A stretch of 40,212 nt of DNA from a virus. Where the stretch lies: positions 1 to 40,212 of IMG/VR virus record IMGVR_UViG_3300037493_003163; one strand, given 5' to 3'. This document shows positions 1-40,212 of this stretch, piece after piece. Numbering within the stretch: position 1 is the first letter of the stretch; every line of letters begins with the position of its first letter. The position numbers were made by a program, and so were the translations under genes. Below the pieces are notes generated by a model. The model was not told the DNA's origin and did not search any database. It saw only the letters and a program-made list of their open reading frames with translations.

Positions 1-17
1 GCATAATCCAAATGTTT
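1..17. other. Probable fold-back artefact at the contig edge
   Basis: These 17 bases are the exact reverse complement of bases 91-107. In the second copy of this locus at the right end, the bases just before the shared repeat are different and continue a real gene. The 17 bases are therefore probably an assembly or library fold-back and not genome sequence. Confidence 0.7.
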
Positions 18-143
18 GAATCATGCACGAAATAATATTATTATCACTATTCGCAGGAGCTATCATAGGATTCTTGGCTTGTCATTATTTAAACATTTGG
101 ATTATGCGAGAATTTGGATGTGAACACGACTGCACGGCTCAGT
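18..143. repeat. Terminal direct repeat, left copy (126 bp)
   Basis: Identical to 40087-40212 at the other end of the window. Genes read through the join without a break, so this is most simply the overlap of a circular or circularly permuted genome assembled as a linear contig. Confidence 0.9.
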
Positions 144-205
144 ATAACGACAAAAAGCATTGTATGGATTGCGGTAAAAAATTAAAACCATGTACAGACA
201 AATAG
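23..205 (+). CDS. Small membrane protein with C-terminal cysteine cluster
   Basis: A 60-residue protein. Residues 4-20 form one hydrophobic segment (LLSLFAGAIIGFLAC) and the tail carries Cys/His residues in a C-x3-C and C-x2-C arrangement (CEHDC, CMDC), which could bind a metal. It is part of the early operon: upstream, around the circle, is the 55-residue gene at 39937, which it overlaps. Downstream it overlaps the 26-residue gene at 190. No family recognised. Confidence 0.7.
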   Translation: MHEIILLSLFAGAIIGFLACHYLNIWIMREFGCEHDCTAQYNDKKHCMDCGKKLKPCTDK

Positions 206-270
206 AAATAGCAAAAATAACAATAACAGTAATCGGTACTGTTGCAATAACCTTAATAATTATATCATGA
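190..270 (+). CDS. Very small hydrophobic protein
   Basis: A 26-residue ORF starting MYRQIEIAKI, almost entirely one hydrophobic helix. It overlaps the end of the upstream gene, and its TGA overlaps the next ATG as ATGA, the same translational coupling seen throughout this operon. The coupling is the main reason to call it. Function unknown. Confidence 0.5.
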   Translation: MYRQIEIAKITITVIGTVAITLIIIS

Positions 271-593
271 AAAAATTCATTCATTACCTATTCGATTTAC
301 TAAGTGAAGGGAAAGTAGACTTAGCTAAAAATCATTCTGAAATAATTGCTTTGTTTAAACAGAGCAATTATATAAATACTACGCCACAAGAACGCATGAA
401 GCTACTACAATTAGTTACAGCAACTGTAAGAGCTGAACTAGACAAAGAGTTAGAGCAAGCTGAACTAGATGTAAAAGACATTACAGCGTTTAAAAAAGAA
501 CCTTATGTTTATGTAGAAAAACCAATGGAAAAAAGGAATTATGATTTCCTGGCAATGCACAACATAGAATTTTTACGAGATGTCAAAAACTAA
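267..593 (+). CDS. Hypothetical early phage protein
   Basis: A 108-residue, charged, mostly helical protein without membrane segments or a motif I recognise. The start is fixed by the ATGA overlap with the preceding small gene. It lies just ahead of the recombination genes in the early operon, so a role in early takeover or replication is possible but only inferred from position. Confidence 0.7.
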   Translation: MKKFIHYLFDLLSEGKVDLAKNHSEIIALFKQSNYINTTPQERMKLLQLVTATVRAELDKELEQAELDVKDITAFKKEPYVYVEKPMEKRNYDFLAMHNIEFLRDVKN

Positions 594-699
594 AGCAAAT
601 TTCACGTCTTACGAGTACCAACAAATGCAACGAAAAGAAGCTATCGAAGCTTTAAGAAAAATTAAAGAAAAAGAAAAACAAAATGGAAAGAGATATTGA
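580..699 (+). CDS. Small basic, lysine-rich protein
   Basis: A 39-residue ORF starting MSKTKANFTS whose second half is a run of Lys/Glu (IKEKEKQ), probably one charged helix. It overlaps the genes on both sides (start inside the 267 gene, stop inside the 683 gene) and fills an otherwise open 90-base gap. Function unknown. Confidence 0.5.
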   Translation: MSKTKANFTSYEYQQMQRKEAIEALRKIKEKEKQNGKRY

Positions 700-1216
700 C
701 TGTTTAAAACACAGAAAAGCAACTCATTTAAGCGGAGCTGATGTACTAGAAATAATACATAAAAAAGGTAAGTGTATCTTAAAAATACAAGATGCTTATT
801 ATAACGCTACCGAAAGTGTTGCTGGTAAAAATACTGGTGGTTATTTTATAAAATTTGATGAAGATTTAAAGCCAGCTATGATGAATACTATAAATAAGAA
901 AAGACTTATTCAAGTAGCTAAAGTAGTTAAGAATTTAGATCTAGAACAAGCTAGAAATATAAAAAACTGGATAGGATTAAGTATTGAATTGGTTTTTGAT
1001 GGTACTGTAAAATTTGGTGCAGAAGTTACTGGAGGGTTTAGAATATTGCCTATTTCACCAATACCTAATATTTCAGATGTCAACGCTTTAAATCTATTAA
1101 ATAGCTCGACTACTTTAGTAGAATTATCTACAAACTGGGGTAAATTAGGAAAAGAGCAGGAATTACCGTCAGTATTTGCTTTAAAAGAAAAACTTAAAAC
1201 TACTTTGAAACAATGA
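683..1216 (+). CDS. Conserved-type phage protein next to exonuclease
   Basis: A 177-residue soluble protein with alternating beta-type and helical segments and a GAEVTGGFRI strand near the middle. Its stop overlaps the ATG of the YqaJ-type exonuclease by 4 bases. Phage exonucleases of that kind are commonly paired with a single-strand annealing protein, so this gene is the positional candidate for the annealing partner. I do not recognise an annealase fold in the sequence, so that is inference only. Confidence 0.7.
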   Translation: MERDIDCLKHRKATHLSGADVLEIIHKKGKCILKIQDAYYNATESVAGKNTGGYFIKFDEDLKPAMMNTINKKRLIQVAKVVKNLDLEQARNIKNWIGLSIELVFDGTVKFGAEVTGGFRILPISPIPNISDVNALNLLNSSTTLVELSTNWGKLGKEQELPSVFALKEKLKTTLKQ

Positions 1217-1914
1217 TAAATCACAAAGAAATAGAACAAGGATCGTTAGAATGGTTCGAAATAAAATGGGGTCAAATTGGAGGTACTTTATCAAAAGGTT
1301 TATTTATTGATTCCGATACGCTTTTCATAGATTTATTGTCACAGCATATCGAGGAATTCGAACCTAGTAATAGTTTTGAAAATGAATCCATGCAAAGAGG
1401 AAATGATTTAGAACCTTTTGCTTTAGAATATATATCTTCATTTACTGGAATTGAATTTAAAAAAACAGGGTGGTTACAATCTAGTCATAAATTACTAGGT
1501 ATTTCTCCAGACGGATTAACAGAATGTGAAAAGTTTGCTACTGAAATAAAATGTCTTTCAAGAAAAGAACATACTAAATTATTAGTAGAAAAAGAATTGC
1601 CAAAAGATAAACTTTGCCAAATTATTCATTACTTTACCGTAAATGAAAAACTTGAAAAATTATACTTTATTGCATATCGACCTGAAAGCATTAAGCCTTT
1701 TATTTTAGAGTTTACAAAAGATAGTAAGATAGATTTAGGCTGGAAAAATGAAGTCGAAGTAAAGCAATTTGGAGTAAAAGGCAATGAAATAAAACCTAAA
1801 ATAGAAAAGCATCCAGATATTAAAACAATTTCACAATGGAGTAAAATAGCTATTGTAGAAGCTAATAAATTAGAGTTAAAAATAAAAGAAACTATTAATC
1901 AATTAAATTTCTAA
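1213..1914 (+). CDS. YqaJ/lambda-type exonuclease (viral recombinase)
   Basis: A 233-residue protein with the hallmarks of the PD-(D/E)XK phage exonuclease family: an N-terminal QGSLEWFEIKWGQIGGT segment, MQRGNDLEPFA with the helix acidic residue E67, GISPDG with catalytic D100, and E111-x-K113 of the EIK motif. Proteins of this family digest one DNA strand at ends to prepare it for annealing. It belongs to a recombination module with the 683 gene upstream and the DUF3127 OB-fold protein and RusA downstream. Length is normal for the family. Confidence 0.85.
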   Translation: MINHKEIEQGSLEWFEIKWGQIGGTLSKGLFIDSDTLFIDLLSQHIEEFEPSNSFENESMQRGNDLEPFALEYISSFTGIEFKKTGWLQSSHKLLGISPDGLTECEKFATEIKCLSRKEHTKLLVEKELPKDKLCQIIHYFTVNEKLEKLYFIAYRPESIKPFILEFTKDSKIDLGWKNEVEVKQFGVKGNEIKPKIEKHPDIKTISQWSKIAIVEANKLELKIKETINQLNF

Positions 1915-1992
1915 CAATGCCAAAAGGCTATTACTTTTCGAAAAGACTATAAAAGAAGCAAATGAATGTTATATTAATAATAAAACTGAATA

Positions 1993-2229
1993 ATGAGATA
2001 CGTAATAGGAAACGGAAAAACAGCAATTTCTATGGGGAGTTTAAAGGAGTTAGATATTCCTTATATCCAATTTGAAAACTTAGAGAATAAAAATGAAATT
2101 GGGAAGGATTTATTAAACAGTAAAGAAATATCAACTAATCCAACGATGATAGTAATTAAGAATTTAGAAGGATTAGCGGTTTTAGAAAAAATGATAAAAG
2201 AAGTAAAAAAACAATTAAAACAAGAGTAA
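1993..2229 (+). CDS. Hypothetical protein
   Basis: A 78-residue protein starting MRYVIGNGKT, with a predicted strand-rich N-terminus and a charged helical C-terminus (LEKMIKEVKKQLKQE). It sits between the exonuclease and the OB-fold protein. The 78 bases before it contain only an 11-codon open frame. No family recognised. Confidence 0.65.
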   Translation: MRYVIGNGKTAISMGSLKELDIPYIQFENLENKNEIGKDLLNSKEISTNPTMIVIKNLEGLAVLEKMIKEVKKQLKQE

Positions 2230-2230
2230 A

Positions 2231-2584
2231 ATGGAAGTAACTGGAGCAGTACACAATTTAGGCGAATCAATTACAGTAAGTGCATCTTACGAAAAGAGAG
2301 AATTAGTAATTAAGACATACGAGCAATATCCGCAGTTCATAGCTATTGAATTTGCACAAGGTAAATGTAACGAGATATTAGATACTTTATCTATAGGTAC
2401 AAATATCAAAGTAGGTATAAATATAGGAGGGCGAGAGTGGGTTAATCCACAAGGAGAAACTAAGTATTTTAACAGTATAAAAGGTTGGAGGATAGAAAAG
2501 TTAGCTGTTGCACAAGCTCCAAGTCCTCAATCATTACAAACAACAGATACTATAAACGACGAAGTAAATGACCTGCCTTTTTAG
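2231..2584 (+). CDS. DUF3127 OB-fold protein, probable ssDNA-binding
   Basis: A 117-residue protein that looks like the Bacteroidota DUF3127 family: beta-rich core (EVTGAVHNLGE, VIKTYEQYPQFIAIEFAQGK, VGINIGGREWVNPQGETKYFNSIKGWRIEKL). It ends in an acidic tail with terminal DLPF, closely resembling the D-I-P-F tail by which bacterial SSB recruits partners. With the exonuclease and RusA it forms a recombination and replication set. The family match is from memory of its motifs; SSB function is inferred from the OB-like core and tail. Confidence 0.8.
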   Translation: MEVTGAVHNLGESITVSASYEKRELVIKTYEQYPQFIAIEFAQGKCNEILDTLSIGTNIKVGINIGGREWVNPQGETKYFNSIKGWRIEKLAVAQAPSPQSLQTTDTINDEVNDLPF

Positions 2585-2773
2585 ATGCAAATCTGTAAAC
2601 ATTGTTTAAAACATAAGGCGTGTAAAAAACTTTATACGCCTGATTGTAAAGATTATAATCCGTTAATAATGGATAATTTAATCAAAGAATCTAAAAACAT
2701 TAAAACAACTCCAGAGAGGCGAAAAGAATTAGAAGATAAAATAAATTATTTTTATTATGCAAAAATTAACTGA
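2585..2773 (+). CDS. Small cysteine-rich, possible zinc-binding protein
   Basis: A 62-residue protein starting directly after the stop of the OB-fold gene. The first 22 residues carry four Cys and one His (ICKHCLKHKACKKLYTPDC), which could hold one zinc, followed by a charged helix. Its end overlaps the MazG-like gene by 17 bases, so the two are probably translationally coupled. Function unknown. Confidence 0.65.
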   Translation: MQICKHCLKHKACKKLYTPDCKDYNPLIMDNLIKESKNIKTTPERRKELEDKINYFYYAKIN

Positions 2774-3203
2774 TTTACAGCCTTTAATTATTGAATGGGC
2801 TAAAGAAAGAAATATACATTTAATAGAATGTGCACCAAAACAAAGATTAAAACTTATTGAGGAATGTGGCGAACTAGCAAATGCAATTTTAAAAGATAAT
2901 ATTGAAGAACAAAAAGATGCAGTAGGTGATATTTTTGTAGTACTTACGATATTGTCTGAACAAACAGGATTAGATTTTACTTTTAATTTTATAGAAGGAA
3001 ATACAAAAGAAATTCAATATTTAATTTATGGTTTAATTGGATATTCTTTTCCAGATTGGCAAGAAGAAAGTCCTTTTGATTGGTTAAATGATATTTGTCT
3101 TATATTAAATTTAGACTTTACTGAGTGCGCTAATTTAGCTTGGAACGAAATAAAATATAGAAAAGGAAAAACAGTAAACGGAACTTTCATTAAACATGTC
3201 TAA
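2757..3203 (+). CDS. MazG-like nucleotide pyrophosphohydrolase
   Basis: A 148-residue all-alpha NTP pyrophosphohydrolase candidate. Visible metal-binding signature: EECGEL at 35-40 followed by KDAVGDIF at 53-60, the E-x2-E ... D-x3-D pattern of MazG/dUTPase-like enzymes. Such phage enzymes hydrolyse NTPs or dNTPs, or lower (p)ppGpp, during infection; which substrate applies cannot be told here. The C-terminal half (about 70-148) is less typical. Confidence 0.8.
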   Translation: MQKLTDLQPLIIEWAKERNIHLIECAPKQRLKLIEECGELANAILKDNIEEQKDAVGDIFVVLTILSEQTGLDFTFNFIEGNTKEIQYLIYGLIGYSFPDWQEESPFDWLNDICLILNLDFTECANLAWNEIKYRKGKTVNGTFIKHV

Positions 3204-3291
3204 TATAACTAGAATCCTGCTAATAATAGACTTATATCATAGCAGAGGAAGTGTAAATAATGTTTATAGAAAAATTGTAGATATGAAATAA
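3196..3291 (+). CDS. Small protein overlapping the MazG-like gene
   Basis: A 31-residue ORF starting MSNITRILLI whose ATG overlaps the stop of the MazG-like gene (ATGTCTAA). Amphipathic helical appearance with the phrase SRGSVNNVYRKI. Overlap and length suggest a coupled small gene that ends the early segment; the promoter at 3275-3304 partly overlaps its end. Function unknown. Confidence 0.5.
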   Translation: MSNITRILLIIDLYHSRGSVNNVYRKIVDMK

Positions 3292-3304
3292 AGTATTATA
3301 TTTG
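3275..3304 (+). promoter_or_regulatory. Bacteroidota-type promoter
   Basis: A TTG at 3275-3277 and TATATTTG at 3297-3304 with a 19-base spacer match the -33/-7 consensus. It would drive the small HTH-like gene at 3373 and the replication genes behind it. Just downstream, AATAAGCCA (3313-3321) can pair with TGGCTTTTATT (3332-3342) in the leader, a possible attenuator. Confidence 0.65.
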
Positions 3305-3372
3305 TACAACAAAATAAGCCAGTTTAATTATTGGCTTTTATTAACTTTAATTTAGTAAAAAAATAAAAAATT

Positions 3373-3537
3373 ATGACAAAATTAGAAGCTACATCAAAAG
3401 TACAAAGACTTAGATTGTCTTTTACGGATGAAGATTTAGTAAAAAAAATAGGGATAACTAAGCCAACTTTATACGCTAGGATTTCAAAACATAACTGGAA
3501 AGTTTCAGAGGTTTTTTTAATAGAGAAACTTAAATAG
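3373..3537 (+). CDS. Small HTH-like DNA-binding protein
   Basis: A 54-residue protein starting MTKLEATSKV. Residues about 18-45 (FTDEDLVKKIGITKPTLYAR) read as a helix-turn-helix with a turn at GIT and a recognition helix at KPTLYARI, as in small phage regulators. It has its own promoter and leads the replication genes, so it is a candidate early regulator. The 3541-3588 stretch behind it is noncoding. Confidence 0.65.
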   Translation: MTKLEATSKVQRLRLSFTDEDLVKKIGITKPTLYARISKHNWKVSEVFLIEKLK

Positions 3538-3588
3538 TTTTTTATTGAATTAATTAGTGAAATATTAAATTTTTAAATATGAATGGAT

Positions 3589-4248
3589 ATGAATGGATAT
3601 GAATTATCACGTAACTATTTTGACTGGTGTTTTGAAAATCCTGAGAAAGTAAGCCCAAATCATACTGCAATATATTTCTTTGCAATTGAACATTGTAATA
3701 GGCTTGGGTGGAGGGATAAATTCGGATTTCCTACTCAAATGGCTATGGATGCTTTAGGAATAAAAAAAAATCAAACTTATACTAGATACTTAAATGAACT
3801 TGTTGATTTTGGATTTATTAAAATGGTCGAAAAAAGCAAAAATCAATACTCTGCAAATATCATAAGCCTACAAAGTGCTAAGCCTAAAAACGGCAAAGCA
3901 CTAGATAAAGCAATTGTAAAGCATGAGGTAAAGCAAATCAAAAGCATAGGGCAAAGCAATAGTACTATAGATAAACCATTAACCATAAACCAAGAACCAT
4001 ATAACACAAATAATGATGAAATTTATTCTGAATTAATTATTTCAGAATCATGGATTGAAAATACAGCAATGCAGTCTAAACAAAAATTTATTCCTATCGA
4101 TATTAAAAAATATTTAAAGCAGTATAACGATATGATTAATGTGCAATTTGAAATAAAAATAAATAAAACCGAATATTGCACTCATTTTGTAAACTGGTTA
4201 AATAAACAGGAAAAGAAAAACACAATCAATAAACCAAAATTATTATGA
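3589..4248 (+). CDS. Replication initiator-like winged-helix protein
   Basis: About 219 residues. The N-terminal half (MNGYELSRNYFDWCFENPEKV, then PTQMAMDALGIKKNQTYTRYLNELVDFGFIKMV) looks like a winged-helix DNA-binding domain of phage replication organiser type; the middle is a low-complexity linker (KSIGQSNSTIDKPLTINQEP) and the C-terminus a small helical domain. The start is ambiguous: ATGAATGGAT is duplicated in tandem at 3579-3598, giving ATGs at 3579, 3583 and 3589. Only the latter two are in frame and 3589 is preferred. It overlaps the next gene as ATGA. Confidence 0.75.
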   Translation: MNGYELSRNYFDWCFENPEKVSPNHTAIYFFAIEHCNRLGWRDKFGFPTQMAMDALGIKKNQTYTRYLNELVDFGFIKMVEKSKNQYSANIISLQSAKPKNGKALDKAIVKHEVKQIKSIGQSNSTIDKPLTINQEPYNTNNDEIYSELIISESWIENTAMQSKQKFIPIDIKKYLKQYNDMINVQFEIKINKTEYCTHFVNWLNKQEKKNTINKPKLL

Positions 4249-4763
4249 GCTGGGAAACAGATAATGCTATAAAAAGGGTGTTTAACGTTTTTAAGCGTTT
4301 TAAAGAACAAAAAGGTAAGTTGTGGGACAATGATATAGAAGCGTTAAAAACTATCAATTTAGAGCTAGAATATAACACAAAAAAGCAGTCTGTTGATAAT
4401 GTTTTGTTTCTAAAATTATTAACTATTCAAATGAAGTTAGAATTAGATTATTTTAAAGACATTAATTTTGCTAAAAAAAATATTGCAAAGGCATTGAAAT
4501 TGCCTTTGTCTCATCATTTAGAATTGCTTAGGCTGTCTTTAAATGAAATCGAGTTTGACAATTATTTAAAAAGTATAAACATGAGTAATGATTTTTATGC
4601 TAATAAAGAAACGGAAGCAAAAGATGATATTATTTTTAATGAAAAAAGAAATGAAATTATTGAAAACGCAAAAAAACTTTGGGTAATAGAAAAAATTGAA
4701 AGTTCTATATACAATACAGCAAATGAATTTATTAAAGATATTGAAAACTATAAAATTATCTAA
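4245..4763 (+). CDS. Helical protein between initiator and ATPase
   Basis: A 172-residue, almost entirely helical, highly charged protein with no membrane segment. It lies between the initiator-like protein and the RecA-fold ATPase with an ATGA overlap upstream and two bases of spacing downstream. Its position makes a helicase-loader-like accessory role plausible, but no family is recognised. Confidence 0.7.
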   Translation: MSWETDNAIKRVFNVFKRFKEQKGKLWDNDIEALKTINLELEYNTKKQSVDNVLFLKLLTIQMKLELDYFKDINFAKKNIAKALKLPLSHHLELLRLSLNEIEFDNYLKSINMSNDFYANKETEAKDDIIFNEKRNEIIENAKKLWVIEKIESSIYNTANEFIKDIENYKII

Positions 4764-4765
4764 CT

Positions 4766-5605
4766 ATGGACTTTGAAGAATTAAAAATAGAAGGTATAAT
4801 AAATGAAGAATTAGTTAATTTTTTAGATTTACAAAATGAATGTTTTGTTGATTTATCTGAAGAACTCGAGCCTCCAGAAATTATTTTATCAATAGGAACG
4901 CATATTTATAAAAATAAAGAATACCCAACATCGATAATGACATCTGGAGAATTTAGCGCAATTGTTGCGGTATCTAAAGCTAAAAAATCATTCCTTAAAT
5001 CTGCTTTAATTGGTTGCTATATTGGTGGTGATTCGAATCAATATTTTCCAAACATAAAAAGTCATAGAGATAAAGATTACACAATTTTAGATTTTGACAC
5101 TGAACAAGGTAAGTATTACGCTCAAAGAACATTTAGGCGTGTAGGAGACTTAGTAGGAAGTAATTACGATAACTATAAATGTTATATAACTAGACATTTA
5201 ACATCGCAAAATAGATTATTACTAATTGATTACTGTTTAAAAAATCAAAGTACTTTATACAAAACACCTGTTAAATTATTATCTATTGATGGAATTGCAG
5301 ATTTAGTTGAAAATACAAATGATATTGTAATGTCTAAAGAAGCTAGTGATTATTTAATGCGTTGGACTTATGAATATAATATCCACGCTACAACTATTAT
5401 ACATAAGTCAGGAACTACAGGAAAGCCTTTAGGGCATTTAGGAACGTATGTACTAAAAAAGAGTGAAAGCGTAATCGAATTAGAAGTAAATGAAGATAAT
5501 TCTGTAAACGTTTCAAATCCTTATAGTCGTGGAATTTCTTTTGAAGTATTTAATTTTGATATAAATAAAGATAGTTTACCTTATTTAATTGAGGATAATT
5601 TTTAA
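4766..5605 (+). CDS. RecA-fold (AAA_25/RepA-like) ATPase, probable replicative helicase
   Basis: A 279-residue protein. A degenerate Walker A at about 66-76 (AVSKAKKSFLK, with K and S in place), TILDFDTEQGKYYAQR (RecA-type strand with conserved DxE), Walker B-like LLSIDGIADL near 170-180, and a late IHKSGTTGKPLGHLGTYV segment are typical of RepA-like helicases in Bacteroidota phages and mobile elements. It would unwind DNA at the phage origin with the two proteins encoded upstream. The Walker A lacks the standard G-x4-GKS spacing. Confidence 0.75.
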   Translation: MDFEELKIEGIINEELVNFLDLQNECFVDLSEELEPPEIILSIGTHIYKNKEYPTSIMTSGEFSAIVAVSKAKKSFLKSALIGCYIGGDSNQYFPNIKSHRDKDYTILDFDTEQGKYYAQRTFRRVGDLVGSNYDNYKCYITRHLTSQNRLLLIDYCLKNQSTLYKTPVKLLSIDGIADLVENTNDIVMSKEASDYLMRWTYEYNIHATTIIHKSGTTGKPLGHLGTYVLKKSESVIELEVNEDNSVNVSNPYSRGISFEVFNFDINKDSLPYLIEDNF

Positions 5606-5617
5606 TAAATTAATATT

Positions 5618-5740
5618 ATGAAATTAGAAAATGTATGCAAAACACAACAATGGGCTAAAAAACAAATAAATAAAAAAGTAGAAGTAGTAGAAATAATTAA
5701 TACCTTATCAATTTCAAGCGTAAAACAAAAATTAAAATGA
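5618..5740 (+). CDS. Small basic protein
   Basis: A 40-residue ORF starting MKLENVCKTQ. It is lysine-rich and helical, and its TGA overlaps the ATG of the RusA gene (ATGA). Coupling and position support it; no function recognised. Confidence 0.55.
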   Translation: MKLENVCKTQQWAKKQINKKVEVVEIINTLSISSVKQKLK

Positions 5741-6057
5741 AAATATTCATAAAACCATTATCAGTTAACCAAGCATGGCAAGGGAAAAGATTCAAGACAG
5801 ACAAATACATTCGATATGAAAAAGAAATTTTAAGTTTATTGCCTAACGTAGAAACTGAAAAACCACCTTTTAAATTTGATATTGTTTTCGGGTTTAGTAA
5901 TAAAATGTCGGATATAGACAATCCTTTAAAGCCTATTTTAGACTGCATACAAAAGAAGTACAAGATAAATGATAGAGATATTTATGAGTTAAATGTAAAG
6001 AAAGAAATAGTTAAAAAAGGATTTGATTTTATTGATTTAAAAATATATTCGATTTAA
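5737..6057 (+). CDS. rusA: RusA-like Holliday junction resolvase
   Basis: A 106-residue protein. The RusA catalytic pattern is visible: D59, D61-N62 and D69 in SDIDNPLKPILDC, followed by INDRDIYEL with D79 and D81 positioned for metal binding. RusA enzymes cut four-way DNA junctions left by recombination and packaging. It closes the early recombination and replication operon that runs from 39737 around the circle, and is followed directly by a new promoter. Confidence 0.85.
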   Translation: MKIFIKPLSVNQAWQGKRFKTDKYIRYEKEILSLLPNVETEKPPFKFDIVFGFSNKMSDIDNPLKPILDCIQKKYKINDRDIYELNVKKEIVKKGFDFIDLKIYSI

Positions 6058-6089
6058 TTTGCATACAACATTAATATACCATATCTTTG
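6058..6089 (+). promoter_or_regulatory. Promoter with palindromic operator half (site A)
   Basis: TTTG at 6058-6061, a 20-base spacer, and TATCTTTG at 6082-6089. Inside the spacer, 6070-6080 (ATTAATATACC) matches the right 11 bases of the palindrome found whole at 39701-39716. It drives the small RNA and perhaps, by read-through, the genes from 6185. Confidence 0.7.
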
Positions 6090-6093
6090 CTTT

Positions 6094-6172
6094 ATAACAA
6101 CGAAATCGGAAGCGTTGTCTTATAAAAATTTACTAAGCTCTTTCGATCCGATTGTCGTTAGAGCTTTTTTAA
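6094..6172 (+). ncRNA. Compact structured phage RNA with loop-loop complementarity
   Basis: A noncoding stretch between the promoter at 6082-6089 and an intrinsic terminator. Hairpin 1 pairs ACAACG (6097-6102) with CGTTGT (6113-6118), extended by TTATA/TTATAA flanks. Hairpin 2 pairs AAGCTCT (6135-6141) with AGAGCTT (6160-6166), followed by a T run. Loop 1 holds AATCGGA (6104-6110), the exact complement of TCCGATT (6147-6153) in loop 2, so a kissing-loop or pseudoknot is possible. No open reading frame of note. No known RNA family recognised. Confidence 0.65.
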
Positions 6173-6184
6173 TATATAGAAATT

Positions 6185-6472
6185 ATGAAACTAAAAGAAA
6201 AATTAAAGGAAGAATTTGGTTATTGGTTTTTTGAAAGAAAAATACCAGATTTTCATTCGTTATCCGAAACATTCCAAAACGCTTTGATAATCGAATATTT
6301 AGATAGTGTAGGGATTTATATAGATTCTGGATATTATGATAAGAATACTTTTTGTAGTGGAATAAGCAGAAAAAAACACGTATTTATATCAGTTGGAACT
6401 GATTTTAAAACACGCCCCGAAGCAATAAACGCAGCAATTGAAAAAGCTAATGAAATAATAAATAAGATATGA
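6185..6472 (+). CDS. Hypothetical protein
   Basis: A 95-residue soluble protein with a compact alpha/beta look (SETFQNALIIEYLDSVGIYIDSGYYD, then a HVFISVGTDFKTRPEAINAAIEKA segment). First gene after the small RNA; it overlaps the next gene by 4 bases. Resembles small orphan proteins found upstream of terminase genes in Bacteroidota phages; no function known to me. Confidence 0.65.
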   Translation: MKLKEKLKEEFGYWFFERKIPDFHSLSETFQNALIIEYLDSVGIYIDSGYYDKNTFCSGISRKKHVFISVGTDFKTRPEAINAAIEKANEIINKI

Positions 6473-6705
6473 AACTACTAACTAGAAAAGAAATATCTAA
6501 ACAATCAGGATTAAGTATTTCAAATATAAAACATCGAATTGATAAACTACAAATAGTAAGTAAGATAAAAAACTCAAAAGAATTTCTATACAATGAAAAT
6601 CAAGTTGAAGCAATTACAAGATTTATAATAACAGCAGTTGAAGTGATAAAACAAACAGAAACTTTTTACATTTACCAAAGCAAAATGAATTATGAAACTA
6701 AGTAA
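6469..6705 (+). CDS. Small HTH (MerR-like or excisionase-like) protein
   Basis: A 78-residue protein. The N-terminus LTRKEISKQSGLSISNIKHRIDKLQI is a helix-turn-helix of MerR/excisionase type (turn at GLS, recognition helix SNIKHRI). It lies just before the terminase genes, where many phages encode a small DNA-binding regulator of late genes. Overlaps its neighbours on both sides. Confidence 0.65.
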   Translation: MKLLTRKEISKQSGLSISNIKHRIDKLQIVSKIKNSKEFLYNENQVEAITRFIITAVEVIKQTETFYIYQSKMNYETK

Positions 6706-6985
6706 AGCAAAAGAACTGATTGAAAACGGAACGCATTATATTACGGAAAGTGATTTTGGTAAGGAATTATTAAATCTATCCAGTAGAAAACCTATCTACT
6801 TTTCAGAAATCACAGACGATGAAGAAATTGTTTATCAAATGTACTTTAGTGGCAAATGGAGAGATTGTGTAAGACCTATAAGAATAAAACCGAAACTAGA
6901 TTTTTCAAAAGAATTAGAAGCTCTGAATAAAAAAGCAAACGAGAATAATATGAAAGTTATCGTAACTTTCGAAAATAATTTGTAA
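6692..6985 (+). CDS. Hypothetical protein
   Basis: A 97-residue protein, charged, with a beta-rich middle (ESDFGKELLNLSSRKPIYFSEITDDEEIVYQMYFSGKW) and a helical tail. Its start lies inside the upstream HTH gene (14-base overlap), implying coupling. No family recognised. Confidence 0.6.
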   Translation: MKLSKAKELIENGTHYITESDFGKELLNLSSRKPIYFSEITDDEEIVYQMYFSGKWRDCVRPIRIKPKLDFSKELEALNKKANENNMKVIVTFENNL

Positions 6986-6990
6986 ATTTG
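6983..6990 (+). promoter_or_regulatory. -7-like box four bases before the terminase start
   Basis: TAAATTTG followed by exactly 4 bases and the ATG at 6995. No clear -33 TTG is visible at the right spacing, so this is weaker than the other promoters. The same TAnnTTTG-N4-ATG arrangement recurs at 8819, 14862 and 38604. Confidence 0.35.
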
Positions 6991-6994
6991 GATT

Positions 6995-7378
6995 ATGGCA
7001 GCACCGAAAGAAAATAAAAATGCAGAAATATGGTCTTTAGAAGAATCTGAAAAGTTTTTCGATTTAGCTATAGAATTAACTGAATCTAAAGATTATGATT
7101 TTATTGGAGAAGTTGCTAAAGAGCTAGGTAGTTATCATCATGCTTTTAAATATTTAGCAGATAAATTCCCTTCTTTAAAATATAAACACAATATTATAAT
7201 TTCTAATTGTGAATCCAATTGTTTTTACAACGGTAAAAAATCAAACATAGTGCCAAGCCTAGCTATAATGAACTTAAAAAGTAATCATGGATGGACAGAT
7301 AGGAATGACAACACAAGTGGTGGAGAGCCTATAAAACAGACTATTCATATAGGGTACGATAAGAAAGATGAAGATTAG
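6995..7378 (+). CDS. Terminase small subunit
   Basis: A 127-residue protein that starts MAAPKENKNAEIWSLEESEK and contains a helical DNA-binding-like region (FDFIGEVAKELGSYHHAFKYLADKF) and a C-terminal NHGWTDRND phrase, all typical of small terminase subunits in Bacteroidota phages. It recognises phage DNA and hands it to the large subunit, whose gene overlaps it by 11 bases. Confidence 0.8.
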   Translation: MAAPKENKNAEIWSLEESEKFFDLAIELTESKDYDFIGEVAKELGSYHHAFKYLADKFPSLKYKHNIIISNCESNCFYNGKKSNIVPSLAIMNLKSNHGWTDRNDNTSGGEPIKQTIHIGYDKKDED

Positions 7379-8807
7379 TTTTAATCCAGATTTATTTAAT
7401 GACATTTATTGGCATTTGAAAGAAGATTTAAAAAACCCTCTTATAAGATATATTTTCTTATACGGGGGTTCTTCTGCTTCTAAAACATATACTTATGTGC
7501 AGAGCGATATAACAGCTTTGCTTGAGTTTGAAAATGAAAATGTAATGGTATTGCGTAAATATGGTGTTGATATAAAAGACAGTATTTATTCAGACTATGT
7601 TAAAATAATTTCAGATTGGGGATTGCAAGAATATTTTAAATGTCAAATTAATTATATACAATGTACATTAACAGGCTCTTATATTAGATTTAGGGGATTA
7701 GACGACAGTGAAAAAATAAAAGGATTAGCTAACTTTAAAAGGGTTGTTTTAGAAGAAATATCTCAATTTGATGAGGTAGATTTAAAACAAATAAGAAAAA
7801 GGCTAAGAGGGCGTATTAATCAGCAAATTATAGGATTGTTTAACCCTATAAGTGAGGAACATTGGTTAAAAACAAATCTTTTTGACGTTGAGGATTTAGA
7901 AGAAATTAAAACAAATACAGATATAACTAGTAAGCATATAAATAGAAAAGGAAATTTTGTAATTTATAAAGTAACTTATTTAAACAATAAATACATAGTA
8001 GGTCCTCATTTTATAGATCAGCATACAATAGATGATTTTGAAAAAGATAAAATTACAGATTTTAACTATTATCAAATATATGGATTAGGTAATTGGGGTA
8101 AATTAAGGACTGGCGGAGAGTTTTGGAAAAATTTCAACACAAACAAACATACTACAAAAGATATTTGGAACGAGGATTTTCCTATTCATTTAAGTTGGGA
8201 CGAGAATGTAAACCCTCACATAACGTGTTTAGTCTGGCAAATAATAGGTAAAAAAGCAATCCAAATAGACGAGATATGCCTTCCAGACCCAAGAAATAGA
8301 GTGTTAGATGCTTGTAATGAATTTATAAGCAGATTTCCAAAAGAAAGAGTAAAAGGATTGTTTATATATGGGGATAGAACTTCTATAAAAGAGGATACAA
8401 AATTAATTAAAGGAGAGAATTTTTATACTAAAATACAAGAGCATTTAAAAGATTATAGACCAGTTTTGAGAATGCAAACGGTTAATCCTAGTGTAGTTAA
8501 TTCAGGAACTTTTATCAATGAAATATATAGAGAAAACACGCAAGGTATTGAAATATATATAAATGAAAAATGCAAGAAGTCATTGTTTGACTATCAATAT
8601 GCTTTAGAAGATAGTGACGGAACTATTAAAAAAACAAAAAAAACAAATCCAGTAACAAAAGTAAGTTATGAGGAGTTTGGACATTGTAGCGACGCGAAAA
8701 GATATATTATAACTACTGCTTTTGCTACTGAATATCAAGATTATTTAAGAGGAGGTAAAAAAACAAATATTTCTATAGGAAAAAGTTACTCAAAATCAGG
8801 TTATTAA
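7368..8807 (+). CDS. terL: Terminase large subunit
   Basis: A 479-residue protein. Walker A GGSSASKT at 33-40 and Walker B VVLEEIS near 126-132, then a C-terminal RNase H-like nuclease domain (LSWDENVNPHITCLVWQI, with a late HCSDAKRYIITT segment) give the packaging motor and headful or site-specific nuclease. The length is standard. Together with the Mu-like portal downstream it places the packaging module of a tailed phage. Confidence 0.93.
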   Translation: MKISFNPDLFNDIYWHLKEDLKNPLIRYIFLYGGSSASKTYTYVQSDITALLEFENENVMVLRKYGVDIKDSIYSDYVKIISDWGLQEYFKCQINYIQCTLTGSYIRFRGLDDSEKIKGLANFKRVVLEEISQFDEVDLKQIRKRLRGRINQQIIGLFNPISEEHWLKTNLFDVEDLEEIKTNTDITSKHINRKGNFVIYKVTYLNNKYIVGPHFIDQHTIDDFEKDKITDFNYYQIYGLGNWGKLRTGGEFWKNFNTNKHTTKDIWNEDFPIHLSWDENVNPHITCLVWQIIGKKAIQIDEICLPDPRNRVLDACNEFISRFPKERVKGLFIYGDRTSIKEDTKLIKGENFYTKIQEHLKDYRPVLRMQTVNPSVVNSGTFINEIYRENTQGIEIYINEKCKKSLFDYQYALEDSDGTIKKTKKTNPVTKVSYEEFGHCSDAKRYIITTAFATEYQDYLRGGKKTNISIGKSYSKSGY

Positions 8808-8818
8808 TAATAAATTAT

Positions 8819-8826
8819 TATCTTTG
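8819..8826 (+). promoter_or_regulatory. -7-like box four bases before a late gene
   Basis: TATCTTTG followed by TTTT and the ATG at 8831. The upstream -33 element is poor. If used, the transcript would begin at or next to the start codon. Confidence 0.4.
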
Positions 8827-8830
8827 TTTT

Positions 8831-9241
8831 ATGGCATATCTTAACACAACAGATTATTTACTTCATATCCAAGACGTGAATATTCAACAAATTATAAATT
8901 CTAATGAAGCTATAAGAGATCAAGCGAACCTATTGGCTATTGCTGAGGTTAGATCGTACTTAATTCAAAAGTACGATATTGATTTAGAACTTACTAAAAC
9001 GTTAGCGAGTAGAGATCAACAAATACTATCTACTACAATAGATATTGCGCTATATCATTTACATAGCAGAATAGCTCCTAGAAATATTCCAGAATTAAGA
9101 ACTCAAAGATATGAGAATGCCATATTATGGCTTAGAATGTGCGCTAATGGAGAGGTAACTCCAGCTTTAGAAAAAATAATCCCGTTAAGCGGAACACGTA
9201 TTCGTTCAGGCGGTAACGTTAAAAATATAAATCAATACTAA
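8831..9241 (+). CDS. Mu gp36-like head-tail connector protein (DUF1320)
   Basis: A 136-residue protein with the DUF1320-type layout: LNTTDYLLHIQ start, a helical stretch with AIAEVRSYLIQKYDI, and ALYHLHSRIAPRNIPELRTQRYENAILWLRMCANGE. Such proteins form a neck or connector ring. It abuts the portal gene, as expected of a Mu-like head module. Confidence 0.75.
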   Translation: MAYLNTTDYLLHIQDVNIQQIINSNEAIRDQANLLAIAEVRSYLIQKYDIDLELTKTLASRDQQILSTTIDIALYHLHSRIAPRNIPELRTQRYENAILWLRMCANGEVTPALEKIIPLSGTRIRSGGNVKNINQY

Positions 9242-10479
9242 TGAATATATTAGGGTATAACATAACAAAAGCAGTAGATAACAAGAATTTATCTACTTCT
9301 ATTTTTAACATTCAAACTGCTAGAATTAGGCAAGACGTAAGGTCATGGAGGGAAGCTGCTGAGGAAGCTGAAAGAATCACTTTCCCATTTAGGACTTTAA
9401 TGCAACAGCAATTTAATGATACTATCTTAAATTCTCAAATATACGCTTGTATTGAAAAAAGAAAAGACACTATCTTATTAAGTGATTTTGAGTTTGAAGA
9501 TGAGGAAGGAAATGTAAACGAGGAAGTTTGCGATTTATTGAAAAAAGAATGGTTATCTAATTTTATAGGGTATTCAATGGATGCTTTGTTTTTTGGGTAT
9601 TCTTTAATTTCTTTGGGCGACATTACGAACGGAGAATTTAAAGATTTAAATATAATAAAAAGAGGAAATGTAAGCCCTGACAAATTAACTGTCTTGCCTA
9701 TGGAAAATTCCTCGTCGGGCATTTCTTTTTTAGATGATGATTATAAAAACTGGCATATATTTGTAAAAACGCCTAATTTAATAGGGTCTTCTAGTTGTGG
9801 TTTTGGATTACTTTACCAAGTGGCAGTGTATGAGATATTCCTGAGAAATATTTTAGGTTATAACGGAGATTTTGTTGAATTATATTCACAGCCGTTTAGA
9901 GTAGGGAAAACAAATAAAACAGAAGAAGCAGAAAGAAATGCTTTTGAAGGAGTTGTTAGAGATATGGGTTCTGCTGGATATGCAGTGATGGACGCTTTAG
10001 GAGATAGTATCGAATTTATGGAAACTGCTAAAGGTGGCAATGGCTGGCAGGGGTATGATAATTTTGAATTAAGACTAGAGAAAAAGATTAGTAAAGTATT
10101 ATTAGGACATGCTGATGCTTTAGATAGTATTAGCGGAACTCTAGGAGGAACGCAAGGAGAAGAAAGCCCTGTTTACCAAGCGTTGGAGGATAAAAAAAGC
10201 AAAGATTTTGTTTTTATAACGAATATTATAAATGCTGAATTATTACCTAGACTAAGGAATTTAGGTTTTAAAATTCCTGACAATGTAGTATTCAAATTTA
10301 AAAACGACAATGAAAAATTCGAACACAATCAAAAATTAACTGCATTAGCTGTGGAAATTAAAAAAGCAGGCTTACAAGTTGATAATGGGTATTTTGAAGA
10401 AAAAACAGGAATTAAACTAAATGAAATTATAGTGCCTTCTACTAAAATACAAAATAGAATCAATGAATTATACAGATAA
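9241..10479 (+). CDS. Portal protein, DUF935 (Mu gp29-like)
   Basis: A 412-residue protein with the DUF935 portal pattern: an N-terminal RQDVRSWREAAEEAERITFPFRTLMQQQFNDTI, IYACIEKRKDTILLSDFEF, then the stem and crown helices with GDFVELYSQPFRVGKT and LGHADALDSISGTLGGTQG. The portal is the dodecameric DNA channel of the capsid. Shadow frames on the other strand are not genes. Confidence 0.9.
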   Translation: MNILGYNITKAVDNKNLSTSIFNIQTARIRQDVRSWREAAEEAERITFPFRTLMQQQFNDTILNSQIYACIEKRKDTILLSDFEFEDEEGNVNEEVCDLLKKEWLSNFIGYSMDALFFGYSLISLGDITNGEFKDLNIIKRGNVSPDKLTVLPMENSSSGISFLDDDYKNWHIFVKTPNLIGSSSCGFGLLYQVAVYEIFLRNILGYNGDFVELYSQPFRVGKTNKTEEAERNAFEGVVRDMGSAGYAVMDALGDSIEFMETAKGGNGWQGYDNFELRLEKKISKVLLGHADALDSISGTLGGTQGEESPVYQALEDKKSKDFVFITNIINAELLPRLRNLGFKIPDNVVFKFKNDNEKFEHNQKLTALAVEIKKAGLQVDNGYFEEKTGIKLNEIIVPSTKIQNRINELYR

Positions 10480-11176
10480 ACAAATAGAGGAGTTAATCGC
10501 TGGTATTTATTCAGGAAATATAACTGTAAATAATTTGCCAACAGATTTAATTGATGCTATTTTTAATAAGTTAACTTCTGCATTTGATGAATTTAAAGAG
10601 CTCCCTAGTAAAGAATTATTAAGTAAGTTAACTAATAATTTATATCTATTCTCTGAGGCGAAAACATACGCTCAAATAAACGACATTAGTCTTTTAGCAG
10701 ACAACGAGTTGATAAAATCATTTTCAGATTTTAAAAGAGAAGCATTACAAATATACGATCAGTACAATAAAAACTGGTTAGAAACAGAATACAGCACAAC
10801 TATTGCACAAGGACAAAACGCACAACGTTGGGAACAAATAGAAAATCAAAAAAAGAGTCTTCCATATTTGGAATATGTAGCGGTATTAGATAGTGTTACA
10901 AGTAATATTTGCAAGCCATTAGATGGAATTATATTGCCTGTCAATAGTAGTTTTTGGAATTCTAATAGCCCAGCAAATCATTTTAACTGTAGATGTTTAT
11001 TAATACAACATGATGTAGAAGACGCCACCGAAAAAGGGATTACAAGTAATGAGAAATCAAAAGAAATAGATTCTCAAATTAAAGAAGTTAAAAATCCTTT
11101 ATTTAATGACAATGTAGGAAAAAGCGGAAAAGTATTTCCAGATAATCATCCTTATTTCGATAAAAATGGCAAATAA
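10463..11176 (+). CDS. Head morphogenesis protein, Mu gpF-like
   Basis: A 237-residue protein. The C-terminal half has the phage Mu F family signature: VLDSVTSNICKPLDG ... NHFNCRCLLIQ, with the conserved Cys and HFNCRC. It is normally packaged or acts in head assembly beside the portal. Its start overlaps the portal gene by 17 bases. Confidence 0.88.
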   Translation: MNYTDKQIEELIAGIYSGNITVNNLPTDLIDAIFNKLTSAFDEFKELPSKELLSKLTNNLYLFSEAKTYAQINDISLLADNELIKSFSDFKREALQIYDQYNKNWLETEYSTTIAQGQNAQRWEQIENQKKSLPYLEYVAVLDSVTSNICKPLDGIILPVNSSFWNSNSPANHFNCRCLLIQHDVEDATEKGITSNEKSKEIDSQIKEVKNPLFNDNVGKSGKVFPDNHPYFDKNGK

Positions 11177-11612
11177 ATTTAATTTAGACAAGGTGATTAG
11201 GAATATGAGAGGTTTAAATATTTCTTTAGATTTAGCAAATACTGCTAAAAATGAGTTTTTAGGAAATTTTAGAAATCAAGGATTTAATGGGCAACGATGG
11301 CAGGAAGTAAAAAGGCGTTCTAATCCTAGTAAATCAAAACCAAGAACTCAAGCTATATTACAAGGGAAGGGATCAGGAAAACTCAGAAAAGATGTTGCTA
11401 ATTCAGTGCAATCAGGTAGGAGAAATAGTAATTTAAGTTACACTTTAGTAGTGGAAAATGAATATGCTAGAGTACACAATGAGGGATTAAAAGCAGGTCG
11501 TGGCAAAGGTTTTATAATGCCGAAAAGGCAATTTATAGGTAATACTCAAAGATTAAATGATAAACTGCTTAAAAAAATACAACAAAAAACAAGACATATA
11601 TGGGCGGTTTAA
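11166..11612 (+). CDS. Virion morphogenesis (Mu gpG / tail completion) protein
   Basis: A 148-residue basic protein with the family phrases NEFLGNFRNQGFNGQRWQEVKRR, LQGKGSGKLRKDVANSV, EYARVHNEGLKAGRGKGFIMPKRQFIG. Members of this family join heads to tails. Overlaps its neighbours on both sides by about a dozen bases. Confidence 0.87.
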   Translation: MANKFNLDKVIRNMRGLNISLDLANTAKNEFLGNFRNQGFNGQRWQEVKRRSNPSKSKPRTQAILQGKGSGKLRKDVANSVQSGRRNSNLSYTLVVENEYARVHNEGLKAGRGKGFIMPKRQFIGNTQRLNDKLLKKIQQKTRHIWAV

Positions 11613-12076
11613 TAAATGAAATACTGGCAAGATTAAAGCTTATTTTAGAGCTTCAAACCGTTACTGTTTGGAATAATCAGTTTAATTATCTTGAAAACGG
11701 AGGAGATTATTCGTTTGGGTTTCCATGTGCTTTTGTCGAAGTAGATACAATTGCTCTTAATCAAATAAGCTACGGAGTACAGGGTTCGGATTTGCCTATA
11801 ACTATTCATATAGGACAAGTAGATTATAATGGTAATAATATAAGTGAAAATTTAACTATCTTTACCCTTAGGGACTTAATAGTTAAATCATTCGCTAAAT
11901 TTAAACCGACAACAGGCAGCGTTATGGTAAAAATATCAGAGGAACAAGATTTTGAACATTCTAATTTTTATCACTATAAAATAACATTTAATACTCATTT
12001 CATAGATTTAACGACTAAAGAAACAGAGTATTATACGACTTCAAACCCAACAACATTAAATATAACTTTACCCTAA
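11600..12076 (+). CDS. Neck / tail terminator-like protein
   Basis: A 158-residue protein with a tail-terminator-like start (LINEILARLKLILELQTVTVWNNQFNYLENG), beta-rich middle and IFTLRDLIVKSFAKFKP helix. Position between the tail completion and baseplate genes supports a neck role. The family is recognised only by general shape. Confidence 0.65.
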   Translation: MGGLINEILARLKLILELQTVTVWNNQFNYLENGGDYSFGFPCAFVEVDTIALNQISYGVQGSDLPITIHIGQVDYNGNNISENLTIFTLRDLIVKSFAKFKPTTGSVMVKISEEQDFEHSNFYHYKITFNTHFIDLTTKETEYYTTSNPTTLNITLP

Positions 12077-12936
12077 TGTCAAGAACGATAGAACAAATAG
12101 AAAATTCTGTAATTGAAGAATTGAAAACGCAAACTGACTTAACTTATGTAGATAATTTAAGTAATACAGTACATATAACTGCAAATACAAGTCGTAGAGC
12201 AATTTGGAGGCTTTGGGCTTCTGCACAAGCTTCTGTTATTTTACTATTCGAGCAAATGTTAGATTTATTTAAAGCTGAGAATGAGGATAAAATTAGCAAA
12301 GCGATACCGATGACAATACCTTATTTAACAAAAAAAGTATATGAATTTCAATATTCTGTTACTAATCCGCAAGTAATACAGATGCTTGATTACGCACCTT
12401 TTTACCCTGTAATTGATACATCTTTAAGATTAATTACTAGAGCTTCAATAGTTACTTCTATATCTGGGAAAGTATTGATAAAAGTGGCTAAAAATGAACC
12501 GCCTAGCGCACTATCTATTGGAGAATTATCTAACTTACAAAGTTATATAAATTTAATATCAGTGCCAGGAATTAATTATACTTGTGTAAGTTCCGAAGCT
12601 GATAGGTTGTATATAGATTGTGACGTTTATTATGACGGGCAATATTCTTCCGTAATACAATCTACAGTAACCAATTCTATAAATGTTTTTTTAGCAAATC
12701 TCCCATTTAACGGTCAGTTAAAAATCTCAGATTTAGAAATAGCTATTAGAAATTCAACAGGAGTTAACGATGTGTTGTTTAAAAATTTAAAAATAAGAGC
12801 TAATGCGACTGTTTTTATAAGTGGAACGTATATAGTGCAGAACAATACTGTAATAAGTAGGTTGTTCCCGACGTCATCAGGATATGTTATTTTAGAAGAT
12901 ACAGTTTCAAATAATATTAATTTTATAGCTTCATGA
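12076..12936 (+). CDS. Baseplate J-like wedge protein
   Basis: A 286-residue protein. Features of the baseplate J family are the start RTIEQIENSVIEELKTQ, the ARWRLWASAQAS-like helix (here AIWRLWASAQASVILLFEQM) and a C-terminal DVYYDGQYSSVIQSTVTNSINVFLANLPFNGQLKISDLEIAIRNSTGVNDV, which resembles the J-protein domain with the terminal strand-helix repeat. It forms the wedge that triggers sheath contraction. Its location before the capsid genes is unusual. Confidence 0.8.
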   Translation: MSRTIEQIENSVIEELKTQTDLTYVDNLSNTVHITANTSRRAIWRLWASAQASVILLFEQMLDLFKAENEDKISKAIPMTIPYLTKKVYEFQYSVTNPQVIQMLDYAPFYPVIDTSLRLITRASIVTSISGKVLIKVAKNEPPSALSIGELSNLQSYINLISVPGINYTCVSSEADRLYIDCDVYYDGQYSSVIQSTVTNSINVFLANLPFNGQLKISDLEIAIRNSTGVNDVLFKNLKIRANATVFISGTYIVQNNTVISRLFPTSSGYVILEDTVSNNINFIAS

Positions 12937-13604
12937 TGAATTATAATTTAGATTTAATACAGAAAATAAAAGAGTATTTCGTTCCAGATAAAAGACTGCC
13001 TAAATTATTAGGTACTGTAAACTCATTTGGATTGGATATTTCAAATATATATGATGGGTTTTTCTCTACTTATAAAAATTATTCATTAGTATCTTTATGG
13101 GTTGCTGGAACTTATAGTAGGAAAGATAAAGTAAGATATGGAAAATCAATTTATCAATCTGTAATAGACTTGAATAATAGCGAGCCTTCATCAGATGGCA
13201 ATTGGGTATTAATTAGTGAAAACTTTTTCGGGAACGATTATAGATTAGCAATTAGAGGCGAGAAATTAATATTAGAAAAAGCTTTAAATTTATGGTTTGA
13301 AACATCATTTAAACAACCGCCTTTAGTAAGTGATATTTTTATAACTACGAATACAAGTTTAGATTTACCAGTATTTCAAGTAGGAATTTCAGAAACAGAA
13401 AGTTCTAACGTATCAACTTTAGAGAGTTCTCAATTTGTAATAAACAATTATTCTTTTGGAAGTTTTTTTAATATGTCGATTAATGTGCCACTATTAGTAT
13501 ATAATTCACTATCTTTGGATATAAGCGCAAGAGATAAAATAATAAGATCTTTTGTAGATAAATACATACCAGCAGGAATAACATACAATATAATAACTTA
13601 TTAA
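12933..13604 (+). CDS. Baseplate / fibre-adaptor protein
   Basis: A 223-residue protein following the J-like gene with an ATGA overlap. Residues 60-95 (WVAGTYSRKDKVRYGKSIYQSVIDLNNSEPSSDGNWVL) look like a carbohydrate-binding-type (CBM5/12-like) motif found in phage tail proteins. By position it corresponds to the gpI-like wedge or fibre-linking protein. Function inferred. Confidence 0.65.
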   Translation: MMNYNLDLIQKIKEYFVPDKRLPKLLGTVNSFGLDISNIYDGFFSTYKNYSLVSLWVAGTYSRKDKVRYGKSIYQSVIDLNNSEPSSDGNWVLISENFFGNDYRLAIRGEKLILEKALNLWFETSFKQPPLVSDIFITTNTSLDLPVFQVGISETESSNVSTLESSQFVINNYSFGSFFNMSINVPLLVYNSLSLDISARDKIIRSFVDKYIPAGITYNIITY

Positions 13605-13606
13605 TA

Positions 13607-14497
13607 ATGAAAAGATTAAGGACTTCGGACATTAGTACTACTGTAGCTATGCCAATTAAAGCTGGTACATTAGAATTTATTCAAGATGCGAATAAAGAGT
13701 TAGCTATTAATATATTGACATCTCAGTTAGGATTTACGCCTCAATCTGGAGTAGTTTATATTTTACATGGATTAAGAAACTCTACAATAGCCCCGATATA
13801 CACGGTGTCTTCAGGTGCTGTATTATTAGATGGAGAGGTTTACGATGTAGACGCTTTTTCGTTTACTACTTCTGGAGCTAATAAAGCATATCCTATTTTA
13901 GAAACAACTCAATTTGTAGTAAATGCTGACCCTGTATTGTTTACTGACGGCACTCCTAGAAATGTACATGATATTAGGAAATTAAAAATAAATAATACCG
14001 CTACAAATAGCGGAATTAATGACTACGATAATTTCGTAACTGTGGGTGTATGGCAAAAAGGAGACACTAAAGAAATAGTAGTGACTCCATCGGAATACGC
14101 TAGGGATTTTACAGCTACAGGATTAGGAAGGTTAGGCAGGACTGGGTGGGCGAACATGAACGGAAATAACGGGACGCCTAACGACGATGGACTTGTGGTT
14201 ATCGCTAATGGAGTCTTAAACCCTACTTTAGGGGCCACTGGAGGTAGTGCAGATTCTGTTTTAGTTAGCCATAATCATTTTATAGCAAATGCAGAATTAT
14301 CTACATCTTCGACAATACTTACTAGCACTAACTATTTAGTTAGAGAGCGTGATTTAGCAGGCAATCCACCAGAAGATTATGTGCTTGTTGGTTCTAATAC
14401 GTTACCAAACACAGGTCTAACATCTTCTTCTGGTGTTTCAGGAGTCGGAAAGAATATGCAACCATTCGTTAACCGTTTAAGAATAATGAAATTGTAA
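13607..14497 (+). CDS. Collar-domain tail fibre protein
   Basis: A 296-residue protein. The C-terminal region has GWANMNGNNGTPNDDG, a glycine-rich stretch, SHNHF (His-x-His, as in metal-binding phage tail collar and short-fibre trimers), and ends MQPFVNRLRIMKL, typical of fibre trimers with collar domains. The N-terminus (about 1-110) is beta-rich and would attach to the baseplate. Second of two fibre-like genes in the genome. Confidence 0.75.
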   Translation: MKRLRTSDISTTVAMPIKAGTLEFIQDANKELAINILTSQLGFTPQSGVVYILHGLRNSTIAPIYTVSSGAVLLDGEVYDVDAFSFTTSGANKAYPILETTQFVVNADPVLFTDGTPRNVHDIRKLKINNTATNSGINDYDNFVTVGVWQKGDTKEIVVTPSEYARDFTATGLGRLGRTGWANMNGNNGTPNDDGLVVIANGVLNPTLGATGGSADSVLVSHNHFIANAELSTSSTILTSTNYLVRERDLAGNPPEDYVLVGSNTLPNTGLTSSSGVSGVGKNMQPFVNRLRIMKL

Positions 14498-14502
14498 AAA
14501 AA

Positions 14503-14649
14503 ATGGCAAAAGAGAACAGAATTACAAGCTATCCAAATCCTTTGATTATAAAAAAAATAAAGGAAATGTCAGAACAAAAAAACATGAGTAAAAGCAAAGT
14601 AGTAAATGAGGCTTTAAACTCTTACTTCATAAAAAACCCTCTTAAGTAG
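14503..14649 (+). CDS. Ribbon-helix-helix (CopG/Arc-like) protein
   Basis: A 48-residue protein. NRITSYPNPLIIKKIKEMSEQKNMSKSKVVNEALNSYF reads as one strand, a helix, a turn at NMSKS and a second helix, the full ribbon-helix-helix fold of small dimeric repressors. Such dimers bind short palindromes, which makes it a candidate for the GGTATATTAATATACC operator; that link is inference. Its last codons lie inside the terminator hairpin. Confidence 0.75.
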   Translation: MAKENRITSYPNPLIIKKIKEMSEQKNMSKSKVVNEALNSYFIKNPLK

Positions 14650-14659
14650 AGGGTTTTTT
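14631..14659. terminator. Bidirectional intrinsic terminator
   Basis: AAAAAACCCTC (14631-14641) and GAGGGTTTTTT (14649-14659) form a perfect 11-bp stem with a 7-base loop, flanked by A and T runs. It lies between the converging ribbon-helix-helix gene and the minus-strand gene, and can stop both. Confidence 0.88.
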
Positions 14660-14804
14660 ATTTAAACAAATTTAATATACTAGCCCCTATCTTCCTTTGT
14701 AATCCACTTTTTGTAGTAGGAATTCCTGTTCTTTTTGCAAACTTTTGTTTTACTTGAGCTAATCCGATTAGCCTACTTAGCGAGAATGATAAACCGTATT
14801 TCAT
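14658..14804 (-). CDS. Small minus-strand phage protein
   Basis: A 48-residue basic protein, starting MKYGLSFSLSRLIGLAQVKQ and continuing with KRTGIPTTKSGLQRKIG. This is the kind of short protein found alone on the opposite strand in Bacteroidota phages and prophages. It is the only minus-strand gene I support in the window. The start is at the CAT of 14802-14804; the stop overlaps the terminator. Function unknown; the basic character suggests nucleic acid binding. Confidence 0.75.
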   Translation of the reverse strand: MKYGLSFSLSRLIGLAQVKQKFAKRTGIPTTKSGLQRKIGASILNLFK

Positions 14805-14861
14805 AATTCAAATATACCTAAAAAAGTAACACACAATTAAAAAAAAAGCGGTTTTGTATTT

Positions 14862-14869
14862 TATTTTTG
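14862..14869 (+). promoter_or_regulatory. -7-like box before the prohead protease
   Basis: TATTTTTG followed by 4 bases and ATG at 14874, in the gap between the divergent minus-strand gene and the capsid operon where a promoter is needed. The -33 element is not obvious. Confidence 0.5.
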
Positions 14870-14873
14870 TTAT

Positions 14874-15938
14874 ATGAAATACTGCATAGACGAAAATAGT
14901 GACGAGCCTATAATGCTTATTAATACCCATATAGGCATCGATGATGTTGACGGAATGGGTATTGATGGGGCTTTATTCCAAGAGGAATTGTTGTATTTAG
15001 ATACGTTAGGTAAAAAACGTATTCAAATATGGATTAATTCTATTGGGGGAGTTGTTATCGATGGATATAATATTTGTAGTGCTATTTTAAAATCAAAAAC
15101 GCCAGTAGACACTTATAATGTAGGGGTGGCTGTTAGTATTTCAGGGGTTATCTTGATGTGTGGTCGTAACCGTGTCGGGATGGATTACTCTTTAGGAATG
15201 GTTCACTCTCCAAATGGAGGTAATGATGCAAAGGTATTAGAATTAATGCAGGGGTCACTAGCTACTATTTTAAGTGCTAAATGTGACATGACTGCTGAGC
15301 AGATGTCGAATTTAATGACGAAAACAACTTGGTTAAATGCAGAAGAAATGTTAGAATGTGGAATGATTACAGAGATAGAAAGCACCGATTCTAAAAATAA
15401 AAAAAGAATGATAACCGCAGCAAATAAATTTGATGAGGCATTAAAAATAACGAATAAATTAATAACAATAAAAACAAAAAAAAGTATGTTGAAAGTCACA
15501 AACAAACTTGGACTTAATGACGATGCAAATGAGGATAACATCCTTAATGCTATCAAAGAAATTGAGAACAAAGCAGGAGCTGAGAAAGAAGCCTTGCAGG
15601 AACAAATCGTTGAGGTTGAGAATGCTTTGAAGGATTTGAAAGAAAAGTATAACGCTTTAGAAATTGAAGTAGAAACTGAAAAAGAATCTACTATGACTGA
15701 TAAATGCAAAAATATGATTGAAGACTTTGCTAAAGTAGGCAGAATTACAAACGATGAGGTCACTATTGGATCGTGGATAAATTTAGCCAAATCAGATTTC
15801 GAAGGAACTAAAGCTCTTATTGAAGGATTACCTTTAAACTCAAAATCTCCAGTAATTGAAGTTACAAATACAACAGTTTTGACAAATCCAAATGACATGA
15901 TGAATGTCGCAATTAAAGAAATTAATAATAAAAAATAA
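14874..15938 (+). CDS. Prohead protease (ClpP/S14 type) with C-terminal scaffold
   Basis: A 354-residue protein. The first 140 residues form a ClpP-like serine protease: WINSIGGVVIDGYNI, catalytic S88 in GVAVSISGVILMCG and H111 in GMVHSP. Residues about 150-270 form a long coiled coil (ENKAGAEKEALQEQIVEVENALKDLKEKY...), typical of a fused scaffold, with a possible internal start at MLKVTNKLG (about residue 204) that would make free scaffold. It matures the capsid encoded next. Confidence 0.88.
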   Translation: MKYCIDENSDEPIMLINTHIGIDDVDGMGIDGALFQEELLYLDTLGKKRIQIWINSIGGVVIDGYNICSAILKSKTPVDTYNVGVAVSISGVILMCGRNRVGMDYSLGMVHSPNGGNDAKVLELMQGSLATILSAKCDMTAEQMSNLMTKTTWLNAEEMLECGMITEIESTDSKNKKRMITAANKFDEALKITNKLITIKTKKSMLKVTNKLGLNDDANEDNILNAIKEIENKAGAEKEALQEQIVEVENALKDLKEKYNALEIEVETEKESTMTDKCKNMIEDFAKVGRITNDEVTIGSWINLAKSDFEGTKALIEGLPLNSKSPVIEVTNTTVLTNPNDMMNVAIKEINNKK

Positions 15939-15941
15939 ACT

Positions 15942-16931
15942 ATGTCAGTATCATTAACAGCTCCGAATTATACGGATCACGAAAAAGGGTTTTTTATTAC
16001 CGAAGCGGTAGTAGGATTAGACGCTATTAACAATGGGATTGCTTATGTAGCTACAGGAGTTAAGAACGACCAATATGTTGTCCCTGTATTAACAGCAAAT
16101 CCTAAATTAAACCCAAGAACATTGTTGCCAGTTGATAATTCAACAACTGTATTAAGCAATAAAGTAATTCAATTAGGAGCCTTCGAGGCTTACGAATTAT
16201 TTGACCCTAATGTATTTGAGAATCATTGGCATTCTTCTGAATTAGCTGATAAATTACTAACTAGAGGTTTACCTTCTACTTTCTCAAATTATTTAGGTGG
16301 GTTCTACACTCAAAAAACTTTTGTGCCAGTTGGAAACATGATTCATATTGGATCTACAACTTATACAACAAGTGCTGCTTTACCAGCTGATGTAAATTAT
16401 TCTCACAAGTATTTTGATGGATTAATTAAACAAGCTTTAAACGTATCTACACCAGCTTTGCAAGTAGCTACTCCAATTGCTTTGACTTCTGCAAATATTA
16501 TTTCTAAAATGGAAGCTGCAAAAGCATTAATGCCAAAAGCGTTGTTGTCAAAAGCGAATAGATATGCTAGATTAAAATTTATTATGTCTGTTGAAGATAT
16601 TGAGAAATATGAGGAAGCTTTAACTTCTACAACTTACAAAAACAACGATACTACTGAGGCTGGTATTAGGAAATATAAAGGATATTCTATCGTTTCAGAC
16701 GCTGGACTTCCTGAAAACACTTTCTATTTCTGTGAAGCCGCAACTGATGTTAATTCAAATATTCACATGCCAGTTACCTCTATGGAAAACTTGACTTTTG
16801 AATTGAATAGATTACAAAACAACTCAAGCGCATGGTTTTACAAAGCTATTGCTAAAATGGGAGTAGCTATTGCTAAACCTACAGAGTTTGTAATTTATAC
16901 TACAAAAACACTAGCGAATTTCAACGCATAA
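15942..16931 (+). CDS. Major capsid protein
   Basis: A 329-residue protein directly after the protease-scaffold gene and followed by a strong terminator, the standard place for the capsid gene. It has a mixed alpha/beta composition, few cysteines, a long helix (ALLSKANRYARLKFIMSVEDIEKYEEALTS) and GIRKYKGYSIVSDAGLPENTFYF, which resembles the P-domain strand region of HK97-fold capsids of the Bacteroidota type. Identification rests mainly on position, size and this pattern. Confidence 0.85.
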   Translation: MSVSLTAPNYTDHEKGFFITEAVVGLDAINNGIAYVATGVKNDQYVVPVLTANPKLNPRTLLPVDNSTTVLSNKVIQLGAFEAYELFDPNVFENHWHSSELADKLLTRGLPSTFSNYLGGFYTQKTFVPVGNMIHIGSTTYTTSAALPADVNYSHKYFDGLIKQALNVSTPALQVATPIALTSANIISKMEAAKALMPKALLSKANRYARLKFIMSVEDIEKYEEALTSTTYKNNDTTEAGIRKYKGYSIVSDAGLPENTFYFCEAATDVNSNIHMPVTSMENLTFELNRLQNNSSAWFYKAIAKMGVAIAKPTEFVIYTTKTLANFNA

Positions 16932-16941
16932 ATTAATAATA

Positions 16942-16967
16942 AGCCCGCTTTAATTAGCGGGTTTTTA
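16942..16967 (+). terminator. Intrinsic terminator after the capsid gene
   Basis: CCCGCT (16944-16949) pairs with AGCGGG (16956-16961) across a 6-base loop and is followed by TTTTT. It would lower transcription from the abundant capsid mRNA into the tail genes. Confidence 0.85.
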
Positions 16968-16978
16968 AAAACTTAAAT

Positions 16979-18499
16979 ATGTCTTTAAATAATATAAATT
17001 TTATAAAAGGTAAAGGAGGCTTAGGTCGCCCATTAGCTGGGAAAGATTATATTTCAGGACTTTTGTTTTATACAGCTAGTTTGCCTTCTGGGTTCAGTAC
17101 TTATAACAGAATGAAAAAGGTTTTTTCTGTTACTGATGCCGAATCTTTAGGGATAAAAAATGATTATAGCGATGAAACAAAAGCGACTGGAGTATATACT
17201 ATTTCTACAGCTGGAGCAACTGGGGATTCTATATCTTTAGTTTTTACAGAGCCTGAAGGCTTACCTATTACATTAGGAACTTATGTAAAATTAGTAACAG
17301 ATACCACCGTAACGCTAGTAGCTTCTGGTTTAGTAAACGCTATAAATGCAAATACTTATATTACTGGTTATTCTGCTTCTAATTTAGCGGGTGCTATTAC
17401 GGTTACAGTCAGAAAAGGATTAGGTATTTTCCCAAATACAGGAACCCCTTTAACTGCTGTAATATTAGGAACTATTGCAGGAAGTGTTACTACTGCATTT
17501 ACTGGAGGAGTCGCTTCATTACAAGCGGTTTGGCACTATCATATTTCTGAATTTTTCAGAGTACAGCCTAAAGGTTTTTTATGGCTTGGATTTTTTGCTA
17601 TCCCTGCAACTTATGACTATATCGAGATCGCTACAATGCAACATTTCGCAAATGGAGATATTCGCCAAATGGGTGTATTCGTAGATAGTAAGGCTTTTAC
17701 TATAGGTGATTTGACAGTTGCTCAATCAGTATGCAATGCGCTAGATGCTGAAAAAATGCCTTTGTCGGTATTGTACGCTGGGAATATGCAGGCTTCTACA
17801 TTATCTACATTGAGCGATTTGGCTACATTGTCGAATAATAAAATAAGTGTAGTTATAGCTCAGGACGCTGGAGGATTAGGTAATAAGTTATGGTATGCTT
17901 ACGGCAAATCAATTACGGCTTTAGGGGCTACTTTAGGAGCTGTTGCTTTATCTAGTGTGCATGAGAGTATTGCATGGGTATCTAAATTTAATCTTTCAAA
18001 TGGTTATGAATTAGAAAGTATAGGTTTTGCAAATGGAGTTAAGAGTTCAGATATTTCTGTAACAAACGGATTGTTAGATAATTTAGACTTGAAAAGATAT
18101 GTATTTTTGAGAAAATTCCCGAATTTATCAGGATCGTTTTTTAATGATAATAAAACGGCTATTGCTTCAACTTCTGACTATGCTTTTATTAATGACAATA
18201 GAGTAATCGATAAAGCAATACGTGGTATTGACGCTTCATTATTACCTAGCTTAAACAGTCCTTTATTATTGAACTCTGACGGTACGCTAGCAAATTCAAC
18301 AATTGCTTATTTAGAATCACAAGCTGTTATTAATACAGATCAAATGATTAGAGACAATGAAGTTAGTGCTGTAGGGGTTTTAATAAATCCTTTACAAAAC
18401 GTATTGACTACAGGAACTTTAAACGTTACCGTTAATATTGTACCAGTAGGGGTTGCACGTAACATAGTCGTTAATATCGGCTTTAAAACATCATTGTAA
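16979..18499 (+). CDS. Contractile tail sheath protein (DUF2586-like)
   Basis: A 506-residue protein: N-terminal LNNINFIKGKGGLGRPLAGKDYISGLLFY, a central inserted beta domain (about 70-185), YDYIEIATMQ, and a C-terminal core with NDNRVIDKAIRGIDASLLPSLNSPLLLNSDG, AYLESQAVINTDQMIRDNEVSAV and the last strand of a sheath handshake domain. It proves a contractile-tail (myovirus) morphology together with the tube gene that follows. Confidence 0.88.
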   Translation: MSLNNINFIKGKGGLGRPLAGKDYISGLLFYTASLPSGFSTYNRMKKVFSVTDAESLGIKNDYSDETKATGVYTISTAGATGDSISLVFTEPEGLPITLGTYVKLVTDTTVTLVASGLVNAINANTYITGYSASNLAGAITVTVRKGLGIFPNTGTPLTAVILGTIAGSVTTAFTGGVASLQAVWHYHISEFFRVQPKGFLWLGFFAIPATYDYIEIATMQHFANGDIRQMGVFVDSKAFTIGDLTVAQSVCNALDAEKMPLSVLYAGNMQASTLSTLSDLATLSNNKISVVIAQDAGGLGNKLWYAYGKSITALGATLGAVALSSVHESIAWVSKFNLSNGYELESIGFANGVKSSDISVTNGLLDNLDLKRYVFLRKFPNLSGSFFNDNKTAIASTSDYAFINDNRVIDKAIRGIDASLLPSLNSPLLLNSDGTLANSTIAYLESQAVINTDQMIRDNEVSAVGVLINPLQNVLTTGTLNVTVNIVPVGVARNIVVNIGFKTSL

Positions 18500-18500
18500 T

Positions 18501-18917
18501 ATGACACCATTAATAAACGGAATAAACTACCATTGGGCGACTATCAAAGTCGTCCTATTTGGAATTCCTGTAGTAGGAATCACAAAAATTGAGTACAAAA
18601 TTAAACAGAAAAAGGAAAACCAATACGGAGCAGGTTACGAGCCTATTTCAAGAGGTTACGGAAACAAAGAATATGAAGGAAGTATTGAAATTTATACGGA
18701 AGAATTAAAACGTATAATTAACTCAGCACCTAATAGAGACATTCTAAGCATTCCGCCTTTTCAAATAACTGTTTTATTCGAAAATGAATTAGGCGTTTTA
18801 ATTGGTCAAGATCAATTATTAATGTGTGAATTTATGGAAGAAGGACTTTCTGCAAGTCAAGGAGATACAAAAATATTAACGTCTTTACCTTTGGTAATCG
18901 GACAAATTAGAAGATAA
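18501..18917 (+). CDS. Tail tube protein
   Basis: A 138-residue, beta-rich protein in the standard place after the sheath: NGINYHWATIKVVLFGIPVVGITKIEYKIKQKKENQYGAGYEPISRGYGNKEYEGSIEIY, as in Bacteroidota phage tube proteins that stack as hexamer rings. Confidence 0.85.
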   Translation: MTPLINGINYHWATIKVVLFGIPVVGITKIEYKIKQKKENQYGAGYEPISRGYGNKEYEGSIEIYTEELKRIINSAPNRDILSIPPFQITVLFENELGVLIGQDQLLMCEFMEEGLSASQGDTKILTSLPLVIGQIRR

Positions 18918-18921
18918 AAAA

Positions 18922-19248
18922 ATGGATATTCAAAAGAAAGTTGACGAATTATGCGTAAAGCATTCGTGCAATGTTTTACCTATTATTTTCAAAGAGAGTG
19001 AAGACTCAGAAGAAATAGTAGGATTTATTAAAGAGCCTTCAAGAATGGTTAAGTTAAGAATGTTGGATAAATCAATGACAGGATCAATGACGGCTTCTGC
19101 TGAGGTTTTCGAATCTATTTTATTGAAAGAAGATAGCGATTCTAGGTTTAGCTCTGAAAAATCATGTGATGATAAATATTACTTAGGAGGTGTTATCGAA
19201 GCTTTTAAAACTATTGAAATATCAGTGAATACTTTTAAAAAAAAATAG
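18922..19248 (+). CDS. Tail assembly chaperone, short form (gpG-like)
   Basis: A 108-residue acidic protein between the tube and tape measure genes, the invariant place of the tail assembly chaperone. Its end reads ACT TTT AAA AAA AAA TAG, and a -1 slip on the nine-A run opens a further frame to 19418. Chaperones of this pair coat the tape measure while the tube polymerises. Confidence 0.82.
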   Translation: MDIQKKVDELCVKHSCNVLPIIFKESEDSEEIVGFIKEPSRMVKLRMLDKSMTGSMTASAEVFESILLKEDSDSRFSSEKSCDDKYYLGGVIEAFKTIEISVNTFKKK

Positions 19249-19418
19249 AAGAATACACTATTAATCAAGAGAGTAGCGAAGAAACCAAGACAATTGCGTT
19301 ACTTCGCTACTTTTCGCATTTTACCTTAGATGTAGAAGCTTTAAGTGACGACGAATTTGCAAAAGCGTCTGGACAATTATATTACGCATTAAAACAAACA
19401 GGACAGATAAATGGATAA
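19245..19418 (+). CDS. Frameshift-expressed extension of the tail chaperone (gpGT-like)
   Basis: After a -1 slip in the A run at 19237-19245 the frame continues ATA GAA GAA TAC ... for about 57 codons to TAA at 19416-19418. The peptide (LRYFSHFTLDVEALSDDEFAKASGQ and a final helix) is coherent and acidic, has no start codon of its own, and overlaps the tape measure ATG by 8 bases. This is the classic two-product arrangement of tailed phages. Confidence 0.75.
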   Translation: MEEYTINQESSEETKTIALLRYFSHFTLDVEALSDDEFAKASGQLYYALKQTGQING

Positions 19419-21171
19419 CAATGTAAATTATACGGTAACAGCAAATGACTTACTAAGTGGTAAATTGCAAGGGATGAACGCTCAAGCTCAATCATTAGAA
19501 GGAACTATGGGCGGACTTCAAGGAGCTATAACGGCTGCTTTTTCTATTTATGCAATAACGTCTTTTGTTTCTTCTGTAGTAAGTGCTGGCACAACAGTAG
19601 AAAATGCAACTACAGGACTTACTACATTGTTAGGGGACTCTGCCGAAGCGGCAAGAGTAGTACGTAACGAAATGGAAGACGCTCAAAAAACGCCTTTTGC
19701 TTTTGAGGGGTTGCTAGCTGCTAATAAGACTTTGATAGGTGCTGGAATTGGAGCAGACAGAGCAAGACAGGATGTTTTAAATTTAGCAAACGCAATAGCA
19801 GCAACTGGTGGAGGAGATGATGAGTTAAAAAGAATGGTTGTGAATATGCAACAGATTAGCAATACTGGAAAAGCAACTGCACAAGATATAAAACAATTTG
19901 CTTATGCAGGTGTTAATATTTATAAAGTTTTAGCAGATGCAACAGGCAAACCTATTTCGCAAGTTAAAGAAATGGAAGTTTCTTATGATTTGCTAACTAT
20001 GGCGCTAGCTAAAGCACATGAAAAAGGCGGAATGTATTATAATGGACTTGAGAATATGGCTGGTAACACTAGCGTTCGTATTTCAAACGTAGGAGATGCT
20101 ATATTCCAATTTATGAATGATATTTTCGTGTCGTCAAAACCTTTAATCGACGGAGTTCTAAATTCTGTTTTAGGGTTAATTTCTGGCGTTCGTGATTTAG
20201 TAGGTTGGTTTAAAGAGCATAAAAATGTAACTGAATTTTTAGGTGTTGCGATTGCTGGAGCTACCTCTGCTATTGTGTTATACACAACGGCGACAAAACT
20301 AGCCTCTTTCTGGACATTCCTGACGACCTCATCTATGGTGGCGCAGTTATTTACGGCAGGTGCATTAACCGCAGGTTTTACTGGAGCATCGGCCGCAGGA
20401 ATGGTATTAGCAGGTGTTATGGCACTGCTAAATTCTGTAAATCCTGTTGTGTGGATAATTGCAGGAATTGCTATACTAACCGCTGGTGTGGTAATGCTGT
20501 ATAATCATTTCGGGAAAGTCAGAGCTTCTATTTGGGCTTTATGGGCTGTGATTAAAGAATTTTTCTATCTAGCTAAAGATGTGTTTCTAGCGCTTTCAGA
20601 TATTGTAATAGGAGTGTTTATGCTGGATTTAGGTCAAATACAAAAGGGATTTGAGGAAGCGGCATTAATAGCATTGACCGCTGGGCAACGAGTAGGAAAA
20701 GCGGCTAGTGACGGGTACACGGCAGGAATGAAAGATTTTTCACACGATGATGTAATGCAAAAATCTTTAGCTTCCGTTGAAAAAATAAACGAGACGATAG
20801 CTAAAGGAACAACAGATGCGGGTATGTATGCCCGTAATGTAGCTAAAATTACAGATTTCATGAATAAGAAGGTCGGAGAGGGGCTTATTTCGGAAGACGA
20901 GAAAACTAAGACGTTAGGCAAAATAGGTAAATTCGGACTTAAGACTGGAGGTGGCGGAATTCCTCCTATAATTCCAACAAAAGAAAAAAGTAAAGCGGAC
21001 GGAGTTAGTGGGACTAAAGTCGTTAATATAAATGTAAGTATAGGTAATTTAATTAATGATTTTTCGATTAAAACAACTAACTTGCAAGAAAGTACCACGG
21101 CTATAAAAGAGAAGGTAATACAAGCTTTAACAGGTGCAATAAATGATAGTCAAATAATAGCGGGTCAATAA
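19411..21171 (+). CDS. Tape measure protein
   Basis: A 586-residue protein: N-terminal coiled region and a tape measure domain (TTVENATTGLTTLLGDSAEAARVVRNEMEDAQKTPFAFEGLLAANKTLIGAG...), about three hydrophobic segments near 275-370 (VAIAGATSAIVLY, MVLAGVMALL, VWIIAGIAILTAGVVMLY), and a glycine/lysine-rich C-terminus. It sets tail length: at about 0.15 nm per residue, 586 residues would mean a short tail near 90 nm. Confidence 0.9.
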   Translation: MDNNVNYTVTANDLLSGKLQGMNAQAQSLEGTMGGLQGAITAAFSIYAITSFVSSVVSAGTTVENATTGLTTLLGDSAEAARVVRNEMEDAQKTPFAFEGLLAANKTLIGAGIGADRARQDVLNLANAIAATGGGDDELKRMVVNMQQISNTGKATAQDIKQFAYAGVNIYKVLADATGKPISQVKEMEVSYDLLTMALAKAHEKGGMYYNGLENMAGNTSVRISNVGDAIFQFMNDIFVSSKPLIDGVLNSVLGLISGVRDLVGWFKEHKNVTEFLGVAIAGATSAIVLYTTATKLASFWTFLTTSSMVAQLFTAGALTAGFTGASAAGMVLAGVMALLNSVNPVVWIIAGIAILTAGVVMLYNHFGKVRASIWALWAVIKEFFYLAKDVFLALSDIVIGVFMLDLGQIQKGFEEAALIALTAGQRVGKAASDGYTAGMKDFSHDDVMQKSLASVEKINETIAKGTTDAGMYARNVAKITDFMNKKVGEGLISEDEKTKTLGKIGKFGLKTGGGGIPPIIPTKEKSKADGVSGTKVVNINVSIGNLINDFSIKTTNLQESTTAIKEKVIQALTGAINDSQIIAGQ

Positions 21172-21173
21172 TT

Positions 21174-21788
21174 ATGAAAGATTATAACGTTCCTAAAATA
21201 TACGAAAATCCATTATTAATAAATAGTACGGTAAGCGATGCAACAGTGTCGCTTATTAACTATGCAGGGATAAGAGGATTGAAAATATTAGATGCTACAA
21301 AAAGCCCCTACGAAATAAATCAAGGGGATAGTGGTGATGTGCCTATTGAAAAACAAATTTCAAAATTAGGGACTGTTGTTTATTCAAATGTAATTTTAAA
21401 TAAGACATTTGAATGGAATGATTTCAGGATAGATGACTGTTTAATATCTGTTACTCAGGATAAAAAATTAGTCATTACAGATATACAGGGTAAGGATAAT
21501 GAGGTTATAGAATACATAGGTTTATCAAACTATCAAATACAAATAATAGGAAGGTTAAACGGATCATATAATACAAATCCGAAAGAAGAAACGGCTATTT
21601 TAAAGAAAATACTTTCAGCGGGTCAAACATTAGCTATAACATCGTGGTGGTTACAAAATTTAGACATTTCAGACATTGTAGTTACTGGATTTAATTTCGC
21701 TCAAACAGAGGGCGAATATAGTACTCAATATTTTACTATAAATGCAATTAGCGATGTAATTACAGAAGCTTTAATAACACAGCAATAA
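21174..21788 (+). CDS. Tail/baseplate protein (DUF6046-like)
   Basis: A 204-residue protein directly behind the tape measure. It is beta-rich with GTVVYSNVILNKTFEWNDFRIDDCLISVTQDKKLVITDIQGKDNEVIEYIG, the look of the DUF6046 tail proteins of Bacteroidota phages, which occupy the place of the LysM-type distal tail connector. Precise role not established. Confidence 0.7.
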   Translation: MKDYNVPKIYENPLLINSTVSDATVSLINYAGIRGLKILDATKSPYEINQGDSGDVPIEKQISKLGTVVYSNVILNKTFEWNDFRIDDCLISVTQDKKLVITDIQGKDNEVIEYIGLSNYQIQIIGRLNGSYNTNPKEETAILKKILSAGQTLAITSWWLQNLDISDIVVTGFNFAQTEGEYSTQYFTINAISDVITEALITQQ

Positions 21789-21790
21789 AT

Positions 21791-22945
21791 ATGTTAAAAC
21801 CAGTTACACATATTACTATTAATAATTTATTTTTTGACTTTTGCCATTCGTGGGAATTCTCAGATAAATGGACTGATATGACTAGCGGAGGCAAAGTTAC
21901 TTTGCCAAAGAATATATATGTAGTTGATACAAATACAAATAGAAGGACTCCTTTATTTGGATTGAATAAAAATATAGGAGGGTTTAACAGCAATCCTATA
22001 ATTAAAAAAGGCGACAAGATAAAAATAGAAGCTTATTATATTTGTTGGGATGAAAATAACAATGAAACATTTACGCCTAAAAAAACAATTGTTGAAGGTT
22101 ATATAACCAAAGTAAGCGTAGGCACTCCAATAGTTTTAGAATTTGAAGATAATATGCATTTGTTAAAACAAATACCTATGAAAAATCAAAGTTTTAACGC
22201 TTCTACAAGTTTAGAAAGTATATTTAAAGACGCACTATTAGGAACTGATTTAACAGTTAATTTTCTGACAGATACAACTATAAAATTTGATAATTGTTTA
22301 TTGTCAACAGAGAATGAAACAGTAGCTCAGTTTCTAGCTAGATTAAGAAAAGATTTTTTCTTTAAAAGCTATTTTAGGGGCAATGAATTGAGAATAGGAA
22401 GTTTGATTTACATAGAGTCCGAAGCAAATGAGAAAATATTTGAATTTCAACAAAACATTATAAAAGCTGATTTGGTTTATTCCAGAAAAGACGACGTAGT
22501 TTTATCAGCTATTGCTTCTAATCATATTGAAGAAAAAACTGGTAAATTCACAAAATCTGGAGTCGAAAAAACAACTAAAAAAAGGATTGAAGTTTTAGTA
22601 ACTTTAAAAAATGATAAATTAATAACTAAATCGGTTAAAAAAGGCGAGCAACCAGACCCGAATATAGAAGGAGAAAAAAGAACTTTCTTTTACCCTTTTG
22701 CAAAAACAGAACAAGAACTAATTAATTTAGCCGAGATAGATTTAAGAAAATATTATTATTCAGGCTTTAAAGGTAAATTTACTACATTTGGGACTCCTTA
22801 TGTACAATTTGGAGACAATGCAAGAATAATAAACAAACTACTTCCTGAACAAAATGGATTGTACAAAATAAAAGCAGTTGATTACTCTAGTGGTATTGAT
22901 GGATACAGGCAAGAAATAACTTTAGATTATAGAATTAATGAGTGA
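21791..22945 (+). CDS. Baseplate hub protein (gpD / late control D-like)
   Basis: A 384-residue protein with a hub layout: N-terminal beta domain (HITINNLFFDFCHSWEFSDKWTDMTSGGKVTLPKN), GYITKVSVGTPIVLEFEDNMHLLKQ, then TVAQFLARLRKDFFFKSYFRGNELRIGSL and C-terminal NGLYKIKAVDYSSGIDGYRQEITLDY. These recall gp27/gpD-type hub proteins at the tail tip. Confidence 0.78.
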   Translation: MLKPVTHITINNLFFDFCHSWEFSDKWTDMTSGGKVTLPKNIYVVDTNTNRRTPLFGLNKNIGGFNSNPIIKKGDKIKIEAYYICWDENNNETFTPKKTIVEGYITKVSVGTPIVLEFEDNMHLLKQIPMKNQSFNASTSLESIFKDALLGTDLTVNFLTDTTIKFDNCLLSTENETVAQFLARLRKDFFFKSYFRGNELRIGSLIYIESEANEKIFEFQQNIIKADLVYSRKDDVVLSAIASNHIEEKTGKFTKSGVEKTTKKRIEVLVTLKNDKLITKSVKKGEQPDPNIEGEKRTFFYPFAKTEQELINLAEIDLRKYYYSGFKGKFTTFGTPYVQFGDNARIINKLLPEQNGLYKIKAVDYSSGIDGYRQEITLDYRINE

Positions 22946-23450
22946 AATAGCTGATTTAATACAAGAACTAGGAGGCGGTAGAAATAAAGACGAGTTGAAA
23001 TTAATTCAATGTACTGTTAATTCTGTAGATTTAGAAAATAGAATTTGTAACGTAAATACAGTTTCAGGATCTACAAATTATGATTTTGACGCTCAGTTAT
23101 GCGCTGGAATAGATGATGGTATAATTATAAAGCCCGCTATAGATAGTTTAGTTTATGTTTTAATACCTAAATATAGCACACCTTTTATTGTTCAATATTC
23201 CGATGTTGTATCTTTGTTGTTCAAAGGTGGTAATTTCGGGGGTTTAGTAAAGGTTCAAGAATTAACTGATAAAATAAATGCTCTTGAAAACAAGTTAAAT
23301 GATTTAATTTCGGCTTGCAAAAGTCAGATTGTAACATTAGCTCCTAGCGGAGCTTTTCCTCTAAGTAGTTTTTTTACGTCAGTAAATAATTTAACACCGA
23401 CCGAAAGAGAAGAAATAGAAAATAAAACAATTACACATGGCGACAGTTAG
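22938..23450 (+). CDS. Baseplate spike-type protein (gpV-like)
   Basis: A 170-residue protein that overlaps the hub gene by 8 bases. It has an OB-like N-terminus (KLIQCTVNSVDLENRICNVNTVSGSTNYDFDAQLCAGIDDGIIIKPAIDSLVYVLIPKYSTPFIVQYSDV), then a coiled coil (ELTDKINALENKLNDLISACKSQ). The place between hub and wedge fits the spike or its carrier. No His-x-His tip is visible. Confidence 0.7.
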   Translation: MSEIADLIQELGGGRNKDELKLIQCTVNSVDLENRICNVNTVSGSTNYDFDAQLCAGIDDGIIIKPAIDSLVYVLIPKYSTPFIVQYSDVVSLLFKGGNFGGLVKVQELTDKINALENKLNDLISACKSQIVTLAPSGAFPLSSFFTSVNNLTPTEREEIENKTITHGDS

Positions 23451-23745
23451 AAAAGATTTTGCTATTGATAGTGATTTAATTATAAGAAATGGGGATTATG
23501 TATTTGAAGAAAGTGACAACCAACACGTTATAGACAGTATTAACTCTCATGCTGGCTGGTGGAAAGAATTTCCTTTAGATGGTGTTGGGATTTCTGATTT
23601 TTCAAATTCTACTGGAGGAGCGCAACAATTAGCACGAAAAATAAAAATAGAATTAAAAAAAGACGATTATAGTGTTGAAAATCCAGTTATTGAATTTTCA
23701 ACAGATGGAAAGTTAAATATTTACCCAAATGCTAGTAGAGTTTAA
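23437..23745 (+). CDS. Baseplate wedge protein, gpW/gp25-like
   Basis: A 102-residue protein: VRKDFAIDSDLIIRNGDYVFEESDNQHVIDSINSHAGWWKEFPLDGVGI is the lysozyme-related gp25/GPW fold of wedge proteins, with the acidic and aromatic residues expected. It connects the sheath end to the wedge. Overlaps the spike gene by 14 bases. Confidence 0.8.
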   Translation: MATVRKDFAIDSDLIIRNGDYVFEESDNQHVIDSINSHAGWWKEFPLDGVGISDFSNSTGGAQQLARKIKIELKKDDYSVENPVIEFSTDGKLNIYPNASRV

Positions 23746-24055
23746 ACCAAGTATCGGAAGCACTTTATTTGACTTATGTTTAAATACGTATTTAAGCTTA
23801 AATTTACTTCCTAAATTTATAAAAGATAACAATGTACAGAATTTAGATTTTGTCACTGGAATAAATGAAAAATATGTATATGATACTGATTTTATTTACG
23901 ATGAATTTTTAAGTAATGAATTAATTAGAAATAATTATAAATTCTCAACAGGAGATATAAAAATACCAAATAGCAATGTAAGTAATGAAAATTATTTATT
24001 AATAGAAAGTTTAGCGATTTTGCAAAATGAAGCAGGAATTAATTTTTTAATATAA
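23729..24055 (+). CDS. Small baseplate-associated protein
   Basis: A 108-residue protein whose start overlaps the wedge gene by 17 bases and whose stop overlaps the fibre ATG. Short helical N-terminus (STLFDLCLNTYLSLNLLPKFIKDN) then YVYDTDFIYDEFL. The phrase DLCLNTYLSLNLLPKFIKDN resembles short tail-assembly proteins of Bacteroidota phages. Role inferred from position only. Confidence 0.65.
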   Translation: MLVEFKPSIGSTLFDLCLNTYLSLNLLPKFIKDNNVQNLDFVTGINEKYVYDTDFIYDEFLSNELIRNNYKFSTGDIKIPNSNVSNENYLLIESLAILQNEAGINFLI

Positions 24056-25956
24056 TGAGTACTAAAATTTCAGATTTACCACCATATATAGGAGTTTCAA
24101 ATCCTGATGGAGATTTACCTATAAGTATATTAGGAACTACATATAAAATAAAGCCAAATCAAATAGGGGAAGCTAGTTTAGGGGTAGGCTCTCGTTTCAA
24201 AGGAGATTTCAACGCTTCTACAAACTCACCAACTTTAGCAAATGGATTCGGGTCTAATGGTGATTATTACAAAGTTTCTGTAGGTGGGGACGTAGATTTC
24301 GGAGCTGGCTTGGTTTCTTTATTAGCGAATGATTTCATTTATTATAACGGTTACACTGGAATTTGGAATTTATGGTTCCGAGAAAGTTCGGGTGGCGGTT
24401 CTACTCCAATAGCTTCCGAAGTAGATTCAGGAACTGTTAAAACAAATGTAACAGTTGCAGATCCTGTAGTATATTTAAAAGAAGAAGTAGACACCTTAGT
24501 TCAACAAGCAATTGGCGGGCAATTATCATATTTCTTTTTTAAAACTGTTTCGGACGTAGCAGGATATTATAAAATGTTGCTTAATCCATCAACTGGAGCA
24601 GCGCAAGACATAACAGTATTAAACTGCACAGGAACAACAACGATTGCAAATTTCGTGACCGAACCGAGTGCGCCAAATAAAACTTATATACCAAAAGGAT
24701 ATTTTAGAAGTACAATTCACGCAAAAAAAACAGGCGCAGGAAATGCAACGGTTTTCTATGAAGTTTACAAAAGAGATTTAGCGGGAACAGAAACATTAAT
24801 TGGAACATCCTCTGTTTCAGATGCGAATTTAACAACTTCAATATTAGAGTATCGACTTGAAATATACGTTCCTACACAAGTACCTTTATTGGCTACTGAT
24901 AGAATTGTTTATAGAGCTAGGACAGTAGTAGCAAGCGGGACACCAGACGTTGGTATTTATTTCGAAGATAGTTATTTAACTGGTTTAGACGTACCTAGTT
25001 ATATTGTTAGTGTTACGGAAATTCCAGATGCTAGCGAAACAGTTGCGGGAAAAGTATCTGTAGGCACTCAAACATTCGGTGGTAATAAAAAAATAGTAGG
25101 AGAAAGCTCTACGACAGGAAACGCTTTAACAGTTCAAAATTTAGCACATGAAAATTTAGTAGAAATCGGTAATAATAAAAATATTAATATTAATATTAAA
25201 GATGGAGAATCAACTAATGAAGGATTTGTTTTAAAAACTCCTAATGGAGTAAAAGCACTTGTTATTTCTGCGAATAACTCAAATAATTTATTTTTTAATT
25301 ATCCATATATGTTATACATTCGTGGGCATATATCTGTAACTGGTTATTTAGCAGTTGGTAACCTAGCTTCTTCAGCTGGATATACTGTACTTTTATCTAC
25401 TCAAATTACAACCACAGCTCCCACATATACTTTGCCAGGCGTTACTTTTGGTAATGTTTTAAACAACTTAATAGGCACGACAACTATAATAGGTTTTAAT
25501 AAAAATTTCATATCACCTATTGTTTATACCCACGAATCGTCGGGCAATGCATCTAATACAGGTTTAATCGGATCTTTTCATAAGCAGATTATAAAAGCAC
25601 AAGCTAATAATAGCGTTTTAATCGGGATGCAAATAAGTCCTAATTACGATGACAATACTTATACAGGACATACTAAAATAGCTCTTGGGATAGAATCTAA
25701 TGAAGGATTTGGAATTTTTCAAAAAGGAACTTTGGTAAATTATTTAGAAGGTAGTTTAGGAATCGGAATAACTGCTCCAAATGCCTCAGCTAAAGTACAG
25801 GTAGAAAGTACAACACAAGGATTTTCTCCTCCGAGAATGACGACAACACAAAAAAACGCAATAGCAACTCCAATGGCGGGATTAATGGTATTTGATACTA
25901 CATTAATGAAGCTCTGCATATTCACAACTGCATGGGAAACAATAACCTCAATATAA
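24055..25956 (+). CDS. Tail fibre / receptor-binding protein
   Basis: A 633-residue protein. N-terminus STKISDLPPYIGVSNPDGDLPISILGTTYKI attaches to the baseplate; then beta-rich domains with GSRFKGDFNASTNSPTLANG, a jelly-roll-like section (about 160-315), ETVAGKVSVGTQTFGGNK repeats, and the C-terminal end SPPRMTTTQKNAIATPMAGLMVFDTT, a very common terminus in Bacteroidota phage fibres. Decides host range. Confidence 0.85.
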   Translation: MSTKISDLPPYIGVSNPDGDLPISILGTTYKIKPNQIGEASLGVGSRFKGDFNASTNSPTLANGFGSNGDYYKVSVGGDVDFGAGLVSLLANDFIYYNGYTGIWNLWFRESSGGGSTPIASEVDSGTVKTNVTVADPVVYLKEEVDTLVQQAIGGQLSYFFFKTVSDVAGYYKMLLNPSTGAAQDITVLNCTGTTTIANFVTEPSAPNKTYIPKGYFRSTIHAKKTGAGNATVFYEVYKRDLAGTETLIGTSSVSDANLTTSILEYRLEIYVPTQVPLLATDRIVYRARTVVASGTPDVGIYFEDSYLTGLDVPSYIVSVTEIPDASETVAGKVSVGTQTFGGNKKIVGESSTTGNALTVQNLAHENLVEIGNNKNININIKDGESTNEGFVLKTPNGVKALVISANNSNNLFFNYPYMLYIRGHISVTGYLAVGNLASSAGYTVLLSTQITTTAPTYTLPGVTFGNVLNNLIGTTTIIGFNKNFISPIVYTHESSGNASNTGLIGSFHKQIIKAQANNSVLIGMQISPNYDDNTYTGHTKIALGIESNEGFGIFQKGTLVNYLEGSLGIGITAPNASAKVQVESTTQGFSPPRMTTTQKNAIATPMAGLMVFDTTLMKLCIFTTAWETITSI

Positions 25957-25960
25957 TAAA

Positions 25961-26302
25961 ATGATACAAACAACAACAGCCTGTTATGGTAGCCGAGGGA
26001 ACGGAATGCAAAAAGTTTACATGAAAGCTTTGATTCCTGAAGATACAGGCGATGGCTTTAATATTGTAATAATTGATTACATGATTATAGACGACGTAGA
26101 AAAAGAGATTTACCGTAAGTCTGTTTACATGAGCTATGCCGAAAGGGATGCTTTGAAATCTGCTGTCGTAGCTGGTTATTCATTAACTGGAACAGAAAGC
26201 GAAATAAACAAGCAATTAATACCTTATGCGGTTCTTTATCGAACTAAAAGCGAAAACCCGCCAACGTATATGATTGATACTAACGAATGGATTTTGTTAT
26301 GA
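25961..26302 (+). CDS. Fibre-associated or accessory protein
   Basis: A 113-residue protein behind the tail fibre. Beta-rich with NIVIIDYMIIDDVEKEIYRKSVYMSYAERDALKSAV and a helical end. Position suggests a fibre assembly or baseplate accessory protein; no family recognised. Confidence 0.6.
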   Translation: MIQTTTACYGSRGNGMQKVYMKALIPEDTGDGFNIVIIDYMIIDDVEKEIYRKSVYMSYAERDALKSAVVAGYSLTGTESEINKQLIPYAVLYRTKSENPPTYMIDTNEWILL

Positions 26303-26631
26303 TTTTATACTTACTCACATATATTTTAGAGCCTTTTGTATTTGGAATAAATATCATCATAGTATTTGCAAAGAATAAGAATTTAAACGGTTATTTTCGT
26401 CAAGATGCTGTTTCAAGGGATCGATACGCAAATAATAATTACCGTGCTTTATGGAATGTGATTTTCATAAAAAAAGGCGGTTATAAATTTGGAGACGAAC
26501 GTGAAACAATATCTAGCTGTTTAGGTAAGAATCAAGAAGCAGGAACTTTAACAAAAATAGGGCTTGCGTTTTGTAAGTTTTTAAATATTTTTGAAAAAGA
26601 CCATTGTAAGAAATCAATAATTAATTTTTAA
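26299..26631 (+). CDS. Membrane-anchored protein of late accessory block
   Basis: About 110 residues starting MILYLLTYILEPFVFG. The first 25 residues form one membrane segment; the rest is soluble with ISSCLGKNQEAGTLTKIG and HCKKSI, a form I have seen in Bacteroidota phage genes near the lysis region. The ATG at 26299 overlaps the previous stop (ATGA) and is preferred to the in-frame ATG at 26287. Function unknown. Confidence 0.65.
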   Translation: MILYLLTYILEPFVFGINIIIVFAKNKNLNGYFRQDAVSRDRYANNNYRALWNVIFIKKGGYKFGDERETISSCLGKNQEAGTLTKIGLAFCKFLNIFEKDHCKKSIINF

Positions 26632-26641
26632 ATAAGTAAAT

Positions 26642-26839
26642 ATGAAGAACTGGAAAACAACAGTATTAGGAATTTTAGGAGCAGGATTGTTGCTTGCTAC
26701 TTCTAAGGGGTGGATTGATAATGATTTATCTATTTTTATAGGCTCTGCAATTGTGGCGTTATTTGGATTGTCTGCCAAGGATTCTGCAGGCAAAGAAGAC
26801 ATCGGAGGCGGCGGAATTAAGAACCCACCAAAACCGTAA
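26642..26839 (+). CDS. Holin-like small membrane protein
   Basis: A 65-residue protein with two hydrophobic segments (TTVLGILGAGLLLAT and FIGSAIVALFGLSAK), followed by a short glycine/proline tail. Size, topology and place before the lysozyme fit a class II holin-like protein, but holins share little sequence, so this is inferred. Confidence 0.65.
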   Translation: MKNWKTTVLGILGAGLLLATSKGWIDNDLSIFIGSAIVALFGLSAKDSAGKEDIGGGGIKNPPKP

Positions 26840-27177
26840 TGAAGTTTTTTTTAAAAAAATACATGTATCTACTCCCTATAATTTTATTAGGAGTAGATAT
26901 TTTGTCTTTATTCGTAGACTTAAATTATGTAGTAGCTGGTAATATAGCTGGTTATTCGATAGTTACAAATATTGTATTTATTTATATTTTTTCTTACAGC
27001 AGTTATTGTTGGCTTACAAAATTAGCTCCTATAGGAATGACGGTAATTAATTTAGTCAATATAGTAGGTAATTACATAGATGATAAATTCTATAACTTTT
27101 GGTACGTCATAACAATTTTTTGCGTAATTTTGACATTAACACTTATTTTAGAAATTGATAAACGATTAAACGCATGA
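26839..27177 (+). CDS. Four-helix membrane protein
   Basis: A 112-residue protein with about four hydrophobic helices (MYLLPIILLGVDILSLF, YSIVTNIVFIYIFSY, LAPIGMTVINLVNIV, VITIFCVILTLTLI). Coupled to both neighbours in a block of membrane proteins ahead of the endolysin. Could be a second holin or antiholin; no family recognised. Confidence 0.65.
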   Translation: MKFFLKKYMYLLPIILLGVDILSLFVDLNYVVAGNIAGYSIVTNIVFIYIFSYSSYCWLTKLAPIGMTVINLVNIVGNYIDDKFYNFWYVITIFCVILTLTLILEIDKRLNA

Positions 27178-27476
27178 TTACACCTGAGGAAGTGAAGACG
27201 GTATTAAGTATGAATGATGCTACAATAACTGGAATTTTAATAATTTTAGCTTTTTCTTTTGGGTTTGTAATCTATTATTTATTTAAAGTGAATCAAGATA
27301 TATTAAAAACTTCTGCTTCTGACAGAGAACGTTTATACGCTGAATTTACAGCGGAGCGGGACAGGCTATACAAAGAGCATTTAAATGAAATAAGAAGTTT
27401 TAACGAGCTTTTAATTAAAGTAAACGAGAAATATTCAGACTCTATACAAAATTTAGTATTACTTCAAAAAAAATAG
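27174..27476 (+). CDS. Inner-membrane spanin-like protein
   Basis: A 100-residue protein with one hydrophobic helix at about 17-37 (ITGILIILAFSFGFVIYYLF) and a long charged coiled coil (ASDRERLYAEFTAERDRLYKEHLNEIRSF...). One N-terminal helix plus periplasmic coiled coil is the layout of an i-spanin, and its place next to the lysozyme agrees. Inference from topology. Confidence 0.6.
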   Translation: MITPEEVKTVLSMNDATITGILIILAFSFGFVIYYLFKVNQDILKTSASDRERLYAEFTAERDRLYKEHLNEIRSFNELLIKVNEKYSDSIQNLVLLQKK

Positions 27477-27477
27477 A

Positions 27478-27624
27478 ATGTGTTTAGCTATAAGAGAAAA
27501 ACCTATTTTGTTATTTAATTTTGATAAAAGTAATTATTTACAAGAATCGGAATTGATGAGAAAAAATATTGATAAGATATTAAAAAAACTTAGAAAAAAT
27601 GAAACTAAACGAACAAGGTTATAA
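27478..27624 (+). CDS. Small protein overlapping the lysozyme start
   Basis: A 48-residue ORF starting MCLAIREKPI. It is basic and helical, begins right after the spanin-like gene and overlaps the lysozyme gene by 26 bases in another frame. It covers a 122-base gap that would otherwise be empty. No lipobox is seen, so it is not an obvious outer spanin. Confidence 0.45.
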   Translation: MCLAIREKPILLFNFDKSNYLQESELMRKNIDKILKKLRKNETKRTRL

Positions 27625-28042
27625 GCTTATTTGCGAATTTGAGGGGTTATCATTAAAGCCTTATTTATGTTCTGCAAAAGTTCCTACAATAGGTTATGGT
27701 AATACTTATTACCTTAATGGCAAAAGAGTGACTTTATTAGATGGTCCGATAACCAAAGAATACGCTTTTGAAATATACAAAGAAGTAGTTGATAGGTTCG
27801 CTAAAAAAGTTAGTGCAATGTTAAAAGTTGAAGTAACGCAAAATCAATTTAACTCCTTAGTTTCATTTAATTATAATACTGGCGCATTATATACATCAAC
27901 TTTATTGAAAAAAGTTAATGCCAATCCGAATGATGAAACAATTGATGCGGAGTTTAAAAAATGGATTAGAGCAGGAGGAAAAATAGTAAAAGGATTAGTA
28001 ACACGTAGAGAAAAAGAATCTAATTTATACTTTAGTAAATAA
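27599..28042 (+). CDS. Endolysin, GH24 (T4-type) lysozyme
   Basis: A 147-residue protein with the GH24 fold: the active-site row E15-x8-C24-x5-T30 in EFEGLSLKPYLCSAKVPTIGYGNT (the C variant of the usual E-x8-D/C-x5-T), LVSFNYNTGALYTSTLLKKVN, and a C-terminal GLVTRREKESNLYF. It cuts the glycan strands of peptidoglycan at lysis. No signal or SAR segment at the N-terminus, so export needs a holin. Confidence 0.9.
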   Translation: MKLNEQGYKLICEFEGLSLKPYLCSAKVPTIGYGNTYYLNGKRVTLLDGPITKEYAFEIYKEVVDRFAKKVSAMLKVEVTQNQFNSLVSFNYNTGALYTSTLLKKVNANPNDETIDAEFKKWIRAGGKIVKGLVTRREKESNLYFSK

Positions 28043-28062
28043 CGCGAGGTTTAACTAGAATC

Positions 28063-28092
28063 TATCGTTTTGCCGAAGTCAGCAAAACGATA
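28063..28092 (+). terminator. Hairpin terminator after the lysozyme gene
   Basis: TATCGTTTTGC (28063-28073) and GCAAAACGATA (28082-28092), a perfect 11-bp inverted repeat with an 8-base loop, 20 bases behind the lysozyme stop. The T run after it is weak, but position marks the end of the late operon. Confidence 0.65.
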
Positions 28093-28093
28093 A

Positions 28094-28130
28094 TTTAAAC
28101 ACTTTTAAACACTTTTAAACACTTTTAAAT
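28094..28130. repeat. Tandem decamer repeat
   Basis: TTTAAACACT repeated three times plus a partial copy ending in TTTAAATG, leading straight into the ATG at 28129. May be a binding array or a slippage product that supplies an AT-rich translation start. Confidence 0.8.
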
Positions 28131-28254
28131 GAGAAAAAGAATATATCAAAAAATGTTTTCAGTTTATTTTTATATAGGCGTTAATGTTTTAGGAATGCCA
28201 GAAATGCACACGCATGATGTGCTATTATTTAAAACAGTAAAATATACTTTATAA
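28129..28254 (+). CDS. Small protein after the lysis operon
   Basis: A 41-residue ORF starting MRKRIYQKMF with an aromatic/hydrophobic centre (FSVYFYIGVNVLGM). It ends TAATG, sharing a base with the next start. Real coding is suggested by the coupling only. Function unknown. Confidence 0.5.
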   Translation: MRKRIYQKMFSVYFYIGVNVLGMPEMHTHDVLLFKTVKYTL

Positions 28255-28418
28255 TGAAACAAGAAATTCCACCAGTAATAAAAAACGTTTTAGACAATGC
28301 TGCTAAAACATATTCAGAATCAAAGGCCACAACAAACGCTGGCGCAGTATTAAGATTCTTTGCAAGATTTATTTCAGTAGATACAGTAATAAAATTATTT
28401 GCACATAAAGTAAAATAG
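28254..28418 (+). CDS. Small helical protein
   Basis: A 54-residue protein starting MKQEIPPVIK, amphipathic (NVLDNAAKTYSESKATTNAGAVLRFFARFISVDTVIKLFAHKVK), perhaps membrane-associated. Coupled by TAATG to the gene before it. A promoter for the next unit overlaps its last codons. Confidence 0.55.
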   Translation: MKQEIPPVIKNVLDNAAKTYSESKATTNAGAVLRFFARFISVDTVIKLFAHKVK

Positions 28419-28429
28419 AGCTATATTTG
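28398..28429 (+). promoter_or_regulatory. Bacteroidota-type promoter of a short unit
   Basis: TTTG at 28398-28401, a 20-base spacer and TATATTTG at 28422-28429, a full match to the consensus. No gene starts before the terminator at 28482-28518, so this promoter should make a short noncoding RNA. Confidence 0.7.
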
Positions 28430-28434
28430 TATTG

Positions 28435-28518
28435 CGGTTTCAAGGAAAGGTTTCTATATATAATTTTTTTGGTTTAGTTAGAAAATGCGAGTTTGAAAAA
28501 TAATTCGCATTTTTTTTA
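28435..28518 (+). ncRNA. Predicted short noncoding transcript
   Basis: About 85 bases between a consensus promoter and an intrinsic terminator, with no start codon frame of note. It holds two copies of GGTTTC (28436-28441 and 28449-28454), a run of T, and the terminator stem. Less structured than the RNA at 6094. May be a regulatory RNA or only a leader remnant. Confidence 0.45.
28482..28518 (+). terminator. Intrinsic terminator
   Basis: AAAATGCGA (28482-28490) pairs with TCGCATTTT (28505-28513) and is followed by further T residues. Nine-base stem with 14-base loop; insulates the unit before the next promoter at 28527. Confidence 0.8.
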
Positions 28519-28526
28519 TGTTTTTG

Positions 28527-28558
28527 TTTGGTATATTAATATTCCTGTCTTATATTTG
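28527..28558 (+). promoter_or_regulatory. Promoter with palindromic operator (site B) ahead of the array
   Basis: TTTG at 28527-28530, 20-base spacer, TATATTTG at 28551-28558. The spacer holds GGTATATTAATATTCC (28530-28545), which differs at one base from the perfect palindrome at 39701. It is the last clear promoter in front of the cassette array and points into it, the place held by the cassette promoter Pc in integrons. Confidence 0.78.
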
Positions 28559-28594
28559 TACCAGCAATAAAGCGAAAGACTAAAAATATATATT

Positions 28595-28627
28595 ATGACA
28601 CGTTTACAAACTTTAGAAAATAACTAA
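28595..28627 (+). CDS. Possible leader peptide
   Basis: MTRLQTLENN, ten codons, directly behind promoter B. Too short to judge alone; it may be a leader peptide or only a translation start that couples to the gene at 28630. Confidence 0.25.
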   Translation: MTRLQTLENN

Positions 28628-28629
28628 AC

Positions 28630-28779
28630 ATGAGAAAATCTACAGCGTTATTAATTATTGCATTGGCACAAGAAATTTTATTTTTTACAAGTAAAAAAGA
28701 TGTTCATTTTATAACATTGATGATAATTATAGCAGGTTATTTCATAGTAAAACAATTAGAAGAAAATAAAAACAAATAA
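28630..28779 (+). CDS. Small two-helix membrane protein
   Basis: A 49-residue protein starting MRKSTALLII with two hydrophobic helices (TALLIIALAQEILFF and ITLMIIIAGYFIV). First real gene of the unit driven by promoter B. Small membrane proteins of this sort can be toxins, holins or exclusion proteins; nothing here decides. Confidence 0.55.
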   Translation: MRKSTALLIIALAQEILFFTSKKDVHFITLMIIIAGYFIVKQLEENKNK

Positions 28780-28782
28780 ACA

Positions 28783-28944
28783 ATGAACAAAGAACTAAGA
28801 GAATTATTCGAGAAATCAAAACTAAAAAAAAAAGAATTCTGTATTAAAATAGGGATTTCTGATAGAAGGTATAGGGCAATAGTGCAAAAAGGAGCGTTTG
28901 AATTAAAACACAGCACATTTAATAAGTTTAAAAACAGGCTGTAG
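28783..28944 (+). CDS. Small HTH-like protein before the array
   Basis: A 53-residue basic protein starting MNKELRELFE. Residues about 13-36 (LKKKEFCIKIGISDRRYRAIVQKG) look like a helix-turn-helix with the turn at GIS. Shares its design with the small protein at 3373. Lies directly before the first cassette site and could regulate promoter B. Confidence 0.6.
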   Translation: MNKELRELFEKSKLKKKEFCIKIGISDRRYRAIVQKGAFELKHSTFNKFKNRL

Positions 28945-28950
28945 TATTTC

Positions 28951-29082
28951 GCACAACGTTTGGTGCTTGGCGAAGAAGCGGAAAAGTACACACTATTTTT
29001 CGATTAAGCCTAAATTTTAAAGACACAAAACAGATTATAAATTAATAACCGAACCCGCTTTTTTGCCAAATACTTGTTATGG
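28951..29082. repeat. Cassette site R1 (attC-like)
   Basis: Left core AACG at 28955-28958, right core GTTA at 29076-29079. Arms GTGCTTGGCGAAGAAGCGG and CCGCTTTTTTGCCAAATAC pair at 15 of 19 positions plus G-T wobbles. First full site of the array; its left core is CAACG instead of TAACG. Confidence 0.8.
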
Positions 29083-29112
29083 TTAGTGCGGTTCATAAAA
29101 CAAAATGTAATT

Positions 29113-29550
29113 ATGACAATAAACATTGATTTTGATGGAACTTGTGTTACTCACGAATTTCCAAATGTAGGAAAAAGTATTGGTGCTGAAAAAGTACTGA
29201 AAAGATTAGTTGATAATGGACATCAATTAATATTATTTACAATGCGTTCTGACCGAGAAGAAGCAAAACCTATAATTGACCCAACAATACAAAATGTCAC
29301 AGGTAAATTTCTAACAGAAGCGGTTGAATGGTTTAATAGAAATGATATTAAACTTTATGGAATACAGAAAAACCCAACACAATTAAATTGGACTACTTCG
29401 CCAAAAAGTTATGCGGAATTAATGATTGATGATAGCGCTTTAGGATGTCCTTTACGATATGATTTACAAGTTTCTGAAAGACTTTTTGTTGATTGGAAAA
29501 CAGTTGAGTTGTATTTAGAAAATATAGGTTGTTTTGAAAACGAAAAGTAG
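29113..29550 (+). CDS. HAD-like hydrolase (cassette C1)
   Basis: A 145-residue protein. DFDGT at residues 6-10 is the HAD nucleophile motif D-x-D-G-T, followed by a helix (AEKVLKRLVDNGHQLILFTMRSDRE; T/S motif II in LFTMRSD), and a late IDDSALGCPL with the acidic pair for metal. Resembles the BT0820-like HAD proteins of Bacteroidota. The ATG at 29113 is preferred; an upstream TTG in frame lies in site R1. Substrate unknown. Confidence 0.8.
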   Translation: MTINIDFDGTCVTHEFPNVGKSIGAEKVLKRLVDNGHQLILFTMRSDREEAKPIIDPTIQNVTGKFLTEAVEWFNRNDIKLYGIQKNPTQLNWTTSPKSYAELMIDDSALGCPLRYDLQVSERLFVDWKTVELYLENIGCFENEK

Positions 29551-29555
29551 CGCTT

Positions 29556-29711
29556 GCTACTAACGTTTAGTGTCTATAAGCAGTTGCCGAAAAACTGCCT
29601 AAACTTTAAATTAATCACTAATAATAACAAACACAAACTAAATTATAAATTATGGAAAATACAGACAAAAATACACAAGTACCACAATCTCTCAAGACTG
29701 CTGTTATAGAC
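29556..29711. repeat. Cassette site R2 (attC-like, long, hybrid)
   Basis: TAACG 29561-29565 to GTTA 29703-29706 (146 bp, longer than the others). The left half contains its own small hairpin GCAGTT/AACTGC and pairs poorly with the right arm CTCAAGACTGCTGTTA, which is shared with R11. Looks like a recombinant of two sites. Start codon of the next gene at 29652 lies inside. Confidence 0.65.
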
Positions 29712-29921
29712 CGTTTTTTTAAGAACTTGAAATATAAATTAACAAGTAGAACTATTTGCGATAATTGTGGAAAAGTAAATCCAAAAATATTAAAAACTAA
29801 AAGCGGTTACAGTAGATATACTCAATGTTGTGCTTATAGCGAAAATCAAAGTGCTGGTAAAACTTGGACGCAAAGATTGAAATTTCCTTTTAAAATATAT
29901 TGGTCAGGATTTTGGTCGTAA
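29652..29921 (+). CDS. Small zinc-ribbon-like protein (cassette C2)
   Basis: An 89-residue protein. The first 17 residues (MENTDKNTQVPQSLKTA) are encoded by site R2 and the rest by the cassette: CDNCGKVNPKILKTKSGYSRYTQCC gives a C-x2-C ... CC zinc-ribbon pattern. No ATG exists in frame in the cassette before the Cys motif, so the site is needed to start translation. Its N-terminus matches that of the 36576 gene (KNTQVPQ, KTAVI-RF). Function unknown. Confidence 0.65.
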   Translation: MENTDKNTQVPQSLKTAVIDRFFKNLKYKLTSRTICDNCGKVNPKILKTKSGYSRYTQCCAYSENQSAGKTWTQRLKFPFKIYWSGFWS

Positions 29922-29926
29922 AATGG

Positions 29927-30025
29927 CTCATAACGTTATGAAGCTTTGTCTTGTTGCCAAAAATACAAGACCAACTTTAAATTTATCACTAAACCCGCCA
30001 TTTCTTAAAACCGCTGTTACAAGCA
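29927..30025. repeat. Cassette site R3 (attC-like, short)
   Basis: TAACG 29932-29936 to GTTA 30017-30020 (89 bp). Strong inner hairpin GTCTTG/CAAGAC (about 29948-29971); outer arm pairing is only moderate. Shortened compared with most sites. Confidence 0.65.
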
Positions 30026-30049
30026 GTATGGCAATTTAAAACTAAAATT

Positions 30050-30616
30050 ATGAATATTACTGAAAGAAAAACTAAAATTTGGCACGGAACTTATAGAGGT
30101 GTTGCGTTTGAAATAAACAATTTTAAAACTCCTCCAAATAGATTTGATGATTACGAAAAAGATAATTGGACTTACTATTTGATTTTACATTTGAGTAGAA
30201 TACCCAAAGAAAATAACCCGAATAGTTTTTGGTTAAAAGCAAAAGCAGACGAGAAAGGTCGTGTTTACTACCCTTACCATAAACATCATATAATTACAAA
30301 TATTGACTTTGCAGGAGGTTGTACTTGGTATTCAAAAGAAAAAGGATTTGATGGCGAAAACAAAGTAATTAAAATAGGTTGCGATTATCAACATAGTTGG
30401 GATGAAGGTAGAGAATACGATTTAGAATTGGTAAAAAGAGATGTAATGAATACAATTGATGTGTTTTTAAATTATGTTACTGATTATAAATACTGGTGCT
30501 GTGGAAATGGAAAACTATATTCATTGAAAGATGGAATAGTTAAAAACGGAACTTTTTACAGCAAAGAATATTACGGAGATAAAGATTGGTTTCGTGATTT
30601 TGAAACGCAATCGTAA
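30050..30616 (+). CDS. Hypothetical cassette protein C3
   Basis: A 188-residue soluble protein rich in Trp, Tyr and His: FEINNFKTPPNRFDDYEKDNWTYYLILHL, YHKHHIITNIDFAGGCTWYSKEKGFDG, IKIGCDYQHSWDEGREYDLELV. Resembles conserved phage and plasmid proteins of unknown function that are often mobile. It has its own ATG outside the site. Cassette ends match: start GTTACAAGCAGTAT, end ATATTGCTTGTAAC. Confidence 0.7.
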   Translation: MNITERKTKIWHGTYRGVAFEINNFKTPPNRFDDYEKDNWTYYLILHLSRIPKENNPNSFWLKAKADEKGRVYYPYHKHHIITNIDFAGGCTWYSKEKGFDGENKVIKIGCDYQHSWDEGREYDLELVKRDVMNTIDVFLNYVTDYKYWCCGNGKLYSLKDGIVKNGTFYSKEYYGDKDWFRDFETQS

Positions 30617-30620
30617 TATT

Positions 30621-30757
30621 GCTTGTAACGTTTGGTGCTTGGCGAAGAAGCGGACAAATAAAAACTATCGTTTTCCCGAAGCCAAGAACACGGTAATAAA
30701 AAACAAACTTTAAATTAAAAACCGAACCCGCTTTTTTGCCAAACACTTGTTATAGGC
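30621..30757. repeat. Cassette site R4 (attC-like)
   Basis: TAACG 30626-30630 to GTTA 30749-30752 (127 bp). Arms GTGCTTGGCGAAGAAGCGG and CCGCTTTTTTGCCAAACAC pair almost fully. Almost the same sequence as R1, with a TTTAAATTAAAAACCG centre. Confidence 0.85.
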
Positions 30758-30781
30758 CGTACGGGTTGTAAAACGAAAATT

Positions 30782-30988
30782 ATGGCAACATTTGAAACAG
30801 TAGAAGTTGGAACTATTGCATTAATCCAGCAAACAGAAACAGGTAGAATTTTACAAATAGGATTAACCCCTAATCAAAGCGAAATGTTACAGTCTTTTTT
30901 GGCTGTAATTTCAAAAGAAAGTAAATTAATACAGATGTCAGAAGAATATGATTTGGTGTTAAAATCTTCTTTGAAAACGAAAATATGA
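30782..30988 (+). CDS. Hypothetical cassette protein C4a
   Basis: A 68-residue protein starting MATFETVEVG with a beta-strand N-terminus and helical C-terminus (PNQSEMLQSFLAVISKESKLIQMSEEY). First of two coupled genes in this cassette (ATGA overlap at 30985). No family recognised. Confidence 0.6.
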   Translation: MATFETVEVGTIALIQQTETGRILQIGLTPNQSEMLQSFLAVISKESKLIQMSEEYDLVLKSSLKTKI

Positions 30989-31413
30989 ATTATAAAATAA
31001 AACATTTACATCTTTTTTTGGAAGGAAAATTTGATTTAATCCCAAAGAGTTTAGGAGTTGAATTAGTTGAATTAGGAATATTAAACTATTTAAAATTAAC
31101 TCCTGAAAATTACGAATATTGGTGGTATGAAGTTGCTGATAAGTCTAAAATTGATAAAAAGAAATTCACTTTTAATTGGTCAGATTTAGTACCAACAAGA
31201 AAAATAGAAATGGTTAAGGATTTGATTCAATACCATAAAGAAACGGAAAGTATGTACAAATTAATAACTGCTATTTTGAATATTGAATCAGCTCGTTTTG
31301 ATGGAATAGATATAAATACAGGAAAATCGGAATTTGAAAGACAAATTGAATTTTATTATGGAAAATTTAAAAGTCAAGTCATTCAGATGCAGTTCGAGTT
31401 TAACTGCTGTTAG
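30985..31413 (+). CDS. Hypothetical cassette protein C4b
   Basis: A 142-residue, helical, acidic protein (HLHLFLEGKFDLIPKSLGVELVELGILNYLKLTPENYEYWWYEVADKSK ...) that ends FEFNCC. Its last codons run into the partial site R5, so the reading frame was probably cut or extended when the site decayed. Function unknown. Confidence 0.6.
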   Translation: MNYKIKHLHLFLEGKFDLIPKSLGVELVELGILNYLKLTPENYEYWWYEVADKSKIDKKKFTFNWSDLVPTRKIEMVKDLIQYHKETESMYKLITAILNIESARFDGIDINTGKSEFERQIEFYYGKFKSQVIQMQFEFNCC

Positions 31414-31416
31414 CCG
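31402..31416. repeat. Partial cassette site R5 (right half only)
   Basis: CTGCTGTTAGCCG with GTTA at 31409-31412 resembles the right end of the other sites, but no left core or left arm stands before it. Cassettes C4 and C5 also lack matching ends, so this boundary looks degenerate. Confidence 0.4.
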
Positions 31417-31454
31417 TTTGTGCTTTTATTACTAACTTTTAAAAATTATTATTT

Positions 31455-31685
31455 ATGAAAAAACCATCAGCTACACCAGAAATAGAAATCTTTGAAGATG
31501 AAATAGGAGCCGTTAGATTAGTACGGTCACTTTGTTATTATTTTGTTGAGGAAATTCCTAAAAAAGAAATCAGAGATGATTGTATTAAAAATAACAAACT
31601 ATTTCCAAAAACTACAAATCTTATAGAAAAGGATATGAGATTTAATAATTACGTTGAAGCTCTTAATTTTTGTGAAAACTTATAA
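31455..31685 (+). CDS. Hypothetical cassette protein C5a
   Basis: A 76-residue acidic protein starting MKKPSATPEI; EIEIFEDEIGAVRLVRSLCYYFVEEIPKKEIRDDC. Preceded by an AT-rich stretch TTTTAAAAATTATTATTT like other starts. Coupled loosely (16 bases) to the next gene. No family recognised. Confidence 0.6.
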   Translation: MKKPSATPEIEIFEDEIGAVRLVRSLCYYFVEEIPKKEIRDDCIKNNKLFPKTTNLIEKDMRFNNYVEALNFCENL

Positions 31686-31701
31686 AAAATAAAAATATCT
31701 T

Positions 31702-31953
31702 ATGAAAACTAAAAAAGACCATTTAAACGATTTAGCAAAATTAGCATTTAAAATTGATGATGTTTTGCAAAAACAACAAGAACGTTCTAAAAGATTAGCG
31801 CAAATGGCTATACTTTCAAAACAAGAACTAAAAGAAACTCCTGAATTTAAAAAACTAGAACAAGAATTTAAACATCCTCAATTTACGGGACCAAGTGAGG
31901 AATTACACGATTTAAGAATCATAGTTAAGCGACTACGTAAGTATAAGTTCTAA
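31702..31953 (+). CDS. Coiled-coil cassette protein C5b
   Basis: An 83-residue protein starting MKTKKDHLND, almost fully helical with LAFKIDDVLQKQQERSKRLAQMAILSKQELKETPEF and a basic end (RIIVKRLRKYKF). Two genes 16 bases apart in one cassette could be a toxin-antitoxin-like pair, but no motif supports this. Confidence 0.55.
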   Translation: MKTKKDHLNDLAKLAFKIDDVLQKQQERSKRLAQMAILSKQELKETPEFKKLEQEFKHPQFTGPSEELHDLRIIVKRLRKYKF

Positions 31954-31973
31954 AGAACCGAAAATGCAGTCTT

Positions 31974-32109
31974 GCTACTAACGTTCATTATTGTACTTGT
32001 AGCGACCTGACACAAGACGATGCAACGGTTCAATACTGATAACAACAAGAATTACAAATCTATAAATTAAACCAAAATCTAGCTATAAGTACAATATATT
32101 GTTACTAGC
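31974..32109. repeat. Cassette site R6 (attC-like)
   Basis: TAACG 31979-31983 to GTTA 32101-32104 (126 bp). Arms ATTATTGTACTTGTAGCGA and TAGCTATAAGTACAATATAT pair strongly around TGTACTT/AAGTACA. The left flank extends as GCAGTCTTGCTAC before the core. Confidence 0.8.
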
Positions 32110-32131
32110 TGTATTTTTAAATCCGAATATT

Positions 32132-32359
32132 ATGACAGTAGATGAAACTAATTTATTACACGAAAGAGCAAAAACAAAAAACGATGGCGTTTACTCATAT
32201 CAAGGTAATTTATATGTTGTAAAAGACAATAAATTTATTGCTTTTTCTGATTATCACGGTAATTGCCATCAAAGAATGGGAACGTTTAATGTGTCTATTG
32301 GAAAAGTAGAAGGATATGATAGAAAAAGAAAACTTCTTAAATGGTTACGTTCTCAATAA
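32132..32359 (+). CDS. Hypothetical cassette protein C6
   Basis: A 75-residue protein starting MTVDETNLLH, with YSYQGNLYVVKDNKFIAFSDYHGNCHQRMGTFNVSIG, beta-rich and basic at the end. Own ATG lies just behind site R6. Cassette ends match: GTTACTAGCTGTATT against AATATAGCTGATAAC. Unknown function. Confidence 0.6.
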   Translation: MTVDETNLLHERAKTKNDGVYSYQGNLYVVKDNKFIAFSDYHGNCHQRMGTFNVSIGKVEGYDRKRKLLKWLRSQ

Positions 32360-32363
32360 TATA

Positions 32364-32500
32364 GCTGATAACGTTTCGCAGCTACACGAGGCGCAAGGAT
32401 TCGGAAACTCGAGTATTTTCCGCTTAAAATAAACGTGATGCGAACCGTAAACGTCAATTTACTACAAAATTTGCAATAGCACAAAGCGAGTGTTAGTAGC
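32364..32500. repeat. Cassette site R7 (attC-like)
   Basis: TAACG 32369-32373 to GTTA 32492-32495 (127 bp). Arm pairing TCGCAGCTACACGAGGCGCAA with TTGCAATAGCACAAAGCGA is moderate, with an inner CGGAAA/TTTTCCG hairpin near 32401-32422. Confidence 0.75.
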
Positions 32501-32543
32501 TGGACGATTTATTAAAACGAATATTAATTATAAAAACTACAAA

Positions 32544-32753
32544 ATGACAACAGAAAAAGCAGAAAAATGGCTAAAAGCAACAGTACACGATATTTTTATG
32601 GATATGTGTTACTATGATAGAAAAAACGATGAAGATATGGGACATCAAAAACTTAGAGATTTAATGGATGAAGGAATTATAAGTAAAGAAATGATGATTA
32701 GAGTTTTTACAGAACAAATTGACAAAGAATATCCAGAAAAAAGTTCTGATTAA
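32544..32753 (+). CDS. Hypothetical cassette protein C7
   Basis: A 69-residue acidic helical protein starting MTTEKAEKWL; MDMCYYDRKNDEDMGHQKLRDLMDEGIISKEMMIRVF. The GTG at 32490 lies in the site and is in frame, but the ATG at 32544 is preferred. Function unknown. Confidence 0.62.
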   Translation: MTTEKAEKWLKATVHDIFMDMCYYDRKNDEDMGHQKLRDLMDEGIISKEMMIRVFTEQIDKEYPEKSSD

Positions 32754-32769
32754 GACGAATCGTAGTCTT

Positions 32770-32906
32770 GCTACTAACGTTCGCAGCTACACGAGGTTGC
32801 CTTTAAAAACTCGCAAAACTTTAAATTAATAACTTATGTTAACAAATACAAAACAACCAATTGAACCAGCCGAAAATGGCAATCTTGTTAAACCTGTGTT
32901 AGCCGA
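32770..32906. repeat. Cassette site R8 (attC-like)
   Basis: TAACG 32775-32779 to GTTA 32898-32901 (127 bp). Left arm nearly the same as R7 (TTCGCAGCTACACGAG), right arm GGCAATCTTGTTAAACC pairs with GAGGTTGCC. Contains the ATG of the next gene at 32836. Confidence 0.75.
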
Positions 32907-33111
32907 TGTATTAATTTGGACAGAAGATAAAGTTCACAATACACTTGAAGGTAGATTAGACAAAACTTTATTATTTGATATTGAAATTACAGGATATGGA
33001 GTTGTAATTTATCAAATGAAAAAAATGGCTGGTAATTTTATTTGTAAAAATAATTTAGAAGAAGCTAAAAATTATTGTCAAAATGTTCTTCTTTTAGAAT
33101 ATATCGGCTAA
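32836..33111 (+). CDS. Cassette protein C8, started inside site R8
   Basis: A 91-residue protein. The first 21 residues (from MLTNTKQPIEPAENG on) are site-encoded and the GTTA boundary falls at P-V-L-A. The cassette part is ADVLIWTEDKVHNTLEGRLDKTLLFDIEITGYGVVIYQMKK. The next in-frame ATG is far inside, so the site start is needed. The stop TAA is the left core TAACG of R9 (33109). Function unknown. Confidence 0.65.
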   Translation: MLTNTKQPIEPAENGNLVKPVLADVLIWTEDKVHNTLEGRLDKTLLFDIEITGYGVVIYQMKKMAGNFICKNNLEEAKNYCQNVLLLEYIG

Positions 33112-33231
33112 CGTTTGTGGCTTGGCGATGTTGCCGAACCGTGAACGTGAATTGAAAATATAAATATGATTTAACTGCGGATTTTCCGCTGAAAAACTAA
33201 ACGGCAATATTGCCAAACCACTGTTATAAGT
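33104..33231. repeat. Cassette site R9 (attC-like)
   Basis: TAACG 33109-33113 to GTTA 33223-33226 (118 bp). Arms TGGCTTGGCGATGTTGCCG and CGGCAATATTGCCAAACCA form one of the cleanest stems; a small inner hairpin GCGGATTTTCCGC sits between. A four-base bulge (GTTT) follows the left core, as extrahelical bases do in attC. Confidence 0.88.
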
Positions 33232-33241
33232 AGCTTTTATT

Positions 33242-33562
33242 ATGAAAATATCTTATGAAATTGTAGAAAAAATGGAAATATTTACGGTTTTAAAGCCTAA
33301 ATTAAAAACAATTACTAAATATATTGATGCTGTATTTGAGCAAGACAGAAAAATTAGTCTGAATTCTTTCGCTGATAAGGAAGATTTCGGGTTTTGTATT
33401 GACAAATTAAACAAAGAATGTGATAAACTAAACTTAATATGTGTTTTTGATGAATTGAATAGAGTTTATGAATTTAGACCAAAAAACATATACGCTAATA
33501 ACTCAAATTATGAACCTATTCATCGATATATGAACAAGGTCTTTCGAGAAAGTTACTTATAA
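33242..33562 (+). CDS. Hypothetical cassette protein C9
   Basis: A 106-residue protein starting MKISYEIVEK, mixed alpha/beta, with TITKYIDAVFEQDRKISLNSFADKEDFGFCIDKLNKECDKL. Its stop is the TAA of the core TAACG of R10. Cassette ends match over ten bases: GTTATAAGTA against TACTTATAAC. Function unknown. Confidence 0.65.
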   Translation: MKISYEIVEKMEIFTVLKPKLKTITKYIDAVFEQDRKISLNSFADKEDFGFCIDKLNKECDKLNLICVFDELNRVYEFRPKNIYANNSNYEPIHRYMNKVFRESYL

Positions 33563-33690
33563 CGGTTGCGTGTATGGGAAGTGCGGGATATAATAGTACT
33601 GACGTTTTAGTTTAAGACTAATTTCACAGATACAAACCGACTTTTAAATTAAGCCGTAAACCCGCATTTACTATACACGTTGTTAGTAGC
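33555..33690. repeat. Cassette site R10 (attC-like)
   Basis: TAACG 33560-33564 to GTTA 33682-33685 (126 bp). Arms GCGTGTATGGGAAGTGCGGG and CCCGCATTTACTATACACGT pair along their whole length. Centre ACTTTTAAATTAAG. The outer flanks TTACTTATAAC and GTTAGTAGCTG do not match each other, because they belong to different cassettes. Confidence 0.9.
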
Positions 33691-33734
33691 TGTTTATCTA
33701 TTTTACATTTATTTTAAAAATATTTGTAATTTTA

Positions 33735-33765
33735 TTAGGTAGTACAGAAATAAGTTGTATATTTG
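33735..33765 (+). promoter_or_regulatory. Promoter inside cassette C10
   Basis: TATATTTG at 33758-33765 with a weak -33 element (TTAG at about 33735). The leader after it (AAAGAAATAACAAC) is nearly identical to that of cassette C17, so the two cassettes share a promoter module. Confidence 0.6.
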
Positions 33766-33795
33766 TAAAAGAAATAACAACTAAATCAAATCAAA

Positions 33796-33951
33796 ATGAA
33801 AGCAATTGAAGTACAAAAAGTAATGAATAAAGCATTAGCAAACGGAAGTTATAAAAAAGCATACAACTGTTTTTTAAAAATGACAGAATTAAGAGCTACA
33901 GAAGGACTTCCTGTTTTAACAATGCCAAATTTACAAGCAAGATTTGAATAA
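33796..33951 (+). CDS. Small cassette protein C10a
   Basis: A 51-residue basic helical protein starting MKAIEVQKVM; NKALANGSYKKAYNCFLKMTELRATEGLPVLTM. First of three overlapping genes under their own promoter. Its stop overlaps the next start by 8 bases. An unknown protein; the promoter and tight coupling are what one sees for toxin-antitoxin or defence cassettes, but no such motif is visible. Confidence 0.55.
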   Translation: MKAIEVQKVMNKALANGSYKKAYNCFLKMTELRATEGLPVLTMPNLQARFE

Positions 33952-34189
33952 GACAGAAGAATATTGTAAAAAAGCAACTCAAGAAGAAATCCTTGAGTTG
34001 TTTAATACTTTATCAAAAAGATTGGTAAAGCATTTTAAAATAAAAGAAAATTCATCTTTAAAGGAATTGAGAACTAATTTTAAAAATAAGAAACAACACG
34101 ATTCTTTTTATGCAAAATCATTCAATGATATTAGAATGTATAACGCACATTTAGAAGATTTAAAAATTGTTATAAAACACATTTTATAG
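33944..34189 (+). CDS. Small cassette protein C10b (TTG start)
   Basis: An 81-residue basic protein from a TTG start overlapping C10a by 8 bases: EYCKKATQEEILELFNTLSKRLVKHFKIKENSSLKELRTNFKNKKQHDSFYAKSFNDI. Helical and Lys-rich. Overlaps the following GTG start as TAGTG. Function unknown. Confidence 0.55.
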   Translation: MNKTEEYCKKATQEEILELFNTLSKRLVKHFKIKENSSLKELRTNFKNKKQHDSFYAKSFNDIRMYNAHLEDLKIVIKHIL

Positions 34190-34356
34190 TGCAAAGACAA
34201 TCAATAATAGTATTCATTCAAAATGAACGAATAGAAACCTACGGAAACTTAAAAAAGTGTTGTGAAATTGAAAACTTAAAATACCACACTTTAGCACGTT
34301 TAAAATTCCCAATTCGGTTAAATGATGTCGTTATACACAAAACGCTCTTTAAATAG
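34189..34356 (+). CDS. Small cassette protein C10c (GTG start)
   Basis: A 55-residue protein from a GTG that shares a base with the previous stop (TAGTG): QRQSIIVFIQNERIETYGNLKKCC, then LKYHTLARLKFPIRLNDVVIHKTLF. The pattern YGNLKKCCEIENLKYHTL looks like a small DNA-binding domain used by Bacteroidota phages, but I cannot name a family. Confidence 0.55.
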   Translation: MQRQSIIVFIQNERIETYGNLKKCCEIENLKYHTLARLKFPIRLNDVVIHKTLFK

Positions 34357-34437
34357 CGGTTAACGTTTCGGGGCTTTATTTCAGTAGCGGATAAGTACAA
34401 AACCAACCGCCACTAGCTCAAGACTGCTGTTAGTGGC
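34356..34437. repeat. Cassette site R11 (attC-like, short, hybrid)
   Basis: TAACG 34361-34365 to GTTA 34429-34432 (72 bp). Left arm CGGGGCTTTATTTCAGTAGCGG is the type found at R17, but the right arm CTCAAGACTGCTGTTA is the type found at R2. Pairing is poor, so the site seems to be a recombinant or deleted form. Confidence 0.65.
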
Positions 34438-34465
34438 TGGTGCGGGTTAAAACAAAAAAAGCGTA

Positions 34466-34615
34466 ATGAAAAAATGGATTCAAAATTTCTTTGGTATTAC
34501 TCAAATTATTGAAGAAAAGAAAAAACAAACTAATTTATTAGAAAACATTTATAAAGAATGTAAAAAAAATTCAGATTTAGTAGAAGCCTATAATCGTGCA
34601 TATCACATTAGGTAG
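34466..34615 (+). CDS. Small cassette protein C11
   Basis: A 49-residue basic helical protein starting MKKWIQNFFG; ITQIIEEKKKQTNLLENIYKECKKN. Too short to classify. The cassette is about 200 bp, among the smallest. Confidence 0.55.
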   Translation: MKKWIQNFFGITQIIEEKKKQTNLLENIYKECKKNSDLVEAYNRAYHIR

Positions 34616-34620
34616 CACTT

Positions 34621-34757
34621 GCTACTAACGTTTGACGGCTATACGATGGTTGGGATTAAGTAAGCCGTAATTTTTCCTAAAACACAAATTATCCCGACAC
34701 AAAACAGATTTTAAATTAAAAAATTAACCCAACTATTGTATAACCTTTGTTAGCAGT
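34621..34757. repeat. Cassette site R12 (attC-like)
   Basis: TAACG 34626-34630 to GTTA 34749-34752 (127 bp). Arms GGCTATACGATGGTTGGG and CCCAACTATTGTATAACC pair in full with three wobbles or mismatches. Centre TTTTAAATTAAAAAA. Confidence 0.9.
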
Positions 34758-34776
34758 AGTTATAATACTAAAAGTG

Positions 34777-34935
34777 ATGAAAAAAGAAAAAGATTTTACG
34801 GCAGATATTGAACAAGTAAAAGAAGACTTATTAGCTCTTGAAAGAGAGATGGAAATTATGAAAGCAAAACTTGACGAAAAGCAAAAACACAAAGAAACTT
34901 TACAGTATTTTCTTGATACAATAGACTTTGAATAA
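34777..34935 (+). CDS. Coiled-coil cassette protein C12
   Basis: A 52-residue protein starting MKKEKDFTAD that is one long coiled coil (EQVKEDLLALEREMEIMKAKLDEKQKHKETLQYFLD). An in-frame TTG at 34747 in the site is not needed. Its ends are the best example of matching: GTTAGCAGTAGTTAT against ATAATTACTGCTAAC. Confidence 0.6.
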   Translation: MKKEKDFTADIEQVKEDLLALEREMEIMKAKLDEKQKHKETLQYFLDTIDFE

Positions 34936-34937
34936 TT

Positions 34938-35072
34938 ACTGCTAACGGTTCGCTAGTAGGCGATGGTTGGGGTAAAAATCACAATTATTCGAGCCAAAAA
35001 CAATAATAACAAGTACAAAAAATTAATAAATTAATCAAGATGCCCAACTATTGCTTACTAGCTGTTAGCGGT
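34938..35072. repeat. Cassette site R13 (attC-like)
   Basis: TAACG 34943-34947 to GTTA 35064-35067 (125 bp). Arms GCTAGTAGGCGATGGTTGGG and CCCAACTATTGCTTACTAGC pair along their length. An in-frame ATG at 35040 inside the right arm could start the next gene. Confidence 0.9.
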
Positions 35073-35102
35073 TGTTGTGGGTCGTTAAAACTAAATTTTA
35101 TT

Positions 35103-35975
35103 ATGAATATAGATTTATTTGGAAATGAAATAAAATTAGATGTTCTATTGAGAGATAAATTCATAGAACCACCATTTAGTATTCTGGACACCAAAACAGG
35201 GAGTTGGCAAAATAGGAAAAAACAATGGCAAAAAATAGGCATAAAATCTGAAATAGGCAGAAGCGCAAAAAGTTTCAATATAATGGAGTGGAGCGACAAA
35301 AATACTTATAATAAAAATATAGTGTTAAAATCAGATACTTCTATTTTTGATCCCGCATTATGTGAAGTATTATATCATTGGTTTTGTCCTATTGGTGGCG
35401 AAATATTAGACCCATTTGCTGGCGGTTCGGTTCGTGGAATTGTTGCAAATAAATTAGGTTTTAAATACACAGGCGTTGATATAAGACAAGAACAAATAGA
35501 TAGCAACAGAGAACAAGCATTTGATATTTTAGAAGCTAATAATCAGCCTCAATGGTATGTTGGCGATTCTAATGAAGTGTTAAATGATTTTAAAAAACAA
35601 TTTGATTTTGTTTTTTCTTGCCCTCCTTATGCTGATTTAGAAGTTTATAGTTCATTAGATGGCGATATTTCTAATATGAAATACTCTGATTTTATAGAAG
35701 CGTATGATAGTATTATTTCTAAATCTTGTAATTTATTAAAAAATGGTGGATATGCTTGTTTTGTTGTGGGAGAGGTTAGGGATAAAAAAGGGAATTATAT
35801 AGGTTTTGTTCCTGACACAATTAAATCTTTTGCAAAATGTGGAATGAAATTTTATAACGAAGCAATTTTAGTTCAATCAAATATGGCTATTGCTGGAATG
35901 AGAGCCAACGGTAATATGAAAACTGAAAAACTAGTAAAAGTTCATCAAAACATTCTAGTTTTTAAAAAATGTTGA
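35103..35975 (+). CDS. DNA methyltransferase (cassette C13)
   Basis: About 290 residues. SAM-binding motif I DPFAGGSVRGIVANKLGFKYTGVDI precedes catalytic motif IV SCPPYADLEVYS, then a late WVKMGGYACFVVGEVRDKKG-like core (here LLKNGGYACFVVGEVRDKKG). The PPY motif points to an N6-adenine or N4-cytosine enzyme with I-before-IV order. The ATG at 35103 is preferred; the ATG at 35040 in site R13 adds 21 residues in frame. The enzyme may protect the phage from host restriction. Confidence 0.82.
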   Translation: MNIDLFGNEIKLDVLLRDKFIEPPFSILDTKTGSWQNRKKQWQKIGIKSEIGRSAKSFNIMEWSDKNTYNKNIVLKSDTSIFDPALCEVLYHWFCPIGGEILDPFAGGSVRGIVANKLGFKYTGVDIRQEQIDSNREQAFDILEANNQPQWYVGDSNEVLNDFKKQFDFVFSCPPYADLEVYSSLDGDISNMKYSDFIEAYDSIISKSCNLLKNGGYACFVVGEVRDKKGNYIGFVPDTIKSFAKCGMKFYNEAILVQSNMAIAGMRANGNMKTEKLVKVHQNILVFKKC

Positions 35976-35998
35976 TTTTAACCGTAATTATAGCAATA

Positions 35999-36137
35999 AC
36001 CGCTAACGGTTCTCGGCTTTGTCTAGTGCCGAAAATTCAAGACAAATAATAAAAGTACAAACTAATTTTTAAATTAAAAACCGATGAATAAAAACACAAA
36101 ACCAAGTAAGGCATTAGTCAAAACCGATGTTAGCGGT
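35999..36137. repeat. Cassette site R14 (attC-like)
   Basis: TAACG 36004-36008 to GTTA 36129-36132 (129 bp). Arms CTCGGCTTTGTCTAGTGCC and GGCATTAGTCAAAACCGAT pair well. Contains the ATG of the next gene at 36084 within the conserved centre (AAATTAAAAACCGATG). Confidence 0.88.
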
Positions 36138-36503
36138 TCGGTTATTTTACCTTCTCAATTACGTTGTGGAAACACAATTGAATATTTCATTTCAACAGAT
36201 GATTTAGGATGGCTACCAACAGTTATTGATTGGCAAGATATAAGACTTTGCCACGAACAAAATGAAAGTTTTAATTTAGAACATCGAAAAATCCCTTTAA
36301 CAGAAAAATACATTTCCATTTATTTTCAAAAAGATTTAGACGGTTTTTATCGTAAAAACAAAGGATGTTTGATTGAGATTTTATTTCACGACAAAGGCGT
36401 TCAAGTTTGTTCTGATAGTGTTTGTTTAAATCATATTCAGTTTGTTAACGATTTTGAAAATTTGTTTTTCTCTTTATACGGTCGTGATTTAACTGACCGC
36501 TAA
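36084..36503 (+). CDS. Cassette protein C14, started inside site R14
   Basis: A 139-residue protein. Residues 1-15 (MNKNTKPSKALVKTD) come from the site; the cassette begins at V16. The protein has SGSVILPSQLRCGNTIEYFIS, DLGWLPTVIDWQDIRLCHEQN, and KYISIYFQKDLDGFYRKNKGCLIEILFHDKG, a beta-rich form seen in small conserved proteins of Bacteroidota phages. It stops on the TAA of the core of R15. Confidence 0.68.
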   Translation: MNKNTKPSKALVKTDVSGSVILPSQLRCGNTIEYFISTDDLGWLPTVIDWQDIRLCHEQNESFNLEHRKIPLTEKYISIYFQKDLDGFYRKNKGCLIEILFHDKGVQVCSDSVCLNHIQFVNDFENLFFSLYGRDLTDR

Positions 36504-36635
36504 CGTCCTGTGGCTTTGTCGTCGTTGTGGCGATTTAAGACCAAACTTAACAAATAATAACTAAAATTTAAAATTATGCCTGAACTTTCAAAAAATACCC
36601 AAGTGCCACAATGCGACAAAACCGCTGTTATAAGC
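36496..36635. repeat. Cassette site R15 (attC-like)
   Basis: TAACG 36501-36505 to GTTA 36627-36630 (130 bp). Arms GTGGCTTTGTCGTCGTTGTGGC and GCCACAATGCGACAAAACCGC pair along their length with one gap. Contains the next ATG at 36576. Confidence 0.88.
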
Positions 36636-36794
36636 CGTTTTTCTATTAATAAAATGATATTATCGGACTTTGCTTTATTCGCAATTATAGATAATGATAT
36701 GAATAAAGTAGTTTGCCATTTGGTTTATGATAACGGAGAAGAATACTGTAATGAAATGGCGAACAAGATAGTTAAGGCTTTAAATGGCTTATAA
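36576..36794 (+). CDS. Cassette protein C15, started inside site R15
   Basis: A 72-residue protein. The first 17 residues (MPELSKNTQVPQCDKTA) are site-encoded and resemble those of C2. The cassette-encoded part is VISRFSINKMILSDFALFAIIDNDMNKVVCHLVYDNGEEYCNEMANKIVKALNGL, a small alpha/beta domain of unknown function. The stop TAA is the core of R16. Confidence 0.65.
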   Translation: MPELSKNTQVPQCDKTAVISRFSINKMILSDFALFAIIDNDMNKVVCHLVYDNGEEYCNEMANKIVKALNGL

Positions 36795-36924
36795 CGGATA
36801 ACAAATAAACGCAGTAAATGATATGAAAGAAGAAATTTTAAGTATAGCATCAGACCTTCGAGAAGGTAGCATGACCACCAATGAAGCAAAGGAACATTTA
36901 TTGCGTTTATTTGGTGTTATAGGT
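36787..36924. repeat. Cassette site R16 (attC-like), protein-coding
   Basis: TAACG 36792-36796 to GTTA 36916-36919 (128 bp). Arms CAAATAAACGCAGTAAATG and CATTTATTGCGTTTATTTG pair almost completely. Unlike the other sites, most of it is an open frame from the ATG at 36823, coding residues 1-31 of the next protein. An inner hairpin CCTTCGAGAAGG (36855-36866) lies in the centre. Confidence 0.9.
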
Positions 36925-37029
36925 TCGGTTTGCGATTGTGTAATACCAAAACCTAAAGACCCATACCATGACTTAGATAGGAAGATTTGTCGAGATTGTA
37001 ACGGAAATATTGAGCAAACTGACCTATAA
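36823..37029 (+). CDS. Site-cassette fusion protein C16
   Basis: A 68-residue protein. Residues 1-31 (MKEEILSIASDLREGSMTTN, then EAKEHLLRLFG) are encoded by site R16 and residue 32 is the GTT of the recombination core. The cassette gives only the last 37 residues, with a CDC and a C-R-D-C zinc-like motif. The cassette is about 115 bp with no start codon of its own. The stop TAA is the core of R17. Function unknown. Confidence 0.72.
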   Translation: MKEEILSIASDLREGSMTTNEAKEHLLRLFGVIGSVCDCVIPKPKDPYHDLDRKICRDCNGNIEQTDL

Positions 37030-37159
37030 CGTCCTGTGGCTTTATTTCAGTAGCGGAAAAGTGAAAAACCATCTTTCGGTTATGCCTAAAGTTTACAAAT
37101 ACAGACTAATTATCGATTAAAAACCGAAACCGCTATTGAATAAAACCACTGTTATCGCT
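37022..37159. repeat. Cassette site R17 (attC-like)
   Basis: TAACG 37027-37031 to GTTA 37151-37154 (128 bp). Arms GTGGCTTTATTTCAGTAGCGG and CCGCTATTGAATAAAACCAC pair along their length. Confidence 0.9.
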
Positions 37160-37219
37160 AGTTGCGGGTTGTTTAGAAAAATATTTTAGAAAATAATTGA
37201 AATATTTTATAAAAACGCT

Positions 37220-37249
37220 TGTTTATTAGAAAATAAGTTATATATTTGC
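37220..37249 (+). promoter_or_regulatory. Promoter inside cassette C17
   Basis: TTG at 37220-37222, a 19-base spacer and TATATTTG at 37242-37249. The downstream leader AAAGAAATAACAAC is shared with the promoter of C10. It lets the two genes of C17 be expressed at any place in the array. Confidence 0.72.
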
Positions 37250-37290
37250 TAAAGAAATAACAACGAAGTTATTTTGTAAATATTAAAAAA

Positions 37291-37575
37291 ATGGAAACTC
37301 AATTAGCAAAAAACTGGAACAGATTAGAAAGAAGCGAAAAATTAGAAATTATCGAAAATGCAATCGATATGTGTAACACAAACGAAGGTTTTTTAATGTT
37401 AAGAACTTGGGCGAAAGATAATTCTGTAACTGCTCACGTTCAAACAAATTTAGACAATCATTTATGTTCTGAAGCTGTATCTCAAGATACTTTATTTTCT
37501 TTATTTGGAGCAGATTATGATTTTCAAGAAGAGGATGCAGAAGTTATTTTAACTTGGATGGAAAATCAAATATAA
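37291..37575 (+). CDS. Cassette protein C17a
   Basis: A 94-residue acidic helical protein starting METQLAKNWN; RLERSEKLEIIENAIDMCNTNEGFLMLRTWAKDNSVTAHVQ. First of two coupled genes (TAATG junction) under their own promoter. Function unknown; the arrangement is compatible with an antitoxin-toxin or defence pair without proof. Confidence 0.62.
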   Translation: METQLAKNWNRLERSEKLEIIENAIDMCNTNEGFLMLRTWAKDNSVTAHVQTNLDNHLCSEAVSQDTLFSLFGADYDFQEEDAEVILTWMENQI

Positions 37576-37775
37576 TGCCTTTCATTCTAAAAACTAAAGA
37601 AACCGAGCAATATAGATTGTTCGGTTCTTTACCTATCCTTTGCCGTAGCATCGGATTTGACAAAAAACAAGAGAAGTCATTAAGTTATGTATTTTCTCAA
37701 AAAAAAGAAAATCAGTTTGAAAATAACGAGTTTCTAATTGTGAAAGTCGTTTTAGAACGTGGTGGTAGCAATTAG
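37575..37775 (+). CDS. Cassette protein C17b
   Basis: A 66-residue basic protein starting MPFILKTKET; EQYRLFGSLPILCRSIGFDKKQEKSLSYVFSQKK. The ATG shares one base with the upstream TAA. KTKETEQYRLFGSLPILCRSIGFDK followed by a two-turn segment may be a small DNA-binding domain, as in short phage regulators; unproven. Confidence 0.6.
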   Translation: MPFILKTKETEQYRLFGSLPILCRSIGFDKKQEKSLSYVFSQKKENQFENNEFLIVKVVLERGGSN

Positions 37776-37910
37776 CGATAACGTTCCCGTGCTTGGTGCA
37801 GTGCGGGCTAAAAATGCACCAATTTTCAATTAATAACTAAACATAACAGATATGCAAGATAATAAAATTAATGACAAATCCCCGCATTGCTCCAAACACG
37901 TGTTACCAGC
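37774..37910. repeat. Cassette site R18 (attC-like)
   Basis: TAACG 37779-37783 to GTTA 37902-37905 (127 bp). Arms CGTGCTTGGTGCAGTGCGGG and CCCGCATTGCTCCAAACACG pair along their length with one or two mismatches. Contains the next ATG at 37852. Confidence 0.9.
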
Positions 37911-38589
37911 AGTGCCTTCTTCGGATGTTTATTTGGAAGATTGTGTAACGGCATTAAAACGCTTTAACGATAACCATTTTGATTTGGCAATAGTTGACCC
38001 GCCTTATGGGATAGGAGCAGACAAAGCCCAAAACAACGCCGCTATGCAAAGGATAAAGGCGAATGGCAAAAGCAAGGCAGGGAGAGGGTGGAAATTATAC
38101 GCTGATACCGATTGGGATAATGAAATACCTACTGCGGATTATTGGGCTGAATTGCGGAGGGTATCTAAAAATCAAATTGTGTGGGGCGGAAATTACTTTA
38201 CTGAACACCTACCGCCATCAATGGGCTGGATAGTTTGGGATAAAGGGCAAAGGGATTTTAGTTTAGCAGATGGCGAATTGGCTTGGACTTCATTTGATAA
38301 GGCTTTAAGAATATTTGAAATGAGCAGAGGAAAAGCATTAGCAAAGAACAATGAGCGAGGCGGTAGATTTCATCCAACACAGAAGCCCGAAATGCTTTAC
38401 GATTGGATTTTATCAAACTACGCAAAGCCAAATGATTTGATTTTAGATACTCATTTAGGAAGTGGAAGCAGTAGGATTGCATCGTATAAAGGCGGTTTCA
38501 ACTTTGTAGGATTTGAAATTGACTGCGATTATTTCAACGCCCAAGAGAAAAGATTTAAGGAATTTAAAAGTCAGTTACGTTTGTTTTAA
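37852..38589 (+). CDS. DNA methyltransferase, beta class, started inside site R18
   Basis: A 245-residue enzyme. Motif IV DPPYGIG at 49-55 precedes motif I-type DTHLGSGSSRIASYKGGFNFVGFEID near the end, with FHPTQKPEMLYDWI before it, the layout of beta-class N6-adenine/N4-cytosine enzymes. The conserved domain begins at SDVYLEDCVTAL just behind the GTTA core, and the cassette offers no ATG before it, so translation must start in the site. Base composition is less AT-rich than its neighbours, suggesting recent transfer. Confidence 0.85.
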   Translation: MQDNKINDKSPHCSKHVLPAVPSSDVYLEDCVTALKRFNDNHFDLAIVDPPYGIGADKAQNNAAMQRIKANGKSKAGRGWKLYADTDWDNEIPTADYWAELRRVSKNQIVWGGNYFTEHLPPSMGWIVWDKGQRDFSLADGELAWTSFDKALRIFEMSRGKALAKNNERGGRFHPTQKPEMLYDWILSNYAKPNDLILDTHLGSGSSRIASYKGGFNFVGFEIDCDYFNAQEKRFKEFKSQLRLF

Positions 38590-38611
38590 TAGATAAAGAG
38601 TATTATATTTG
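38581..38611 (+). promoter_or_regulatory. Promoter of the homing endonuclease gene
   Basis: TTG at 38581-38583, a 20-base spacer and TATATTTG at 38604-38611, a full match. The ATG at 38616 follows 4 bases later, so the transcript would be leaderless or nearly so. Confidence 0.6.
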
Positions 38612-38615
38612 CAGT

Positions 38616-39260
38616 ATGAAAAGTGGAATATATCAAATATCTATAAATAGCAAAACCTATATTGGTTCAGCAACAAATATCTATAATAGGAAACATAGGC
38701 ATTTACACGACCTTAAAAACAATAAACATTGCAACGGTAAACTACAAAACTATTTTAATAAATACGGAATAGAAAACCTATTGTTTGAAGTTATTGAGGT
38801 TTGCGATATTGAAAGTTTGCTTATTAGAGAGCAATATTTTATAGATAGCAAAAAACCATTTTTTAATATTTGCAAAATTGCAGGAAATTCAAAAGGAGTT
38901 TTACATTCTGAAAAGACAAAAAAGCAATTTAGCAAAGATAGAAAGGGTAAACAAAACTCATTAGGCAGGGTTTTAAGTGAAGAAACAAAAACGCTAATAT
39001 CAATTAAAGCAAAAGAACGAGGATTGCATAAAAACTTTATTTCAGCATCTATAAAAGCAAATACTGGCAGAATACACAGCAAGGAAACCATTGAAAAAAG
39101 AATTTCAAAACAACTTAAATTAACAAAATTACAAGTTGATGAAATTAGGCAAATGCTTATAGACGGGATTAGGCAAGTCGATATTGCTAAAAAATATGCA
39201 ATAACGCAAAGAGTTGTAAGTAAGGTTAAAAACAAAATTGGATATTATGCTAATATTTGA
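38616..39260 (+). CDS. GIY-YIG homing endonuclease
   Basis: A 214-residue protein. GIYQI...KTYIGS at 4-18 is the GIY-YIG motif, with conserved Arg nearby (NRKHRH) and the catalytic Glu in LLIREQYFID. NUMOD3-type DNA-binding repeats follow (GVLHSEKTKKQFSKDRKGKQN, LSEETKTLISIKAKERG, RIHSKETIEKRISKQ), and a C-terminal HTH (LTKLQVDEIRQMLIDGIRQVDIAKKYAITQRVVSKVK). It has its own promoter and stands between a methyltransferase gene and a second copy of that gene's tail, so it has probably moved in as a selfish gene. Confidence 0.9.
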   Translation: MKSGIYQISINSKTYIGSATNIYNRKHRHLHDLKNNKHCNGKLQNYFNKYGIENLLFEVIEVCDIESLLIREQYFIDSKKPFFNICKIAGNSKGVLHSEKTKKQFSKDRKGKQNSLGRVLSEETKTLISIKAKERGLHKNFISASIKANTGRIHSKETIEKRISKQLKLTKLQVDEIRQMLIDGIRQVDIAKKYAITQRVVSKVKNKIGYYANI

Positions 39261-39333
39261 AATAGACAAAGAATATTATGAGAAACAAGAAAAGCGTTTT
39301 AATGACTTTAAATCACAACTACGGTTGTTTTAG
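39247..39333 (+). pseudogene. Remnant tail of a methyltransferase gene
   Basis: An in-frame stretch encoding FEIDKEYYEKQEKRFNDFKSQLRLF followed by TAG, matching the end of the upstream methyltransferase (FEIDCDYFNAQEKRFKEFKSQLRLF) at 18 of 25 residues but with many base changes (about two thirds identity by eye). The rest of the gene is missing. It is the displaced end of a second version of the methyltransferase, cut off when the endonuclease gene came in. Confidence 0.82.
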
Positions 39334-39346
39334 CGGTGTCGGTTTT

Positions 39347-39361
39347 GGCATTGCTGGTAAC
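39347..39361. repeat. Terminal left core that closes cassette C18
   Basis: GGCATTGCTGGTAAC is the reverse complement, apart from one base, of GTTACCAGCAGTGCC at the start of C18 (37902-37916). It marks the end of the last cassette, now containing both the methyltransferase and the endonuclease. No right half follows. Confidence 0.8.
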
Positions 39362-39379
39362 TACTGGACATACGAAACT

Positions 39380-39425
39380 AAAGTGGTAATTAACCAATAA
39401 AATCAACACTTATGATTACCACTTT
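39380..39425. repeat. Inverted repeat over a start codon
   Basis: AAAGTGGTAAT (39380-39390) and ATTACCACTTT (39415-39425), a perfect 11-bp inverted repeat with a 24-base spacer. The second arm covers the bases right after the ATG at 39412, so an RNA hairpin could block translation of that gene. Confidence 0.6.
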
Positions 39426-39672
39426 ACAATATGATTGTGGATTTGAGTATAAAAATATAAGGTATGTTTGGAAGGATAAAAAACTATTCAAGCTACCTTA
39501 TATTAAAAATAACCGTAGTTACGTATTGAAAGAAATACCTATGTATTGTTTTAAAAGTACAATCGTTTATAATATACAAAAAGATAAGGTAACGATCAAT
39601 AAATTACAATTATTGACTAAAAAAGTAGATTGGACAGCGGACGTTATCATTGACTCTGACTGTCCTTTTTAA
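39412..39672 (+). CDS. Hypothetical protein after the array
   Basis: An 86-residue beta-rich protein starting MITTLQYDCG; FEYKNIRYVWKDKKLFKLPYIKNNRSYVLKEIPMYCFKSTIVYNIQKDKVTINKLQLL. First gene outside the cassette array, its start covered by an inverted repeat. No family recognised. Confidence 0.65.
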   Translation: MITTLQYDCGFEYKNIRYVWKDKKLFKLPYIKNNRSYVLKEIPMYCFKSTIVYNIQKDKVTINKLQLLTKKVDWTADVIIDSDCPF

Positions 39673-39700
39673 AATAAGTGAAAATAAATTAGGTTGTTAT

Positions 39701-39720
39701 GGTATATTAATATACCTTTG
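39701..39720 (+). promoter_or_regulatory. Early promoter with perfect palindromic operator (site C)
   Basis: GGTATATTAATATACC at 39701-39716 is a perfect 16-bp palindrome that overlaps the -7 box TACCTTTG at 39713-39720. The -33 element is weak. It faces the early operon that starts at 39737 and continues around the circle. The same sequence, whole or with changes, is found in promoters A (6058) and B (28527). Confidence 0.75.
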
Positions 39721-39736
39721 ATAAAAAATAAGAGAT

Positions 39737-39940
39737 ATGAACTACGACGACTGGAAACAAAAAGCACCGCCTTCTGATATTGACTTTAAAAAAATGACAG
39801 TAGAAGAACAACTAGAACAAGAAGTTTACGAACATCGATTAAAAATTGAAACTTCTAAAAAACAATTGAATCATGTTTTAGACATTGTAAGAGAACCACA
39901 GCCTTATATTTACGAACTATTAAAAAAAATAAAATTATGA
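39737..39940 (+). CDS. First protein of the early operon
   Basis: A 67-residue acidic, helical protein starting MNYDDWKQKA; PPSDIDFKKMTVEEQLEQEVYEHRLKIETSKKQLNHVLDIV, with a coiled-coil stretch. It overlaps the next gene as ATGA. Leads the early operon behind the palindromic promoter, which fits an early host-takeover or regulatory protein. No family recognised. Confidence 0.68.
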   Translation: MNYDDWKQKAPPSDIDFKKMTVEEQLEQEVYEHRLKIETSKKQLNHVLDIVREPQPYIYELLKKIKL

Positions 39941-40104
39941 AATTAGAAACAAGATTTTCATCGAGTGGATTTTTAGAAATTAAAGTAGACGAAATAGAAG
40001 TTACTATTTTTAAAAATTATAGTTCAGAAATAGATGAGTTAATATTTAATTTAGAATCTGTAATTGAAGATTTAAAAACATTAAAAGAATCATGCACGAA
40101 ATAA
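39937..40104 (+). CDS. Small early protein
   Basis: A 55-residue acidic protein starting MKLETRFSSS; GFLEIKVDEIEVTIFKNYSSEIDELIFNLESVIEDLKTLKESC. Beta-type N-terminus and helical C-terminus. Its end overlaps the start of the first gene of the window (second copy at 40092) by 13 bases, which shows that the genome is continuous across the join. Confidence 0.6.
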   Translation: MKLETRFSSSGFLEIKVDEIEVTIFKNYSSEIDELIFNLESVIEDLKTLKESCTK

Positions 40105-40212
40105 TATTATTATCACTATTCGCAGGAGCTATCATAGGATTCTTGGCTTGTCATTATTTAAACATTTGGATTATGCGAGAATTTGGATGTGAACACGACT
40201 GCACGGCTCAGT
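40087..40212. repeat. Terminal direct repeat, right copy (126 bp)
   Basis: Same sequence as 18-143. Here the preceding bases continue the early gene at 39937, so this copy shows the true upstream context. Confidence 0.9.
40092..40212 (+). CDS. Second, cut-off copy of the first gene
   Basis: The first 40 codons of the membrane and cysteine-rich protein at 23-205, cut by the end of the contig. Present twice only because the contig ends overlap. Confidence 0.8.
   Translation, partial: MHEIILLSLFAGAIIGFLACHYLNIWIMREFGCEHDCTAQ

Follow-up and report, generated by a model that had tools for sequence, protein, structure and literature searches.

The window, that is, the whole stretch of 40,212 nucleotides analysed here (IMG/VR virus record IMGVR_UViG_3300037493_003163), is a circular phage contig with 126-bp direct repeats at both ends, whose terminase is nearest to that of Flavobacterium phage pippi8-1 (41%). 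It carries a long array of gene cassettes, and we focus on one of them, cassette 16, in which a small protein-coding gene begins inside a recombination site. Cassettes were detected through chains of complementarity between cassette ends, after stem score alone had failed to separate sites from background and was dropped as a site finder. The chained portion of the array spans 32492-39361, and sites before 32492 were read by eye. Eleven consecutive cassettes of the window start with GTT plus 6-7 nt and end in the exact reverse complement of these plus AAC, so that the R' and R'' ends are complementary for 6-7 nt beyond the core, which is the signature of integron cassettes. The ends of cassette 16 are exact inverted repeats, GTTATAGG at 36916 and CCTATAAC ending at 37030. 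The relevant features are the following.

28955-39361, plus strand: cassette array; all genes lie on this strand and every attC is inverted relative to the genes
29652-29921, plus strand: ORF MENTDKNTQVPQSLKTA^VIDRFF..., a relative of the second coding-attC family, its tail found in L068 behind another N-terminus
32836-33111, plus strand: fused ORF of the second phase class (..GTG TTA..), read across the attC core
35040-35975, plus strand: methyltransferase (PF01555) ORF with a possible attC start, ambiguous in that a later ATG is also present
36084-36503, plus strand: fused ORF MNKNTKPSKALVKTD^VSGSV..., beginning in its own attC
36576-36794, plus strand: ORF of the second coding-attC family, MPELSKNTQVPQCDKTA^VISRF..., the same N-terminus standing on about 8 tails in other phages
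36792-36796, no strand: R' end, TAA^CG, with the probable crossover at 36794|36795, directly 3' of the stop of the upstream ORF (36576-36794)
36793-36918, minus strand: attC site R16; minus is the classical (top) strand, and the plus (coding) strand is the recombinogenic bottom strand
36795-37029, plus strand: cassette 16, the mobile unit, an attC followed by a complete ORF; its last base is the last base of the stop codon
36823-36915, plus strand: attC-encoded N-terminal module MKEEILSIASDLREGSMTTNEAKEHLLRLFG, recognized by its recurrence in phages, its open frame and an AF2 model
36916-36918, plus strand: GTT, codon 32 (Val) and inner (R'') end of the attC, where the tails of relatives diverge; distinct from the probable crossover
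36916-37026, plus strand: Cys-rich tail of 37 residues with no in-frame start of its own
37027-37030, plus strand: TAAC, in which the stop TAA overlaps the next R' crossover (TAA^CG)
37852-38589, plus strand: methyltransferase (PF01555) ORF starting in its own attC, phase-2 class
39359-39380, plus strand: 3' boundary of the array, GGTAAC|TACTGGACATACG, by position the likely equivalent of the attI-like site of relatives

The last cassette also holds a GIY-YIG/NUMOD3 homing endonuclease (38616-39260), 3' of the methyltransferase gene.

The ORF at 36823-37029 encodes 68 aa, and its first 31 codons lie within an imperfect inverted repeat running from AAC at 36793 to GTT at 36916. Folded as single-stranded DNA, the coding strand of R16 reaches -18.0 kcal/mol against -7.9 +/- 2.3 for shuffled sequences (z = -4.5, with 0/200 as stable), and the opposite strand -14.1 kcal/mol (z = -3.0). 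An earlier note on this DNA had described an ORF that opens inside the hairpin, codes 31 residues there and reads GTT as codon 32 before a Cys-rich tail of 37 residues, and in all of this it was right. The tail (VIGSVCDC...CRDCNG) is devoid of in-frame ATG, GTG and TTG codons and therefore offers no place of its own for translation to begin.

Polarity, crossover and cassette movement

A classical attC site reads RYYYAAC-A ... C-G^TTRRRY and is cut in its CGTT end. On the gene strand the window sites read TAACG ... TGTT, the reverse complement of this. In its folded strand, its R'' AACA / R' CGTT polarity and the longer spacer before R', the site has the properties of an attC, and the CGTT side has the longer unpaired spacer in 70/70 phage sites (17 loci) as well as in 46/48 Bacteroidota chromosomal sites. 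With sites and genes running in opposite directions, the attC comes to stand at the 5' end of each gene and not 3' of it, as is usual. Phage cassette genes occupy the anti-classical strand in 64/65 cases and in a further 70/71 (together 134/136), as opposed to IntI-linked Bacteroidota chromosomal arrays with 56/64 genes on the classical strand and 8/64 inverted; some loci in these counts are redundant contigs, and the strand assignment behind 64/65 versus 56/64 rests on the CGTT/AACG marks that also underlie the polarity claim, whereas the spacer and movement tests do without them. Among the chromosomal arrays, one beside a full-length IntI (L155:15134-19751) has mostly anti-classical, unfused genes and repeated cassettes.

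Junctions of attC recombination have been documented (PMC9892861), and those of the present arrays can be read from cassettes held in common. The window block 36792-37030 is also found, 96.7% identical, in an unrelated phage contig (G017/L115), and three other loci (L109, L118 and L022) have a common unit ending at AACG. The cassettes that phages share consist of an attC and its downstream gene; a comparison of shared-cassette boundaries found no units of a gene and its downstream attC common to phages. Baltic Flavobacterium phages bear the same kind of arrays. Two of them, lillamy9-1 and lillamy9-3 (L171, L172), have equal genome length and blocks 98-100% identical, and differ by one 439-bp attC-plus-gene unit that has moved intact from the middle of the array to its 3' end, with junctions TAAC|G. 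The moved cassette sits at an attI-like array end, the conserved TAAC|TACAATATTACATG; the window boundary GGTAAC|TACTGGACATACG is a weaker match, alike at the first bases only. Among ten Flavobacterium phages, 108/130 breakpoints fall at TAACG, 5 near GTT and 17 elsewhere. In these relatives, then, cassettes travel whole, crossing over at R'.

As polarity, spacer asymmetry, shared-cassette boundaries and the lillamy movement agree, we infer that the crossover is TAA^CG, at 36794|36795 and 37029|37030. The earlier note had instead taken GTT for the crossover core, the cassette for a donor of the 37-residue C-terminus only, and insertion for an event that changes that C-terminus. Our own initial reading also placed the crossover at GTT and was overturned by polarity, breakpoints and the lillamy movement. 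The cassette would be 36795-37029 and include the attC, the N-terminus and the tail, just as the 439-bp unit moved whole. With start and stop within one unit, the C16 ORF would survive insertion intact, and with a stop codon at the crossover cassettes could be inserted, removed and moved without damage to the flanking ORFs.

It is highly probable that we are dealing with an inverted integron cassette of the form [CG - attC - gene - TAA], whose attC provides the start and 31 codons, with the frame running on through GTT and the TAA lying at the crossover. At the level of sequence, the comparisons establish how the cassettes are built and that many Bacteroidota phages share this architecture, that attC and gene move together at TAA^CG, and that the frame of the N-terminus is kept open.

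The window itself encodes no tyrosine recombinase (PF00589), so its array may be fixed; it lacks the integrase that a complete integron carries in the same element, and a search of four isolated relative phages for an integrase found none either. The large relatives G007 and G018, on the other hand, encode Xer-like tyrosine recombinases of 265-267 aa, a family found at 38 IMG/VR loci (L182-L219; e.g., L182:2080-2880) and present in 37 related viral contigs. We tried the G007/G018 recombinase as a true IntI (TIGR02249) and rejected it, as it scored 157 bits against a cut-off of 265 and fell short on the IntI-specific insertion, profile positions of about 208-253 being unmatched in the G007 protein. 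The motif AAC-N1-6-TATATA occurs 48-57 bp before the recombinase start in 29/30 distinct upstream regions, against 0.8 expected from shuffling, and the arrays adjoining the phage recombinase have inverted genes in 70/71 cases. Judged by its layout, the combination of recombinase, attI-like site and arrays is the intI-attI-cassettes geometry, and the family appears to mark a lineage of phage integrons that bring their own integrase. A decayed remnant of the phage recombinase lies beside a module-1 cassette in G015 (L112 / L084:1446-1790).

N-terminal modules and re-pairing at GTT

The earlier note had the impression that short proteins with this N-terminus (hereafter module 1) and varied ends exist, and a pattern scan of IMG/VR (query E-A-x3-L-L-x-L-F-G-V, about 20 contigs recovered) bore it out. 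About 18 distinct phage sites carry the motif M-x-x-x-I-x-x-I-x-x-x-L-x-x-x-x-I-T-x-x-E-A-x-x-x-L-L-x-L-F-G followed by 15 different tails, breaking exactly at residue 31/32. Every break falls at GTT, and a leader AACG...AATAAA...GATATG precedes the ATG in most contigs. About 9 of the 15 tails are Cys-rich, with CxxC-type zinc-binding motifs. Across the 18 sites, frame 0 contains 0 stops, as against 73 and 36 in the other two; the two length variants arise from indels of whole codons. The dN/dS ratio is 0.04-0.30 in several close pairs and above 1 in some more distant ones, probably because stem pairing constrains synonymous sites too; in the close pairs, these ratios support selection on module 1 at the protein level. 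AlphaFold2 (AF2) predicts helices at residues 2-14 and 19-29 (block-mean pLDDT of about 94, 94 and 89 over residues 1-30) and an unstructured, low-confidence C16 tail, and the model suggests that module 1 is a genuine helical-hairpin domain.

In length and in the pattern L..G.IT..EA..LL, it resembles the SHOCT-like helical hairpins of Pfam. Membership of that family was considered and rejected: 2/16 members match (best E = 0.042), and the Pfam cut-off is not reached. A phage protein search with the 35-aa N-terminus gave no match up to E 10, the query being too short for that database; when 84,980 genomes of bacteria and archaea were scanned for the pattern, 9 chance hits but no real module came up, and an A1 profile search of 395 Bacteroidota genomes, run there without a positive control, gave nothing.

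A second coding-attC family, M.ELSKNTQVPQCDKTA^V, is found in the window (36576, with a relative at 29652), at 9 other viral loci and in 28 isolated-phage records, with about 8 unrelated tails. This module 2 may amount to hardly anything beyond a stem arm that can be translated. One tail, FFKNLK.KLTSRT.CDNCGKVNPKIL, is found behind two different N-termini.

The methyltransferase cassettes speak to the same point. Between hemulen/snork and filifjonk/mumin, a methyltransferase body is 99.2% identical from GTT on (gene strand, L174 1946-2843 versus L178 1184-2081), while the two attC stem arms have been exchanged as a pair, with no change to the frame or to the loop that bears the ATG. The comparison shows what appears to be no simple GTT crossover, yet residues next to the core were evidently exchangeable. 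Going by such alignments, attC and gene have in the past been re-paired at GTT. Of the combinatorial tails once proposed for this site, the re-pairing of N-terminus and tail at GTT in evolution thus stands, but not as a routine outcome of insertion, given 108/130 breakpoints at TAACG.

We also considered a wider scheme, in which a phage integron lineage (short Xer-like integrase, TATATA-type attI, inverted coding cassettes) re-pairs the N-terminal hairpin domain with tails in frame by low-frequency top-strand recombination at GTT; taken as a whole it is speculative, and we think it unlikely. A crossover at GTT that keeps the N-terminus and swaps the C-terminus with each insertion would require top-strand use of attC or a reversed polarity, and we regard it as distinctly improbable. 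It would account for attC-plus-N-terminus segments common to phages at 93-96% identity with unrelated tails, in which identity stops 3-5 nt past GTT, for the methyltransferase body that keeps frame and length behind different attC arms, and for single tails behind different N-termini (window 29703 and L068; L007 and L003). The core phase, mostly 0, would moreover keep frames compatible. However, all unambiguous recent movements are at TAACG, polarity and spacer asymmetry favor the same position, the methyltransferase case changed both arms and retained the loop, unlike a simple GTT crossover, and two incompatible phase classes coexist within one array. Chromosomal integrons, too, usually carry the same attC on many genes without tail swapping, which counts against such a device.

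Probable translation of the attC and a proposed mechanism

In 34 of the 77 phage cassettes no longer than 700 bp, an ORF that opens at an ATG of the attC closes no more than 25 nt from the cassette end, against 0.48 expected from Markov shuffles, and about 40-50% of phage cassette genes start within their own attC, in frame across GTT. Bacterial integron arrays have 0/66 fused ORFs on either strand, and in Bacteroidota chromosomal cassettes the genes have their own starts at a median of 34 nt past the core. The core of 50 strictly fused ORFs (redundant contigs included) is read in phase 0 (GTT = Val) in 39, in phase 2 (..GTG TTA..) in 10 and in phase 1 in only 1; the phase 1 frame would often give TAG. 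Phage annotators placed one methyltransferase CDS start within its attC, and in lillamy9-1 the predicted attC-encoded N-terminus runs across the core as MTELSKNAQVPQCDKTT-VIAST....

That the attC frames are open by chance or structure only, with translation starting elsewhere and the N-terminal extension never made, is very improbable in view of this excess of 34 over 0.48, the tails without any later start (C16 and several others), the codon-wise indels and the single stop-free frame at 18 sites, and the confidently predicted hairpin, even though some cassettes do have a later ATG (class 'fused_or_own') and the residues of module 2 follow from the stem sequence. Hardly any credence can be given to the idea that these are not integrons but small genes whose spread is due to homologous recombination of the ordinary kind or to an unrelated hairpin element: the missing integrase in the window and in the four isolated relatives searched and the sub-cut-off phage recombinase would fit it, but not the chains, as long as 12 cassettes, with exactly complementary R' and R'' ends, the attC-like spacer asymmetry, the movement to an attI-like end or a recombinase family adjoining an attI-like site.

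We thus return to the inverted cassette with a coding attC, which could work as follows. A phage or host integrase would recombine the sites on the folded coding strand; in a phage without integrase such as that of the window, the enzyme may be supplied in trans by a host IntI or a co-infecting phage. Full-length IntI is present in 107/395 sampled Bacteroidota genomes (G019-G414; match E <= 1e-60). Transcription would be directed to the attI end, and the attC-gene fusion would be translated from a start in the attC loop. Stem-loops of attC sites hinder translation (PMC8876359); ribosomes crossing the attC would open the hairpin and so evade this block. The stop codon at the crossover would leave both neighbors whole after insertion. 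The N-terminus would be the resident attC part, joined to many genes across evolution. One attC type on many genes is familiar from integrons, and a recurring N-terminus with varied tails would be its inverted-orientation form.

Comparison with known integron systems

Integrons and integrase-less attC arrays (CALINs) have been described in phages, including virulent phages of Bacteroidota, with methyltransferase cassettes and some attC sites that recombined with attI1 in E. coli (Qi et al. 2023, PMC9892861). The present arrays are alike in having attC sites without an integrase and methyltransferase cassettes. The published ones, however, have the typical gene orientation, and start codons or N-terminal coding by attC go unmentioned, whereas the present phages have inverted genes, a 5' attC coding the N-terminus and, in many cases, their own short integrase. 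In one phage of that study, Polaribacter phage P12002L, the end-complementarity detector used here found no chain. The publication on the Baltic phages (PMC7077304) speaks of neither integrons nor cassettes. The limited literature we searched contained no report of inverted cassettes, attC as 5' coding sequence or the recombinase/attI platform, a weak hint that the inverted architecture with a coding attC may be new. Our data point to an integron lineage that phages carry, with an integrase and an attI of its own; its inverted cassettes may have kept it out of earlier surveys.

The cultured Flavobacterium phages and their hosts, with their cassette movement, form a ready experimental system. 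Their plating efficiency was tied by the authors to a methyltransferase gene, the LMO9 phages that plate poorly on LMO6 being reported to lack one methyltransferase (Nilsson 2020, PMC7077304). One methyltransferase cassette (L176, gene strand, about 2172-3338) is present in snork, hemulen and mumin and absent from lillamy9-1, and this may be the one missing in the low-plating LMO9 phages. With one coding attC found in frame on many different genes, the attachment of attC sites to new genes, a long-standing open question, also becomes testable.

Bacteroidota chromosomal integrons agree with the phage arrays in attC polarity, spacer asymmetry and cassette-end complementarity, but differ in their classical-strand genes, own starts and 0/66 fusions. 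ORF-11 of attI1 and the short ORFs of attC sites (PMC8876359) are a further parallel, since there a recombination site with a start codon aids cassette translation, as the phage attC would, and passage of ribosomes through attC stem-loops is of consequence. Those ORFs, however, encode short separate peptides that act by termination-reinitiation, whereas the phage attC forms the 5' portion, in frame, of the gene with which it shares a cassette.

In the phages, a recombination site would do double duty, as DNA folded for recombination and as the 5' end of a gene, with a stop codon marking the crossover. Synthetic attC sites within protein-coding sequence were reportedly designed for domain shuffling (Nivina et al. 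2020). Both kinds of site are readable protein segments, but the phage ones are natural, with a probable crossover outside the reading frame, and would be the natural parallel to the designed coding attC.
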